Positions 1 through 64,000 of a stretch of DNA of 64,000 bases are shown here, in pieces. Every line of letters begins with the position of its first letter. The first letter of the stretch is position 1. The notes under the pieces are model-generated. The model had not been told where the DNA came from, did no database searches, and saw only the letters and a program-made list of their open reading frames with translations. The stretch is taken from positions 63,828,533-63,892,532 of the forward strand of contig OX485804.1 in assembly GCA_950295325.1 (NCBI GenBank). The letters run 5' to 3'. A program made the translations under genes and the position numbers. The stretch is from Polytrichum commune. Its lineage: Eukaryota > Streptophyta > Polytrichopsida > Polytrichales > Polytrichaceae.

Positions 1-5
1 CAACA

Positions 6-194
6 ATGTCTAATATTAAAAAAATCCTATCAACAGACGACACTGTATTTCGCAAGCAAAGTGATGGCATGGCAATTACTCCAGAGCAGCCGAAGTTCAA
101 GGGAAGGCGAATTCTATTGGAGCATCTTCAGCAACACCTTGTAGAATATGAGCGTGGAAAGGACTTAGAACTATGGGAAATACAGCGGTTTTGA
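6..194 (+). CDS. Unassigned ORF, 62 codons, possibly an exon fragment
   Basis: An open frame starts at an ATG five bases into the window and ends at TGA. The predicted peptide is hydrophilic and has a charged, helix-like C-terminal half (FKGRRILLEHLQQHLVEYER, roughly residues 31-50), which looks more protein-like than the surrounding frames. I do not recognise the family. No splice context or partner exon could be established, and the window edge cuts off anything upstream. It may be an exon of a gene lying to the left, a gene relic, or chance. Confidence 0.2.
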   Translation: MSNIKKILSTDDTVFRKQSDGMAITPEQPKFKGRRILLEHLQQHLVEYERGKDLELWEIQRF

Positions 195-677
195 TCTACA
201 GAATCACTTTTATGAGGTAGGCATGCAGCTATACAATATATGCTCACTTCAAAATTCGTAACCAGACATGCAAAGTAGGTAAATATAAGGCAAATAGAGC
301 ATTGGAGGTGAACAAGATATGTTGTATACTTACAATCTGCTCAAATTGCTTATAACCTGGATTGCATGTACTATATGTTATAGGTTCCACATTTATGAAG
401 AACAATAAAACTTGTCGACTGGAGGATATTTGAATGCTGTTGGGGTCAGTTTGAATTCAAAGATGACACCCTATCTCAATTTTGAAGCTCATAATTTTTT
501 GGGGTTATCACCTTCTTCATGAGGGATGTTGTTTGCTGCAAGTTCGTCAATAAGTTGTATGTGATACTTGGGATGGGATACTCAAATTCATTCTCAAAAT
601 GTATACCCCTTGTATATTTCTGCTTGCAAGAGGATGCATTCGACAGCACTATAATTAGAGATAGACAGATGCCATCC
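195..677. other. AT-rich stretch without a recognised gene
   Basis: I see no protein-like frame or structured repeat here. Short open frames on the minus strand run into the downstream microsatellite and are low complexity. Confidence 0.5.
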
Positions 678-833
678 ATATATATATAGACATATAGACA
701 TATAGATATATATAGACATATAGACATATAGATATAGATATAGATATAGATATATGTATATAAATAGATATAGATATATAGATATAGACATATATAGATA
801 TATCTGTGTTGTGTGTGTGTGCGCGTGCGCGCG
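678..833. repeat. Compound microsatellite (ATAGAT/ATAGAC then GT/GC)
   Basis: Positions 678-806 are an imperfect array of TATAGA/CATATAGA units. It is followed by a GT tract that changes to GC/GT near 818-833. Minus-strand ORFs rich in Tyr, Ile and Leu here are translated microsatellite. Confidence 0.9.
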
Positions 834-1101
834 CAGAGGGATTATTTTGATAAAGTGAACATTACAGTGTAGAAGAAATTATACTATCCCTTTATGTAAT
901 AGGAAAGCCTTCTCTAGAGGACTTTTCTAGAAGTGGTTTAGTATGAGAACAAAAACCTGAGGACAAAACCTGAAATCTAGAAATATCCAATGAGATTACT
1001 TTTGCTTACATATATGCCATTCTCTTCCATGACTTGGATACAACAACCTTGCATATGTCGAAGATCTGTTGACAGTTTATTATTAAAAATAGATAGACAG
1101 T

Positions 1102-1455
1102 CTAGATTCGCCCGACAGTTCCAAACCTAGGTTCGGAGATAGTGCAATCAAGATTTAGTTTGATGGTGTGTGCAAAGTGGGCATCGAGTCTGTAGAGAAT
1201 TTCATCTCCAATTTTGTCTGAGGCTGTGCTTGTGGATTCAGAGTCGAGTTCCTCACCTCTGCAATTAAAAAATGTGTAGATTCGGTCATCCTCTGAAACA
1301 ATGAGAGTGGCTACTTGGCTGGACTGATTGTCTGGGTTATAATTTATGAGAGTAATCTGGTGTGTTGATGGATTTCTCTTCGTATCAAGTAAATCAGAAA
1401 TGAAAGTTATCAATCTTTGAATGTCAATCCAAGTGGATGTTTGAATAGGGAACAC
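1102..1455 (-). CDS. Unassigned protein-like ORF, about 117 codons or more
   Basis: The minus-strand frame is open from just downstream of a TAA near 1485 to a stop at 1102-1104. It has no ATG; the first candidate start is GTG at 1455, so it is more likely an internal or terminal exon, or a relic. The composition looks genuinely protein-like: an amphipathic start (WIDIQRLITFISDLLDTK), then polar and acidic stretches, ending in EPRFGTVGRI. I do not recognise the family. No convincing acceptor was found immediately upstream, which favours a gene fragment over an intact exon. Confidence 0.25.
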   Translation of the reverse strand: MFPIQTSTWIDIQRLITFISDLLDTKRNPSTHQITLINYNPDNQSSQVATLIVSEDDRIYTFFNCRGEELDSESTSTASDKIGDEILYRLDAHFAHTIKLNLDCTISEPRFGTVGRI

Positions 1456-1692
1456 GACATCACCATATAATTTGCATATGTTTTAGAAATTTATTTGTGT
1501 AGTTATCCTGAAAAGACGATTGAGATGATCACCTTCTGAGGCCAACATGGCCAGTGGTGAACTTCTCACCAGATAAATTGTGTGATGGTGCTTGGATCAA
1601 AATCCACACCCAGTTGATAAGGCCTGTTGAAATATTCTGTCATTATTTTTTCTCGAATTGTCCACTTTTTGCCATTACATCCAGGATGTCAT

Positions 1693-2000
1693 AGGTTTTT
1701 ATTCCGATTCTTCCTAAAGACCTATTATTCTTTGGGTCCCACATAAAGGTCAATGCATACTTTTACGCTGAAAACTTTGCCACATTTCTCAAAGGTGAAA
1801 TGCCTGATTCGGACACCACGTACTTGAAAAAGAATGCAAATGATATGATGCTACAGAACATACTGATTGATTCAGACAAGACCTCAATGTTCAAGTTAAG
1901 ATTATCTGCTTTGGATAGGGAGGTGGGGTTATATAACCGGTTTAGATTGCAAAAGAATTATGACTTTCATTCATCATATCTAAACCATACGACCTATTGA
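1693..2000 (+). CDS. Unassigned exon-like open frame, about 102 codons
   Basis: A pyrimidine-containing tract ending in CATAG at about 1692 is followed by a frame that stays open to TGA at 1998-2000. It reads VFIPILPKDLLFFGSHIK, continues through YAENFATFLKGEMPDSDTTY, and includes the internal ATG at 1800. The TAG just before the frame could be a 3' splice site. The peptide looks like coding sequence but I cannot name a family. It lies on the opposite strand from the 1102-1455 frame, so the two do not form one gene. It could be an exon of a decayed gene. Confidence 0.25.
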
Positions 2001-2115
2001 AATTCTGGAACTCATTGATCAATCGCATTATTCTCCTTATGGATTTGACAATTTAAAAATAAGAGTTATTTGAAGATTTCTAAGCACTTTACATTAAGGG
2101 TCTCCAGCAATAAGT

Positions 2116-2324
2116 GGGGAGAACCGACAGCTAGTTACATATGAACCGGTTGAGTTTGAGAAATAACTAGTTGAAGTCCAAGACTCCAAGAAATTACCGA
2201 TCATTTTAGAGGAATCTATGGAATATACCCCCAAATTAATAAAGAAAAACCAAAATATCACAACATGTAACTGGTTGGACTTGGGAACACTAGGATTTTG
2301 GCTGATTATGCCCAAAAATCTCCC
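2116..2324 (-). repeat. R3 dispersed repeat copy
   Basis: This is the reverse complement of the unit at 32744-32957, 44509-44683 and 54797-55004. Shared landmarks are GGGGAGAACCGAC at one end, CCCAAAAATCTCCC at the other, and internal AACCGGTTGAGTTTGAGAAA. The short inverted ends (GGGGAGA) suggest a MITE-like element. Class is not determined. Confidence 0.7.
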
Positions 2325-2702
2325 TGGAGACTGGTTTGAAGTGCTCAAAGTGTCCATTACAGATGCTTCTAACTTGTGGATCTGACACTTCTTTCACTTC
2401 AGTGTTTCATGTTTAAAGTCTTCAACTTCCTGTAAGCACTCCCTGTAAGCACTCCTTGCTTTTGTTATGAGAACAATAGCTTTATAATTTCACGTGAGTA
2501 GTTGAAGGAAGGCTATATATATATATAAAATTTATTTTGCAGGAGTTTTGATTCCTTGTACAAATTTTTCAATCTGTGTAATATTTATGTCAGGATGAGT
2601 TGGCAGAGTCCACTGCCAGCAGAATTTGATCTGCTTGGCTTGCAAGTGGTCGTCACTTATTCTCTTCCCTGTAAGTAGTGAATCTATTTAGGGATCACTG
2701 CT

Positions 2703-3390
2703 CTTGTTTCTTCTTCTTACAACCACCTCTGCAGTTGCATGTCTACAATATTGCATTATTCTTGACATAATGAATATTTCCACCAGGAAGCTGCAGTAAA
2801 CCTGAGAAACTCTTCCAAAGGGTGGTGGTCATGGGCTATGTATCCAAGGTCAACTTAGTCCTATTCATCATCATTTACTATAATGTTAAAACCACTGACG
2901 ATGCTCCTACCCATTACTCAAGAGTCCTCTTCGAAGTGTTTGAACTTCGTAGGCTCACTCTTGCAAGCTTGCACATGATGCCATACCAGCACCAGCAAAT
3001 TAGTATTCACCAGCTTGGAATTAAGAGGAAGTACAGAAAACATCTTGTTTCTTCGTCTAACAACCACCTCTGTTTGTTTGTCTAGAATTTTTACACGGTT
3101 TCCATCAGGAACGATATGCCATAGTGGTGGCCTATGCAAGGTCAACTTAGCCCTTTCATGATTTGCTATTAGGTTAGTATATACCAGAAGCCAGATTTCA
3201 ATTTTCTTGGTTGAGAAGTAGAATTCGAAGCTAGTAGCCTGTTACTCACTCCTACCCATTACTCAAAGATTCCTCAACGGTGAAATGTTTGTATATGTGG
3301 TTGATGCTGTACTACCAGCACAGACAAGCAATAAATCCAGCAGCTTGGAAAGTTGCCGAGACATTGAAATTTGGGAGGAAATTTTTGCAC
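2703..3390. repeat. Diverged tandem duplication, period about 341 bp
   Basis: Two neighbouring copies share ordered blocks: the CAACCACCTCTG block near 2720 and 3060, AAGGTCAACTTAG near 2848 and 3139, and CTACCCATTACTCAA at 2909 and 3252. They are imperfect and contain indels. ORFs in this stretch are not conserved between the copies, which argues against coding. Confidence 0.75.
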
Positions 3391-4138
3391 GCGAATAAAT
3401 TATGTAAGTTTTGTCCCATGCCCCTGACCTCATCCATACAGCCAAGCGCTAAAGGGCATCTGGAGTCTGTGAGTCAACCCTATATATATATATACTTACT
3501 TCAAGGCGTACTTCCATCTACTTTTAAGTGCTCAGAGCCTGAACCGCCCCAAACTCAAAGTACATATTCTCAGCTTCCACAATCCCCCATAGAAAGTGAG
3601 GTGAGTACTTCTACTCTCCTTTAATTTCGTAAATCGATCGGGAAAGATTTTTCCTTCTCTCTTCGCCAACCCAACACTTGTCTGCATAGCTCACAGGTAG
3701 AGTGTACTCTGAGGAACTGGCCCAGAGATCTCTAACTAGTTACTTCCCTTTCTTCCTGAGTCAGCTCAGGCCAGGGCCAGCGAGCCTTCTTGCGATGAGA
3801 ATTTTTCTGCTTTTGGTGGAGAAATAATTGTGGACATGTGGAGATGTGGACACAGATGTATACACATGGAATTGTAGGGCTAACTTGAGCAGCGTACTCA
3901 TTCTTGATCTCTGATGAAGAAATCATGTGACTCTTTGGATCCTGGTCTGCTTAACACTGTCATAAACGCTACATGTGGGTTATGGATTATAGGTACATAC
4001 TCGATATCGCTCATCCAAGTGGAGGGCACTTGATCCAACAACTCCCACATGCTAACTTTCTGTACTTACACACAGAAAACATTCCATCCATAACCTCTAG
4101 GCCAGTTTACGTCCACGAGTAGACCGGTTATGTATTTG

Positions 4139-4262
4139 ATAATGGCCATTGGGTAGACCCAAAGCAAGCGTTAGGTGGTCGTGAGCAGGGTCCACCGTGC
4201 AATGGCCATTGGGTGGACCCAACCAAGCGTTAGGTGGTCGTGAGCCAGGTCCACCGTGCAAT
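4139..4262. repeat. Two-copy tandem repeat of about 60 bp
   Basis: The block starting AATGGCCATTGGGT and ending GGTCCACCGTGC occurs twice in succession (4140-4199 and 4200-4259) with a few differences. A third start (AATGGCCAC) follows at 4260. Confidence 0.9.
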
Positions 4263-6310
4263 GGCCACTATCTAATGTTGTTCCATAGCAAAAAGGTCAT
4301 TTATTTTATCCACATCATTTAAGACTTTGTCGACAGTGTGGTGGAGTACCCTGTGACAATATTGACCGTAAGCTAGGTCCACCCTATATTGACCATTGTT
4401 TAATGTAAATTCCGTTGGGAAAAGCTTATGGTCGACAATAATTCGACCATATGACTATAATATTTGAGTGATCAAGTGGATATTGTGCTTCAATATGTGA
4501 TTCACCCCAAGAAACTTTGGGTGGAGGTCATGATCTCGTCTTGATGGTAATTAAGTAGTCCATATAAATTACTAAGCGCAAGAGTCTTGCTCCTTACTAA
4601 CGTGCTATCACACGGCATGAATGTCCAATCAATCGTAGTTCTCATCTTCTGTAAAAGCAATCACATCCTTTAGTGTTGTCACTTGTTGTACGTCATGCAC
4701 AGGTACCGATGCATAATATTATATATATACATAAACATAAATATGTGTATATTGGTAGAGCATATACTAGTAGAGATTCATCTAGAACAATGTGATTGAC
4801 CAACATTAAAGTTAATGTTTTGATGGTTACTTTGCCTCGTTTGTTTTCAACGTATAGGTACGCTCTTGAAAGATGAATCTACGAAAATGTACCGTGTGGT
4901 GGTGGGTGTGACCCCTCCCTCAGCTGGGGATTAAAGGGGAGATATTTGAACTCAGCTGTGGGACCCTAAACCCCTCTTGTTCTTGTTGATGTAAGTTCTC
5001 AAACTTTCTAGTTTCTGCAGTCTGATGGTAGTGGTACTCATCTCGTTGGACGTGCAATATCGGGTCATGTACATGGTTGATTAGTGGAAAAAACAAAACA
5101 CAAAAAATACATGGCCACAACAAAGCATGATGCTTCATTCGACTCATGCAGTACATGAGTACTCGCTAGATCATATATAACTGTGGATGCAACCAAGTGC
5201 GGTTTTAATTTGGAGCGTCAGAATATCTTAACCGCCCATCAAATCCCCACAGAGAGAGAGAGAGAGAGAGAGTTCCAATATGTAAAATGTTAAATTTATT
5301 ATGGACTACACTCACAGTTGTAAGTTTCATGCATCAAGTGTCATGTGAAGCGTCGGATCTTGGAGCAAATCAACTGATTGACATTGCCTATCTAGCAGCA
5401 GATCAGACTTACCCTTGGCAGTAATTACAGTAATTAACTCCAACTATGTAGTAGCTAGTGCTGTGGTTAAACTTAGAATCTGCTATCAGTTAGAATCTGC
5501 GAGGTAGAAATGATATTTAATTTCACTGTGATTCCAGAGTGACAGTATTGCTGCTGTATGTATAAGTAGTACGACATGATTTGCAGCTGCAGGATGTTTC
5601 GGAGCTCACACTAGTACTGAGCCTAACTGCAATTAAAGTGTTCCAGATTTCATCTGCTTGCGTAGAGGATTCAATTCACCAACTTGGTTGCAGATGCCGC
5701 GCGCAGTCAGGTTGCAGGACTACTTCTGGACGTATTGAATATGGGTAACATCAAGAAGAAGTTGAGTTAACGAGAGGTAGGTCGGTGACTGACTCATGAT
5801 CTGAACAAAGGCGTGAGTACAGATCATATTCAGCTGCAGGTGGTACTACTCTGACGAAGATAAGTTTATATATAAAAATCGATGAAGTGAGGGTTTGGGG
5901 TAGAATGCAAGTCTCATCAATATTATGAATGTATAATCCTGATCAGTGTGCACAAAGATCGTCATTACGAGGCCCCTGTAATTCCATGGCACAGCTCATA
6001 CCGCGGTTATATGGTCTCGAAGTTGATGTGGAGCCTGCGGCATCAGCCCAGGACTAGCTACCACTTTTAATTTGTTCCTGGCAGGGAGTTGACAGTCCGA
6101 GGCATTTCATGAATCTTTGGGACGAGACTCGACTACTCCAGAACAATATATACACTTATATGAGCAGATTGGTGGTTACCAAAGAGCTAGCGAGGGTTAA
6201 GTTTAATGCTTGACATCTGTACAGGCTAAAGGAGGAGAGAGAGGTTACGAGCCTTACAAATACAGCGGCAGGAATTGCAGATAGTGCCCAGATCAGACTT
6301 TTGTTTGGCC
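4263..6310. other. Intergenic stretch upstream of the GRDP gene
   Basis: I see no gene I can support. The stretch holds a GA microsatellite at about 5250-5272. The region next to the gene (5700-6310) is more GC-balanced and non-repetitive, as expected for promoter and upstream sequence. Confidence 0.5.
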
Positions 6311-6324
6311 TTTGTTTGGTGATC

Positions 6325-6334
6325 TGTATATAAA
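6325..6334 (+). promoter_or_regulatory. Probable TATA box of the GRDP gene
   Basis: TGTATATAAAG lies about 110 bp upstream of the start codon at 6443. This spacing suits a plant core promoter with a 5' leader of roughly 80 bases. The call rests on motif and position only. Confidence 0.5.
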
Positions 6335-6442
6335 GTGGTGGGAATTACGAAAGGATATGCGTTAAGGCGGATGTGAAGACTCGCGGGAGACAAGGTTTGG
6401 GGTACCGACCAAAGTTTCAATTTTTCGCATTCGGATTTCGGA

Positions 6443-9400
6443 ATGGAGGCGTTAGATGATCCGAAGGCAGCTGCTGATGCCGCCAAGGTCTTGAAAAAAA
6501 ATTTCCAGGCGGAGGTGACGCTGCGAAAGGAAATTTTGTCATACCACGAAGAGGAGCTGAAAAGGGCTCAAACGATCCAGATTTCGGTCGACCTCGTGTT
6601 GGCGGCGAAGCGTCAGTTAGGGTTTCTGCGGACGATCGACAGCATCACGACCTTGCACCGAGGCCCGGCAGTGCCTCATGCCATTCAAAGGTTGGTTAGA
6701 TCTTCACCGCCCAAACCTTAACTGCTCAAGAATGATGTAACAACTTCGCTTTAGGCTGCAAAAATTAATTAGTAGCTAGTTTCTGACTGCAGCTGAAAAT
6801 CTTCAAATTAAGCTCTGAGGACAGGCCAGCTTCTCCAGAAAATCACTGAGGGGATTCTGGATGAATCAAGAAAAAACATTTCTTCTCTCCAAGCCTGCGG
6901 CGGTACACAAAATAAATTGATAACATTCGACTGCTCTTGATCTATCTAGCCTCCCGTAAACTACCTCCTGAGGACAGCAAACTTCTTGATGAGTAGTGTC
7001 AAAATTGTCAGAATCTCACATGACTGACGTCAGTGGTGATCGCCGATGTTCATATCCTCAGACACACATCTCGCAGCTTGATTAATCCATCAGCAGACGC
7101 AACATGGTTTGACTTTGAATGAAGCATGTGGAATCCGGAGTTTTTAATCGACGAGACCAAGCATATATAAGTCATTTCTTAAGCCGGTCGATTGTCCGGG
7201 ACTGTATCTAACATGGAACCATCAGAGTAAATTGAGTATTTAATCAATCTTGGGACGGTGAAACCTTCGGAGATGAATTGGCAGACAGGCTTGTACTTTG
7301 GTGTGCAAGCGCGCCATGCAATGATCTAGCATCTATTTGAGATCTGTATACATCTGACCGAACAAAAAAAATCCATATTTTAGATTTCTACTTGTACTCG
7401 ACGAGTAGATGAATTTTCTTACAGAATTTCGTGTACAAATTTTGTGTTGAGGATGATGATGATGAATTAAACGTGTCTCTCACATTCAACACTTTTCCAT
7501 AACTATCCCAGGTACAACAACTGCTGGATGCCAATAGCGGCGGAGGTTGCAGATCATCAGCTCGCCGATCACAGTAGCACTGCTTTGCTTCCTCCCCTGG
7601 ACGTTCAGTGGGTGTGGCATTGCCATTGTCTAAGCCCGGTGAGAAATGGCGCACAAAATTTTCCATTCCAGAGCTCCATCCCATGCATCGATCGGAAGCA
7701 CAGTCTGCAAATACTACGTAGCTGTGTACAGATAAAGGAAGGGTCTCGGAGGTAATATAACTGGATGCTGTACGTAGTAGGTGGGATTTTTGATAATATA
7801 ATTTGGTGATGACCTCAATTCATCTCCATTCTGACGAGATCCTCTTCATGTCTTACATCATCGTGATCGACATCAATTTTCTCCCTGGCAGATGGCGTAC
7901 AGGAAGTTCTGTGAATCCAAGTTCGGAAAGGTGATCAACTATCCCATCCTTCCTGACACGGAGAGTGAAGATAAAGCACGGAATGCATGCAAACGCATTT
8001 GGTGTGAACGATACAAGGATGAGCCTTTCGACATATTAGCGAACCTGGTTAGGGCTGATTCAAACCTCAACTCTGCAGCAGCAACAGAAGTTGATGATCC
8101 AGATCAGGTGTCCCCGGTAAAGGGGTTTTGGAAACAGGAGCTGGATGAGCTCGTCTCCATCATTGCGAGGCAGAGTTCTTTCTATTACCAGGTAAGTGAT
8201 CCATTAGGGCGCCAAACTCAAAACGATCCAGCAAACGCCCCGTGCAATATCCGGTGTAGCTCAGGACTTGTATCTGGAACGGTGTATTTAGAAGCAGAGA
8301 CACAATCGATCATAACATTCTTAAGGTTTGGAAGGATGCTTTTTTTCTTTTTCTTTTTTTTTCCTTCTATTCTAGGTTCAAGAATAATTTTTCAAGATGT
8401 TTATTCAACGTGCTGATTGATCAAATGCACGCATGAATGCCGAGGATAGTCAAGCTGTGGCAACTTCTCATGTGCAGACGCTATAGCTAATTAATGTCAT
8501 TTTTCGGGCATGGAGCCTTAATCTCTAATCTACCAACATTCATATAAACGACCAGTAAAAACACTTAGGTTGCAATCGGTGTATATCAGAACTGTATACC
8601 TAATCTGGAACAGTTATTTAGATGCAGCCAATACAGTTGATCATTGTGACATTTTAAAGCTTTGGAAGGGCGCCTTCTTTCTGTCCGAGAATAAAATTTC
8701 CAAGAATACTCAACGTGCTTGATTGCACGCATGAAGGCCGAGCATAGTCAAGAATAGTCTCATGTTTCGCCACCAATCTCACTGTTCGGACATGAAGCAT
8801 TCTCCTATCTACCAACATTCAATGGAAGAGGTGCGTCGGCCCTAAATGTAATCATTCTTAGGTCGTCCCATTGCCTATTAAGAATTATTCCATTTGCCCC
8901 GGAAGACTAGTACATAGGTCGGCTGCTCAAGAATGTTGTGATGAAATACATCGAACCATCCCAGAAATATACAACTAGGTCGTCTCGAAGAATTTCGAAC
9001 TTTCAAGCTGATGTTGATTGAGCAAGAAAATAAATGTGCTCCCAGGTGTCTCAGCCTTACATGTGGGAAGAAGCGTTCTTGCAAGCAGCGTTGGATCGAT
9101 ACAAGTGCTTCTTGCACATTGTTGGCAAGTCCAAGGGAGCCATCATGTGTGTGCCCACCTACGACATCGACCTTATATGGCACGCCCATCAGGTGACATT
9201 GATCACACATGGATCCCTGTCCCATGAAATATAATCGAACACTCATTAGCACTCTTATCTAACGTTGTAATTAATTCTCCCAGAATGTAATTTCACGTAC
9301 TGAGATAGAAGTAGGACATATATATAGATTGTTGTGAATTTCATTGTGATTTTGGGGGCTTTATGCAGGTGTCTCCAATTGCATATGCGAAAGATACGAT

Positions 9401-12400
9401 GACGCTGATGGGATCCGTGGTAGACCACGATGACAGCATGGAGAGAGGTCCGCACACCAAGCTTGGAGATGGGTTTGAGGACACAACTCGGCTATGGGAG
9501 AGCACTTTCGGCCAACCTTACGAAAGGGCGGGCTCCTTGTACCGAGGATCGAAGCCCGTGAATCTGCCTGCACCCCCGCACGATGACCACGACGGTGAAC
9601 AGATTGTGGAGTGGATCCCGGGAATTTTGTCCTCCGACTACCGTCTTTCCGATGTGAATGCCAAGTTTCCTTTGCTCGTTCCCAGGCGCATCGTGCAAGT
9701 GAGTGATCATGGTTCCCCTCACATTCGAACAGAAAATTCAAAGTGTTGTGATTTCCCCTCAAATTTGAACATGACATTCAATGCGTTGTGATGATTCCGC
9801 TCAAACTCATAAGGCTAGGATATCCATTGTGTTGTCATTTTCCCTCAATATCGAATTCCAGGAAGTTTATCGTGTTGTCATTTCCTCTCAAATTCGATCA
9901 GGAAATTCATGGTTTTGTTTCTCCTCACATTCGAACAGGAAAATAAAAGTGTTGTGATTTCCCTCAAATTCGAACATGAGATTTGTTGTGTCGTGGTGAT
10001 CAAACTCATTCGACCAGGATGTCCATTGTGTTGTCGTTTTCCCTCAATATCGATTTGCAGGAAGTTCATTGTGTTGTCATTTCCTCTCAAATGCGAGCAG
10101 GAGCTTCAATGTGTTTTGATTTCTTACAGCACGTTCTGGAAGAATATTCTTCACTGGAAATCTGTTGGAAGGAAGCTCCGTCACCTACGATTTCCAGTGC
10201 TGCTAACAGAGAATCGCCTAACCTGTCTCCTCTGTAATTGGTACTTGTCCATGGTTTCTGAAGTCTTCTGGAATTCTGATGTAACAATGACTGGGAATTA
10301 AATATGATGATCATGTGTAGGTATATGATGACCATACATCAAGAAGCATCGATATTCCAGGTTCCAGAGTAGTTTTTTCCAGAGTGTTATTCAGGAGTAG
10401 GTAATCTGATATAAAGGGAGTTGGTAATTCTGGCAGGTATGCATAATGATCAAAAGTGCGACCAATGTGGTCGCCGTAGCGAAGGAAAATCGTAAACTCT
10501 TTGTTCGCTTGCGAGCGCTGGAAGCTCACAAACTTCTCAAACTGGACACCCCGGTGGTGGCCTTCACCTCCGACCATCAATGGCAGAAGCTATGGCTCTT
10601 GCAATGCGAAGTGGCCACTGGCGGGGTGGTGCTGGAGCTGCGGTGCCGTGTGGCAGGATGTCTCGGGAACCGCACCAAGGTGATTGGATCGACAGTGCTC
10701 GCCTGGAACACTCTCCAAGAATCTCCCATGCTGTCGATCGACACACTCTTCACTCTGAAAGAGAAAGAAAAGGGAAGTAACCCTCTTCAGCTCCGACTTG
10801 GGGCGTCGATAACGCCTCCGGTGCAGGCGAGTTGTCTCCTCAAACGATTCTACCTATCCTGTTTCTCGCTGAATTTCAGTTCATCAATACCTTCGAAATT
10901 TTTAACTCAAAGGCCGCAAATTTTTCACTTCAAAGTACCGTGAGATAATGCAGTTCCATTCCACCATTGCATAAGGTTTAGAGCATTGAAGGTAGGATGG
11001 GAGGTCATTGATCCTAAAGTTCAATGACAACGATCTCTCCTACTCAAATTGATACAGCGAGAGGAACTTGAATTACATAGATTTGCTTAAACCTCTCCTT
11101 TGATTGAGGTGCCTGAAGTGGCTGCCGCTGAATTCCAAATCATCAACATCTCCTGAATCTGTTTGTCAGAGACCGCGCATTCATCACATCAAGGTTCAAG
11201 ATACCCTGCGAGAATGGAGTTTCACTGCATCATGATAGCATTAGGGTTAAATGCATTGGAAGGCTGGATCATTGTGAGGTCATTGATCCTAATACTTAGT
11301 GACGAGAATCTCTCCTACTCAATTTGAGATGTGAGGAAATTCTTGAATTACATAGGCTTGCTCTCCCCATGGTTTGCTCTAAATACTTACCTATTCTGTT
11401 CAGCAAAGACCAGGAGACTGTGCGAGGTTTTAATCGATTATCTGTACAAACAATGGTGGTTGGATTTCGTGCTGATGTTATGATGATGAAAATCTGAAGA
11501 GATGATTTGATGATGCCTTGAGGTTCATAATTTTTGATGATTTTTTTTGAATGTGTAGGGTCCGTACCTTCTTAAATCCGTGCCTGACCGAGTGACAGAT
11601 GACAATGGTGGAATGCTATCCAACCTGATTCTGCGTATGAACAGGTTCCAACCTCAGCGTGGGAGATGGATCACACGAACTGTGCTCAACCACATGGGCA
11701 GAGAATGCTTCGTGATTCGCGTCAGGTTGAATTCATGTGATCACCATCATCACAGTTATGACTTCTTCCAAGACAAATGTTGTGTAGTAGGAGGTGTAAG
11801 AATTTTCAGCTTTTGGATTTTAATTCGAATTTGATGTTGGTTTGTGCACACCAGGGTGGCGAAAGGAATCTGGAGGAAGAGTGGAGATAGACCAGAAGGT
11901 GTGGATTGGCACGAGCGTGTGATTGATGTATGTGAGGGTGGTTGGACATATGTGGCCGGTGCAACAGGTTATGCTCCGAGTAAGTTTCGATCTGTCTTCG
12001 AAATCCGAGCTGGCGTCCTTGAATCACATATCATCAATGATGTGTCGTCCCACATATAATTCTATCTTTCAATTGTTCTTGCAGGGCCGACGACCGTGGT
12101 CGTTTGATCGATGATGATCCTTTTCTAATTGTCGCTGCTGCTGCTGATTTGTTGACAGACAAAATTGTCGGAAGTGCAATTCCGTTTGCGGATGAGCTTG
12201 AGCATTACAAATTGAGCTGGCACCTGAGCAATGGCAGCACGCTGGTCATCTCCAGGCCCTTCCACGATGACCACGACTGGGAACAAAACCTTGAGTTCAC
12301 TCTCACTGGTTTCTCCACTAGCTTGGTAAGCTGGTGTCACGAGATTGCTTGAGACTTGCTTGAGAAATGGCTGATATCCACTCTAGGTTCCTCTGAAGTA

Positions 12401-15400
12401 CCCCAATTTAATCTAAACCAAATTTCGGAGATGTTTTACGTATACAGCGATCTCTGCTGTGTCGAATTTGTAAACTGGTTCGCTTGAGAATTGCTCGGGA
12501 AATGGCAGATTTCTGGGTTCCTCTGAAGTACCTCAAATTAATCTTAACCTAATTTCGCAGATGTTTTACATATGAAGTGAGTTCTGCTGTCTTGAATTTG
12601 TGAGCAGGTGTCAAGCAATTACTTCAGAATTGCCTGACAATCGCTTGACAATAGCAGGTTCCCGGGTTACTCTGAAGTCCCTTAACTTCAAACCTGAACC
12701 AAATTTAGAATCTAGACCTAATTTCGGAGATACTAACATATAAAATGAACTCTGCTGTCCTGAATTTGTAAGCTGATGTCAAGAGGTTGCTTGGGACTTG
12801 CTTGGGAAATGGCAGATTTCTCGATTCCTCTGAAGCACCTGAACTTCAAAGCTGATCCCAATGTAGAATCTAACCCTAGTTTCGGAGATGTTTACCAGTA
12901 CAGTGATCTCTGCTGTCTCCAATTCGTACGCTGGTGTCAAGAGATTCCTTGGAAATTGCTCGACAAATTAATTGCAGATGTTTACATGTACAATGATCTC
13001 TGCAATCTTGGATTTGTAAGGTGATGTCAAGTGGGTTGCTTGAGAATTGCCTGAGAATTGGCAGAATTCTCAATTCCTCTGAAGCACCTGAACTTCAGAC
13101 CTGATCCCAATGTAGAATTTAACCCTAGTTTCGGAGATGTTTACATGCACAGTGAATCTCTGCTGTCTCGAATTTGTAAGCTGGTGTCACGAGATTGCTT
13201 GAAAAATTGCTCGAGAATCAATTGCAGACGTTTACATGTACAATGATCTCTGCAATCTTCGATTTGTAAGGTGGTGTCAAAGTGGTTTGTTTGAGAATTT
13301 CTTGGGAAATGCCAGATTTCTTGGTTCCTCTGAAGCACCTGAACTTCAAACCTAATCCCAATGTAGAATCTAACCCTAGTTTCGGAGATGTTTTACATGT
13401 ACAGTGAATCTCTGCTGTCTTGGATTTTGTAATGTGGATAAGAATACAGAGGTCTTACGTGCATTGCAAGAGAGAATGTAGGTACTCTTGATCAATGGGA
13501 GAAGATTGGAATACGAGGTACACGATAGTACGCCTGAGGAGGAAGAGGGCTTCGTCACTCTCGTACGCTACAATGCCCAAACTCCACAAGGAAAAGCGAC
13601 CGCATTATTCAACTGGAAGGTTTCAGCTATGGAGATTCATCCCGAAGAGGATGTGGTCCTGGTCCTCCTCTTATGCACTGCCACCATGAGGTCTGTCGCC
13701 GACTTCGGAGGAAAACACCAAGGCAATGTGTTTGCTCGCCGTCGACACAAGGAGGTCCGACCAGGCCTCAAAGACTGGGGTTCTGTGGTCCTCGAACATG
13801 CCACCTCGCAATCCAACCTCGCAATGTGGTACCTCAACACCCCGCAATTCATCTACAATGCAGATGGCACCGACCGAATCCACAGCCACCCAGGCAAGCT
13901 CCGCCCAAAACTCAATTCCTCATCTTCATCCCCTCTCCTTAGCTGCTGCTGCCAACCTTCCTTCTACTCTCATCTGATCTTCCAGCCACTTTTGATGATG
14001 CAATCTTGAACCATGATTCCATTTCCCTGCTTCCGAATTCAGGCATGCGAATTTTGATTAGTATTTGTCAACCTGAAACATGTCAACCTAAAGGCTCGGT
14101 TACACTAGTACAAAGATGGTCGTGGTCGAGGACCTCCAATCAACTACAACTACAATTTTCGTCATTCACAACTGCGAATCCTTGTGGTTGTGGTCGGTGG
14201 CGGGGCAATGGGGTCGGTCTTTGAGATCGTAATCTATCATTGGTTTAGGTCTTGGGCTTGAAAGAAGATTAGAGCGATTATTATACTTGTTTGCTTAGGA
14301 TTCTAGTGTTAAAGTGGTTTCCTCCTGAACTTTCTCCTCATACCTTGGCCTTGAAGCTCTTTGGTGATGCCACATGAGCATGAACAACCACCCCAAGGGT
14401 GGTTGTGGGGGTGGTTAGTATTAACTATTCCTTTTCCATGGAAATAGAACTAAAGAAAGTACACCATGACCACGATCATGGCCACGACCACAACCACAAC
14501 CACAACCATCCCTAGTGTAAATGACCCTTAAAGATACAACATTGCATAAGTCTTATAGCCCACTTGCACATGACGAATGTCGGATGTTTCGAAATGTTAA
14601 GGACTCCAAAAGTTGGGGAGCCACCTTCTTGTGCACTTTACCGTCGGACAACCAAGAACATTGGAAGTCCGATTGCAGTGTTGTCACGGTCATCGAACGT
14701 TTTGAAATGTTGACAACTCTCAAAACACAGTAGGATGAAAGACTAAGTTACGAATCCCGGTTTGTGATTGGTGAGAACTTTATTATCCTTGTGTTTGAGT
14801 CATGACTTTCTTCCGGAATAGTTTACTTGAATGTTGGACATTTCAAAATGTTCGACATCTCCAATTCTTTTTGCACTCACACATACGGGCCTTCTTTTTG
14901 AAACATCGAATGTTCCAAAACATCTGATGTTTGACGTGTGCAAGCAGTGTATTAAGTTGACAGGTTTTGTCACTCTTGAATCCATAGCCTAGACTCGGCA
15001 AGTGACAACCATATCCCTAGTACGGATTTGGTGCCTGTCAAAATGTTCCAGTAGGCCTCCTTCATGTGAATTTGCCGTGTATGAGCATGTTTAGTTTTTG
15101 ATTCCATCGCGAATGGTTCTGAAATCATGGTTTCAAATTGAATATCAAGGTTAAGGCCTTGGCTTTTGAGTAGTCTGAGACAGGGCCTGCAAATACCAAC
15201 AATCCAGAACAACACATACTTAGGTTTAACATGTTTCATCATTCTTGCATCCATAGCCTAGACTAAAGCGACAACCATCACTCCAATAACGAATTGGTAC
15301 CTCAAAATGATCCAGCACCCCTCGTCCATGTAAATTTGTGGCCAAAAAGCACAATTAGTTTTCGATCCTTGAACGCTCAAATTTGACCGAATCGTAATAT

Positions 15401-15996
15401 CAACCTCAAAAGGTTAGAACCATTGGAACATCAGGATTTGCAATCAAGCCAATAGCTTGAGTGGTTGGGACTCATCTCCACATTGCAGGCATGGTGTAAT
15501 TCCATTCTCCACCAAGCAATGCTAGTGTTACCTCTATGGTCCACCCAATCATTCTGGGGGGTCGCCGGGTCAACTAATCATCTTCCAAGCTACGGACTAT
15601 ATAAACAACGAGAGGAGAGTGGATGACTCCCATGGCGAGTCATCCATCTACTTGAAGTTGGATATCAATCATAACCGATCAGCTCATGCACAAAATCTAG
15701 GAATTATGAATGATACCGCACTTTCATGGATGCATACTTGTAACGAATTCTAATAACCCTTATGTTCTTGGATGAAAGATCGGTTACAAATACAGATACC
15801 AAGGAGCTCGGTGAGCCTAGTATAGGAGGAACAATGAGCGATTGAGGTGCTCCACTTACGGCCATTAGAAAGAGTCCACCTCTTAATTGAGGCAGAAGCA
15901 ACCTAGCATGTGTAGGCGAAGACACTATAAATCATGCTAATATTGACAACCATAGGCAAGATCCTCTCTTTCTTGTTTTTTTAAGCAACAAAGTGG

Positions 15997-16030
<34 letters not shown>

Positions 16031-16283
16031 CTATTGAAGCTTTGATCATGTGGCAGGTCCTATGGGAGGTGCGTGTGGATCAAGTTGCCAAGCTGGGGAT
16101 GGTGTGGGGTCAGCAGCTGGAGGTTGGGCAGCAGGGCAGTACCAAGGCTGGAGAGAAGTAAGCCGAGATTATTCAAGTCATGGGTCCGCCATAGGTGCTT
16201 GGGGCAGGAGGACTGGAAGTGGTATACCAATGAACACCTCTGCAATTCCTCCCAAACTCAAACATATGAACTCTATAAAGTGA
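6443..16283 (+). CDS. Glycine-rich domain-containing protein (GRDP/DUF1399 family), 11 exons
   Basis: Exons: 6443-6690, 7512-7638, 7892-8191, 9046-9192, 9369-9698, 10437-10826, 11559-11725, 11855-11979, 12159-12325, 13482-13893, 16057-16283. They join in phase to 2640 bp (879 residues plus stop). Residues 40-385 are the DUF1399 region: the start motif ISVDLVLAAKRQLGFL, a WVWHCH motif at 116-121 and PTYDIDLIWHAH at 262-273. Residues 385-515 are a C2-like section. Residues 515-805 match the conserved GRDP tail (TVLNHMGRECFVIRVR, EEEEGFVTLVRY, DVVLVLLLC, DWGSVVL). The last exon is Gly-rich. Arabidopsis GRDP1 and GRDP2 are linked to ABA/salt responses and to auxin-dependent growth. The molecular function is unsettled, and metal or RNA binding is only inferred. 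All introns are GT-AG except intron 6 (CAG|GCGAGT) and probably intron 10 (CAG|GCAAGC). Exons 1-10 are secure; exon 11 is less so. No internal stop or frameshift was seen. Confidence 0.9.
8240..8845. repeat. Two-copy tandem duplication inside GRDP intron 3
   Basis: Blocks in the first half (CACGCATGAATGCCGAG at about 8428; CTACCAACATTCA at 8530) recur in order in the second half (CACGCATGAAGGCCGAG at about 8726; CTACCAACATTCA at 8809). The offset is about 280-300 bp. The copies are diverged, with a T-rich insertion in the first (8340-8370). Intron 3 spans 8192-9045. Confidence 0.8.
9714..10124. repeat. Ten-copy minisatellite with higher-order structure in GRDP intron 5
   Basis: About ten units of 38-44 bp follow the pattern CCTCAAATTCGAACAGGAA, then TTCATTGTGTTGTCATTT. 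Units 1-5 (from 9714) match units 6-10 (from about 9921) one to one, so a block of about 207 bp has been duplicated. The array fills most of intron 5 (9699-10436) and starts about 15 bases after the 5' splice site. Open frames here are translated repeat. Confidence 0.9.
10853..11375. repeat. Two-copy tandem duplication in GRDP intron 6
   Basis: Shared ordered blocks include CGCTGAATT (about 10868 and 11126), GAGGTCATTGATCCTAA (11001 and 11276), ATCTCTCCTACTCAA, and TTGAATTACATAG. The offset is 258-275 bp. The duplication lies inside the GC-AG intron 10827-11558. Confidence 0.85.
12326..13440. repeat. Tandem repeat array filling GRDP intron 9 and copying its 5' splice site
   Basis: Intron 9 (12326-13481) is almost entirely an imperfect array. 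Each unit carries a donor-like start (GTAAGCTGGTGTCA), then GATTGCTTGAGAA, TTCCTCTGAAGCACCTGAA, ACCCTAGTTTCGGAGATG and a TCTCTGCTGTCT block. Donor-like sites lie at 12326 (the real one), 12470, 12600, 12768, 12926, 13016, 13176, 13266 and 13429. Spacings are 144, 130, 168, 158, 90, 160, 90 and 163 bp, so the last part is a duplicated 250-bp block of a long plus a short unit. The copy at 13176 matches the authentic donor context over 27 consecutive bases. Confidence 0.92.
14092..14528. mobile_element. Foldback MITE in GRDP intron 10 (PIF/Harbinger-like)
   Basis: The ends are inverted: AGGCTCGGTTACACTAG on the left, and on the right the reverse complement of AGGGTCATTTACACTAG. Both run into GTGGT-rich subterminal sequence. 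TAA flanks both sides (14089-14091 and 14529-14531), which suits a PIF/Harbinger 3-bp target duplication. There is no coding capacity, so it is non-autonomous. Confidence 0.75.
14965..15440. repeat. Two-copy tandem duplication in GRDP intron 10
   Basis: The blocks TCCATAGCCTAGACT (14981 and 15250), GTGACAACCAT/GCGACAACCAT, TCAAAATG and CATGTAAATTTG/CATGTGAATTTG recur in order with an offset of about 270 bp. The copies are clearly diverged. Confidence 0.75.
15440..15610 (+). mobile_element. tRNA-like / SINE-like sequence
   Basis: GCCAATAGCTTGAGTGGTTGG resembles a tRNA-type A-box region, and about 35-45 bases later GGTGTAATTCCATTC is B-box-like. Plant SINEs often start this way. No poly-T or poly-A tail or target duplication was identified, so the call is tentative. 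Confidence 0.3.
15995..16031. repeat. (TA)n(CA)n microsatellite just before the last GRDP exon
   Basis: A TA run followed by a CA run ends 25 bases upstream of the proposed acceptor of exon 11 (AG at 16055-16056). The usual pyrimidine tract is weak here, which is one reason exon 11 is less certain. Confidence 0.9.
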
Positions 16284-16395
16284 ATCATATATGGTTGTAA
16301 TGATTCTCTCTCATGTGCTTAACTAATTAGTTTCAAGTTCTTAATTGAAGTCCATGCCATCTCTTTCATGCTCATGAACTCATGCTCATAATCTA

Positions 16396-17167
16396 AGGTA
16401 TGTAGATGTTATTTGGTTCAATATTCATTTTCTCCAAGTTCTATCAGTTAGAGTTACACAATGATAATTATGTTGCATTACCATGTCTCCAATGAAGCAT
16501 CAACAATTGGATTGAAAATTGCTCTTCCCATGCTTGAGTTATGGTTATTGGAAGAGCATTAGAAGAGGACAAGGGAGTCAAATAGGTCTCGGAGGACCCT
16601 CAAATTGGTTAGTAAGAATTAAATGCTTTCTACTAATTTGATTTCCACCCATGGACTCAGGCAACCAAGAATCTCATGAGTAGATCCCATTAGAGCGGGA
16701 AATGTAAACGGCAAGAAATCTAAATTTCTCAACCAGTTCATCTTTAACTAGTGGTTGGTTCTCCTTGTTCATTGGTTTGGTGGGGCATTCTGCATATTTG
16801 ATTAATGATTTTCTTGTCTCGATTTCATGTGTGACACGTAACATGCCACAAAGGATGAGAAAGAAAGTATAGTCAGACATTTTTTTTGGGGGGGGTTCAA
16901 ATCCACTAATAATTTCTCAAACTCGAGCCCCACTAGTATAACACTTCCTCCTCTAATGGTATGTTTGTTGATTCCTTAATTGAATACATAGATCCCAATT
17001 GTGTTGACTATTGATGTGGAGTAGAGTAGTTAATAAAATTTGAAGATGTAGTCCAATCTCTTTTCAATATGTGCCATTCAAGTGTTTGTTCTTTGATCTT
17101 CACCTTACCACACCAACTCGAATATATGTGTCTGATTAAGAAAACAACCAAATAACACCCGCATACC
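16396..17167. mobile_element. R4 element between the two convergent genes
   Basis: The left end AAGGTATGTAGATGTTATTT and the right end (reverse complement of AGGTATGCGGGTGTTATTTG) form the R4 inverted terminus. The right part, from about 16975, matches the R4 copies at 36688-37062 and 52.8-53.4 kb. At about 770 bp it is longer than the 370-bp copies. It fills most of the 1.2-kb gap between the 3' ends of the GRDP and RNase H genes. Confidence 0.65.
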
Positions 17168-17508
17168 TGATCTCTTTATCCCACTGAGAAGTGGCTTTCA
17201 TTGGAGACAGCACCAAAGAGTATTTCTGAGTAGGCAGTACAGTGATCATGGGATATGGAATAATGAAAGGGCAGACTCTGAAATGTGTGCAGCCAGGCAC
17301 GCGGTTCTTTGTACTTTGAATTCACAATCTGAATGTTTCTGCAGTCTAGAGAGATATTATTGTAAAATGTGAGATTGTCTTGATGATTCTTTCAACAATT
17401 TGGTAGTGACTTCATCACCTGATTTGTCAAGCAGTTCAAATATTTCACATATTTCAAATAAATTTTGCAAATCTAGAAAGGAAGGTGGTTTAGTAGGAGC
17501 TTCATTAA

Positions 17509-19950
17509 TTACCGTCTCAGTTGCAAGTTAGGAGAAGCCATGGATGATTTCTCTTGTGAGTACACTGCAGGCCTACTAGGGTTTTGTATGGGTGTTTGAA
17601 ACCGCGGTAGAGTTTGTAATGGAAATCCAAAATACTCATCATCTGCATCATCTGAGTCAGATTCGGACTCAATATTGCGCTGGACCAGTGCTGATGAGTT
17701 GCTCTTGGAATGAACACCTAATTTCGCAAGATATTCATCAACGGCTTGATTGGCAAGCCTGTCTGCAAGCTCATTATATTCCCTAGGAATGTGCTCCAGC
17801 CGGAAACTCTTGAAGTGTTTCACCAGACTCGTCACCTTGCGCCAATGTGGTTTGAAGCTCTCATCCCTTACTTCCCAGTGACCCATCACCTGAATCACAG
17901 GAAATTTTTAAAATAATTATTTTGAATCGGTGTGACCACAGCTGTATATAATTTCTCTCATCTCACAAATTCAACTTCGATCCAACATAACCGATTCACC
18001 TCACCGGCCAGGTTTAGGCCGGAATAATCAGAGAATGATAATAGTCTGTGAATATCAACTCATGTGTATAGTACAGAAAATAGTCTTTACTGAATCGAAT
18101 GAACTCCAGGAAATCCTTGACAACCAACAATAACCCCTCCTAACAGCCATGCATCCCTCACCAGTCACGACCCTGTGTCCTATCACCTGAATCACACGAA
18201 AAGGAAATGCTCTGAACTGGTGTCACAGATATAGTTTCTCATTTCACAGATTCATTTTCAATCAAACAAAAAACTAATGATAATAGGCTGATCTCTCATG
18301 TACACAATTGCATACAGAAAATAAATTCACTCAATCAGATGAACTCCAAGGAAGTCTTCAGGACAAAAAATTAATGACTCCACCTAGCAACAAGGCATCC
18401 CTCACTTCTCAGTCACCCGTCACCTGAATCACACGAAAAGCAATAAATGCTCTATATTGATGTCATAGGTAAATTCCAACACAGATTCACCTTCAGTCAA
18501 ACGAAAAACTGTGATAACCCATCAGATTGAAGCCGGATTTAAGGGCGTGATAGTCTGAATATCTCTAGACTACTCATGATGTGCATATAGACGAATTCTT
18601 TACTGAATCAGATGAACTGCAAGATTGTTGAGTGCCTTAGGAAAGATGTGACAACCACCAAAAGTCATCCATGCATGCATCGAATTAGCATCAACACGAA
18701 CTCAATTGGCACCCCTGACCAGAGTGGAATGCTCTGCAATAGATGATTATATTGAAGGATGATGGTCTGAACTCTCTTGACTGCTTTTGTTAATATTACA
18801 GATTTGGCAGAGGTTTTTGATCCCCCCACCTTGTCTGCGAATATTTCTACTCATGATGTGTATACAGGAAAACTCTTTACTCAATCAGATCAATTGCAAG
18901 ATCGACTGCCTTAGGAAAAAGGTTATTTGACAACCACCACCAGCCATCCATGGATGCATCGACTTGGCATCATCACGGAATGTATTAATTGCCACATCCA
19001 AAAGTCTGAGCAGAGTGGAATGCTCTGCAAAGGATGATGCCAAACTCTTTCGAATGCTTAATTTGTTATCACAACAACTTTGGCAAAGTTTTCTGATCCT
19101 CCCACCTGGTCTGTGAATATCTCTCTACTCGTGATGTGCACACAGACAAATCCTTTTCTCAATTAGATGAACTGCAAGATTGACTACCTTAGGAAAGATT
19201 TGACAACCACCAACAGCCATGCATGGAATTTACAACACGGATTAAACAAATCATGGCACCCCTCCTGAGCGAAGTGGAATGCTCTGAAGGGCGACAGATA
19301 ATGTTCAAGGATGATGATGTCAAACTCCCTTAAATGTTGTTGATGTTAGCACAACAAATTTGGCAGTGTTTTCTGATCCACCCACCTGATCTGTGAATAG
19401 AATTCTCTATTCATAATGTGCACACAGAAATCCTTTACTCAATCAGATGGAATGCAATATTGACTACCTTAGGAAAAGGTTTGACAACCACCAACAGCTA
19501 TACATGCATCGAATTGGCACCAACACGGAATCAATTGGCACGCCTGAGCAAAGCGGAATGCACTGAAGGGCAGCAGATGATGTTCAAGGATGATGATGTC
19601 AACCCTCTCTTGAATGTTTTTGATGTTATCACAAATTTAGCGGTAGAGGAGAAGGCTAGTAGGTTGGTTTCGGATCCTCGCACCTGGTTATAGACCAGCA
19701 GCGAATCGCCCTTGGCGACAAGATGTTGCACATTTAGCCACTTAGCTTTCTCCAGGCCTGCGATCAACGCCAGATACTCGGCCACATTCTGCGACACATT
19801 GCTGTCCACACAGTTCTTGATGGTGGCCACCACATGTCCGTAACTATTTTTCAGCGCTGCTCCGATCCCTGGCGGCCCCGCGTTGTTCACACGCAATGCA
19901 CCATCGAAGTACAACACCCACGGCGTCCTCGCCCTCCCTCGTACACTCAT
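17509..19950 (-). CDS. RNase H-like domain protein (plant RVT_3 type), 2 exons
   Basis: Exon 1 is 19950-19684 (89 codons) and exon 2 is 17889-17509 (126 codons plus stop), joined in phase 0. The start is the ATG at 19948-19950. The 215-residue product has an RNase H fold from residue 11 to about 140: LYFDGA (D16), NVAEYLALIAGL (E58), KGDSLLV (D82) and ELADRLANQA (D132), so the complete D-E-D-D catalytic set. After it come an acidic Ser-Asp stretch (ESESDSDDADDEYFG) and a basic Ser/Pro-rich tail. Plant single-domain proteins of this kind (PF13456) are predicted to cut RNA in RNA-DNA hybrids. Substrate and location are not known, and no targeting peptide is obvious. The donor CAG|GTGCGAG and acceptor GATTCAG|GTG are canonical. 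The 1794-bp intron is made of tandem repeats. It lies alone, convergent with the GRDP gene, and no reverse transcriptase or integrase domain is next to it, so it looks like a host gene. Confidence 0.85.
17860..18445. repeat. Tandem copies of the 3' splice-site region in the RNase H intron
   Basis: The sequence around the real acceptor (plus strand CCCAGTGACCCATCACCTGA, AG at 17891-17890) recurs as CTATCACCTGAATCACACG (AG at 18188-18187) and CCGTCACCTGAATCACACG (AG at 18425-18424). Each copy is followed by related intron sequence (TTCACAGATTCA, ATCAGATGAACTCCAAGGAA, GCATCCCTCA). The offsets are 297 and 237 bp. Confidence 0.85.
18530..19690. repeat. Four-unit tandem array carrying the 5' splice site of the RNase H gene
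   Basis: Units of about 276-298 bp repeat CTTTACTCAATCAGATGAA, ACCTTAGGAAAA, TTTGACAACCACCAACAGCC, GAGTGGAATGCTCTG and CTGATCCTCCCACCTGGTCT. The last block equals the exon 1/intron junction: donor positions (minus-strand G) are 19683 (real), 19385, 19105 and 18829. The array therefore starts at, and partly includes, the end of exon 1. Confidence 0.9.
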
Positions 19951-19959
19951 CGGGAGAAA

Positions 19960-19967
19960 CAACAACA

Positions 19968-19998
<31 letters not shown>

Positions 19999-20001
19999 AG
20001 A
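19960..20001. repeat. ACAACG/ACG microsatellite in the RNase H 5' leader
   Basis: A run of AAC and then GAC triplets lies 10-50 bases upstream of the minus-strand start codon. On the gene strand it reads as a CGT/TTG-rich leader. A frame continues through it with no further ATG, so the start at 19950 is preferred. Confidence 0.85.
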
Positions 20002-20218
20002 TTAAGCAAGCTGCTGCCGGCTTACTCTACCTACCCAACTTACTTGAAGGAATGAATGAATGTATGAATGATTGATTTGCTAAGGATCAAGCTCAGCTTC
20101 TTGCAAAGCAATCAAAGTGTGCATGTGAAGATAGATAGAAGCAACCAAATCTTTTACCCTCAGTCAGGCGGTTATTTAAGCGGTAGATGGCTTGGTGTCC
20201 CTTGTCTCGGCTGAACGC

Positions 20219-20245
20219 TCACTACTTAACTTAACTTAACTTACT
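20219..20245. repeat. (ACTTA)n microsatellite
   Basis: Four to five copies of ACTTA lie upstream of the RNase H gene. Confidence 0.9.
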
Positions 20246-20321
20246 CGTAATCCAGGCTTCTATCGGAGCCTAACTTATGGCCCACTTTCACATGACACAC
20301 TTTTTGGAACAGTATGGCGCC

Positions 20322-20690
20322 AGGTATGCAGGTGTTATTCGGTTATTTTTCTTAATTGGACACCTATATTTGATTGGTGTGTTGTTAGGTGAGGATCAAA
20401 GAATAAATACCATATATAGAAACCACATGTTGAAAGAGATTGGACCATGTCTTCCAATTTCACTAACTACTCTATTGCACACTCAATAGTCAACACATTT
20501 GGGATCAAGACCTATGTATTCATTTAAGAAATCAACATACACTTCCGATAACTAAATCAAAGGAGGTCCAATTGTTTTTAATTGATGCTTCATTGTAGAC
20601 TTGCTAATGCAACACAAGTTTCGCCATGTAAAACTATATGGTAGAAGTTGGAGAACATGAAAAACGAACCCAGTAACACCCACACACCTT
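20322..20690. mobile_element. R4 MITE copy, about 370 bp
   Basis: The left end AGGTATGCAGGTGTTATTCG and the right end (reverse complement AAGGTGTGTGGGTGTTACTG) form inverted termini of about 25 bp. The interior matches other R4 copies (GGACACCTATATTTG, AAGAGATTGGACC). There is no coding capacity. Confidence 0.7.
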
Positions 20691-20699
20691 AATGTGTCA

Positions 20700-23150
20700 A
20701 TGGCAAAGACAGTATTAGTACAGCATGCAATGATGGCACAGGGCTGAGAGAATATGCTCTGTGAGAGATCACAATGTTATTCGAAAATAAGTCGGAAAAT
20801 AGTATACTTGGGTGAAACCGAACGACTTCATCTGCATATCCCTTATTGTTTTGTTGCTACGGCGGCACTCCAACGATGCAAAACCAAAACCGAGTCGAAA
20901 TTGGAGAGGAATCGTTTGGTTTATTGCACTCGGTAGGTATGGGCTCTAAGGAGAGTGAGAGAGAGGGCGAGGGAGAGGTTTGCGAGGAGAAAGCTGTCGG
21001 ACGAGGTGAAGGGGAAGCACATGGAGGTTGCCGCCAACTGAATTCGCAGTTCCAATTGAGGTGATTAGATCGACATCCACCACCACCTCAAGGTGAATGT
21101 CGCGTGATGCATTGAATCCTTCCTGTTTAGTTGTTTGTCAAGTCTTAGTGTGTCTGTGTTTTAGCTTTTCCTCCAAAGAAAGTTCGAAGCCTCTCGTTTC
21201 TAGGCCACAGGAGCCTCAATCTGACAGAACATAATTCTTAAGTTGCTTTCAAGCGGATGTGATGCATTAGGAGGCTAATGAAGGTGATCGTTCTCCCACA
21301 TACGATAAGCCAACCTGGGTCTCAACATATTGAGACAAGTTAGTTTGTGTCTCAAGATGGGCTCCATAGCCTCAACAAGATGCCGAAGGAGAGCACGGAA
21401 GAAAATTTCATCATAGCACTCAGCAGAATTTTTTATAGTTACGACAAACCTCTTCAGGAGTCAGGTACATTTGTTGTTCATCGTCCTGACTTTTTCTTAT
21501 TTTGGCGATAGATTGGAAGTGAAGCTCTGCTTTTAGGTATTTGCGAAGTGTTTGAATGCAAGCTTTTATCAAGACTGTAGATAGTGTATCACGAATAGGA
21601 GGCTATAATCCGAAAGCGAAGTTTGTGAGACAGATTCTTGTGATGCAGTCTCTGTCATCTTCCATTTTGTAATTCCCTGATTGGGCAAGAATCTCTCATA
21701 TGTTATGTACGCAATCGAGGGTTTCAAGGGAAATAGACATTCTGATTGACGACTCTAAACATGACAGAATTAAGGCACGAGGGGACAAAGATTATGTGGT
21801 TGAAAGGAAATGCTGATGGAATAGGTGCAGCTAATGTCCTCAAGTTAGCATTATGCAAACCTCTACTAAGTCTATCAGCATAGTGTGTGTGAATCAAGGG
21901 CGGACGTGATGCTTAGAGCCAAGTCATGCCCATTTGCACATCCATGTCTCAACTTAATGTATAAGATGAGGTATGTAATGGATGGCTTAGCTTATTAATG
22001 CACACCAATTATTATCCTCAACAATTGAAAAGACTTCTAATAGTGTTTGTTCAGACAACCAGTGAAATGATTTGGACAAAACCCATGATGTAGGAGGCAA
22101 CAAGTTGTTCAAGAGTAGATAACTCAAGCTGCAACAGTGGAGGATATCGATGATCTGTGTCTGATGGTTCAAATTTGAGCTTCATAGGTGATCGTTTGCA
22201 TACTTTTTAAAACTGGGAAATGGGCAGAGTCACAGACCACGAGTAAATGGAGAAAAAAAAATTATAGAACAAAAATAATTCACTTCATTCTATTGCTGTG
22301 GATGATTATTAATACATGTTGAAGCTGGGACTGAATGTTTATTGCTATCAAGAAGCTGACATTTGTTTGGCAGTAAGTAGTCATGACCTCACCTTACCAC
22401 GTAGTGAACTACCAGAAGTGCAGAGTATAATCATGACAACAGACACAAATCAATCCGCAAACATGTTCCATAGTACGTACGTAGGGTCAGTCGCTAATAA
22501 TATACTGCAATTGTGGCTGCCAGACAATTGCTGCAATGTGCATTGATGTGTTTTTTCTTGCTCATGGTATTTGTCCAATGTCTACTACTGATGTGTGCTG
22601 TGATGGATCATCGTGCCTTAAGATGATGTTATGGTCACCAACTATGTCCACGACTGGCTACGGTCGTATGTCACCAAAGTAAATATCTCACGGGCATCCA
22701 TTATGTATGTAATTATTATATACCTAGGTCAGGTACCCTTGTGTGCTTTCAAGTGTGAAGCTAGGTATATAGCCGACCAAGACTCGATCAGCAGCATGAT
22801 ATTTATCAAACATTCAATTTGTTGCCCCATTTAAATTAGGATTATTATTGTCAGGTTGATTCGTGTCTCTTGATATTCGCAAGGTTTGAAGGCTAGGTAG
22901 CAGGCACAGTTTCCCACCACCAACTGTGACTTGCTGGTCCCACTCAGGAGGCAGGGGGCAGGCTTAATCGTGGTGGTCGAAAGGTGTGCAAGGACTGCAG
23001 GCAGGTTTGCAAGTGCGTTCAACTCCCAGATAAGATGAACAGCACTTGCAGCAAGCAGGGACAATCCACTCTGCTGCCGAATACGAAAAAGTTCGTTAGT
23101 ACTACAAGGATCTTATCAATATTGACACGACCTCGTACAATGGGTACAGT
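20700..23150. other. Stretch without a gene I can support
   Basis: Short frames near 20846-21064 (Glu/Gly-rich, over a GAGAGG tract) and 22984-23202 are not convincing. A segment near 20960-21030 reads ERFARRKLSDEVKGKHMEV in one frame and looks exon-like, but it ends in a stop and I found no partner exon. Confidence 0.4.
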
Positions 23151-23160
23151 ACTTCTCTCG

Positions 23161-23848
23161 CAGCTCACTTGGGCGCAAAATTTTGCAGCAGGAGGATGGT
23201 GATTACCTATATATATAGAGAGAGAAAGTGACAGAAGTTAAACCAACACTAATATATAAGTAGCTGCTAATCATGGTCCGGAAATTGGCCTGGCTTCTCA
23301 TTGTTGATGTCAGGTTTTTGAGAAACTAAACTTTCATGATCAGCACAGTTCCCCAGTAAAGAGGTCATTTTTAATGTGTGTGCATGTGATAGTTTTGGAA
23401 AAATGTTGTGGCAGCTCACTTGGGCGCAAAAGTTTGCAGCAGGATAGAGATTACCTATATATGTATTGTGAAAGACGATAAACTGACACCATTTTAATAA
23501 GTAGGTGCTGATTAAGATCCAGAAATTGGCCCTGCTTCTCATTGTTAATGTCAGGTTTTTGAGAAACTAAACTTTCATGATCCAGCACTTTTTCCCAGTA
23601 TATAAAGAGGTAATTCTCGATGTGTGTGCACTTGATCATTTTGGAAAAAATCTGCAGCCGGATGACGGTGATTACCCATATATCGTGACAGAAGATAATT
23701 GTCACTGATTAAGTAGCTGCTAATGACCCAGAAATTTGGGTGTCTCGTTCTTGTCAAGATTTCAAGACACTTTCATGATCAGCACTGTTTCCCAGTAAAT
23801 AGGTTCTTGATGTGTGTGCATTCGGTAATTCTGGAAAACTCCTGCTGC
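23161..23848. repeat. Three-copy tandem repeat, periods about 250, 236 and 200 bp
   Basis: The copies start at 23161, 23412 and about 23648. Shared blocks are CAGCTCACTTGGGCGCAAAA, GATTACCTATATAT, GTCAGGTTTTTGAGAAACTA, CTTTCATGATC, CCCAGTA and GATGTGTGTGCA. The third copy is shorter and more diverged. The minus-strand frames share peptides only because the DNA is repeated. Confidence 0.9.
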
Positions 23849-24480
23849 TTGGGAAGAATTAAGCTGTTTGTATAAGGTAGATATATGGAAAACGGTGAAA
23901 ATGAGCCGATTCAGCTAGAACGAGTTGTTTTGTAGTTTTATTCCTTCTAAATAATGAATTACATCTTCCCAAAGAGGTAAGTAAGTCAAACCTCCTACTT
24001 GTACACTAGAGTCTTCCTAATTTGAGCATCAAAATATCCTATATTGCATATGAACACACACAAAACGGTTAACTCAATGGCACCCAGGAGAGATTGCAAG
24101 TGGTGTTGAAACAACACCTATATGACCAATCATTGTATCCCACCTAGCATTGCACTCTTTTCGAGCCACCACTTTACAACTAGCCATTTTGGGTCCACAC
24201 AAGAATCATTCTTCCCCTAGTTCAGTGCACCAATAGTGGTCATTCATCGTTTTAGGTTTGTCTATCCCAAAACACATGCAATGTAAGGTAGTTAGCTTGA
24301 CATGATTCACTTCAAAAGTAAGAATACTTAAACTATGCTTGAGAAAAAAGAAAATTTGAACAGTTCTTGTACGAATCAACTGTCACCAAGGTACATGAAC
24401 CCACCCATCCTCGAGTAACTTGCATTGAATGCTTCATGTTTGCCACCTACATCATTGATTTTTTAATAGTGTGGACCACA

Positions 24481-24701
24481 CTACACTAAACATGATATTA
24501 GTGTCACTTACTATTTGCAATAACACAATGCTATACCTATTAACTGTATATCTCATATTTTACCAACAAATATCAAATTGGTTGTATGGCCATTATAGAA
24601 CATCAACAACTTTACTTGGTAAAAAATTACACCAAATATAGAAAGACATAACACCATGTAACTCCAATAGTACGTGACACTAAATATCATATTTAGTGTA
24701 G
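24481..24701. mobile_element. R2 MITE copy
   Basis: The ends are inverted: TACACTAAACATGATATTAG on the left and CTAAATATCATATTTAGTGTA on the right, with TA at both outer borders. Each end is itself a near-palindrome. The subterminal TCACTTACTATTTG is also inverted. The interior matches 40544-40764 (TTGTATGGCCATTATAGAACAT against TTGTTTGGACATTATAAAACAT). Confidence 0.75.
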
Positions 24702-25079
24702 TTTTGAGCATCCACATTTTGAAATTGTTGTGGACCACAACATTTGTATACAACAAATGGTGTCATGTACTAGTGTGCACCACATGAGGCATTATGGTGT
24801 TTAAAATACATTGTAGTGTGAAGTCGATCTATGTAGAGAATCTTGTGTGTCATGTGACATCACCATTGTCATCGGATATGCATGGCACCAAACCACTTAA
24901 CATGAGATACGTGTGTTCAAAATAAGATATATTATGAGGTCAATCAATGTAAATATCTTGTCCACATGCCACGTGGCACCATAATTGTTATCGGTGGGCA
25001 TTGCATCATGCCACTTGTCATGGTCACACCTTCATTACTATGTAAATCACACCAAGCCAAGTGACACATCATACCACTT

Positions 25080-25303
25080 CACCATTTATGGTGTTTAGTG
25101 TCACTTACTATTTGAAATTACGCAATTCTATAACTTCTTGTTAATGAAATCATTTTTATTAACAAAGGCTAATTAGGTTGTTTGGACATTGCAGAACATA
25201 CATGACATGACTTAGTAAAACTATAGTACATTCTCTAAGAAAAGTCACAGCATTGAGTAGTTCCAAATAGTAAATGACACTAAATACCATAAATGGTGTT
25301 GTG
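25080..25303. mobile_element. R2 MITE copy, CACCATTTATGGT subtype
   Basis: The left CACCATTTATGGTGTTTAGT and the right copy in inverse orientation give a terminal inverted repeat of about 38 bp that continues into TGTCACTTACTATTTG. The interior GGTTGTTTGGACATTGCAGA matches the other R2 copies. Confidence 0.7.
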
Positions 25304-25439
25304 GAGTTGTTGAAATGGGCACTACGCCACTCTACATAACCTAGAAATAAAACCAAAGTTGAACACTATATTTGGGGCCAAAGAATAAATGTACTAGCTT
25401 TGTCTGTAAATAAAACCTCCAATATCCTTAGGTTCCGTG

Positions 25440-25715
25440 GATCTCCCATAATTATAAATGGATAACCAACGTCGGGCAATCCGATGTGAATTTGAGCCCG
25501 TTGGCCCTACCCTGCCCAAGAATCCTCTTGGTGCAGGGTGGGGTTTACTGCCTACTTTGCGGTGGGCAGTCTCTGGGCTTCCTACCTACTTAGGTAGTTT
25601 TTCCCATCAAGTAGAGAGAAGATTTCACAACGGGAATTGAACCGCCAACCACTCCATTCAGAACTGGGTACCTCTCCACTATCACCTGGTAGTTTAGAGT
25701 CATCTTGGACCGTGG
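25440..25715 (-). mobile_element. tRNA-derived SINE-like element
   Basis: On the minus strand GGTGATAGTGGAGAGGTACC (A-box-like) is followed about 35 bases later by GGCGGTTCAATTCCCG, a good fit to a pol III B box. It continues into non-tRNA sequence through about 25440. This tRNA-like head plus unrelated body is the SINE pattern. Tail and target duplication were not resolved. Confidence 0.45.
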
Positions 25716-26196
25716 ATCACCCACTCATATTGATAACCGCAGCTTGATGGGGGACGATAACTACTCTAGATATATAGAACAGATGGTGATGCTGAGGACT
25801 TATATGTTGGTTTACAACATTGGATATTTGATGTTGTCCACTCCATTTATTATCCAAACTATTTGAAATAAAAGAAGTGGCTCTAAACAATGTATCCCTC
25901 CATCCACCAATTTTTATTATGTAGTGTGATCTTTCGATTAGGGTTCCCAAACATTAGTGGGACTTATAAAGTCACAAAATTTTGAAGCTACTAAAAACAG
26001 TGTATCTTAAATAATGATAGAACACTAATTTACATACTGTTTTTTTAAATGTATTAGAATGTAAAATAATGTCCTTTAACTTAAGATAATGACAATTGCA
26101 CGTCAATTTATAGAGGAAGGATGTATACCCCAACCTCTGTAATGTCACCGTCCGTAATGTCACTCCCTCTCTGTTATCACAAATCCTAGGGAACAA

Positions 26197-26760
26197 ATGT
26201 GCTCAATTCAAATCTCCCTCCTTGTTGTCACATTTACCTCCCATATATCACATTTTGACATTAGAATAATCTACCAAAGAATTCAAATCCATACTCGAAC
26301 GCATCACATTGTCATCATTGTCATTATTGCAATGTTGACTTTGTGCAATTCCATAATGTCACATGCTACACTAGTTCTCTATTATCAAGCATCCATGTTA
26401 ACACTACATACCTCCTTAATATCACGTGCACTTTGGTTGCCACAAGCATGATGTTAGGGAGGTTAGGGTATATTTTGAAGCTCACTACGCCTAAGGTAGA
26501 TGTGCCTAATATGGTTGCTTATCTTAATCAAACACCTATATTTGAGTGGTATGTGGGTAGGTGTGGTCCAAGAATAGATACTAGAAAGACAAGTGTTTAA
26601 AGAAGATTGGACCTCGTGTTCAAAAGATGATTGCTATTCTAGGTTCAATAGTTAAGATAATTGGGAGGGACCTATATGAGCACTTAGTGAGCATGAGAAC
26701 CTTTACTTTGAATATGAATAAGATATTCAAATGAGCTTTGAAATTATGTGGAAATTGGCA
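26197..26760. repeat. R4-related sequence without clear boundaries
   Basis: The part from about 26480 (AAGGTAGATGTGCC, then CAAACACCTATATTTGAGTG and AAGAAGATTGGACC) matches the reverse complement of 30190-30372 and 34460-34612. These share the interior of R4 but carry a different end sequence. No gene is seen. Confidence 0.5.
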
Positions 26761-26763
26761 TTA

Positions 26764-26947
26764 TTAGGATTTGGGGCTAGAACACACTGCCCATTTGATA
26801 TGGGCGGTCAATAAGACATGGTCCCATTTACATGTGTCGGGTCCAATCTATAACAATTGTAGATTGGACCCGACACATGCAAGTGGGTCATGTCTTAATG
26901 ACCACCCGTGTCAAGTGGGAAGTTGGTTCTAGGCCCCACAATCCCAG
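26764..26947. mobile_element. Near-perfect foldback element, arms about 90 bp
   Basis: The left arm (TTAGGATTTGGGGCTAGAAC ... TGTCGGGTCCAATCTA) and the right arm (TAGATTGGACCCGACACATG ... GGCCCCACAATCCCA) are inverted over nearly their whole length, with about 7 bases between them. It is likely a MITE. The transcript would fold into a long hairpin. Confidence 0.8.
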
Positions 26948-27206
26948 TAGTGTGGCTACAGCCTCGATTTGGATTTGCTAACCATCTCGTACTAATATTG
27001 TTTTCTATATCCTAGGAGAAGTGGGATAGTTGGAAATTGTAAGCATTTAAGACCCATCTACCTTCTTCACTCAATAAATGATGACCTAAAAATGCATGTA
27101 TGTTGCAATACAAATACACAATAAAATAAGAATTAGTGGGGATATCTCGTACTCTCTTTCCTTTTTTTCTTTTTCTTTTTTTAAAGACAGAATAGCTCAA
27201 TGCTAA

Positions 27207-27757
27207 GGGCCACTCATGCACGAGCCAAGGTCATGACCATGTAATTGTGAGGGCCCTTGACACTCATCCAAAGGCCGTACGAGTTGTCTAAGGCCCTTGA
27301 TTTTGTCATGGTACGTCCCGGGACAGCGCCCCACTCAAATGGCCATAACTCCTAGCTCACACCTCCGATTGAGGTGTTCTTGAGCATTCTAGAATCACCA
27401 CGCCATGAGCTACGCATAGCTCATGGCCTTACCCTTGTGCCTCCTAGTCTCCGTGGGTGGGAGGCGTTCCCAACGCCCGGGGCCCTCACCCACACTAGGA
27501 TCACTTGGGCCCTCTCACCAACGGCGCCACAAGTCCCGGGTGTCACTCCGGGGTCCCCCTTGTGCCCATGGTGTTTCGGGCACTCCTCATGGAGAGGTGC
27601 GCGACACATGTAGACTTTTCATTCATGACAATTTCTTTGGGCCCGTAGGCCTTCACCTTCTAGTGTGAACTAACTTGAACGGTCTCAGCCTTTTCGACCA
27701 ACAAGAGATCTTAGAATGCAATGGTCGCAACCTTCATTCTTGTATGTGAAGTGGCCC
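27207..27757. mobile_element. R1 (PIF/Harbinger-like) MITE with GC-rich interior
   Basis: The left end GGGCCACTCATGCACGAGCC and the right end TGTGAAGTGGCCC are inverted. TAA flanks both sides (27204-27206 and 27758-27760). The subterminal regions match other R1 copies (GTCATGACCATGTAATTGTG; TTTTCATTCATGACAATTTC is diverged). The middle, about 27310-27600, is much richer in G and C than its surroundings and absent from other R1 copies in the window, so it may be captured sequence. Open frames there have no recognisable product. Confidence 0.75.
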
Positions 27758-28116
27758 TAAGCATGCATCCAGTCACACTAAATATAAAAACCTTTGTAGA
27801 TAATCTGGAAATTATTAGCTACACCTCCACAAGTGACATTGGTTTGAAGACTTTTGCAAGGACATCACACCTTATCACTTTTGATATGCATGAAAACAAA
27901 CTTAAACAATAGTGGTCAATGACTAGACAACCATAACATTATCTAGCTATGATTGTAGGCTAGGTGGGACCGGGAATAAGTAAAATATTATTCAAAACTA
28001 TACCATGCTTATTCTCTCTTATTAGCATATTCAACTTGATAAATTCAGGTGAAGCATTGTAATTGATATTATCAAAATGGAACTACTGCTAGCAAGTAAT
28101 AATGTCATGACAACCA

Positions 28117-28141
28117 CTTTATTATTATTATTATTATTATA
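28117..28141. repeat. (TTA)n microsatellite
   Basis: About eight ATT/TTA units. A similar ATT-rich patch occurs at 35562-35597. Confidence 0.9.
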
Positions 28142-28407
28142 AGGAAGAATGACATTATGATGAACACAACCTACGAGCAACCCAGGTTGGAGGTTACAAT
28201 ATTAACATTATAGGCATCGATCATTCCACCTAGAACTATCGATGCTAGCCTTAGCTAACTCCAAGTAGACACTTATTGTTTTTTTCTTGCTGCATCAGTG
28301 GCCCCGAATCAATGCGTCCGTAGCAATAGTACTGGGGCAATCTATGACGATTCCCTGTGCATTGCTTGAGCAATGCCAACAATCCTTTGACCACATCTTA
28401 TAAGTAT

Positions 28408-28600
28408 TAAGGTAGATGGGTCTTGAATGGTTACTTATTCCGACTAGCCCACTCCTCCTAGGATATGAAACACGCGGTTAGTACAAGGTGGTTTACAAAT
28501 TCAAGTCGAGGCCGTAGCCACTTTCTTCACAATTTTCAGAGCTCATATGAATATCTTATCTATTTTCAAGGTGAAATCCACGTGTTCATTATCGTGTATA
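28408..28600. repeat. R5 repeat copy
   Basis: Starts AAGGTAGATGGGTCTTGAAT and shares TCCTAGGATATGAAACACG and GAGGCCGTAGCCACTTTC with 34217-34412. A shorter inverse copy is at about 26945-27062 (CATTTAAGACCCATCTACCTT). Confidence 0.75.
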
Positions 28601-29150
28601 GGGATCATGTGGTCATCCCATTGGACTGGATGTTATTGGTCTCAAAGTATTCATAGAAAAGTCAGAGAAAGTGGTCAAAGTCATTGTCATGTCCATGTGA
28701 CTTTTGGCATAATTGGGCAACCTCACTTTTGAGTTCTTCAGTTAGGGGGCATCCAGTGAGGTCGACTATGTCATTACATGCATAGAATTAGTGATGAAAT
28801 CAATTTACACTATTAGTTACATAACATAATTTGAATTTGAGAATAATGTTTTGAATGCACACATTTGAAGATAGGTCCTACAGTGGGGAGCAACTTTTGA
28901 GTTCATTTGAGGAGCTTAAGTGAGCTCAAAGATGATTCCCAGCGCGAGGAACCGCTTTTGAGGAGCTCTTGTGAGCTCAAAAATGGTTCATGTGGTAGGG
29001 ATCAATATTGTGGCCCACACTAGCTAGTAGGAGAATTTAGTACACCACATTAGGTTTGGCCCCTTATTTTGTGGCCTCCTTCACATCTCACTTTAAGCAT
29101 GGCTACTTTGAATGGATCAATACATCCGTTAGCAACCTCAATGTGTGCAT
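28601..29150. other. No gene seen
   Basis: There are short direct repeats of GAGCTTAAGTGAGCTCAAAGATG and GAGCTCTTGTGAGCTCAAAAATG type near 28910-28990, and nothing protein-like. Confidence 0.5.
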
Positions 29151-29154
29151 GTGC

Positions 29155-29335
29155 AATGAGTGAGCTTTGGTGGCTAGGCCAACACTTTGGGAGTGGTAAA
29201 GTCCCGAGTTTGAAACCCTTCGCTAGCGCCCTCAGCATAGTCATGAAGGCCTACGTAGGCCCCATACCCATGCAGTGAGACGCCTAGATGGAAGCCTACT
29301 AATTGGTGGGTTTTGTTTTAGTTGAGTAATCCTAA
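29155..29335 (+). mobile_element. tRNA-like / SINE-like sequence
   Basis: GCTTTGGTGGCTAGGCCAAC (A-box-like) is followed by CCCGAGTTTGAAACCC (B-box-like) about 30 bases later, then by non-tRNA sequence and a T-rich stretch (GGGTTTTGTTTTAG). This fits a tRNA-headed SINE. Boundaries are uncertain. Confidence 0.4.
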
Positions 29336-32280
29336 TGATTGCAATTACTCTAATTATATCCATTCTTTCCTAAGTTGATGTTGCATTATGTGTGGGAGCT
29401 AAAGGGGGGTGACTTAGAAAATTTTAGTTGGAATGGTGTGTCCAAAGATATAGTGTAGTTTATTAATTGTACCTAAAATTATAAAATGTTTCAGAGGTAA
29501 TATGTGATGGATAAAATATACCATATTGGATTATAGCTAATATAAGGTCCTACATAACATATCCAATTTAGATAAGATACCCCATGTGGGATAAATTATC
29601 TTCATGTTGATCACGGACCATCATTAAGATGTGTGTTGTTTGTGCCATTGAGTGTGTAATGGTAACATTTGTGAAATCTAAGTTATTGAAGTTTAGAATT
29701 TTGGGTCGTCAATACAAAAGCAATTACCATTTGAAACTCAATGTTTCATGGTGTCATTCCTTGATAACTTAATGTTAGATTTTGACATAAGTAACTTTTA
29801 AAGTGAAAATTCATTTCCATTATGACATTTAGCTTGATACATTGGGATACTTGAGATGATAATTTTACATTTTAGTATGCAAGGGCAAGATATTATTGAG
29901 CATACTAATGCCAAGTATCATTTGTGTAAACTTTAGTCAACTTGTAGTGCATTGTGTTACATAGGGATACATCTCATAACACTATTGAACATTCTCATGC
30001 CAAGAAATTAGCAAACGCACTTGAACGCCAAGTGTCATGAAGTGACACTAATGGGGAAGTTGTTGATCATTAATGTAACCTAGCATATGCCTTAAATAGG
30101 GTAAGTGGCATTATTACACATGTGACACTAAATACCATAATTAAAACACTTCTAAAGTGGTTGATTTGCCAATAATTTGATAGTGTTAAATGGTCATTTA
30201 GATCCCCTTGAATATGTTGACTATTGAGTCTAGATCATGTTTGTAGCATGAAGTCCTATAGCTTTCAAACACATGTCTTTTTGGTACATATTCTAGGAAT
30301 TACACACCTAACCACATACCACGCAAATATAGGTGTCCAAGATAGATTGGTCAGCGAATTAGGCACATCTACCTTAAATAGTAGTTAGATTTTGATTTGT
30401 AAATGAATATACCAATGAATTAATGACATGTCTTTATGTAAATGTACTAACTACACTAAATAGTCCTATTATTGTGGGCCACATTAATTATCTAGAGCCC
30501 ATGCTAATTTTCATAATGAGAATCAACGTGTGCCACCTTACTTTTCAACCCACACTAAATTTCTAGTAGAAAATTAGTGTGGGCCACCATAATTGTTTTT
30601 CTAGAAAATTAGAATGGGACATTCTTTTATTTTGCGTTACTTCTGTCCTATAACTAATATTCAGTGTGTTGGTTGGAAGTCTTCACAAAGACTTGGGGGA
30701 AACCCAGGGTCTTGGACCCACGTGAATCCCAACTTGACTAGAAAATTAGTCTGGCCCACACTAATTGTTTTGCACGCTAAGTTTTCACCCATACTAATAG
30801 GACTATTTAGTGTAGCTAGGAATGTCAAATTTCATTCAGGCAGTCGAACACAAGGTAATATTGGTTGTAAGTTCTAACTGTATTCACCATCATCAACATT
30901 GATTTTATGTCACTCCTTGTGACCTTTGAAGAGTGAAGGCATTTGTTAACCAGATCTCTCAGTGGTCCCCAAAGAGAGAGAGTTTTTAGGGTTTGGGTCA
31001 CTCTGGACACACCTTGAGAAGGTTGCAGATTAAAATATGAAGAGGTCATGAATGTTAGGCCAGGAAAGGAGCTCTTTGGAATTCGATCGCCTCGAATCGA
31101 GAACTTAGGTTCCATGCCATGGTTTTGAGATAGGTGAAACTAAGTCAGATTCGATTGAGAACGTAGTTGTTTGAGAGGACTCCTTGTGATGTATATTCAC
31201 AACGCATGTATGTATACTCTGCAGTGGCAGACATGCAATAAATCAGAGGATCTTCAAGTCAGTAAGTGTTTGTGTGTATAATCTTGACTGAACTATATAT
31301 ACCTTCGATCCATGTTCACATCTCATTCTCGATAGTTACCACACCTCTTCCAACCTTTTGGAATGAGAAGTGGTTATTGCTTCAAAGACAAATTCTTGAG
31401 CAGAAAACCAGTTGACAATCCTTTGACCACATCTAGTAAGTAATTGTACACATATAACAACGTCCTCATACATAGAAGTCTTTATGCAAATGTACCAACC
31501 TCCACGAATGTCAAGTATAAACCAGGCTCTCGATGAACACCATGTTGATCTGGTTCTGAGTATATTCACCATCAACAGCATGATTTTTTTCTCACTTCTT
31601 GTGAACTTTGAAGGCTGTTTGAAGTGCTCACTACATTGCAAATTGACTGATGCAGAAATTATGGGAATTATCTACCGGACGTCCTAGCTAATAGACTAAC
31701 TTTCACATACACATACAGAGCTAGGGAATCGTGTTGGATATGGAAACTCGTCCAATGTGAAGGTGAAAGACGCAGTGAATTATATTATATTCTGTAAATG
31801 GTTATTTGTAGATTATTCAACTCCGAAAATAGAATCATCAAAGACTCTAAATTAACATGTTGAAGTCAAATTGGAACAAATCGGCCCTCAATCTTGTAGG
31901 GGACTCTTTTATTTTATCACCACCCCTTATTCACAGTGGATGAGTTTACACAGATGCCACAAATTCCAAGCCCCTCCCCCCCCAAAAAAACACACACACA
32001 CACTCATAGAGGTATCTTACACAAGGCAGCTTGATAATCTCAATGTTGCCAGTTCGGTAATGCTCCATTGAAAAATCAGCAATCAATTAGCCACTTCTTG
32101 CGCTCTTCAATACCTTCAATAATACGCGCTAGCTGTACTGTACAATCCACACTGACTCATGGAAACCCCCAGTAACACATCCACCATATCCTAGAATAAC
32201 ACTTCCACTTTTATTCTCTAAATTGTCAAGGAGGCCTATCTATTAACTCAGGCATTGAAACCTAGTATACATGCCCTACA
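29336..32280. other. Repeat-derived intergenic sequence, no gene seen
   Basis: Contains R4/R5-like fragments (30190-30372, CACATCTACCTTAAATAGTAG end) and isolated R2-like words (GTGACACTAAATACCATAA near 30122). A direct similarity between 30880-31000 and 31550-31620 (TATTCACCATCA, CTTGTGA, CTTTGAAG) extends to 34845-34905 and 35225-35345. The open frames are not conserved between these copies. Confidence 0.45.
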
Positions 32281-32282
32281 CT

Positions 32283-32705
32283 AAGGTAGAAATACCATAA
32301 CCCGTGAAAATAAGTTAATTCGCATTGAAGATCTGGTCTGACAATCATGAGATAATTTTTCAAGATAGACGAGAAGGAATCATGAAGAATGCAAGTTGTT
32401 TCATATTATTCTGCCCTATACAAAGAATGCTACAATTTTTCAAAGTGGAAAGTTGTCCAAACCCCTACTCGTTCACTAGATTTTCCCTACACCAAACACG
32501 ATAATCCGCATTTCCATACAGAACATCGCCTAAATCGGTTACCTCATGAGTACATTAGCACTTGACTCTCATTGGCTACACTAAGTGTACACGCATTGAA
32601 GTTGCCACCGAGCCATGATCAGTTTTAGAAATGGCACTTCACCATTATGACAGTAGTCTAGTGCACAGCTAGAGGGTGGTGAACGGGTTATGGTATTTCT
32701 ATCTT
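32283..32705. mobile_element. MITE-like element with AAGGTAGAAATACCATAACC ends
   Basis: The left end AAGGTAGAAATACCATAACC is the inverse of the right end GGGTTATGGTATTTCTATCTT, with TA (or TAA/TTA) at the borders. The interior is about 90% alike to 62710-63172 by eye (for example CAAGATAGACGAGAAGGA, CCCCTACTCGTTCACTAGAT). There is no coding capacity. Confidence 0.75.
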
Positions 32706-32743
32706 ACTCAAGGCCATGTGAAGGTGAATGTGATTTAGTGTCC

Positions 32744-32957
32744 CGGGAGATTTCAGCGGCATAATTGGTCGAGATCTTAGTGTTTACAAAACCAACCGGT
32801 TATGTGTTTGACATCTTTCGGTTTTTCTTTAATTAAGTGGGGATTATTCCATAAATCCCTTTAAATGCCTTCAATAATTTTGCTGAAGTCTTTGAATTTG
32901 AACCGGTCATTTCTCAAACTCAACTGCTTCATTTGTAATTAGCGGTCGGTTCTCCCC
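32744..32957 (+). repeat. R3 dispersed repeat copy
   Basis: A full-length-looking unit running from GGGAGATTTCAGC to CGGTCGGTTCTCCCC, with AACCGGTTATGTGTTTGACA and GAACCGGTCATTTCTCAAAC inside. It directly abuts the preceding MITE. Confidence 0.7.
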
Positions 32958-32976
32958 GTTCATTGGTGAACATGAC

Positions 32977-33004
32977 GTGTATCACATCACATCACATCAC
33001 ATCA
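32977..33004. repeat. (CATCA)n microsatellite
   Basis: Four to five copies of ATCAC/CATCA. Confidence 0.9.
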
Positions 33005-33094
33005 ACGTGACCATCTTTTTTTTATTTCCTTTCTTGAATGACTCACAGATAGTATCAATGTATTGCATGCAACACCCATCTTTTGACCATATGT

Positions 33095-33312
33095 AAGGTA
33101 TGTAGGCCCTATGTGGTCACCCTTCTTAATTGAACACCTACACTTAATGGTGTATGGCAAGGTTTGTTGGAAAGGGGGTCAGTCAAAATGGACACCAAAT
33201 CACATGTGCTATGATGCAATTGGATTAGGTTATGTGGTCATAATATTTAAACCATTCTAAGTTCAATAGTGAATACAATTGAGAGGACCTATGTGATCAC
33301 TCAAAAAGATTG
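33095..33312. repeat. R4-related repeat, truncated
   Basis: Starts AAGGTATGTAGGCCCTATGTGG and ends GGACCTATGTGATCACTCAAA. It matches 49440-49637, which has the same beginning and end but a diverged middle. Confidence 0.6.
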
Positions 33313-34216
33313 AAGCGTAATTCAAGACAATACTCAATTTGACCATGGTTTGGAACTCTTCCATCCCTTAAAATGAAAATTATATGTGTGATCAGCATCA
33401 CGTTATATGTGTAGAGAAGGTTTTGGGGGGGGGGGGGGCACTCTTCTTTGGGAGTGGGAGCCAAGTGGGACCCTTATTAAAACCCCATATATACAAAAAT
33501 GATTATTACCAAAAGAAGACTATACATACAAACCATTGACTATATAATAATCTCATGTATGTATACAATTTTTTTTAAATTTCTAGAGTAAAATATCTCA
33601 ATTATGTATACATATATAAGACATTGAATGTGTTTCTTCCAATTAGACATTTCTTGTATTAATGCTCATACATCATTGTATTGATGACAAAATACAATGA
33701 AGTATGACATGGGGGCTAACAAATATTGTTGCATGGATGCAAAACACATGAACTTTTGGGAGGTGTAAGTTGATATATGTGGACTAAATGAACTCCTCTT
33801 GTAAGAAACCTAAAGGGGAGTTAGGGTACACTTACCCCTCCCCAAACATTCAAGCTACCGTATTCATTCTTAGAAAACTAGATGGAACAAAACCCATCCC
33901 ATGTGTAGACTTTGTAACTTAGTCTCTCATTAAATACCCTTTCCACATTTAAATGGTACCATATGGGCGAAATTGAGTGCCCTCTTTAAAAATCTACAAG
34001 TATTGACTAGATGAAACAATTCCCAATTCAATCCAAAGGTTAGGATTACATGTAGAGTTGGAAGTGCCCACAACAAACCACAAACCTAAATTAATAACTT
34101 GTAAATTGAGATAACAATGTCTTCATCATAACTTTACTCAGCTTTGGTCCCAATCTCTGTAGGCTAGAGATTTTTGGGTCAAAATGCATCTCGATATTTC
34201 CCAATGGATTTCCCAT
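33313..34216. other. AT-rich intergenic sequence, no gene seen
   Basis: Contains a G run at 33424-33439 followed by sequence (ATTAAAACCCCATATATACA) reminiscent of the left part of the 715-bp element at 51901. That similarity is too short to call a copy. Confidence 0.4.
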
Positions 34217-34612
34217 GGGCTAACGTAGATGGATCTTAAATGGTTACTTTTCTTTTACTAGCCTCCTTTTCCTAGGATAAGAAACACGAGATTAGCACAA
34301 GATGGTTAACAAATCCAAAATGAGGCCGTAGCCACTTTCCTCATAATTTCCAAAGCTCATATGAGTATGTTATTCAAATGTTAAATGAAGTGAAGATTCT
34401 CGTGCTCATTATTTGGTCGCATAGGTTCCCCCAATAATTATATTCACTGTTGACTCTAGAAGGATTATCATATTCTGAACACGTAGTCCAATCTCTTTTA
34501 GAACACATGTCTTTCATGCAATTGTTCTTGGAGCCACACCTGAACACTTACCACTCAAATTTAGGTGTCCAATTAAGATACATAAACCGAATTCGGCACA
34601 TCTACCTCATAT
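34217..34612. repeat. R5 copy followed by R4-interior fragment
   Basis: 34217-34412 matches 28408-28600. 34460-34612 (GTAGTCCAATCTCTTTTAGA, TTTAGGTGTCCAATTAAGATA, GGCACATCTACCT) matches 30225-30372 and the 3' half of the R4 copy at 36688-37062. Confidence 0.65.
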
Positions 34613-35630
34613 GTTCAGACTAAGTTTATGTTAGCATATATGCAGCAAACGCAAAGCCATATGTCCATCCTTCATGGCAGGCGGTGTAAGGAAGGCAGAT
34701 TTTTGACACAAAGCAATGAGCGTCACCCCATTGAAGCTGAATAACGTTATGATGGCCCTTATTTATGTAAATGTACTAACTAACTATATAGGAATGTGGA
34801 GTTTAAACAAGGCTGCAGGTCAGATTCTGGTTCTAAGTATATTCACCATCATTAGCAATAAATTCACCTCACCTCTTGTCAACTTTGAAGGCCTCTTGAA
34901 CTGCTTAATTACTGCTTCAAAGAGTTGTAACTGACTGGATCGGGATCAGTAACTGCTTTGTACCCATCTCTCTTGAGCGGAATTAATAGATTTAAATAAC
35001 AGAAGAAAAAACACACAACGATCCTCTGAAGGTCTTGAGCGACATCTACGCTGCAGTAATTCGGAATTTGGAAATAAATATAACAACGTCTTCATGACCA
35101 TCTTCACTCTTTATGTTTATGTACAGTACATCCATGTACTAAATAAGTACCTGGGAATGTGAAGTCTAGCCCAGGCAGGCAGGCAGTCGATGCTCGAGCG
35201 CCAGGGAATTAATCACGCTTCTAAGTATATTCACCATGATTCATCAGCATTAAATTTTTATCTCGCCCCAGCTTGTGACGAGTCACGACAACGGGCTCGC
35301 TCCAACTTTGAAGGCCTTTCAACCTTTGGAACTTTGAAGAGTTACTGACTGACTCAAGGACAGGAGAAGTAGTACTAAGGTACTGAACAAAAATCTAGGT
35401 GAGAGTCGCGGTACTATGCGCCTTGAGGCGAAGAGTAAGAGAATCCAGTGGGAGATCCTAAACCCATGTTCTCAGCCTGGTGCTGGCCTTCAGTGTGCTT
35501 CCCCTTTTAAACTTTAGTCGTTCAAGCTCTTAACCTGCTCCAAGGCCGACTTCACATTATTCTTCTCCTTATTATTATTAATACTATTATTATTATTGTG
35601 GCTCCAGCACAGTCTCCAACTTGTCCTGGT

Positions 35631-36005
35631 GGGGGATTTTGGGCACAATCGGTCAAGATCCTCGTGTCTCCAAGTCCGATCGCTTCCACGCTGCGATCTT
35701 TCAGGTTTCTCTTCACGAAGTTGGGGTATATTTCATAGATTCCTCCAACATGGTAACTTTCCTGCATTCTTGAACTTCAACCAGCTACACAGGGTGCATT
35801 TGGGAAATTCCTGCATGGGAAAAGGGATAGTTCTCCCACTATGGACATTCCCACTTTGACATAATTCCCTCCTTTTGAAGGTGATTCTTATATTTTTTTC
35901 CCGCACACAAGAGGGGATTGTGCCAAGAAGGAATGCTGTAAATCGCCCTTTGTGCTTAGTTCTCAAACCTCAAGCGGTTCCTCTACAACTAGCAGTCAGT
36001 TCTCC
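35631..36005 (+). repeat. R3 copy interrupted by about 180 bp
   Basis: The left R3 half (GGGGGATTTTGGGCACAATC ... CTTGAACTTCAACCAGCT, to about 35784) and the right end (CTCAAACCTCAAGCGGTTCC ... GCAGTCAGTTCTCC) are in order but separated by unrelated sequence at about 35785-35960. That inner piece has short inverted words (GGGAAATTCC / TTCCC). Confidence 0.6.
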
Positions 36006-36687
36006 GCATGCCTTGCTCCTCCGGCAGGTGATATATTGCACAGGTGGGGTTTTAAGTTCGACTGTCCTCGAATCATCAGAAACTGGAATCATTACCAATC
36101 ACCTTCACACATTTGAGGAATTCATGAAGGAGTAGCTAGCTAGGAGGAGTGGCGGGGTATGGATCATGCCCGGCTCTTCAGGCCCTGTGAGGCCTGGAGG
36201 GAGCCTGTAATATCTCCAGTAATCAAAGCCGTGCATTATGTTGACGGGGTACGAAGAAGCGCACATCACACAAAGGAATCTGGCAACGGAGGAGATAAGA
36301 TGCATCATTTGGTGTCATGAATTGGAAGCCATGTGTGTACGGGGCAGCCGAGGTTTAAATGGCTCCCACTCATGAGCCGAATGCAAGTAGGATCGAGTGG
36401 GTACTGCCCGAATTCAATTAATTTACGGTTTAATGGATGTGGAAGCCAATAGAATAAAACAAATAAAATGAAAGCGATGTTGGGGTTTCGTTTATGAAGC
36501 CAATAGACATATGCACCATAGCAGTATCAAGCATGGTGTGTATTCGTTCTGTGGGTTCTGAGAATATATAACCATGGGATGCTAGGAGCTCGGTTTTAAT
36601 TTGAGTCCCCTTGCGCAAGGCTGGAGTGTTCCACGGTTCAAGGTGCACAAAACGAACGCACATTGTTTAGTGATGTTATGACTATGT

Positions 36688-37062
36688 AAGGTGTATTGTG
36701 GGTGTTTTTCGGTTCGTTTTTATTGAACTCTCTATGATCTGCTATTTCATATCGCATCTATGTCTTGAAAATTGTGGTGCATTAGCTCATCTTATGATTG
36801 AAAGTCGGATTTTTTCCTATTTTAGTTGTGGTTATTGGAAGTGCATGTTTGTTGATTTTTTTTAACTAATCAATACATAGGTGCTTCCAATTGTGTTCGA
36901 TGTTGTGTGTAAAGGAGGTGATAAGATTTGACGACGTAGTAGTCCAATCTCTTTTAAACGTGTGTCTTGATGATGTTTGTTCTTTGGCCCTCACCTAACC
37001 ACGCATTGATGAAATGTAGGTGTCTGATTAAGAAACGTAACCAAATGACACTCAGATACCTT
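36688..37062. mobile_element. R4 MITE copy, about 375 bp
   Basis: The left AAGGTGTATTGTGGGTGTTT and the right end (reverse complement AAGGTATCTGAGTGTCATTT) form the inverted termini. The interior has GTAGTCCAATCTCTTTTAAA and TTTGTTCTTTGGCCCTCACC, shared with 53230-53300 and 17040-17110. Confidence 0.75.
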
Positions 37063-40000
37063 ATGGCATGTGGATGTTTGCTTTCAACTCTAATCTATGA
37101 AGTAGGTTTTGGCTGCAAACCTCCATCTTGAATTGGATGTGCCCTCAAATAATCGTAACCAAAGAAAACAAAAACCATCCTTGAAACCAAGTTTCCTAAC
37201 CTCAGGCACATGCTAAGGTCAAATTTTGTTTACCTTCACCCACTAAACTTAGTTTGAAAACGACGTTTTTGAACATGTGTGATCTCATCCTCCCCCCAAT
37301 GCGGAGTCAAAATAAGGCTAATCCACTAGCTAGATGTATAGGAGTAGATGTGTGACAAGCATTACACAAAGGAATTTGATAGAGAAGATTTGAAGGTGTA
37401 TCATTTGACATGAAATAGGAACGATGTGTACAATATATGCTTGAATGGCACTAACACTAGTGAATTTGGGAGGTACACAAATAAAACGACATCATTTTGG
37501 GAGCAAGCATAGTCAAGTATACAAAAAAAGGTGCCCCGGTATACTAAAAGCATACTTTTTTTTGGTCAAACACCTAAAAGTGTTGTTTAAATTAGATGTT
37601 TTCTTCATGGCACCCTCTATTGTTGTGTTAGGTACTCACATATAGAATGTCAAGATGAGATCTCTAAAACTTATCATTTAAAGTATTGCTCAAATGATAA
37701 TGGCTAAATATGGTTTTGGATGTAGGATTCATGACCTTAAATGTTTTAAAGTTGGATTATTTTCATGTTCCTTGCATTCATTGTAAACTTGAGGGCAGCA
37801 TCACAAAATATTTAAAGATATAAATTTATCATATTTAAAAAAATCAGACAACTACATATTCAATATACCTACTTGCACACTACTTGCATTGTCTTTTAAA
37901 ATTTGTAGAATTTTGTTGATTTTTTTCTCAACACAAATTTCTTGGCTTTGTAGATGAATTTGTTTCTTAGATGTTTATGATTTTTTCTTTCACAAAATTC
38001 AAAGATAATATACAGTTTTGAATCACTTTCACTTAAACCTTTGTAGGGTAATGGAGTTGTGTACTTGACTATACTTGCACCTTTTTAAAATCTAAAATGC
38101 CAAAATACTTATCAAATCTGGACATAGAAGTTCATCAACATGGAGTCAAAGGCCAATTCCGTGTACATGTGGGTATACAACAACCTTCACAAATGATTGT
38201 TAGAAATCTTTGATGTTGAAGTAGTCTAAGTCTTTTCCTTCGAAAAAATAAAAAATAAAAAATATTGATGTTCTAGAATCAACAGGATTGTGAGCCCGTT
38301 ATCTTTATGCTAGCCATTTTCTTGTAAAATTCTATAGGGTAGTCTTAGGAATGATTATTTTCTCAAGGAATGAATCTCCAAGGCCAAGGGGCCCTCATTC
38401 TAGGAATAGATGCCAAACCTAGTCTTGGAGCAGCTCATATTACTCCTCAGCCTATTGTTGCCTATCTAGGACATATAGGTGCCACACTTTAGATTCAATT
38501 GGAAAGTGTAGGGGGAAAAAAAGTTGTGAATCTTGAATCAATAATATTCATAAAGATACCTTTCAAGAAGTGGTCCATCCCATGGGTCAAACCTACAAAT
38601 GCATAATACCATTATTTGCAAGGCCAAAGGTTCAAAGAGACCCCACTCTTGAGCTATAGATGCTTGTTGTGACTATACCTAGCCAATTTGATTGATGGTT
38701 GTGATAGATCATAAACTAAATTCTTTCACTAGAAGAAAACCCGGCCATTCCAACCCGTCTTTGCAACACCAAAAACATTGCCACCACTTAGTTGGCAGAC
38801 CCCTTTCAACATGCTATGTTCTATTGCTATGGTCATTTACGGGGCTAGGTCATTACAGGTTGCACAACACATGAAAAAAATAAAGTCAACCAAATATGAA
38901 TGTAGTGTAGGGTTGGAAGTGCACATGCTTACTCATACCCTGAGCTAAGGCAAAAGAACTACTAAAATTTGATAAGAGAGAGAGAGAGAGAGCACTAAAT
39001 CGCCACCTTCCCAATGCACATGTTTACGCAGACATGATGAATCCTTGGCTTGGGATTGATGGCGTCTACATAAACTCATCCATCATACGTATAAAGGGAC
39101 TCCAGCCAAAAGAACCGCTACAAAATTGAGGGCTGACTCATTCTCATTTGACACCACTATACTAATTCGGACTCTTCGACTCTATTTCTGGAATCAAACC
39201 GCCTTTAAATGACCATTTAGGAGTTACAACATAGATCGATGCGTTCTCACCTTCGCGATGGATGAGTTTACATAGGCACCACAAACCCCTAGCCTCATGT
39301 CCATCTTACATATCTGACCTTGAATCCATTACCTTATCATTGTCATCACCAATTCTCCTTGGTCCAATTGGGCCGCTCCAATTTGTACCTGGTAGGTAAC
39401 TTTTGGCAACTCATTGCCTTACATTCAATGACTTACAAAACATTCATAGACAACCAGCTGGCTGTAAGATTGCAAGTTGGCATCATGTGCCCAAGAATCT
39501 CCACACGTAGTACATATGAAGCTCATCAACAACGTCCCTCGTGGTAACACTTGGGGTCTAATCTTGGTGAATGTCGGCCACGTCGCCTCTACTAGAAGAG
39601 AAGAGGCAATCACACTCATAGCTAACTAAAATTGGATCGAGGCCCAATCCAAGTTGCTTGAGTTGTATGTAGGATCTACCAATAGAATTGCATATGCAAC
39701 ATGATTATGATCATGTCAATATAGATGTGTCATTTAGATTCTCATATTTTATCCTCGCTCTCTCTCCTTAAAGTCAACATCAAAAGCTTATGTGATTGAA
39801 GTTTAATCAATTTTTGATAAATCGAACCTCAAATGATCAATAGGGATTCGCATAGGATTCGCATCTATTCCATGCGATTTAGATGAATTGAGAGTATACG
39901 TATGGATCAACCCATAGAAGTGAGGTTTTGATAGGAACTCAGTTAGTTCAATGTGAGATGGAATCTGGAATTGTTTACAGTTCTTATTTCAATCCTTATA

Positions 40001-40543
40001 ATTGTACCCATTGTCAACACATGTGAGTTTTATACATGTTTTTTACAAGTTTAAACAACCCAATCACCACTTGTACATTAGAGATGCCAAAATGAGTTTG
40101 GTACCCAATGAACCAATATGGAATGTCCTTCGTTCAAACCTCCACATTGACTTCAAGGATGCACCCAAGACTTACCAAACATGGAAAGTTATGCATGCAA
40201 AACAATCAACTCCCTTCTAAAACTCCGGTTGAGTTAATGGATAACTCTATTATGGTATAAAAGGTTGGACCAAGCAACTGAACAATTGGTCAACGAAATA
40301 TGCAAAACTTCAAACCTCCACCCCCAACACCATAAATAATATGGTCGAGATCAAAACATCGCTTCTCAAGTGCAATCACGAGATCACTCTTTTCCGGTTG
40401 CTTCATCGGAGAGGAGGTTGGCATGATATCATGTTCAAGAATTGAACTCAATTTATACGTGAAAATTCCAAGGAACATAGAGGAGAATGGGAGTCTATTC
40501 TTGTGCATAATTTTGGACCTAATCAAGAGTTCGTAGACAGAAG
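37063..40543. other. Long stretch without a recognised gene
   Basis: The only clear simple repeat is (GA)n at about 38971-38990. Short frames at 37445-37645, 38692-38874, 39320-39547 and 40002-40220 have no recognisable motif. I see no splice-consistent chain. Words such as GGATGAGTTTACATAGGC recur at 31940 and 39260, indicating old dispersed repeats. Confidence 0.45.
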
Positions 40544-40764
40544 TACACTAAATATGATATTTAATGTTACTTACTATTTGGAATTACGCAGTGCTATATC
40601 TATTTACTGTATCTCTCATATTTTACCAAAAATGCTAAATTGGTTGTTTGGACATTATAAAACATTAACAACTTTATTTGGTACAAATTTTTTTTTCAAT
40701 GGTGAAAAGATACAACACTATGTAATCTAAATAGTAAGTGACACTAAGTATCATATTTAGTGTA
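40544..40764. mobile_element. R2 MITE copy with palindromic ends
   Basis: The left TACACTAAATATGATATTTA and the right CTAAGTATCATATTTAGTGTA are inverted ends. The next 15 bases (TTACTTACTATTTGG / CTAAATAGTAAGTG) are inverted as well. Interior matches are to 24481-24701. Confidence 0.8.
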
Positions 40765-41273
40765 GCTTCTAACTAAAATAGAGCATGCTGACAACATGCC
40801 CTAATCATTACCCAACCCAAAACCAACACCTTAAAATCTTACACAATAGTTTAGTTGTTCTTAAAAGGTCGGGATAGAGGGTGAACACGAGAAAAAATCA
40901 CGAGTTTTAATGTATTTCTATTCTTGTGTAATTTGTCTCTTTTGTTTCAGGAGTTTTAAAGGAATACATGCCCACAAAGAATTTTCCTCCTATTTTGGGC
41001 ATCACTTGAGTTTTGTCTTGAGTTTGATCGTTATTTTAGAACATGTAATTTGAGCTTCAAGGGAACTCATTTCTAGGGAGCCGCAAGGTAGGTGAGCCAA
41101 ACACGTCTATGTCCAGAGTATTTGTGGGAGCCAAAAAGCCACCATTTCCCAACCATACCACTGCACATGTTTATGTTATAATCTTTTGAATTTGCACCCA
41201 TGGACAGCTTAAATTTTGTGTGAAGCCTCATAATTTTACAAAGATGCCATCCATACGATCATTTGCAATATAA

Positions 41274-41475
41274 TGCCATGCCCACATTTACCAGTGGGCA
41301 TAGCCAACGGACAACTCCCACTAGCATGGGTCACTTTTTCATTCGCTTTTACCCAGCAATCGCTCGTAATCTAATTACATCACATCCACTGACTAGCGAA
41401 AAGTGAATGAAAAAGCGTCCCACACCTATGGGAGCCGTCCACTATCCATGCCCACCAGTAAGTGTGGACATGGCA
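41274..41475. mobile_element. 202-bp foldback MITE with TAA flanks
   Basis: The left arm TGCCATGCCCACATTTACCA and the right arm (reverse complement TGCCATGTCCACACTTACTG) are inverted over about 80 bp (also CTTTTTCATTCGCTTTT against CTTTTTCATTCACTTTTCG). TAA stands directly outside both ends (41271-41273 and 41476-41478). Confidence 0.85.
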
Positions 41476-41646
41476 TAAAAGGTACTACATACTTTCTTCA
41501 GTAAGTTGTCAACAAGTTGCACTAAATTACTTGAGGTGATTAGGGAAAGATTTTACTTTGACTTTCAGGGGTCGATTTGCTGACGATTTTAGTGACATCA
41601 ACCGTATGTCATCCACTACTATTTTTTTTCCGCCGGGTGACGACAA

Positions 41647-41668
41647 CCCCCCCCCCCCCCCCCCCACA
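41647..41668. repeat. Poly-C tract
   Basis: A run of about 20 C, a likely site of sequencing or assembly length error. Confidence 0.9.
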
Positions 41669-42594
41669 CACGTCCAATGAGCTAGAGATCAGAAAAGGCG
41701 GAAGGAAGGAGTTGATCCCTTTTAATTTGTGCATGCTTTTTGCCCCATTGGATGGCAATCTTTGTCGATGTTCGACAACATATACCTACCCTATTTCGAC
41801 ACACATGATCGCATACTCATCAATTCCATCATTGAACTTTCATTTGTTTTTGTTTTTTTGGTTGTTGTTGTTTTTATTTTGTTCGTTCTCTTTTTCAATT
41901 TTTGGAGGTGGTCGAGTCATGCTTGGTTGTAATATATGTGTGTGTATGACCCGGCACAAAACACACATATGGCTTGGTTGGATTTAAGGGTGGGGACAAA
42001 CTACACCCTTTTAAGGGTACAGGTGTTTTGTTTTGAAATGGATATCAAGAACATGATGTAGATGCAGCACATCGCTCCATTGAGTTTGGACTAATGAGCA
42101 GCCTTTTCATAATTTGTCAACTATCGAGAGAGGTCTTGAAGGAAATAATAGAAGAAGAAGAACTTTGGTCCTTGTGCAGGGGGCCGGAGTGAATAGAGTG
42201 TCTATTCGTAGAACATCCTTGGTCATACCCCAGGGTAGTGGCATTTGGATGTAATACTACTAAAGGAAATAACATTATCACATTTAGGTATTAAGATGCG
42301 TGTGTCTAAAAGCGTTACCGAACTTTGTTACCGTCCATTTAATTTTTAGTATAAATTTATGCGTCGTATCATTGTGTATGGATCCCATCCAATCTAGGTG
42401 GGTTAGATGTAGTAGTTGTAAAGGCATGTTCACAATGGTTGCAGAAGTAAGTTTTACAGTGCAAAAGTATGTGGGGATGGACCCCCTCCCCCAACTCCAC
42501 AATGAAAGGCCTAATGGTCACTATGAAGTCGGACCATGGAAGATGGTCTTTTTCCATGGTCCGACTTGATGGTCCAACTTCTATGGTCCGATTT

Positions 42595-42800
42595 CTTAAA
42601 AAAACAATTTACGAAGCCTTTGGGCCTCTCATTAGATGTAACTTGAATGTGGACCAAGAGGAATGACCATGCACCGAAAAGTGAATGTGTTGATTTTTTT
42701 CAATGTATGTCCCAAAAAGGGCAGTTTTGAAACAAATTTCAAGTTTGACCATTCTCTTGTCTTTTCTTGTCTTCATCTTCTCTTCCCCAAATTTTTATTA
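42595..42800. repeat. Dispersed repeat also present at 63655-63850
   Basis: The two places share GTGGACCAAGAGGAATGACC, ATGCACC(G/A)AAAAGTGAATG, and CAAGTTTGACCATTTTC-type blocks in the same order. The boundaries are not defined by inverted ends. Confidence 0.75.
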
Positions 42801-43189
42801 TTATCAAAACTTTAATATAATAGTATTTATATGCCATGGGCTTTGTTTTTTTTTAATTATAGCACCTATTTTGCCTCTCCCACCGCAAAACCATGCTAGG
42901 CCATGTTAGTGGATAATGTAGGCCCTTAATATGTGTGTTTTGGGGACCTTGAACTCCATGGTCACTCTGACATTTTTTTCCCTTGGTGTTTACCGAATCG
43001 GTCTCGGGACGTGTTCAACAACCAATCACAGATTTTACAGGGCCTTGGGACGACTTCATGGTCCATGGTGTAAACAAACCCTAAGTTTCATAAGAGCTTA
43101 ACTGAAATGATAGACAACATGCATCCCACTGTCACATGTCCTTGTTGGGTTTTACAACATTGTGAATTTGCTCATGCCAATGGCAAGTT

Positions 43190-43505
43190 GAAATTTGAAA
43201 CACAACATCGATTATCCCATGTAGTGAGGGTGGGTTAATACCGCGTGTGGGAAACTAGTGGAGCTGATACTAAATTTTATTTATGATATAAAATTAGTGG
43301 CCACCACAAGATCTAATTATCAAAGTGCCAAAACTATTAATGCAGACTCTCTTTAATTTCTTCATGTTAGGAGATTCCTCAAGAGTGAGTGGTGCCAGCT
43401 GAAAAGAAGATGGGAAAGCTTCTTCGAGCTCACTAAAACAAAATTATGCACTCTACAAACATCTAAGATCATGCACCAATTCTCTTAAAGTGTATGGTAA
43501 ACGAG
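43190..43505. repeat. Dispersed repeat pair with 47245-47590
   Basis: Ordered shared blocks: GTGAGGGTGGG, GGTGATACTAAATT-like, TCTCTTT(T)A(A/G)TTTCTT, AGTGGTGCC(A/G), GAGCTCAC(T/C)AAAACAAA and TTATGCACTCTAC. The 47-kb copy has an extra GAAGAAGGAGGAGGAG tract. Confidence 0.7.
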
Positions 43506-44508
43506 CATGTATTCATGAATTTCGTATCACTTGGTAAAAATTACAACCCCCAATAAATTTGAGATTTGGCAAAAGAGTGTGTGTTTCAGGCATTAGAACC
43601 ACACACACTAATAAGATAATCATTGTAGTTTTGTTGTGCATGAAGACTTATTCATGACAAAATCTGGCCACACCTCCATCTTTCTATATTTTACTGAATT
43701 GCATTATGCCACTTGTTAACAAAAACTACAATAGAGTTATGCGTAAAGTCCCTCAAAGAGAGATGAAATCATGGGTTCACCTTATTGACATAATTCTCTA
43801 TGGAGAGCTTGCGAGCTCATCGTGTGTTGGAGCCCATTTTGAAAGTTGTTTGAAACTCCACGGACCTCCTCTCGCTATCTCAAAAACCTCGAGAAAACTT
43901 CAAGATCTAAAATATGAATCTTCCATGTGACATGTCACCCTAAATCCTAGATTGAGTCGATGCAAAGCTAGCTTAGCCCACCCATCCTAGTGTGATAAGC
44001 TAGATATTCAATCCTTATTAACCCGACACCACTCTTTAAACATGTTATTTCTAGATTTAAGAGAACTTGGGGGGCTTTATGGTTTCGCTTTTAAACCTAG
44101 GTTTTAGTCAACTAAACGGGAGTTTGACCCCACATCTTCAAGCACAACTCTAATGTGGAAATTTTCATTTGGTTCGTTGGGCAAGGGATATTTGATCTCA
44201 TGACGGCAACTGACTCAAATCAATGAGAGTGAACTATGTTATAAGAACGTACCTCTCATCCATCAAACATAAAAACTTGAACCTCTATAAGTTGTGGCCG
44301 ATTCATCTCAAAAGAATTAAACTAATTGAAGAAATTAAATTCAATATTTTAAACATCTTAAACTAATTATATATTTTTGAAGCTAATTTCAGTATCAACT
44401 AACCTAAAAATAATATCATACAAGTTGCATATTATTTCAAGACTTTTGTGTTGAATGAATGAGAAGTACACTCGTACGCAACAATCCTTCTCTCTCCCTC
44501 ATTGTCAA
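43506..44508. other. No gene seen
   Basis: The frame at 43706-43930 reads through plausible residues (VMRKVPQREMKSWVHLIDII) but has no recognisable domain, no splice support and a low-complexity neighbourhood. Confidence 0.4.
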
Positions 44509-44683
44509 GGGAGATTTTTGGGCATAATCGGTGAATATCCTATTCTTTCCAAGTCCAACCAGTTACATGCTATGATCTCTTAGTTTTTCTTTGTTAATTT
44601 GAGATTTATTCCATAGATCCTTCTAAAATGACAATCAATACTCATGAAGTCTTGAAACCTAATTGGTTATTTCTTAATTTCCC
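44509..44683 (+). repeat. R3 copy, truncated at its right end
   Basis: Begins GGGAGATTTTTGGGCATAAT and follows R3 through CCTAATTGGTTATTTCTTAA, but lacks the terminal GGTCGGTTCTCCCC segment. Confidence 0.7.
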
Positions 44684-45149
44684 ATGCATAAAATTATTTA
44701 GATGTTATGAACCGTTCCATTCTAATAATATTCATTGACAGTATTTCACCCGAATCTCACTTCATTTTCAGGTTGATTTTACTTAGCGACAAGCATTCAT
44801 AGGATTTAATTCTAGCACCTTGCATGACATATTCCTGGTCCCATCCAACCTAGTCACTCAGCTGAATAACGCTATGAGTGCCTACAGTAAACATAATCCA
44901 AGGAGATGGAATCGCTTTAGCCATAGTGACTCATCATATTAGGGTATCTAGTTGCATCTGCTTGTAAGTCAAAAGCCCAACGTACCCTCGCTTTTGGGAA
45001 GGTTTACTCTATATAGGATAATGCAACCGGCCTGGGTGTCCTTTCACCTATAACTACTGTAGTTCTTGAGCAAGAAAACTATATGATAAAGTGTTAAAAC
45101 GTGGAATGAAATAGGGCTATTGGGCCCATGCATTTCTCGTGAATGATCA

Positions 45150-46142
45150 GAGCCACTTCACACACCAGACTGAGGGCCCGTGACCATTGTACTTCAAGCA
45201 CTCTCGTTGGTGGACAAGGGAGAGCCGGTCCAAGTTCGCTTCACACTTAGCTTGAGGGACCAACGGAGTAAGGGTCACTTCACACACAAGACTTGAGAGC
45301 CTGTGACCATTACACTTCAACCACTCTCATTGGTGGAAAAGGCGGAGCTGGTCTAAGTTCACTTCACACTACGCTTGAGGGACCAATGGAGTATGTGAAT
45401 GCAAGATGGATGTAAAGTCTACAGGGATTCCTACATGGCATCGAATGGATCATGTTTCATGGTCACTTGGACTATTTTCAAAGACCACTTCTTGGAGGTA
45501 GGTTTAATATAAAATCGGGAGACCGTGGTACTTCAAACGCTCACACCCGTTGATTTATTCTGTTTTATCATGTGTGAGGACCCGCATGAATTGAAATTCG
45601 TTGAAATAGCATTTGGTGAGGGCCCAGTCACATATGACTTCACACTACATTTGAGGGTCCGTGACCACACTACATGATTTTGGAGGTGTCTTGGGACAAC
45701 CTTTACACACACTTTCTTTTGGGCTCTCACACTTTCATGGTCATGGCTTTTGGCTTTGTGTGTGAAGTGGCCCTAAGTGAATCCAAGGTGCATAGAAAAG
45801 TCTACATGAATTCCTACATGACATCAAATGGATCATGTTTCATGGTCACTTGGATTATTTTCCAAAAACCACCTCTTGGAGGTAGGCTTCACACAAAATC
45901 TAGAGACCATGGCACTCCGAAACCTCACAACCATTGATTCGTTATATTTCATCATGTGTGAAGACCCCACATGAACAGAAAGCATTAAAATAACATTTAG
46001 TTCATATATGGCTTCACACTACACTTGAGGGCCCGTGACTACACTACTTGATTTTGGAAGTGTCTCGGGACGGCCTTTGGACACTTCTTTGGGCTCTCAC
46101 AATTTCATGGTCACGCATCTTGGCTCGTGTGTGAAGTGGTCC
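45150..46142 (+). mobile_element. Outer R1 MITE, split by a second R1 copy
   Basis: The left part is 45150-45271 (GAGCCACTTCACACACCAGA ... GAGGGACCAACGGAGTAA) and the right part about 45777-46142 (GTGAATCCAAGGTGCATAGA ... GTGTGAAGTGGTCC), followed by TTA. The left part breaks off at GGAGTA and the right part resumes at exactly the place where the intact inner copy reads GGAGTATGTGAATGCAAG. This gives a clean nested insertion. Confidence 0.8.
45272..45773 (+). mobile_element. Inner R1 MITE, 502 bp, TAA target duplication
   Basis: The ends GGGTCACTTCACACACAAG and TGTGTGAAGTGGCCC are inverted. TAA precedes (45269-45271) and follows (45774-45776). It has no coding capacity. The TAA duplication and GGG start agree with PIF/Harbinger-type MITEs. 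It is the best full-length reference copy of R1 in the window. Confidence 0.85.
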
Positions 46143-46245
46143 TTAGTACTATACTAAACCTTAAACCCTGCACCCTAATTCCTAGTTCATTCCATGCGTT
46201 GACACACTTATGCGAATCCCAAGATTGCATTATTGGAGGATTAGA

Positions 46246-46294
46246 GATCGCGGGCTTGGGCTTGGGCTTGGGCTTGGGCTTGGGTTTGGGCTTC
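46246..46294. repeat. (GGGCTT)n hexamer repeat
   Basis: Seven to eight units of GGGCTT, one of them GGGTTT. The Lys-Pro frame on the minus strand is translated repeat. Confidence 0.95.
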
Positions 46295-46389
46295 ACTTGA
46301 AGTGGTTCTGAGGTTCTCAGAGCCTACCTTGTGGATGGGACCGGGGTGTTGCCGATGTTTAGCTCTTTGCTCTTAGCAATTTCCATTTG

Positions 46390-47244
46390 TCACAATAAAA
46401 CAACAAACATGAAGAAAAAAGAAAGAAAAAGAAAAAGAAACCTAGTCCATGTCATTGTTGTATGGATACATAGAGTCTCGACTCTCACTTAAGCATGCTA
46501 CAACGGTATATGCAATGATATGTGAGAAGTTAGAACGTGTCCAATTGATGTTAAGAACTACTATATCTTGTAAATATTGACATCCTAACAACATCATAAA
46601 ATCAAAAGGTACACACCAAACTCAATAATCAAGCAATATAACCTACTCTTGATTTATGTGTCATTGGACATGAGTATTGAGGTTATTACTACATGGGACA
46701 TACACATGTTTTTTTGTTTTTTTAATCTCTAGAAATACATATATCGAAAGAGTATCAAGAAAAACAAGAAATATATGAACATGGTTGATAGCAAATATGA
46801 TGACACCCACACAACACCGTTATACAATCATCCTAGCATACTTGAAACTCCAAAACAATGAAGTCCAAGAAGTGTGCTAGGAGGCATGTGGCAATTTAAA
46901 GGTTGGTTTGAACCTTCTAAAGTCCCAAAATTGTTAAAGAGCCTCTCAGCCTTACTTATAGAGGGCATATCTTAATGCACATGGTCACTAATTATGATAA
47001 CTCAAAGGCCCAAGCTTGATCAATCCAAGAAGCCACGTTGCTACATGAATCAATTTGCCCGATGTTGCAACAACAAATTAAGCGACCAATCGCGAACTAA
47101 AACGAGCACACACTAAGGGAGTTCTTGCGTTTTGGCGTGACTGCAAATATTGTGACACTTGGGATCGTAAATTTGTAGGAAAGAAAAGAACAAGAAAGAA
47201 AAAAAATCGATTGAAACATGTGGGCACACACATTGTGACATGTT
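46390..47244. other. No gene seen
   Basis: A and AG-rich tracts (46410-46440) and single-copy-looking AT-rich sequence. Confidence 0.5.
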
Positions 47245-47590
47245 AGAATTCGAAACAGTTCAATGATTCTTCCATTTAGTGAGGGTGGGCTCATAGTCCA
47301 GGTGGGAAATTAGTGAAGGTGATACTAAATTACTTTCCGCTATGTAACTAGTGTCACTGTAAGATCGAGGGTTTTGCGAGCCCAAAGTGTCAAAGTGTCG
47401 GGAAACTCTGAATACAAGCTCTCTTTTAGTTTCTTAATATTAAGAGATGCCTCAAGAATGAGTGGTGCCGACTGAAAAGAAGAAGAAGGAGGAGGAGAAG
47501 AAGTCGTCGCTTCGAGCTCACCAAAACAAATTATGCACTCTACAGACACCTTCGAGAGCACGCACCCATTCTCTTGAAATGTATGGCGCG
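47245..47590. repeat. Second copy of the 43190-43505 repeat
   Basis: See the partner entry. This copy is more GC-rich and less degraded, and it ends near GTATGGCGCGTGAACATGC. Confidence 0.7.
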
Positions 47591-47964
47591 TGAACATGCA
47601 TCCTAGCTTGTGTGGTTTTGGGGGATAGCGAGCGTGGATCATTTATCCGCGAAAAGAGAGGCCACAAACTTGATGGAAAAGTAAAAGTACGGCACACACA
47701 CACCTGTCCACATGGCACGCTCGTGGATGTCGATTGGTCGTATTATACACACCTTTTTGGGGCTGGAACAAAACGCTCACATACTCCATAGATTGACTCG
47801 AGGTCAAGGACGGAGACTGTGGCCGGTTCCAAAAGGTGAGACCATCCAAAGTGGCATGGCCTGGGGAAGATAGATCGATAGATAGATAGGGGCGGATGAT
47901 GGCATGGGAATCCAGATCCAACCAAGTTGACCCGTGTTTTAGATGTTCTCACGGCCTGCCCTAC

Positions 47965-48012
47965 CTAGCTAGCTTCTAGCTCCTTCTAGCTCCTTCTAGC
48001 TGCTTCTAGCCT
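47965..48012. repeat. CTTCTAGCTC minisatellite
   Basis: Four units of CTTCTAGCTC/CTTCTAGCTG/CTTCTAGCC, followed by a looser TTCTAGCC copy at 48029. Confidence 0.9.
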
Positions 48013-48128
48013 GCCCGCTCATCAGCTAGATTCTAGCCTTTGTGGCCTCTCTTGATGAACAATTTAAGAGCAAATATCGAGCCTACGCTTGCCACCCAGC
48101 CGGCCGTACGAGGCCAATGTGAGGAGGA

Positions 48129-48140
48129 GGTATATAAGCT
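48129..48140 (+). promoter_or_regulatory. TATA-like motif with a CT-rich downstream leader
   Basis: GGTATATAAGCTTG is a good plant TATA match. A GT microsatellite (48147-48172) and then a C/T-rich, leader-like stretch follow. The first ATG with a fair frame is 48357 (MENPPSHQSIVFIRIF...), which could be an exon beginning. No continuing exon was found, so this may be a decayed or chance promoter. Confidence 0.25.
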
Positions 48141-48539
48141 TGTGTGTGTGTGAGTGTGTGTGTGTGTTGTAGGCCTGCATGATTGTACCACAATAATCCC
48201 CTTCAAAGATCTCCAGCTTTCCCAAAACGGGAGGACATCATCCTTCCGCCTCGATTGGGTCCGTCCACTCACTGCTCGACAAGCGAGCGGCCCTTTTAGA
48301 TGTCTCCCTCTTTCAGCGCCCACCCACCAATTCCTCCCTTCCTTAATTACCCGACGATGGAGAACCCACCCAGTCACCAGTCCATTGTATTCATCCGCAT
48401 CTTTAGTAGTAGTTTTTTTTACTCTTTTTTCGAGTTCAATTCAGCTCCCGAATTGGCAAAAGAGATCCCGTTGAGGGTATTTTGGAGTGGCACGTGCGTA
48501 GCACTGTCACTTACCATGTTTTGAGGCGTATGTGGTAGG

Positions 48540-49439
48540 TTACATTGATGATAAACAACTTCAGCAGAAGTGTCAGCTCTGGAGACTCGACGTTCAAGTG
48601 CGCTTGCGAATATCTTGGCATGAGTATGTTCAATAGTGGTATGAGGTGCATGCCTATGTTAGACACTGGTCTACAAGTTGACTAAAGTGTACACAAATGA
48701 TACTTGCCATTAGTATGTTCAAGAATATCTCCCTCTTGCATGTTAAATCTGTAAACACATGACACTTGTCATTAGTATGCTCAAAAATATCCTCCCCTTG
48801 CATACTAAAACGCAAGACTATCATCTAAAATATCCCAATGTGCTACTTCAAATGTCACAATGTAGATATTTTTTCCACTTTAAGAAGTTACTAATGATGA
48901 CGAATGGAATCATAACGACCATTAGCGGAGGTGACACTTTGAGACCTCTAGACATCTAGTTTAGCCCCTTCACAAATAGTGTACGTGGCACTAAATACCA
49001 TGAACAATGTAGTGTGGCATGGTAATGAATATGATTGTTTGGCAAGGAAGCGATTCTTCTCTCCTTGAAATAGAGGGTTTATTGGTTGTCGCTTAGTTTC
49101 GTGGATCATTTAGGTCTCCAAATGCACGATCGGACTATTATGATGTATCATCCACTTTGAGTCGGGCACCCACTAGTCTTACCTAGTGGAAGGTGAAAGC
49201 TTGGTCAATTATGTCATCTTGAATAAATATCCTTTTTTGAGTTGATTCTACTCCCGAATCGGCATCGGAGATCCAAATTTCATCAGGCATTGCTTACTTG
49301 TGATGATGTCAATTGCTTGACAAAGAAATGGGTCCTTTTCTTCAAGAAAGAGGGGTCCGTTGGTAGTCACTAGTCTCATGGATCGTGCAGCCCTTCCAAT
49401 GCACGGACGGACTACTATGTGTCTTCCTCTTTGAGTTGG
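48540..49439. other. No gene seen, dispersed repeat fragments
   Basis: An R2-like word (GTGGCACTAAATACCATGAA) is at about 48987. The text near 49225-49275 (TTTTGAGTTGATTCTACTCC, CCGAATCGGCATCGGAGATC) is a diverged copy of 48425-48470. Confidence 0.5.
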
Positions 49440-49637
49440 GTACCTTATGTGGCCACCCTTCTCAATAAGACCATAGTATATGTGAGTGGTATATGACACG
49501 ACTTGTAGCTAAGAATGGTCACCAACTAGACATGTCTTATCATGAGAATGGACTATATATGTGGTCAAAAATGTAAACAGTACTCTAGCTTCAATAATTC
49601 ACACGATCGAGAGGGCCTATGTGATCACTCAAAATCC
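49440..49637. repeat. R4-related repeat, partner of 33095-33312
   Basis: Shares the start (TACCTTATGTGGCCACCCTTCT against GGCCCTATGTGGTCACCCTT) and the end (GAGGGCCTATGTGATCACTC). Confidence 0.6.
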
Positions 49638-49887
49638 ACCTCCACTAAAATTACATATTTGTGTTTTTGCATCAATGCATCTCAACCCAAATCGTGAAAC
49701 TGAAAATGAAAAAATCTTAGTGATTTGCAATTGCTAACCAACTAAAACACATCTTGAACTGATCCAACGGTCAATTGTATATGTGGAGTTGGAAGTGCCC
49801 ACAATAGAGCCACACACACACACCATAGTCATAGGAGGTTAAAGATTAATTCCCCTCCACCCCCCTCCCCCCACTCCAATGGCTCCA

Positions 49888-50243
49888 ACACGTAACCGGT
49901 TGGCCGCTTTGTTTCGCCGAGGTGGCACTACACGATTGGCTCTGAGCACACAGGTTTGCAGACGATAACCTCGACATCCCAGCCGGTTATGATCTAAATC
50001 GGATATAGACAGATTACAGAATCACTTAAAGCCGGTTATAAGCAATTTGAAACGAATATGAGAACTATTCCGACACGTGGCATTTTAAGGATGCTCAAAT
50101 TTCAACAGGTGACCCACTGTTTAGGTCACCTGCGCGGCTCAACAAAGCGGCCAACCGGTTACGTCCGGTAATCGTTTTATTGGAACCGGTCATCAATGCA
50201 GAACCGGTTCTGCACCGATAACCTTTCCAATAAAACGATTACC
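49888..50243. repeat. Multi-hairpin CCGGTT-rich inverted repeat
   Basis: The outer arms (about 49890-49913, GTAACCGGTTGGCCGCTTTG, and 50141-50164 inverse) enclose a hairpin at 50108-50133 (CAGGTGACC ... GGTCACCTG). Just to the right lies a perfect 19-bp inverted pair (50167-50185 and 50225-50243), whose loop holds a perfect 18-bp palindrome at 50197-50214 (TGCAGAACCGGTTCTGCA). Confidence 0.8.
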
Positions 50244-50639
50244 TAATACATACCACAAGATTCCCAACACCACCGGTTGCTTTTATGATCCACTACAATA
50301 GTAGATTTTTCTTTCAATCCACATTCATAGATTTCAAATCCTTGTAGCAAAAGATGACCGTTGATAAGGAACCACGAGTCTCGTAGTGATAAAGGAGCAG
50401 CATTCTAGCTTTAATAGTACAACAATAAAAAAAAAAAAACAACAAGCGAGGAGCGGAAACAACCCCATGAACTGTGACAAGGGAGATGCGAGGACTTGCA
50501 TGACGAAGGGCAAGCTGCGTGTTCCACATGGTGAGGAAGGGGAGGGAATATATAGAGTGGAAAGGTGTGTGATATGTATGTGGCCGCGTAACATCCGCAT
50601 CCGGCAAATAATCATAACATAGTCTTTTGTAACCTAGTG

Positions 50640-51060
50640 ATTGCTCGTGGCCGCCGGCCGGGGTTGGTTTCAAGGCTGGCTCCAGGCGTTCGTGCAGGGG
50701 GTGATAAGTTAAAAAATAAAATAAAAGGTAATAATAAAAACGACTTCAACTTTGTGGAAGCTCAGTGACTGGTCCGACAGCAGGCCGATGAAGCAAAAGC
50801 GAAGATGCTGGCTGGCTGGCTGGTGGGCTGAGGAGGAGTTCCTTGGAGCCCTACTAGCTAGCTAGCTAGCCGGTCCCTTTTCATGGCCCTGACAAGGGAG
50901 TCTACCCAAAGCTATTTGACTGCATCGGACCTGCAAATGGTGTGCCCCGCGGGCCAATGCCTCTTGCAGGCCAGGCCAGGCCAGGCCACCCCAATGCTTG
51001 TCGTATGCGCTGGGGTTCTAGCGAAGGAATCGGTGACAAGAGAGACAGAGAGAGAGAGAG
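50640..51060. other. Simple-repeat-rich, GC-richer stretch
   Basis: Short runs of CTGG (about 50808-50825), CTAG (50853-50873), CCAGG (50970-50990) and a GA tract (51038-51072). No gene is seen. Confidence 0.6.
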
Positions 51061-51071
51061 GGAGGGAGAGA

Positions 51072-51557
51072 GGCCACTTCACACATGAGCCAAGAGCCGT
51101 GACCATGAAATTGTGAGAGTCCAAAAGAAAGTGTCTAAAGGCCGTCCCAACACACCTCCAGAATCATGTAGTGTGGTCACGGCCCCTCAAGTGTAGTGTG
51201 AAGTCATATGTGACCGGGCCCTCAACCAAATGCTATTTCAATGAATTTCTATGCATGCGGGTCCTCACACATGATAAAGTAGAACAAATCAACGGTTGTG
51301 AGCATTCGGAGTGCCATGATCTCCCGGTTTTGTGTTAGGCCTACCTCCAAGAGGTGGTTTTTGAAAATAATCCAAGTGACCATGAAACATGATCCATTCG
51401 ATACCATGTAGACTTTACATCCAACTCGCATTCACATACTTTGTTGGTCCCTCAAACATAGTGGGAAGCGAACTTGGACCGGCTCTACCTTTTCCACCAA
51501 TGAGAGTGCTTGAAGTGTAATGGTCACATGCTCTCAATCTCGTGTGTGAAGTGGCCC
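51072..51557 (-). mobile_element. R1 MITE copy, reverse orientation
   Basis: From GGCCACTTCACACATGAGCC to GTGTGTGAAGTGGCCC. The interior is the reverse complement of the inner R1 copy at 45272-45773 (for example CATGTAGTGTGGTCACGG, CCAAGTGACCATGAAACATG). The left end sits in a GA tract and lacks a clear TAA. TAA follows the right end. Confidence 0.85.
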
Positions 51558-51726
51558 TAAGACGTAAGTTACCCCACCCACCCATGGGCTGGGACGAACC
51601 AACCCGTACACTAGTTCTTTGGAGGCAAGGGTTCAGGCATCTAACAAGGAACGAGTGTATGGATGGGTTGGTTTGCCCGCCCAAATCCCCACCCATGTAC
51701 CTACTGGAATCAAGTTCCCATCAGGA

Positions 51727-51756
51727 CGAAGGAGGAGGAGGAGGAGGAGGAGGAGC
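51727..51756. repeat. (GGA)n microsatellite
   Basis: About nine GGA/AGG units. Confidence 0.9.
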
Positions 51757-51900
51757 CGTGAGGCTGTGCAAACCAAACCTTTCCTTCCATACTAAGTTGT
51801 TGTAACCCCCCTCCTCCTTCACTCACTCACAAGCACGAAAGTGTGCATCGGAAGGGAACGAGGACAAAGAGTTTGTCCCAATCGTTAAGGTGTGTGGCTG

Positions 51901-52615
51901 CTCGGGGGGTGCACCTTTCATTAAAACCTAGAATCACATGCGTTCACTGCATACTCTAAAAACCCCCCTATATACAAGTTATTTTTTGTGAAATGAAGTA
52001 ATACACATACAATTGCAACAATAAATATACAAGTGACAATATGTATACACAAAAAAAACATCCATTCATATATAGTCATTAACATAAGTATACAAATATA
52101 CTTTTGAACAATAATCAACCCCTATAATATGTATAACAAAGTATCCTAGCTTTCATCAGCAAAGTCGTTGAAAACTTTTTCATCTCCTGGATGTAACTCA
52201 GAAACATTTGATTCACCAATATATGTCATTGTAGCCAATGCAATTATTGTCTCTAAGTCTACCATCAAATGATCAGTAAGATCATATGTCCACTTGTTGT
52301 TAGCCCTTTTTTGATACCAACATAAACCAATCTCCACGTTTGATGGACGGTCCATCAAGTCAATTGGACCCCTATACTCCACCCAACGATTACCAAACGA
52401 TTTCATCCAATATAAAAACTTATGATATGTAGTATAGTAACAGTACCATACAAGTACAATTATTGTATACTTTTTAAAAGCCTTCCATATATGTACGTAA
52501 CTATAAATTATAACATGTATACCATATGTATATGTAATACGGCAAGGTCCATATCAATACCCCTCTTGTGCACTCACGTATACTCGTACATGTTTAGTAC
52601 AGTGCACCCCCCGAG
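51901..52615. mobile_element. 715-bp TIR transposon with 8-bp target duplication (hAT-like by TSD size)
   Basis: The ends are a perfect 14-bp inverted repeat, CTCGGGGGGTGCAC. TGTGGCTG directly flanks both sides (51893-51900 and 52616-52623). Units 2 and 3 of the host tandem repeat read continuously through the insertion point, so the boundaries are confirmed by paralogous empty sites. An 8-bp duplication is usual for hAT elements. A 9-bp reading (GTGTGGCTG, as in Mutator) is possible but breaks the end symmetry. There is no transposase; one 86-codon ORF is inside. Confidence 0.9.
52146..52406 (-). CDS. 86-codon ORF inside the 715-bp element
   Basis: It starts at an ATG (52406-52404) and ends at a stop at 52148-52146. 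The peptide has a balanced, protein-like composition: KSFGNRWVEYRGPIDLMDRP, GLCWYQKRANNKWTYDLTDH, and a more hydrophobic LETIIALATMTYIG before an acidic tail. I do not recognise the family, and no transposase motif (such as a hAT dimerisation region) is visible. It could be a captured host exon, the remnant of a transposon gene, or a small element-borne protein. The surrounding element is AT-rich while this frame is intact over most of its middle third. Confidence 0.4.
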   Translation of the reverse strand: MKSFGNRWVEYRGPIDLMDRPSNVEIGLCWYQKRANNKWTYDLTDHLMVDLETIIALATMTYIGESNVSELHPGDEKVFNDFADES

Positions 52616-53355
52616 TGTGGCTGTGATTCGGTTTGTTTTTTTTGTGTTCTCCAACTTCTACCGATTAGATCTACACAACAACACTCATGTTGCACTAGCA
52701 CGTCTAATGTAACTCATCGAGTTGTTGTAACCCTCCTCCTTCGCTTGCTCACAAGAGCGGAAGTATAGATTGGAAGGGGACGAGGACAAAGAGTTGGTCC
52801 CGATCATTAAGGTGTGTGGATGTTATTCGGGTTGTTTTTTTTTGTGTTCTCCAACTTTTATTGATTAGATCTATACAACAAAACTTGTGTTGCATTAGCA
52901 CATCTAATGCAACCCATCTAGTTGTTGTAACCCTCTTCCTTCACTTACTCACAAGAACAGAAGTGTAAATTTGAAGGGAACGAGGACAAAGAGTTGGTCC
53001 CAATCATTAAGGTGTGTGGATGTTATTTGGGTTGTTTTTTGTGTACTCCAACTCCTACTGACTAGATTTACACAACAAAACTCGTGTTGCATTAGCACAT
53101 CTATGATAAAGCATCAACATATATTGAATCGAAAGTTGGAACTCCCTTGATTTTGTTGTGGTTATTGTAAGTGCATGTTTATTGCAATGCTTTTTTGCTG
53201 AATGGGTTGGAATAGTTAACAAAACGTGAAGACACGGTCCAATCTCTCTTTAAACATCTCTCTTTATGGTGTTTGTTCTTTGATGCTTACCTAACCACAT
53301 ATCAATTAAATATAGGGGTCCCATTGAGAAAAATAACCAAATAACACATGCATAC

Positions 53356-54796
53356 CTTATATGCAGATTCGAAATCACTACCAGCATATCAATCTTCGGT
53401 AGTTGTCATGCGTCTCTGGAAGAAAACTGCAAATCCATCACTATGATAGATTTTGCAAAATTTCAGTGATCTAGGTCAATGACCCATAACTCATATGCTT
53501 GTAGTGAATGTACAATTTGCAAAGATCTTGATTTGTTGGGGTTTAAGCCAAAGACATTGAGAGGCTACTAATTTACCCACCCACCCACTTTCCAACCAGC
53601 CCATTAAGAAGAGATGGAGTCATGAAACTTCCAACTGTTTCCTTCTACACTAAGTTGCAATTTTCCTCCTCAATTACTTGCAAGTGCACAATAATGTAAA
53701 TGGGAAGGAACAAGGACAAATGATTGTTCTCTAACTGTTGTACTCTTGGTTGCACTATGGGAAGTCCATGGTCTTACCACTAGTTTCCAACCACTAGATG
53801 GTTATGTGATTTATAATTGCGGACTCCAAATTCACTTCTTTCACAGGTCATGAGTTTGTCTAACGGCCCGGAACTAATGGATTCTAACACTAAATTGTAA
53901 GGACACAAGGACAAATGTTTGTCCTCCCGTCTTTTTGCATTACGGTGATCGCATGATCAAGTTATCATCGGTTCTTGGTCACTATATGGCTATAAAATCT
54001 ATGATTATGGATCTAGAATCTACTATCTTGATAGATCATGAATCCATCTAGTGAGCAAGAACCAATGATAAATTGACCACATGACCCCTATAGTTTTGAC
54101 AATCGTATTGTAAGCAACCACTACATGGACGGCATGGTCTTAACATCCATTCATGGTCACTAGATGGTTATCAAATGTACACTACACGAGTGATGGGTTA
54201 TTGGTCCTATGTCACTTTAAACTCTTGAGGTGATTTGCTAATACTTATGAGACCACTTCCTTGGGTAGATCATAAAAACACATGGATGGGAACCCATGAG
54301 ATAACGGAGAGAAGGAATTATCGATACGAGTGTACCTCTCATTCATCCAACATAAAATCCATGCATTAGCATGCAACTTGGAGGTAAATGGGTTTTTCTT
54401 TTTAGTTTGACACTAGAAGTGCATAATAGTATTCGGCTGATGAGTTGTGTTTAGCTGCCTTGACCTCGATTTGAAGCACTAAGATTCCGACATCCGGAGG
54501 CTTTATTCTCGAATGTACTGCGGGGGCCCATGAACATAACTCATTAGTTGAAAAACATTATGTTGCTTCAAAGACCCTAACTTAATGTACTTGAGGTCAT
54601 TTAAGATGAATCGGCAACAACCTTGAAGAAGTCAAGTTTTTATGTTGGATGGATGCGAGGTATGCTCGTATACTATAATTCCCTCTTTTGAGAAAACCGT
54701 GTGCCTCCATTTAGAGTCTAGGTCTTGGTTGATTAAGCACAACTTTTTTTCTTCTTTTTTCATGTGATAGCTCGGTGTCATTCTAAGTCAATGTCC
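53356..54796. other. No gene seen
   Basis: Weak echoes of the 200-bp unit (TTGCAATTTTCCTCCTC..., GGGAAGGAACAAGGACAAA near 53700 and GGACACAAGGACAAATG near 53900) suggest older, more diverged copies. Around 53760-54180 are repeated ATGGTTAT/CTAGATGG words. Confidence 0.45.
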
Positions 54797-55004
54797 GGGG
54801 AGATTTTTGGACATAATCGGTCGAGATCCTAGTGTTTTCAAATCCAACTGGTTATATGTTGACATCTTTTGGTTTTTCTTTATGAATTGGATGAATATCC
54901 CTTGCATCCCTTAAAATGATGGATAATTCTCCTGAAGTCTTGAACTTCAACTGGTTATTCTCAAACTCAACCGGTTGATCTGTAACTAGATTCATTGTTC
55001 TCAG
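54797..55004 (+). repeat. R3 dispersed repeat copy
   Basis: From GGGGAGATTTTTGGACATAA through CCAACTGGTTATATGTTGAC and CAACCGGTTGATCTGTAACT to TTGTTCTCAG. The right end is slightly degraded. Confidence 0.75.
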
Positions 55005-56239
55005 TTACAATTTACCTATAAGGTTCAAGTCAACAATTTTCCTCCCCTAAAAAGCTGTTAATGCCACATGTAACCATCATGGACAAGCGTGCGGCATAAC
55101 AAAGCATCCGAGTCTGAGGTGATTTACTTTGATGTGCTTTGCTAGAAAAGTTTAGTTTTATCATTGTTGCAATTTGATTGTTACTTTGAGTAGGATGCAA
55201 TCTTTATTTTGATTTGTCAGTCATTTATACTGTATGTACTGCGTAGTCAGCTCTCAGTTTAATATGATGTGAAGAGCTCAACTGCTTCAATTCATTTGGA
55301 ATCGAAAGTAGTCAGGGATTTTGACGAGGAATTTCACTTGCTGGTATCGCCAGTCAAATTGAATGTGCGATCTGGTACTAAAGCGGCAGTTATGTTGAAC
55401 CAATAACTACCAATATCATGATGTTGCTTATCGATCAATTTTCCTTCTACTGAAGCCTTGAGTTGAGCCGGAAAATGAACAGATCGACTATTTATTTCTT
55501 AATTACTCTGTCAACTTTAAGGTACTAACCAGTGTTGGTCCGGTATAGAGGTGAATGCATGGCGGGATCTATAATCAACAATCAAGAATGGTTTCAATTT
55601 AAGAACATACATGTGGGTATATATACCAGTCAAATTTTGATATTTGGTGGGTATGTAAAGTGAGAGAATCTTCTATACCCAAGTTATTATTTCCTTCAAC
55701 ACCATTCTAAACCATATCGATACTAGGATGATGTTTCCGAGCCATGAAGATTCTTGCATGCTATATAAACTCAAATGGTATCAAAATAAAACACCGTCAA
55801 ATATACCTACCCCTATTTGCATCAAAAAATATCCATTATAGATACCCGATGGTGCCAAATAAATAAAATTAAAATGGTACCAATTCAATGCTCGTACTAA
55901 CCGCACTATGCACAACATATTTCACTTCTACTTATTGCTAAGGTGGGCCCCTTGGTGATGTGTAACACTGTTCTTTTCTTCTTCTTCTTTCTTGAGATAT
56001 GAGGCCCAAAGCCAATGACATATGCATAAAGATCAAAGAAGGAAGACGCGCCCACTTCGAGGGCAGGCGGGGGGGGCCCTCGGACTCGCCACATCGCCAC
56101 GTAAAGAGTAACAAATGGCCAAGTAACAAAGACCCCACCAAGGACAACCTGCCAAGCCACCAAGCCAAGGACCACCCCACCCCACCGGCCAAGGACAACC
56201 CCCAAACCACCAAGTAACCAACCAAAGTGCCTAACTAAC
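55005..56239. other. No gene seen; right part may be LINE 3' end
   Basis: Between about 55950 and 56240 the plus strand is rich in CCAAGCCAC/AAGGACCAC words. The Gly/Trp-rich minus-strand frames there are translated low-complexity sequence directly downstream of the LINE ORF2 remnant. Confidence 0.4.
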
Positions 56240-59200
56240 CTACATACGTGCGTTTCCAATTCCAAGTGACTCTCATCCTATCCCATCCACAAAGGACGTT
56301 CCTCGCCCCCCAAGTTTCGAAAAATCCTTTGAGGAGGGCCTTGGCCGAGTAGGCACTAAACTAGACTAGACTAATTTAACCACCCTAGCCCAAGCAATCT
56401 TGGCATACATAATGAGGACATCTCAAATAAGGTGTTTAACCTTGAATTCATGCCATTGTTCTTGGTTAAACACCTTATCACTATGCTCAATCCAAATCGT
56501 CCAAAGCGTAATGCCATGTAGGAGGTGCCAAATTTTGATTTTCTTAACATAGTCCTTTAGGATCCTTTCCCCAAGAAGGTTTGTTTCCAGTTTAAAATGT
56601 CATAGTTGCATGTTCTAACCCCATAGAGCTCGTGCATGATGAAAGCACCCACCACCAAGCCCGAAGGGCTTGGATGTAGTCCCAAAACTTACACTTAATT
56701 GATTCACTAATTTTAGGGAGGCAAAAAAATACATTGTTTGGAAATGGAGGCTAGGGCGACACATGCTTGCCATTCATTGACTATGCCTACCTTATGCGAA
56801 ATGAACCACATAAATGCAAACTCCTTACCAGATTGTGCTAGGTTCCAAGCATGTGACTAGTAAAATTGGCAATTCTCCTGGAGGTAGCCTTTTCCACTTA
56901 TCCGCCACTTGGGATGTGTCGAAATACATGTTAATGATTCCATCTCTGCCCATCTTAGTGGTATAATTTAGAAAGCAGACCCCCCACCCATCTCCAACGG
57001 TGTGGATCCCACTTGAGCGTAGCAAGTTTGCCATAGAAGAATGTAATTTCCTCTTTCTTCCATCCTCTAGTGGTATACATGACTTTAACATGATGAAAAA
57101 AACCACTCATATTGCCAGTAGGTTTCTCCTACTCACCAAGGCACTTGGAGAAAGTACCCACTGTAGAACACTTATCCAAAAGAGGCAAAGAGATGTGATG
57201 TCGATGCTCCATGAAGGGAGTAAATTAGGTGTAGTAGTGGAGGACAAAGGCCGGATCCCCACTCATTCAATGTAGAACCCAACCCACTAAACGGAATGGC
57301 TGACAAACAAGTCATTTTCCACCACATGACTCCAAAGGTCTATGATTTTGGAAGTAAGTAAGATCCAATCATTTGAATCAAGCACAGTAAATTTGAACTT
57401 ATCTTGTGCCTCCTCCCACAAGATGAAGGTACCGTATTCGCAGTCCCAAATGTCCCACACCCATTGAATCCCTTTACAATAGAGTTCATGGGCCCTAGCA
57501 TAAGTAAAATTATTATCAATGAATTCCAGGCCTACTGACCACTAGAAATCATAATGAAGTACACTAAATATGATATTTAGTGTAATATGGCATTTAATGT
57601 CACTACAATAACTTTTTTAGTGACACTTTCAATGAATAAGTTTACAAAGATTGTCATCCCAACCTACTTTCAATTCATCCAAATGGCGATTATAGAAACA
57701 AAGTTCGGTATATTCTGCATCCTAACAAATATGTGATGAGATATTGTCATGGATGTTTGAAAATTGGATGAAAAATCACTTAGTAAGTGACAATACTTGC
57801 AACATTGTAAATTTGTAATGCCCAATTTTATTTTTGCAAGGAATGACAAATATTGTTAGGTTAACATTTAGTGTTGGTGACACTACAATTAGTATTGAAC
57901 AAGACAATTAGAATTGGTGACACTAAATACCATACATAGTGTAGGACGTACACCCCTTTAGCCATGATCTTTCAAGCTTTGTTGATATGCTCCCAAACCT
58001 TAGACCTATAGAAACCTTGATGTTTCTTGCTAGTAAACCTATCCAAGCTAACCCCCCAAATTTTTTTCCTCTTTGTGGGTTGTATTTGGCCAATCTATGC
58101 CTAAGTACAAGTTGAAGGTTGGAATCCTTGGGTTCCATGGCCTTCACAATCCAATTACAAAGAAGACTAGTCTTGGTGGCTTTTGGATCGACAAGGCCTA
58201 ATGTGCCGATTCGTTTTTATTATTAGCAACGCTTTTTCCAACTAACCTTAGTTCATGTGAGTTGCTCTTTGTCAAACCAGATGTAATTACGGATGGCGCA
58301 TCTAATTTTTGGAAGAAATTTGTTAGAGCCTCCCTCATACCATAATAAAGAACCATAAGTTTGAAAATAAAACATGATTACAAATAACTACCATGTCTGC
58401 CAACGATAGCTTCATAATACTCCAATAGTCCAGCTTTTTGGAAATTTGGGAGTAGGAAAATTGGTCCATGTATGGAGTGTTTTGGTTAAGGCCAAAAGGG
58501 ATTCCTAGTAGCTTGGATAAATCTCCTTCTCCCGCCCATCTCCAGTCCTACCCCTCCAACCATGCGGGTTTGTGAGTATACTAATAGAACCAATAAGGAC
58601 AAGATTTTTCTCAATTGATTTGCATCCATGAGGCATCACTAAACACCTCTAGGAGTCTAACCCATTCATCCACGTAGTACTTGTAACTTCTCACCATGAA
58701 AGAGGAATTGTCGGTGTACTACAAGATGCCCTGTTGTTTTAGTCTTGCTTGGGAGAGTGATTCCCTAAGCCTACCTGCTACTGCTGATTTTTTAATAATG
58801 TGGGTAAGAACCTCCCCCACAATCAAGAAAAGGTAAGGGACAAGGGGGCCTTGTTCTTACCCTTCCATAAAGGTTAAGGCTATGTTCGTGACCCATCTTT
58901 CACTAACATTGAGATTCACACAAAACCTTGGATCCTTTGATGGTGTGTTTGATTGATCTATACCAATGACTTCTCCTAGAGATTTGACGATGTCTAGGGC
59001 TTGGTCATGATGTTCAAATGGCAAGTGTCTAAGTGAGACACATGTGAGGAATGCTAGATTGCTAGGGTTGTCGAAATTAAAACCCGGAACCCAATTTTGT
59101 AGCATACAAGTTCCCTGCTTGGATTTAAATGGGGATAACATGAGCGTCTTATGAATCATGTCACTCAAAATTGCTAGACAAGACGAAGCATCCCTTGCCC

Positions 59201-59930
59201 ATGCTTCTACAAAACTCTAGTAGAGAGTGTTGACCTACTTCCTAATTTAGGGTTTGGGTCCAACAATCCAAAGCCTTAGGGTTAGCTTTTAGATCCTAGG
59301 AACTTGGCGATCGCTAGTTGTTCTTTTAGCAATGCAATGCGAGCTATCAAGTTTTGAGAATCAACTTGAAAGGAACCGTGTCCTTTCCAACCAAAACCCA
59401 TTAATATTCCATTGAACATTGATTGGCAAGATCTCATCAAGTTGGGCTCGAAAAGGGTTGGGACCATTCCCGGATGTGCCTTGGCTTGTCTTAGCCATGA
59501 CCTCAATTACTACATCCTCCATCTCCACATCATGCTTCGGAGCCTCCCCTAAGATCCAACCACTTTTTTTCTCCTTTCCTTCTAACATGAGGTCAAAGCA
59601 AAACGCACTGCCAAATTTGACCTCCTCCACACATCACTCCATTATGTGTTCTCCAAATAACAACGTTGGGATTTGGTAACACTTACTCCTCTCCACCAAG
59701 AAACCTTTGCTCTAATGCCTCCACATCCAAAAGAGGTTTGTATACAAATATCTCAGTCTAGTTTTCTCCAAATTTCAACACTCACATCCTCAATGCGCCC
59801 GGACTTTGATATGCAATGTTTATTGTCCTCTAGAGCTAAGATGATCCATTAAGGCACAATCCCAATGTGTTTGAGACTTGGGCACATGCTCTACCTGCAC
59901 TTCCTTGGACGAGCCATTCCCATTTCTCCA
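56240..59930 (-). pseudogene. Decayed LINE (non-LTR retrotransposon), ORF1 and ORF2 remnants
   Basis: Read on the minus strand. ORF1 remnants (about 59900-58857, several stops and frame changes) contain a plant LINE ORF1 DUF4283 region: MLQNWVPGFNFDNPSNLAFL and VSLRHLPFEHHDQALDIVKS. Directly after a TAA, in the same frame, comes reverse transcriptase sequence (QGPLVPYLFLIVGEVL, about 58850). The usual Y-A-D-D box is changed to Y-T-D-N at about 58709-58720 and preceded by a stop. Thumb-type sequence (DWRWAGEGDLSKLLGIPFGL), GTLGLVDPKATKTSLLCNWI (about 58190) and a C-terminal ITLWTIWIEHSDKVFNQEQW (about 56480) follow. The zinc knuckle of ORF1, the endonuclease and the N-terminal half of the reverse transcriptase are missing. 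An R2-like MITE interrupts ORF2 at 57556-57945. The element is inactive. Confidence 0.85.
57556..57945. mobile_element. R2-related MITE inserted in the LINE
   Basis: The left TACACTAAATATGATATTTA and the right CACTAAATACCATACATAGTGTA are inverted ends. The LINE ORF2 reading resumes on the other side. At about 390 bp it is longer than the 221-bp R2 copies, and inner GTCACTACAATAA / TTGGTGACACTA words mark a second inverted level. Confidence 0.7.
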
Positions 59931-60240
59931 ATACCTAACCCTCCTCTAATCGAGATTTGATGGTTGATTTTTTAATATAAAAATAAAATAAAATAAAAAT
60001 CATATACCGAGTCAAATTCTCCCTCTGTAGTTGGCTTATAAAAGCTCTGTAGCATTTGAAATACATATTTAAAATATTAAAAATGGAGGCGCCTATAACC
60101 AATCACTTGAGAGATTGTGTGTAAGATTTGGAGAAGTTTAAGGCAATGCAAATTGTTCCCATGTAGGAAGATAGAGATCAGGAGGATTGTAATTTTTTTG
60201 GTAATATTACTTCTCTAAATTGAAATTTTTGTGAACTTAT

Positions 60241-60757
60241 GAAGCCAAAAGTTGGCCCAAACATAACATCAATAACTAGAGTATGTCGTAACTGCTCATT
60301 GAAATTGCTCACTCCTCCCCACTTTAGCACTCAAAAATCAGGACATGTGTCATGACACGATTGGCTCTAGCATAATTGAAATTTGGTCCTAACTATACAA
60401 AAATTTAGTCCTAGCTTGATCAAAATATTGGTACCTTATGGATTGTTGATGGGGTCCGGATCAGGAATAGGAGACTATATTATAAGATCAATGTGTGTGT
60501 CATTCAAGATCATAAGCACATCAATCATAAGTAGAATGATTATCCCAATCATAGTAGATTCGCCTATTCCCAGTTAGGTCCCCATCCGCAATCTATAGGG
60601 TACTGTAATTCCAATAAGATTGAGACTCAATTTCGATTAGGCTAGAACCAATAGTGCCATGATAAATGTCCTAATTTTGAGCACTAAAGTAAGGAGGAAT
60701 GAGCAGTTATGGTAGACTCTAGACATTCGTAATATGTTTAGCTCAACTTTTGGCTTC
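60241..60757. mobile_element. Large foldback element, arms about 250 bp
   Basis: The left arm starts GAAGCCAAAAGTTGG and the right arm ends CAACTTTTGGCTTC. Matching pairs run inward in order: TAACTGCTCATT, CACTTTAGCACTCAAAA against TTTTGAGCACTAAAGT, GACATGTGTCATG, TTGGCTCTAGC against GCTAGAACCAA, GGTACCTTATGGATTG, GGGGTCCGGATCAGGAATAG against CTATTCCCAGTTAGGTCCCC. The centre (about 60478-60545) is short and unpaired. No ORF is convincing. Confidence 0.85.
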
Positions 60758-60762
60758 AAAAC

Positions 60763-60998
60763 CCCATGAAATTGGGAGAGCCCAAAAGAAAGTGTCCAAA
60801 GGCCTTCCCAAGACACCTCCAGAATCATGTAGTGTGGTCACCAACCCTCAAGAGTAGTGTGAAGTCATATGTGATCGGGCCCTCAACCAAATGCTATTTC
60901 AATGAATGTCTATTCATGCGGGTCCTCACACATGATAAAATAGAATAATTCAATGGGTGTGAACATTCGGAGTGCCATGGTCTCCTAGTTTTGTGTTA
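60763..60998 (-). mobile_element. Truncated R1 MITE interrupted by another R1
   Basis: Matches 51105-51340 (reverse orientation: AAAGAAAGTGTCCAAAGGCC, AATGCTATTTCAATGAAT, TTTTGTGTTAGG). It stops at the TTA that precedes the next R1 copy. The expected continuation (GCCTACCTCCAAGAGGTGG) is not found right after that copy. Confidence 0.7.
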
Positions 60999-61600
60999 GG
61001 GCCACTTCACACACAAGGCTGAAGGCCCTTGACCATTACAATGTAAGAGCTCTCATTGGTCGAAAAGGCGGAGACCATCCAAGTTCACTTCACACTAGGA
61101 GGTGAAAGCCTAAAGGCCCAAAGAAAAGTTCGTGGATGAAAAGTCTACATGGAGTCCTACATGGCTAGTTGTGGATAAGGGTGCATGGTCTACCGGAATT
61201 TGCGTCAGACCCACCTCCAAGAGGTGGGCTTGACGCAAATTCCGGGAGACCATGAATTTTTTAATATTTTTTCCAGCAGGACAGATTTCAGGATAGACTG
61301 CATGGCAGATTCCAGGACATATTCCAAGACAGATTCCAGAACAGACAAACACCACCAAGTAGTTCTCTTAAATTGATAAACTTGGAGACATATTATATTA
61401 AACCAGATCCTCCCCTCTTATTCTGCCAACAAAATATGCAATGGTCCCGCAACATGGTTCATTCTCACTTCACACTATGCTTGAGGGCCAAAGGCTACAT
61501 AAAATGGCTTTCCCAACACCCATGGTACGGCCTTTGGATGAGAGTCAAGGGTCCTCACCATTACAAGGTCACGGCTCTTGGCTCATGTGTGAAGTGGCCC
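60999..61600 (+). mobile_element. R1 MITE copy, 602 bp, TTA target duplication
   Basis: The left GGGCCACTTCACACACAAGG and the right ATGTGTGAAGTGGCCC are inverted ends. TTA flanks both (60996-60998 and 61601-61603). The interior contains a strong hairpin at 61184-61254 and a short CAGGACAGATTCCA-type minisatellite at about 61275-61345, neither of which is in the other R1 copies. Confidence 0.85.
61184..61254. repeat. Hairpin with about 32-bp arms inside R1
   Basis: CATGGTCTACCGGAATTTGC ... CCACCTC and its inverse GAGGTGG ... GCAAATTCCGGGAGACCATG are separated by only CAA. One arm matches the normal R1 GGAGACCATGG / CCACCTCCAAGAGGTGG segment, so the hairpin looks like an inverted duplication of element sequence. 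Confidence 0.85.
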
Positions 61601-61914
61601 TTAGTGTCTGACTAATGTTTTGGATAGCTCACTTCCAAATCAGCGACTATTTCACAACATTGGTTACAATTAGTGGAGTGATGAAACCACATATGGATGA
61701 TGATACAAATTCCCATCCAAATTCATGCGCTTGCCTCTAAAATATGATGAGTTTATCTAGTTTCCATGATTTTTTTGTGAGATTTTTTCTGACGATTTCA
61801 TCCACGCTAAAAAGCTTGAAAAAAAATCGCACAATACTCTCTCTTTTTTCCTCCCATTTAGTGATGGATTGCCAGTTTGAAAAGCACTGTTCCGAGCGGA
61901 ACTTTTACGTCCTG

Positions 61915-62245
61915 CATCGGCATTGAAGTTCAGGTCAACTGGCTGTCGAGCTTTCTGGATTCTGGTGGCATTTTACCTCCTCTCATGCATGTTCCTAAAA
62001 TGAAAAAGCAAAAAACTCAACAAATTACAAGCCATGCATGCAACATCAGATGCACTAATAAGCACAGTGCAAACAGCATATTGGCCAGTACTGGTCCCCG
62101 TGATGAGCTTTCGAGCTCACTCAATTATATACGCCCCAAATTAAAGGTACTGATGAGCTTAGCTCACTTCCAAGCGTCACTTTAATTAGGGCCCCGCATT
62201 GAAGTTCCAAGTCAACTGGCTGCCATCGAGCTCTCTGGATATATA
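61915..62245. repeat. Two-copy duplication (GCATTGAAGTTC ... CTGGAT), offset about 275 bp
   Basis: GCATTGAAGTTCAGGTCAACTG at about 61921 and GCATTGAAGTTCCAAGTCAACTG at about 62197 are both followed by GCTGTCGAGCTTTCTGGAT-like text. GATGAGCTTTCGAGCTCACT / GATGAGCTTAGCTCACTT is another local pair at 62102 and 62151. The open frame across it has no recognisable domain. Confidence 0.7.
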
Positions 62246-62709
62246 ACTTCCTCCCATCTCTGGACCCCAAACTATATATATATAAACACTATCAAAAAAA
62301 CTATCAGAAAAGAGCATGCAGACCATGTCACATTAACTTAGACATAATTAAAGTTAAGCCCAGTACGAACGGCATGCAAGCTACTTATGGGCTGGCCACA
62401 CACACGCTTATTAGCTCGTGAGTGAGTGAGTACCAACACTTTCATCGGCTTTGATGTTAACTGTTCTTCATCACGAGGCTCAACACACGATTGCGGTTTC
62501 CAAACTTGTAGGAGTAACTCCAATTTGATCATTGTCACGACTCTGGACTCGAGCCTGCTGCTGCGGTAGCCTTTAAATGAGGGCCTATTCCATGAGTACG
62601 AGTACTATACACGCAGTGCAGATTTTGATCATTCCCGCTTCCATAAAATAGCTGTAAGTTAATACGCATCCGCATGTGTTGGAGGGAGGGAATAATCGTG
62701 TAAAAGTGT

Positions 62710-63172
62710 AAGGTAGAAATAAGGTGATTCACATTGAGGATTTGGTCTGACAATCGTGAGATCATTTTCCAAGATAGACGAGAAGGATTCGTGAAGAATG
62801 CAAGTTGTTTCATATTTTTCTGCCTTATACAAAAAATGCTACAATTTTTCAAAGTGGAAAGTTGTCTAAACCCCTACTCGTTCACTAGATTCTCCCTACA
62901 CCGAACACTGTAATTCGCATTTCCATACATAACATCGCCTAAATCGGCTACCTTGTGATGCTAGGATTAAAAGTATGCAGTATGATTAAAAGTACTGCGA
63001 TCTGTGATACCTTGTGATATATTAACACTTGCCTCCCATTGGCTACAATAAGTGTACACGCATTGAAGTTGCCGCCGAGCCATGATCGGTTTTAGAAATG
63101 GCACTTCACCATTATGATGGCGGTCTAGTGCACGGCTAGACGGTGGTTAACGGGCTATGGTATTTCTACCTT
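62710..63172. mobile_element. Second copy of the AAGGTAGAAATACC element
   Basis: The right end GGGCTATGGTATTTCTACCTT is intact. The left end AAGGTAGAAATAAGG is damaged just inside the terminus. The interior matches 32283-32705, with about 50 extra bases (TATGCAGTATGATTAAAAGT) near 62970-63000. Confidence 0.75.
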
Positions 63173-63349
63173 ACATCTCATTCACCCAACGTAACATGCC
63201 TGAAGTAGAATGCAATCCATAGTTTTTTTTTATAAATTTGATACCGTAACTGGTTTTAAAATCTTGAATAGTCTACTGAGAGTTATTTGAGATGATACGG
63301 CAACAAACTTATAGGGAGTCAAGTTGTAATGTTGGATGGGTGAGAGGTA

Positions 63350-63352
<3 letters not shown>

Positions 63353-63383
<31 letters not shown>
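63353..63383. repeat. (CT)n microsatellite
   Basis: About 15 CT units. Confidence 0.95.
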
Positions 63384-63385
<2 letters not shown>

Positions 63386-63389
63386 CTTG

Positions 63390-63630
63390 TGTGCCCCTAA
63401 GATTGAGTGCCACTTTACATTGGAGTTGGCCCCTTGACCCTGTGATATGCAAAATATGTGATAGGTTGCTAGAGATAGTCCAAGTTCACTTTACACTAGA
63501 CGTTGAAGGCTTGAGGTACCAGAGAAATCAAATGGATGAAAATTTCTATATGACCTCCTACATGGCAGCAAGTGCATAATGCTTCATGGTCTACCTACCA
63601 AGTATTGCATTAGGCCAATCAAAAAGAGAT
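63390..63630. repeat. Strongly diverged R1-like fragment
   Basis: Contains TGCCACTTTACATTGGAGTT, CAAGTTCACTTTACACTAGA and CTACATGGCAGCAAGTGCAT in the same order as R1 (CCACTTCACAC, AAGTTCACTTCACACTA, CTACATGGCATC). The ends are degraded. Confidence 0.5.
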
Positions 63631-63654
63631 AAGTCTAACACAAAACTAGGAGTA

Positions 63655-63850
63655 GTGCGTTAGGCCTTTGGGCCCTCACTAGGTGTAAACCCAATGTGGA
63701 CCAAGAGGAATGACCATGCACCAAAAAGTGAATGTGTTGATTTTTTTTTAAATATGTGCCCAAAGAAGGGTAGTTTTGAAAAAATTTCAAGTTTGACCAT
63801 TTTCATGTCTTCTCTTGGCTTCACTTCTCTTCACTTCTCTTATCTTTTTG
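63655..63850. repeat. Second copy of the 42595-42800 repeat
   Basis: GGCCTTTGGGCCCTCACTAG, GTGGACCAAGAGGAATGACC and ATTTCAAGTTTGACCATTTTC follow the same order as in the partner. A CTTCACTTCTCTT duplication sits at its end. Confidence 0.75.
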
Positions 63851-64000
63851 TTTTCGCATGTTTTCACCTTGAATTTCAATAAGCATGCAATGAAGGAGAG
63901 GAGGAGACAAATTTGGCTCTTAGGCTTATACATGCTTTTGTACATGCTTATAAAGCATGTTGTCGACAACAAGCATTGATTTTGCAAGGATAATGAGAGA

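Follow-up and report, generated by a model that had tools for sequence, protein, structure and literature searches.

Diverged tandem copies of both splice sites within the single intron of an RNase HI-like gene in Polytrichum commune

Introduction

The lengthening of introns is often explained by transposon insertion. The locus described here raises the question of how an intron comes to hold several copies of both of its own splice sites, and how the right pair is then chosen among them. It lies in the window, a 64,000-nucleotide stretch of Polytrichum commune DNA that we analysed as a whole and on which all positions below are counted, and consists of a minus-strand RNase H gene and its plus-strand neighbour, a GRDP gene. 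According to an original prediction made from the DNA letters, the RNase H intron is composed of two arrays that grew inward from its two exon boundaries, through a process shared with intron 9 of GRDP. Here we ask which copies are present, how they relate to one another and to the rest of the window, and what they may mean for splicing.

Results

An intact gene with a single intron

Joining positions 19950-19684 to 17889-17509 yields an open reading frame of 215 amino acids, which matches the Pfam families RVT_3 (1.8e-24) and RNase_H (2.4e-6) over residues 11-139 and thus spans the junction after residue 89; its top alignment to the PDB (4e19, 7.8e-18) is ungapped at the exon junction. The putative catalytic residues, which we take from the DEDD motif to be D16, E58, D82 and D132, are all present, the last of them in exon 2, and the gene is predicted to encode an RNase HI-like protein. 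As both the reading frame and the catalytic motif residues are intact, we rejected the possibility of a pseudogene. A viral-contig scan with the RNase H protein returned 14 pattern matches and no relative.

Four donor-like and three acceptor-like junctions (D0-D3 and A0-A2, where D0 and A0 are the real sites) allow 12 combinations, of which D0-A0 alone gives a full-length RNase H. The remaining 11 truncate the protein to 93, 132 or 139 amino acids, and other exon borders were rejected on this basis. Together with the Pfam and PDB matches that cross the junction of the joined frame, this bears out the exon boundaries on which the original prediction was built.

Layout of the intronic array

Donor junctions, given as the first intron base, lie at 19683 (D0), 19385 (D1), 19105 (D2) and 18829 (D3), with spacings of 298, 280 and 276 nt, exactly where they had been placed. 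Acceptor junctions, given as the first exon-like base, lie at 17889 (A0), 18186 (A1) and 18423 (A2), with spacings of 297 and 237 nt; these sites, too, had been located correctly, although the positions assigned to them (17891, 18188 and 18425) are those of the A of the AG, two bases above the first exon-like base. Self-comparison and unit alignment give the intron the order X0C0 X1C1 X2C2 X3C3-Y2 C4Y1 C5Y0, that is, (XC)(XC)(XC)(XCY)(CY)(CY), with all units oriented head to tail. In this notation, X begins at a donor, C denotes the roughly 125-nt core common to the units, and Y closes with an acceptor followed by some 28 nt of exon 2 (Table 1). The array, its unit order, borders and divergence, and the consequences of each junction for the reading frame can be read directly from the DNA.

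Table 1. Positions of the RNase HI gene, of the units in its intron and of the duplicated introns in the neighbouring GRDP gene. A slash marks the exon-intron junction.
Feature	Positions	Strand	Description
RNase HI exon 1	19684..19950	-	ATG at 19950; 3' end ...AACCAG
RNase HI exon 2	17509..17889	-	begins GTGATGGGTCAC; stop at 17509
RNase HI sole intron	17890..19683	-	1,794 nt; diverged tandem array
Unit X0C0	19389..19683	-	begins at real donor D0 (CAG/GTGCGA)
Unit X1C1	19109..19388	-	donor copy D1 (CAG/GTGGGT), intron base 19385
Unit X2C2	18833..19108	-	donor copy D2 (CAG/GTGGGA), 19105
Hub block D3-A2 (X3 C3 Y2)	18424..18829	-	406 nt; one each of X, C and Y
Exon 2-start copy (28 nt) behind A2	18396..18423	-	24/28 identical to real exon
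Unit C4 Y1	18187..18395	-	ends in acceptor copy A1
Diverged exon 2-start copy behind A1	18152..18186	-	7-nt insertion; alone not significant
Unit C5 Y0	17890..18151	-	ends in real acceptor A0
GRDP intron 3	8192..9045	+	one tandem duplication
GRDP intron 5	9699..10436	+	tandem duplications
GRDP intron 6	10827..11558	+	one tandem duplication
GRDP intron 9	12326..13481	+	eight donor-proximal units, real + seven copies

The self-comparison chain of the intron reaches an E of 2e-157. Between positions -20 and +60, the real donor scores 14, 17 and 13 against its three copies, values that 0, 0 and 1 of 1000 dinucleotide shuffles reach, and the copies score 34-44 against each other (0/1000); between -60 and +28 of the acceptor, all three pairs stand at 0/1000. 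Chance resemblance can thus be set aside, and formal alignment confirms what had been proposed, namely that both splice sites are copied within the single intron, the donor three times and the acceptor twice. Identity is 72-77% among donor units and 66.5-70% among acceptor units, and because all units differ by 23-34%, an assembly error was rejected as the source of the array.

The core ties the two sides together. It is 80-84% identical among C0-C3, 69% between C4 and C5, and 58-66% in cross pairs, and in each of the eight cross pairs between C0-C3 and C4/C5 no shuffle out of 1000 matched the real score. Because this core is common to both, the donor and acceptor arrays are not independent: two differently bounded arrays are real, as predicted, but not as separate structures.

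Borders of the copied segments

On the donor side, the exon portion of the copies is marginal. Exon 1 was copied for at most about 5 nt (ACCAG), and the 40 nt of exon 1 before D0 bear no resemblance to those before each donor copy (594, 568 and 294 of 1000 shuffles as good). On the acceptor side, the head-to-tail copies carry the junction and about 28 nt of exon 2, to GGGATG. The exon 2-start copy behind A2 resembles the real exon beyond all of 1000 shuffles and the copy behind A1 at 7/1000; taken alone, the A1 copy is not significant against the real exon (91/1000). The sequences joined at the breakpoints have two bases (AC) in common on the donor side and four (GATG) on the acceptor side, which would be compatible with end-joining repair or slippage, although such matches are too short to prove much.

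Relationships among the units

If the arrays had grown stepwise inward from the exon boundaries, as originally proposed, unit age should follow position. The unit trees contain no such gradient. In the donor-unit tree the innermost D2 and D3 group together (bootstrap 80), with D0 and D1 unresolved; the core tree splits C4 and C5 from C0-C3 (bootstrap 100), with values of 51-53 inside; and the acceptor units have roughly equal mutual distances. An age order from the boundary inward was rejected, as neither the donor-unit nor the core tree supports it. Distances are larger among the acceptor units than among the donor units, which makes the acceptor side appear the older of the two. We infer that the hub block D3-A2 gives the simplest picture of the ancestral intron, because X, C and Y each occur once there.

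Strength of the copies and of the real sites

As crude stand-ins for a trained splice-site model, we used pairing energies with the 5' end of U1 and pyrimidine counts. Among the 124 GT sites of the intron, the three that pair best are D1 (-10.9), D2 (-10.3) and D3 (-9.3), with D0 (-6.8) in twelfth place. Among 640 GT sites in 10 kb of non-genic DNA, a pairing of -9.3 or better occurs at 0.5% and one of -6.8 or better at 1.7%, so that the real donor still stands well above ordinary GT sites; nor is it odd for the locus, as values for the nine donors of GRDP run from -5.1 to -11.6. On the acceptor side, the pyrimidine count over 17 positions is 13 for A1, 12 for A2 and 9 for A0, and 3, 6 and 24 of 47 YAG sites, respectively, are as good or better. 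Both real RNase H sites are thus outscored by their copies on these crude measures. The copies of the exon 2 start also pair better with U1 (-8.2 and -8.1) than D0 does.

With copies predicted to be stronger than the real sites, the cell has to pass over these decoys or else splice by way of them. The former is the reading that we consider likely: an ordinary tandem duplication whose decoys are tolerated, and a variant of the known duplications across exon-intron borders. The latter could still yield the right mRNA, since all seven junctions, including all five copied ones, read AG/GT. The copies might then serve as stepping stones, used recursively (D0 joined first to A2, the GT regenerated there to A1, and finally to A0) or inside out (D3-A2 first), with the same correct mRNA as the product, and a wrong joint between any inner donor and A0, or between D0 and any inner acceptor, would leave an AG/GT and could be spliced again. 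We regard this use of the copies as unlikely. The features that speak for it also weigh against tolerated decoys: pure decoys would be expected to decay or to be counter-selected, yet AG/GT is kept at five of five copied junctions, D0 pairs with U1 less well than D1-D3, which are the best three of the 124 donors, and A0 has fewer pyrimidines than A1 and A2. For stepping stones there is also the U1 pairing of the exon 2-start copies, which surpasses that of D0, and AGGT sites of dual specificity have been described in humans and linked to tandem repeats (PMC10809524). Against stepping stones, AGGT is not rare in this intron (12 occurrences, with 8.0 expected from base composition), and the pyrimidine tracts that go with the donor-copy AGs are poor (6-9 of 17).

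Conservation of the copied sites was weighed in the same way. When the real sites are included, 37 of 277 four-column windows are invariant in the donor units and 14 of 169 in the acceptor units, a joint value of about 0.011 for AGGT, though the real sites are constrained anyway; for the copies alone (60/253 in D1-D3 and 40/143 in A1-A2) it is about 0.07. The junction windows of the donor copies are unexceptional, with 56/306, 16/298 and 37/298 windows as good or better. For the acceptor copies the corresponding counts are 19/244, 29/236 and 157/236 (67%), or 9/194, 7/186 and 22/186 with the real acceptor added. Neither window conservation nor four-column invariance makes selection on the copied sites convincing.

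An extension of the stepping-stone reading, in which the intron would be self-similar and error-correcting because its AG/GT copies, used in almost any order, converge on the correct mRNA, strikes us as quite improbable. If it were true, an intron could take in copies of its own splice sites and lengthen at little expense, recursive splice sites would arise naturally from duplication, and duplication would be a main origin of long introns in this genome. The D3-A2 block is complete and has the potential to act as a nested intron (stwintron).

The strong copies may instead be spliced unproductively and so reduce the amount of RNase H made, as their use, if not followed by re-splicing, would truncate the protein before the last catalytic Asp. 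That 11 of the 12 combinations truncate it at 93-139 amino acids and that the copies score above the real sites on crude measures would agree with such a role, but truncation is expected from almost any cryptic site and extra conservation of the copies is not convincing, so that we consider it very unlikely.

Tandem duplication in the neighbouring gene

The plus-strand neighbour matches PF07173, PF25334 and PF25335 and was modelled with nine introns; the end of its last exon (13990) is approximate. Its intron 9, for which a process shared with the RNase H intron had been proposed, does contain seven internal copies of its own donor-proximal sequence, but that idea proved too narrow, as introns 3, 5 and 6 and non-genic stretches hold tandem duplications as well. 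The tandem duplications of introns 3, 5 and 6 hold no clear splice-site copies. In intron 9 the copies have U1 pairing energies of -0.7 to -4.8, all weaker than the real donor (-8.0), which is the reverse of the RNase H intron. No tandem duplication was found in GRDP intron 1 (821 nt) or in the four introns shorter than 260 nt (2, 4, 7 and 8).

Some features of this gene are recorded here in their own right. GT occurs in all eight donor-like units of intron 9, where 4 of 103 two-column windows are invariant, a count biased by the GT-holding motif with which the units were found. Counted from the donor, the arrays of introns 3, 5, 6 and 9 start at +51, +1, +40 and -3 and that of RNase H at about -5; the GRDP arrays end 225, 313, 197 and 45 nt short of the acceptor, the RNase H array being the exception. 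Intron 6 has an apparent GC donor (CAG/GCGAGT), and at intron 8 (11980-12084) the frame slips with obvious splice sites, which may reflect a sequence error, a frameshift or an unusual site.

An origin of the units from a mobile or RNA-templated element, whether introner-like or intron RNA copied back, is highly improbable. The arrays of RNase H, GRDP intron 9 and GRDP intron 5 do start close to the exon-intron border, but those of GRDP introns 3 and 6 start 51 and 40 nt inside, the RNase H units are arranged head to tail, and the acceptor units include about 28 nt of exon 2, which is absent from excised intron RNA. A search of the rest of the 64-kb window with the RNase H intron gave no match at E 0.05 and no dispersed copies, and a mobile-element origin was rejected.

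Tandem duplication across the window

Across two genes in one window, with genes defined as open reading frames with a Pfam match, local direct repeats (offset at most 1000) account for 64% of intron bases (4301/6758) and for 40/3232 exon bases. Outside the two genes they account for 6.5% (3524/54010), although intergenic DNA may differ because of the dispersed repeats in it. Two of 1280 rotations of the repeat map, the unrotated one counted, are as extreme, and five Markov-resampled windows gave no hits. At an author-chosen cut-off of at least 40% coverage, five of six introns longer than 700 nt stand against 2 of 52 non-genic 1-kb windows (Fisher p = 2.7e-5). Here, 'outside the genes' means outside the two recognised genes: the window lists 68 open reading frames of at least 90 amino acids, part of which were scanned, and Pfam at 0.01 matched none of 30 further frames and four non-GRDP frames. 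Scans for Rfam families (gathering threshold) and for tRNAs found nothing.

Diverged local tandem duplications outside both genes lie at 14957-15366, 23160-23848, 24479-25302, 45149-46147, 49034-49444 and 52615-53115. The duplication process is therefore not limited to introns, and splice-site copying is one outcome of a broader tendency to tandem duplication. Both these stretches and the GRDP introns that lack duplications count against the reading with tolerated decoys. Separately, the RNase H gene lies between two oppositely oriented copies of a dispersed repeat family (16383-17171 and 20321-20694), with further matching stretches near 26494-26686, 30211-30359, 33096-33307, 34441-34615, 36687-37064 and 52615-53360.

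Discussion

In this work, we analysed an intron that repeated tandem duplication, with both splice sites copied inward, appears to have lengthened from about 400 to 1,794 bases. Under the reading that we favour, tandem duplication with tolerated decoys, an ancestral RNase H intron of perhaps 400 nt with the structure X-C-Y would have been lengthened by duplications of about 240-300 nt at the DNA level. Those on the 5' side would have taken the core along with the donor and no more than about 5 nt of exon 1 (X-C), and those on the 3' side the core together with the acceptor and some 28 nt of exon 2 (C-Y), perhaps through end-joining repair or slippage and in an order of rounds that we can only infer. 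Coding constraint would hold the outermost copies, D0 and A0, as the true splice sites, which is why every donor copy would lie upstream of every acceptor copy and all of them would be intronic. The cell would then join D0 to A0 productively in vivo and tolerate the copies as decoys, perhaps using them at a low level to give truncated products without the last catalytic Asp. Because all donors precede all acceptors, excisions between inner donors and acceptors would spare the outer pair.

Several known systems share parts of this picture. Tandem duplication has been put forward as a model of intron gain (PMC3443670, PMC2891723), and in the potato RdRp gene a duplication across an intron-exon border is described, with RNA reads, as having produced a new spliced intron and an inserted exon piece (PMC4974935). 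As in RNase H, the duplicated potato segment runs from the 3' part of an intron through the acceptor into the following exon, giving an extra acceptor and exon piece; in RNase H, by contrast, the copies lie inside one intron, involve both of its ends and reflect several rounds. Such cases of intron gain (PMC3443670, PMC4974935) also have AG/GT junction copies one repeat unit apart, but the RNase H intron existed beforehand and was lengthened, with no evident new intron. In human UBC, a tandem array of AG/GT sites that may act as donor or acceptor is reported (PMC10809524); its repeats are coding and its sites are used, whereas the RNase H repeats are intronic and their junctions, in contrast to those of both UBC and potato RdRp, are candidate splice sites.

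For the stwintronisation of Lipomyces, donor duplications of 4-7 nt have been proposed, with splicing that the authors report as confirmed experimentally (PMC7138796). There, as potentially in the 406-nt D3-A2 block, a duplicated donor can give rise to a nested intron; the RNase H units are far longer, however, at about 280 nt, and their nested splicing is a potential. In rice, natural insertions of 10-1000 bp include tandem duplications, like those of RNase H (PMC7407515), and rice tandem duplications have been attributed to patch-mediated repair of double-strand breaks (Vaughn and Bennetzen 2014, cited in PMC7407515); the description given there draws no tie to introns or splice sites.

Two aspects of the locus are unusual. 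Several rounds of copying have affected both ends of one intron with no new exon or intron in evidence, and local tandem duplication accounts for most of the intron sequence in a pair of neighbouring, unrelated genes. In the literature searched, which leaves most subscription journals outside it, we found no report of one intron with both donor and acceptor copied inward in arrays.

The RNase H intron thus offers a direct test of how the spliceosome chooses the outer pair of sites among copies that are predicted to be stronger, and of whether duplicated AG/GT junctions become recursive splice sites. If the pattern holds genome-wide, tandem duplication would be a specific process by which introns grow and by which stepping-stone splice sites arise.
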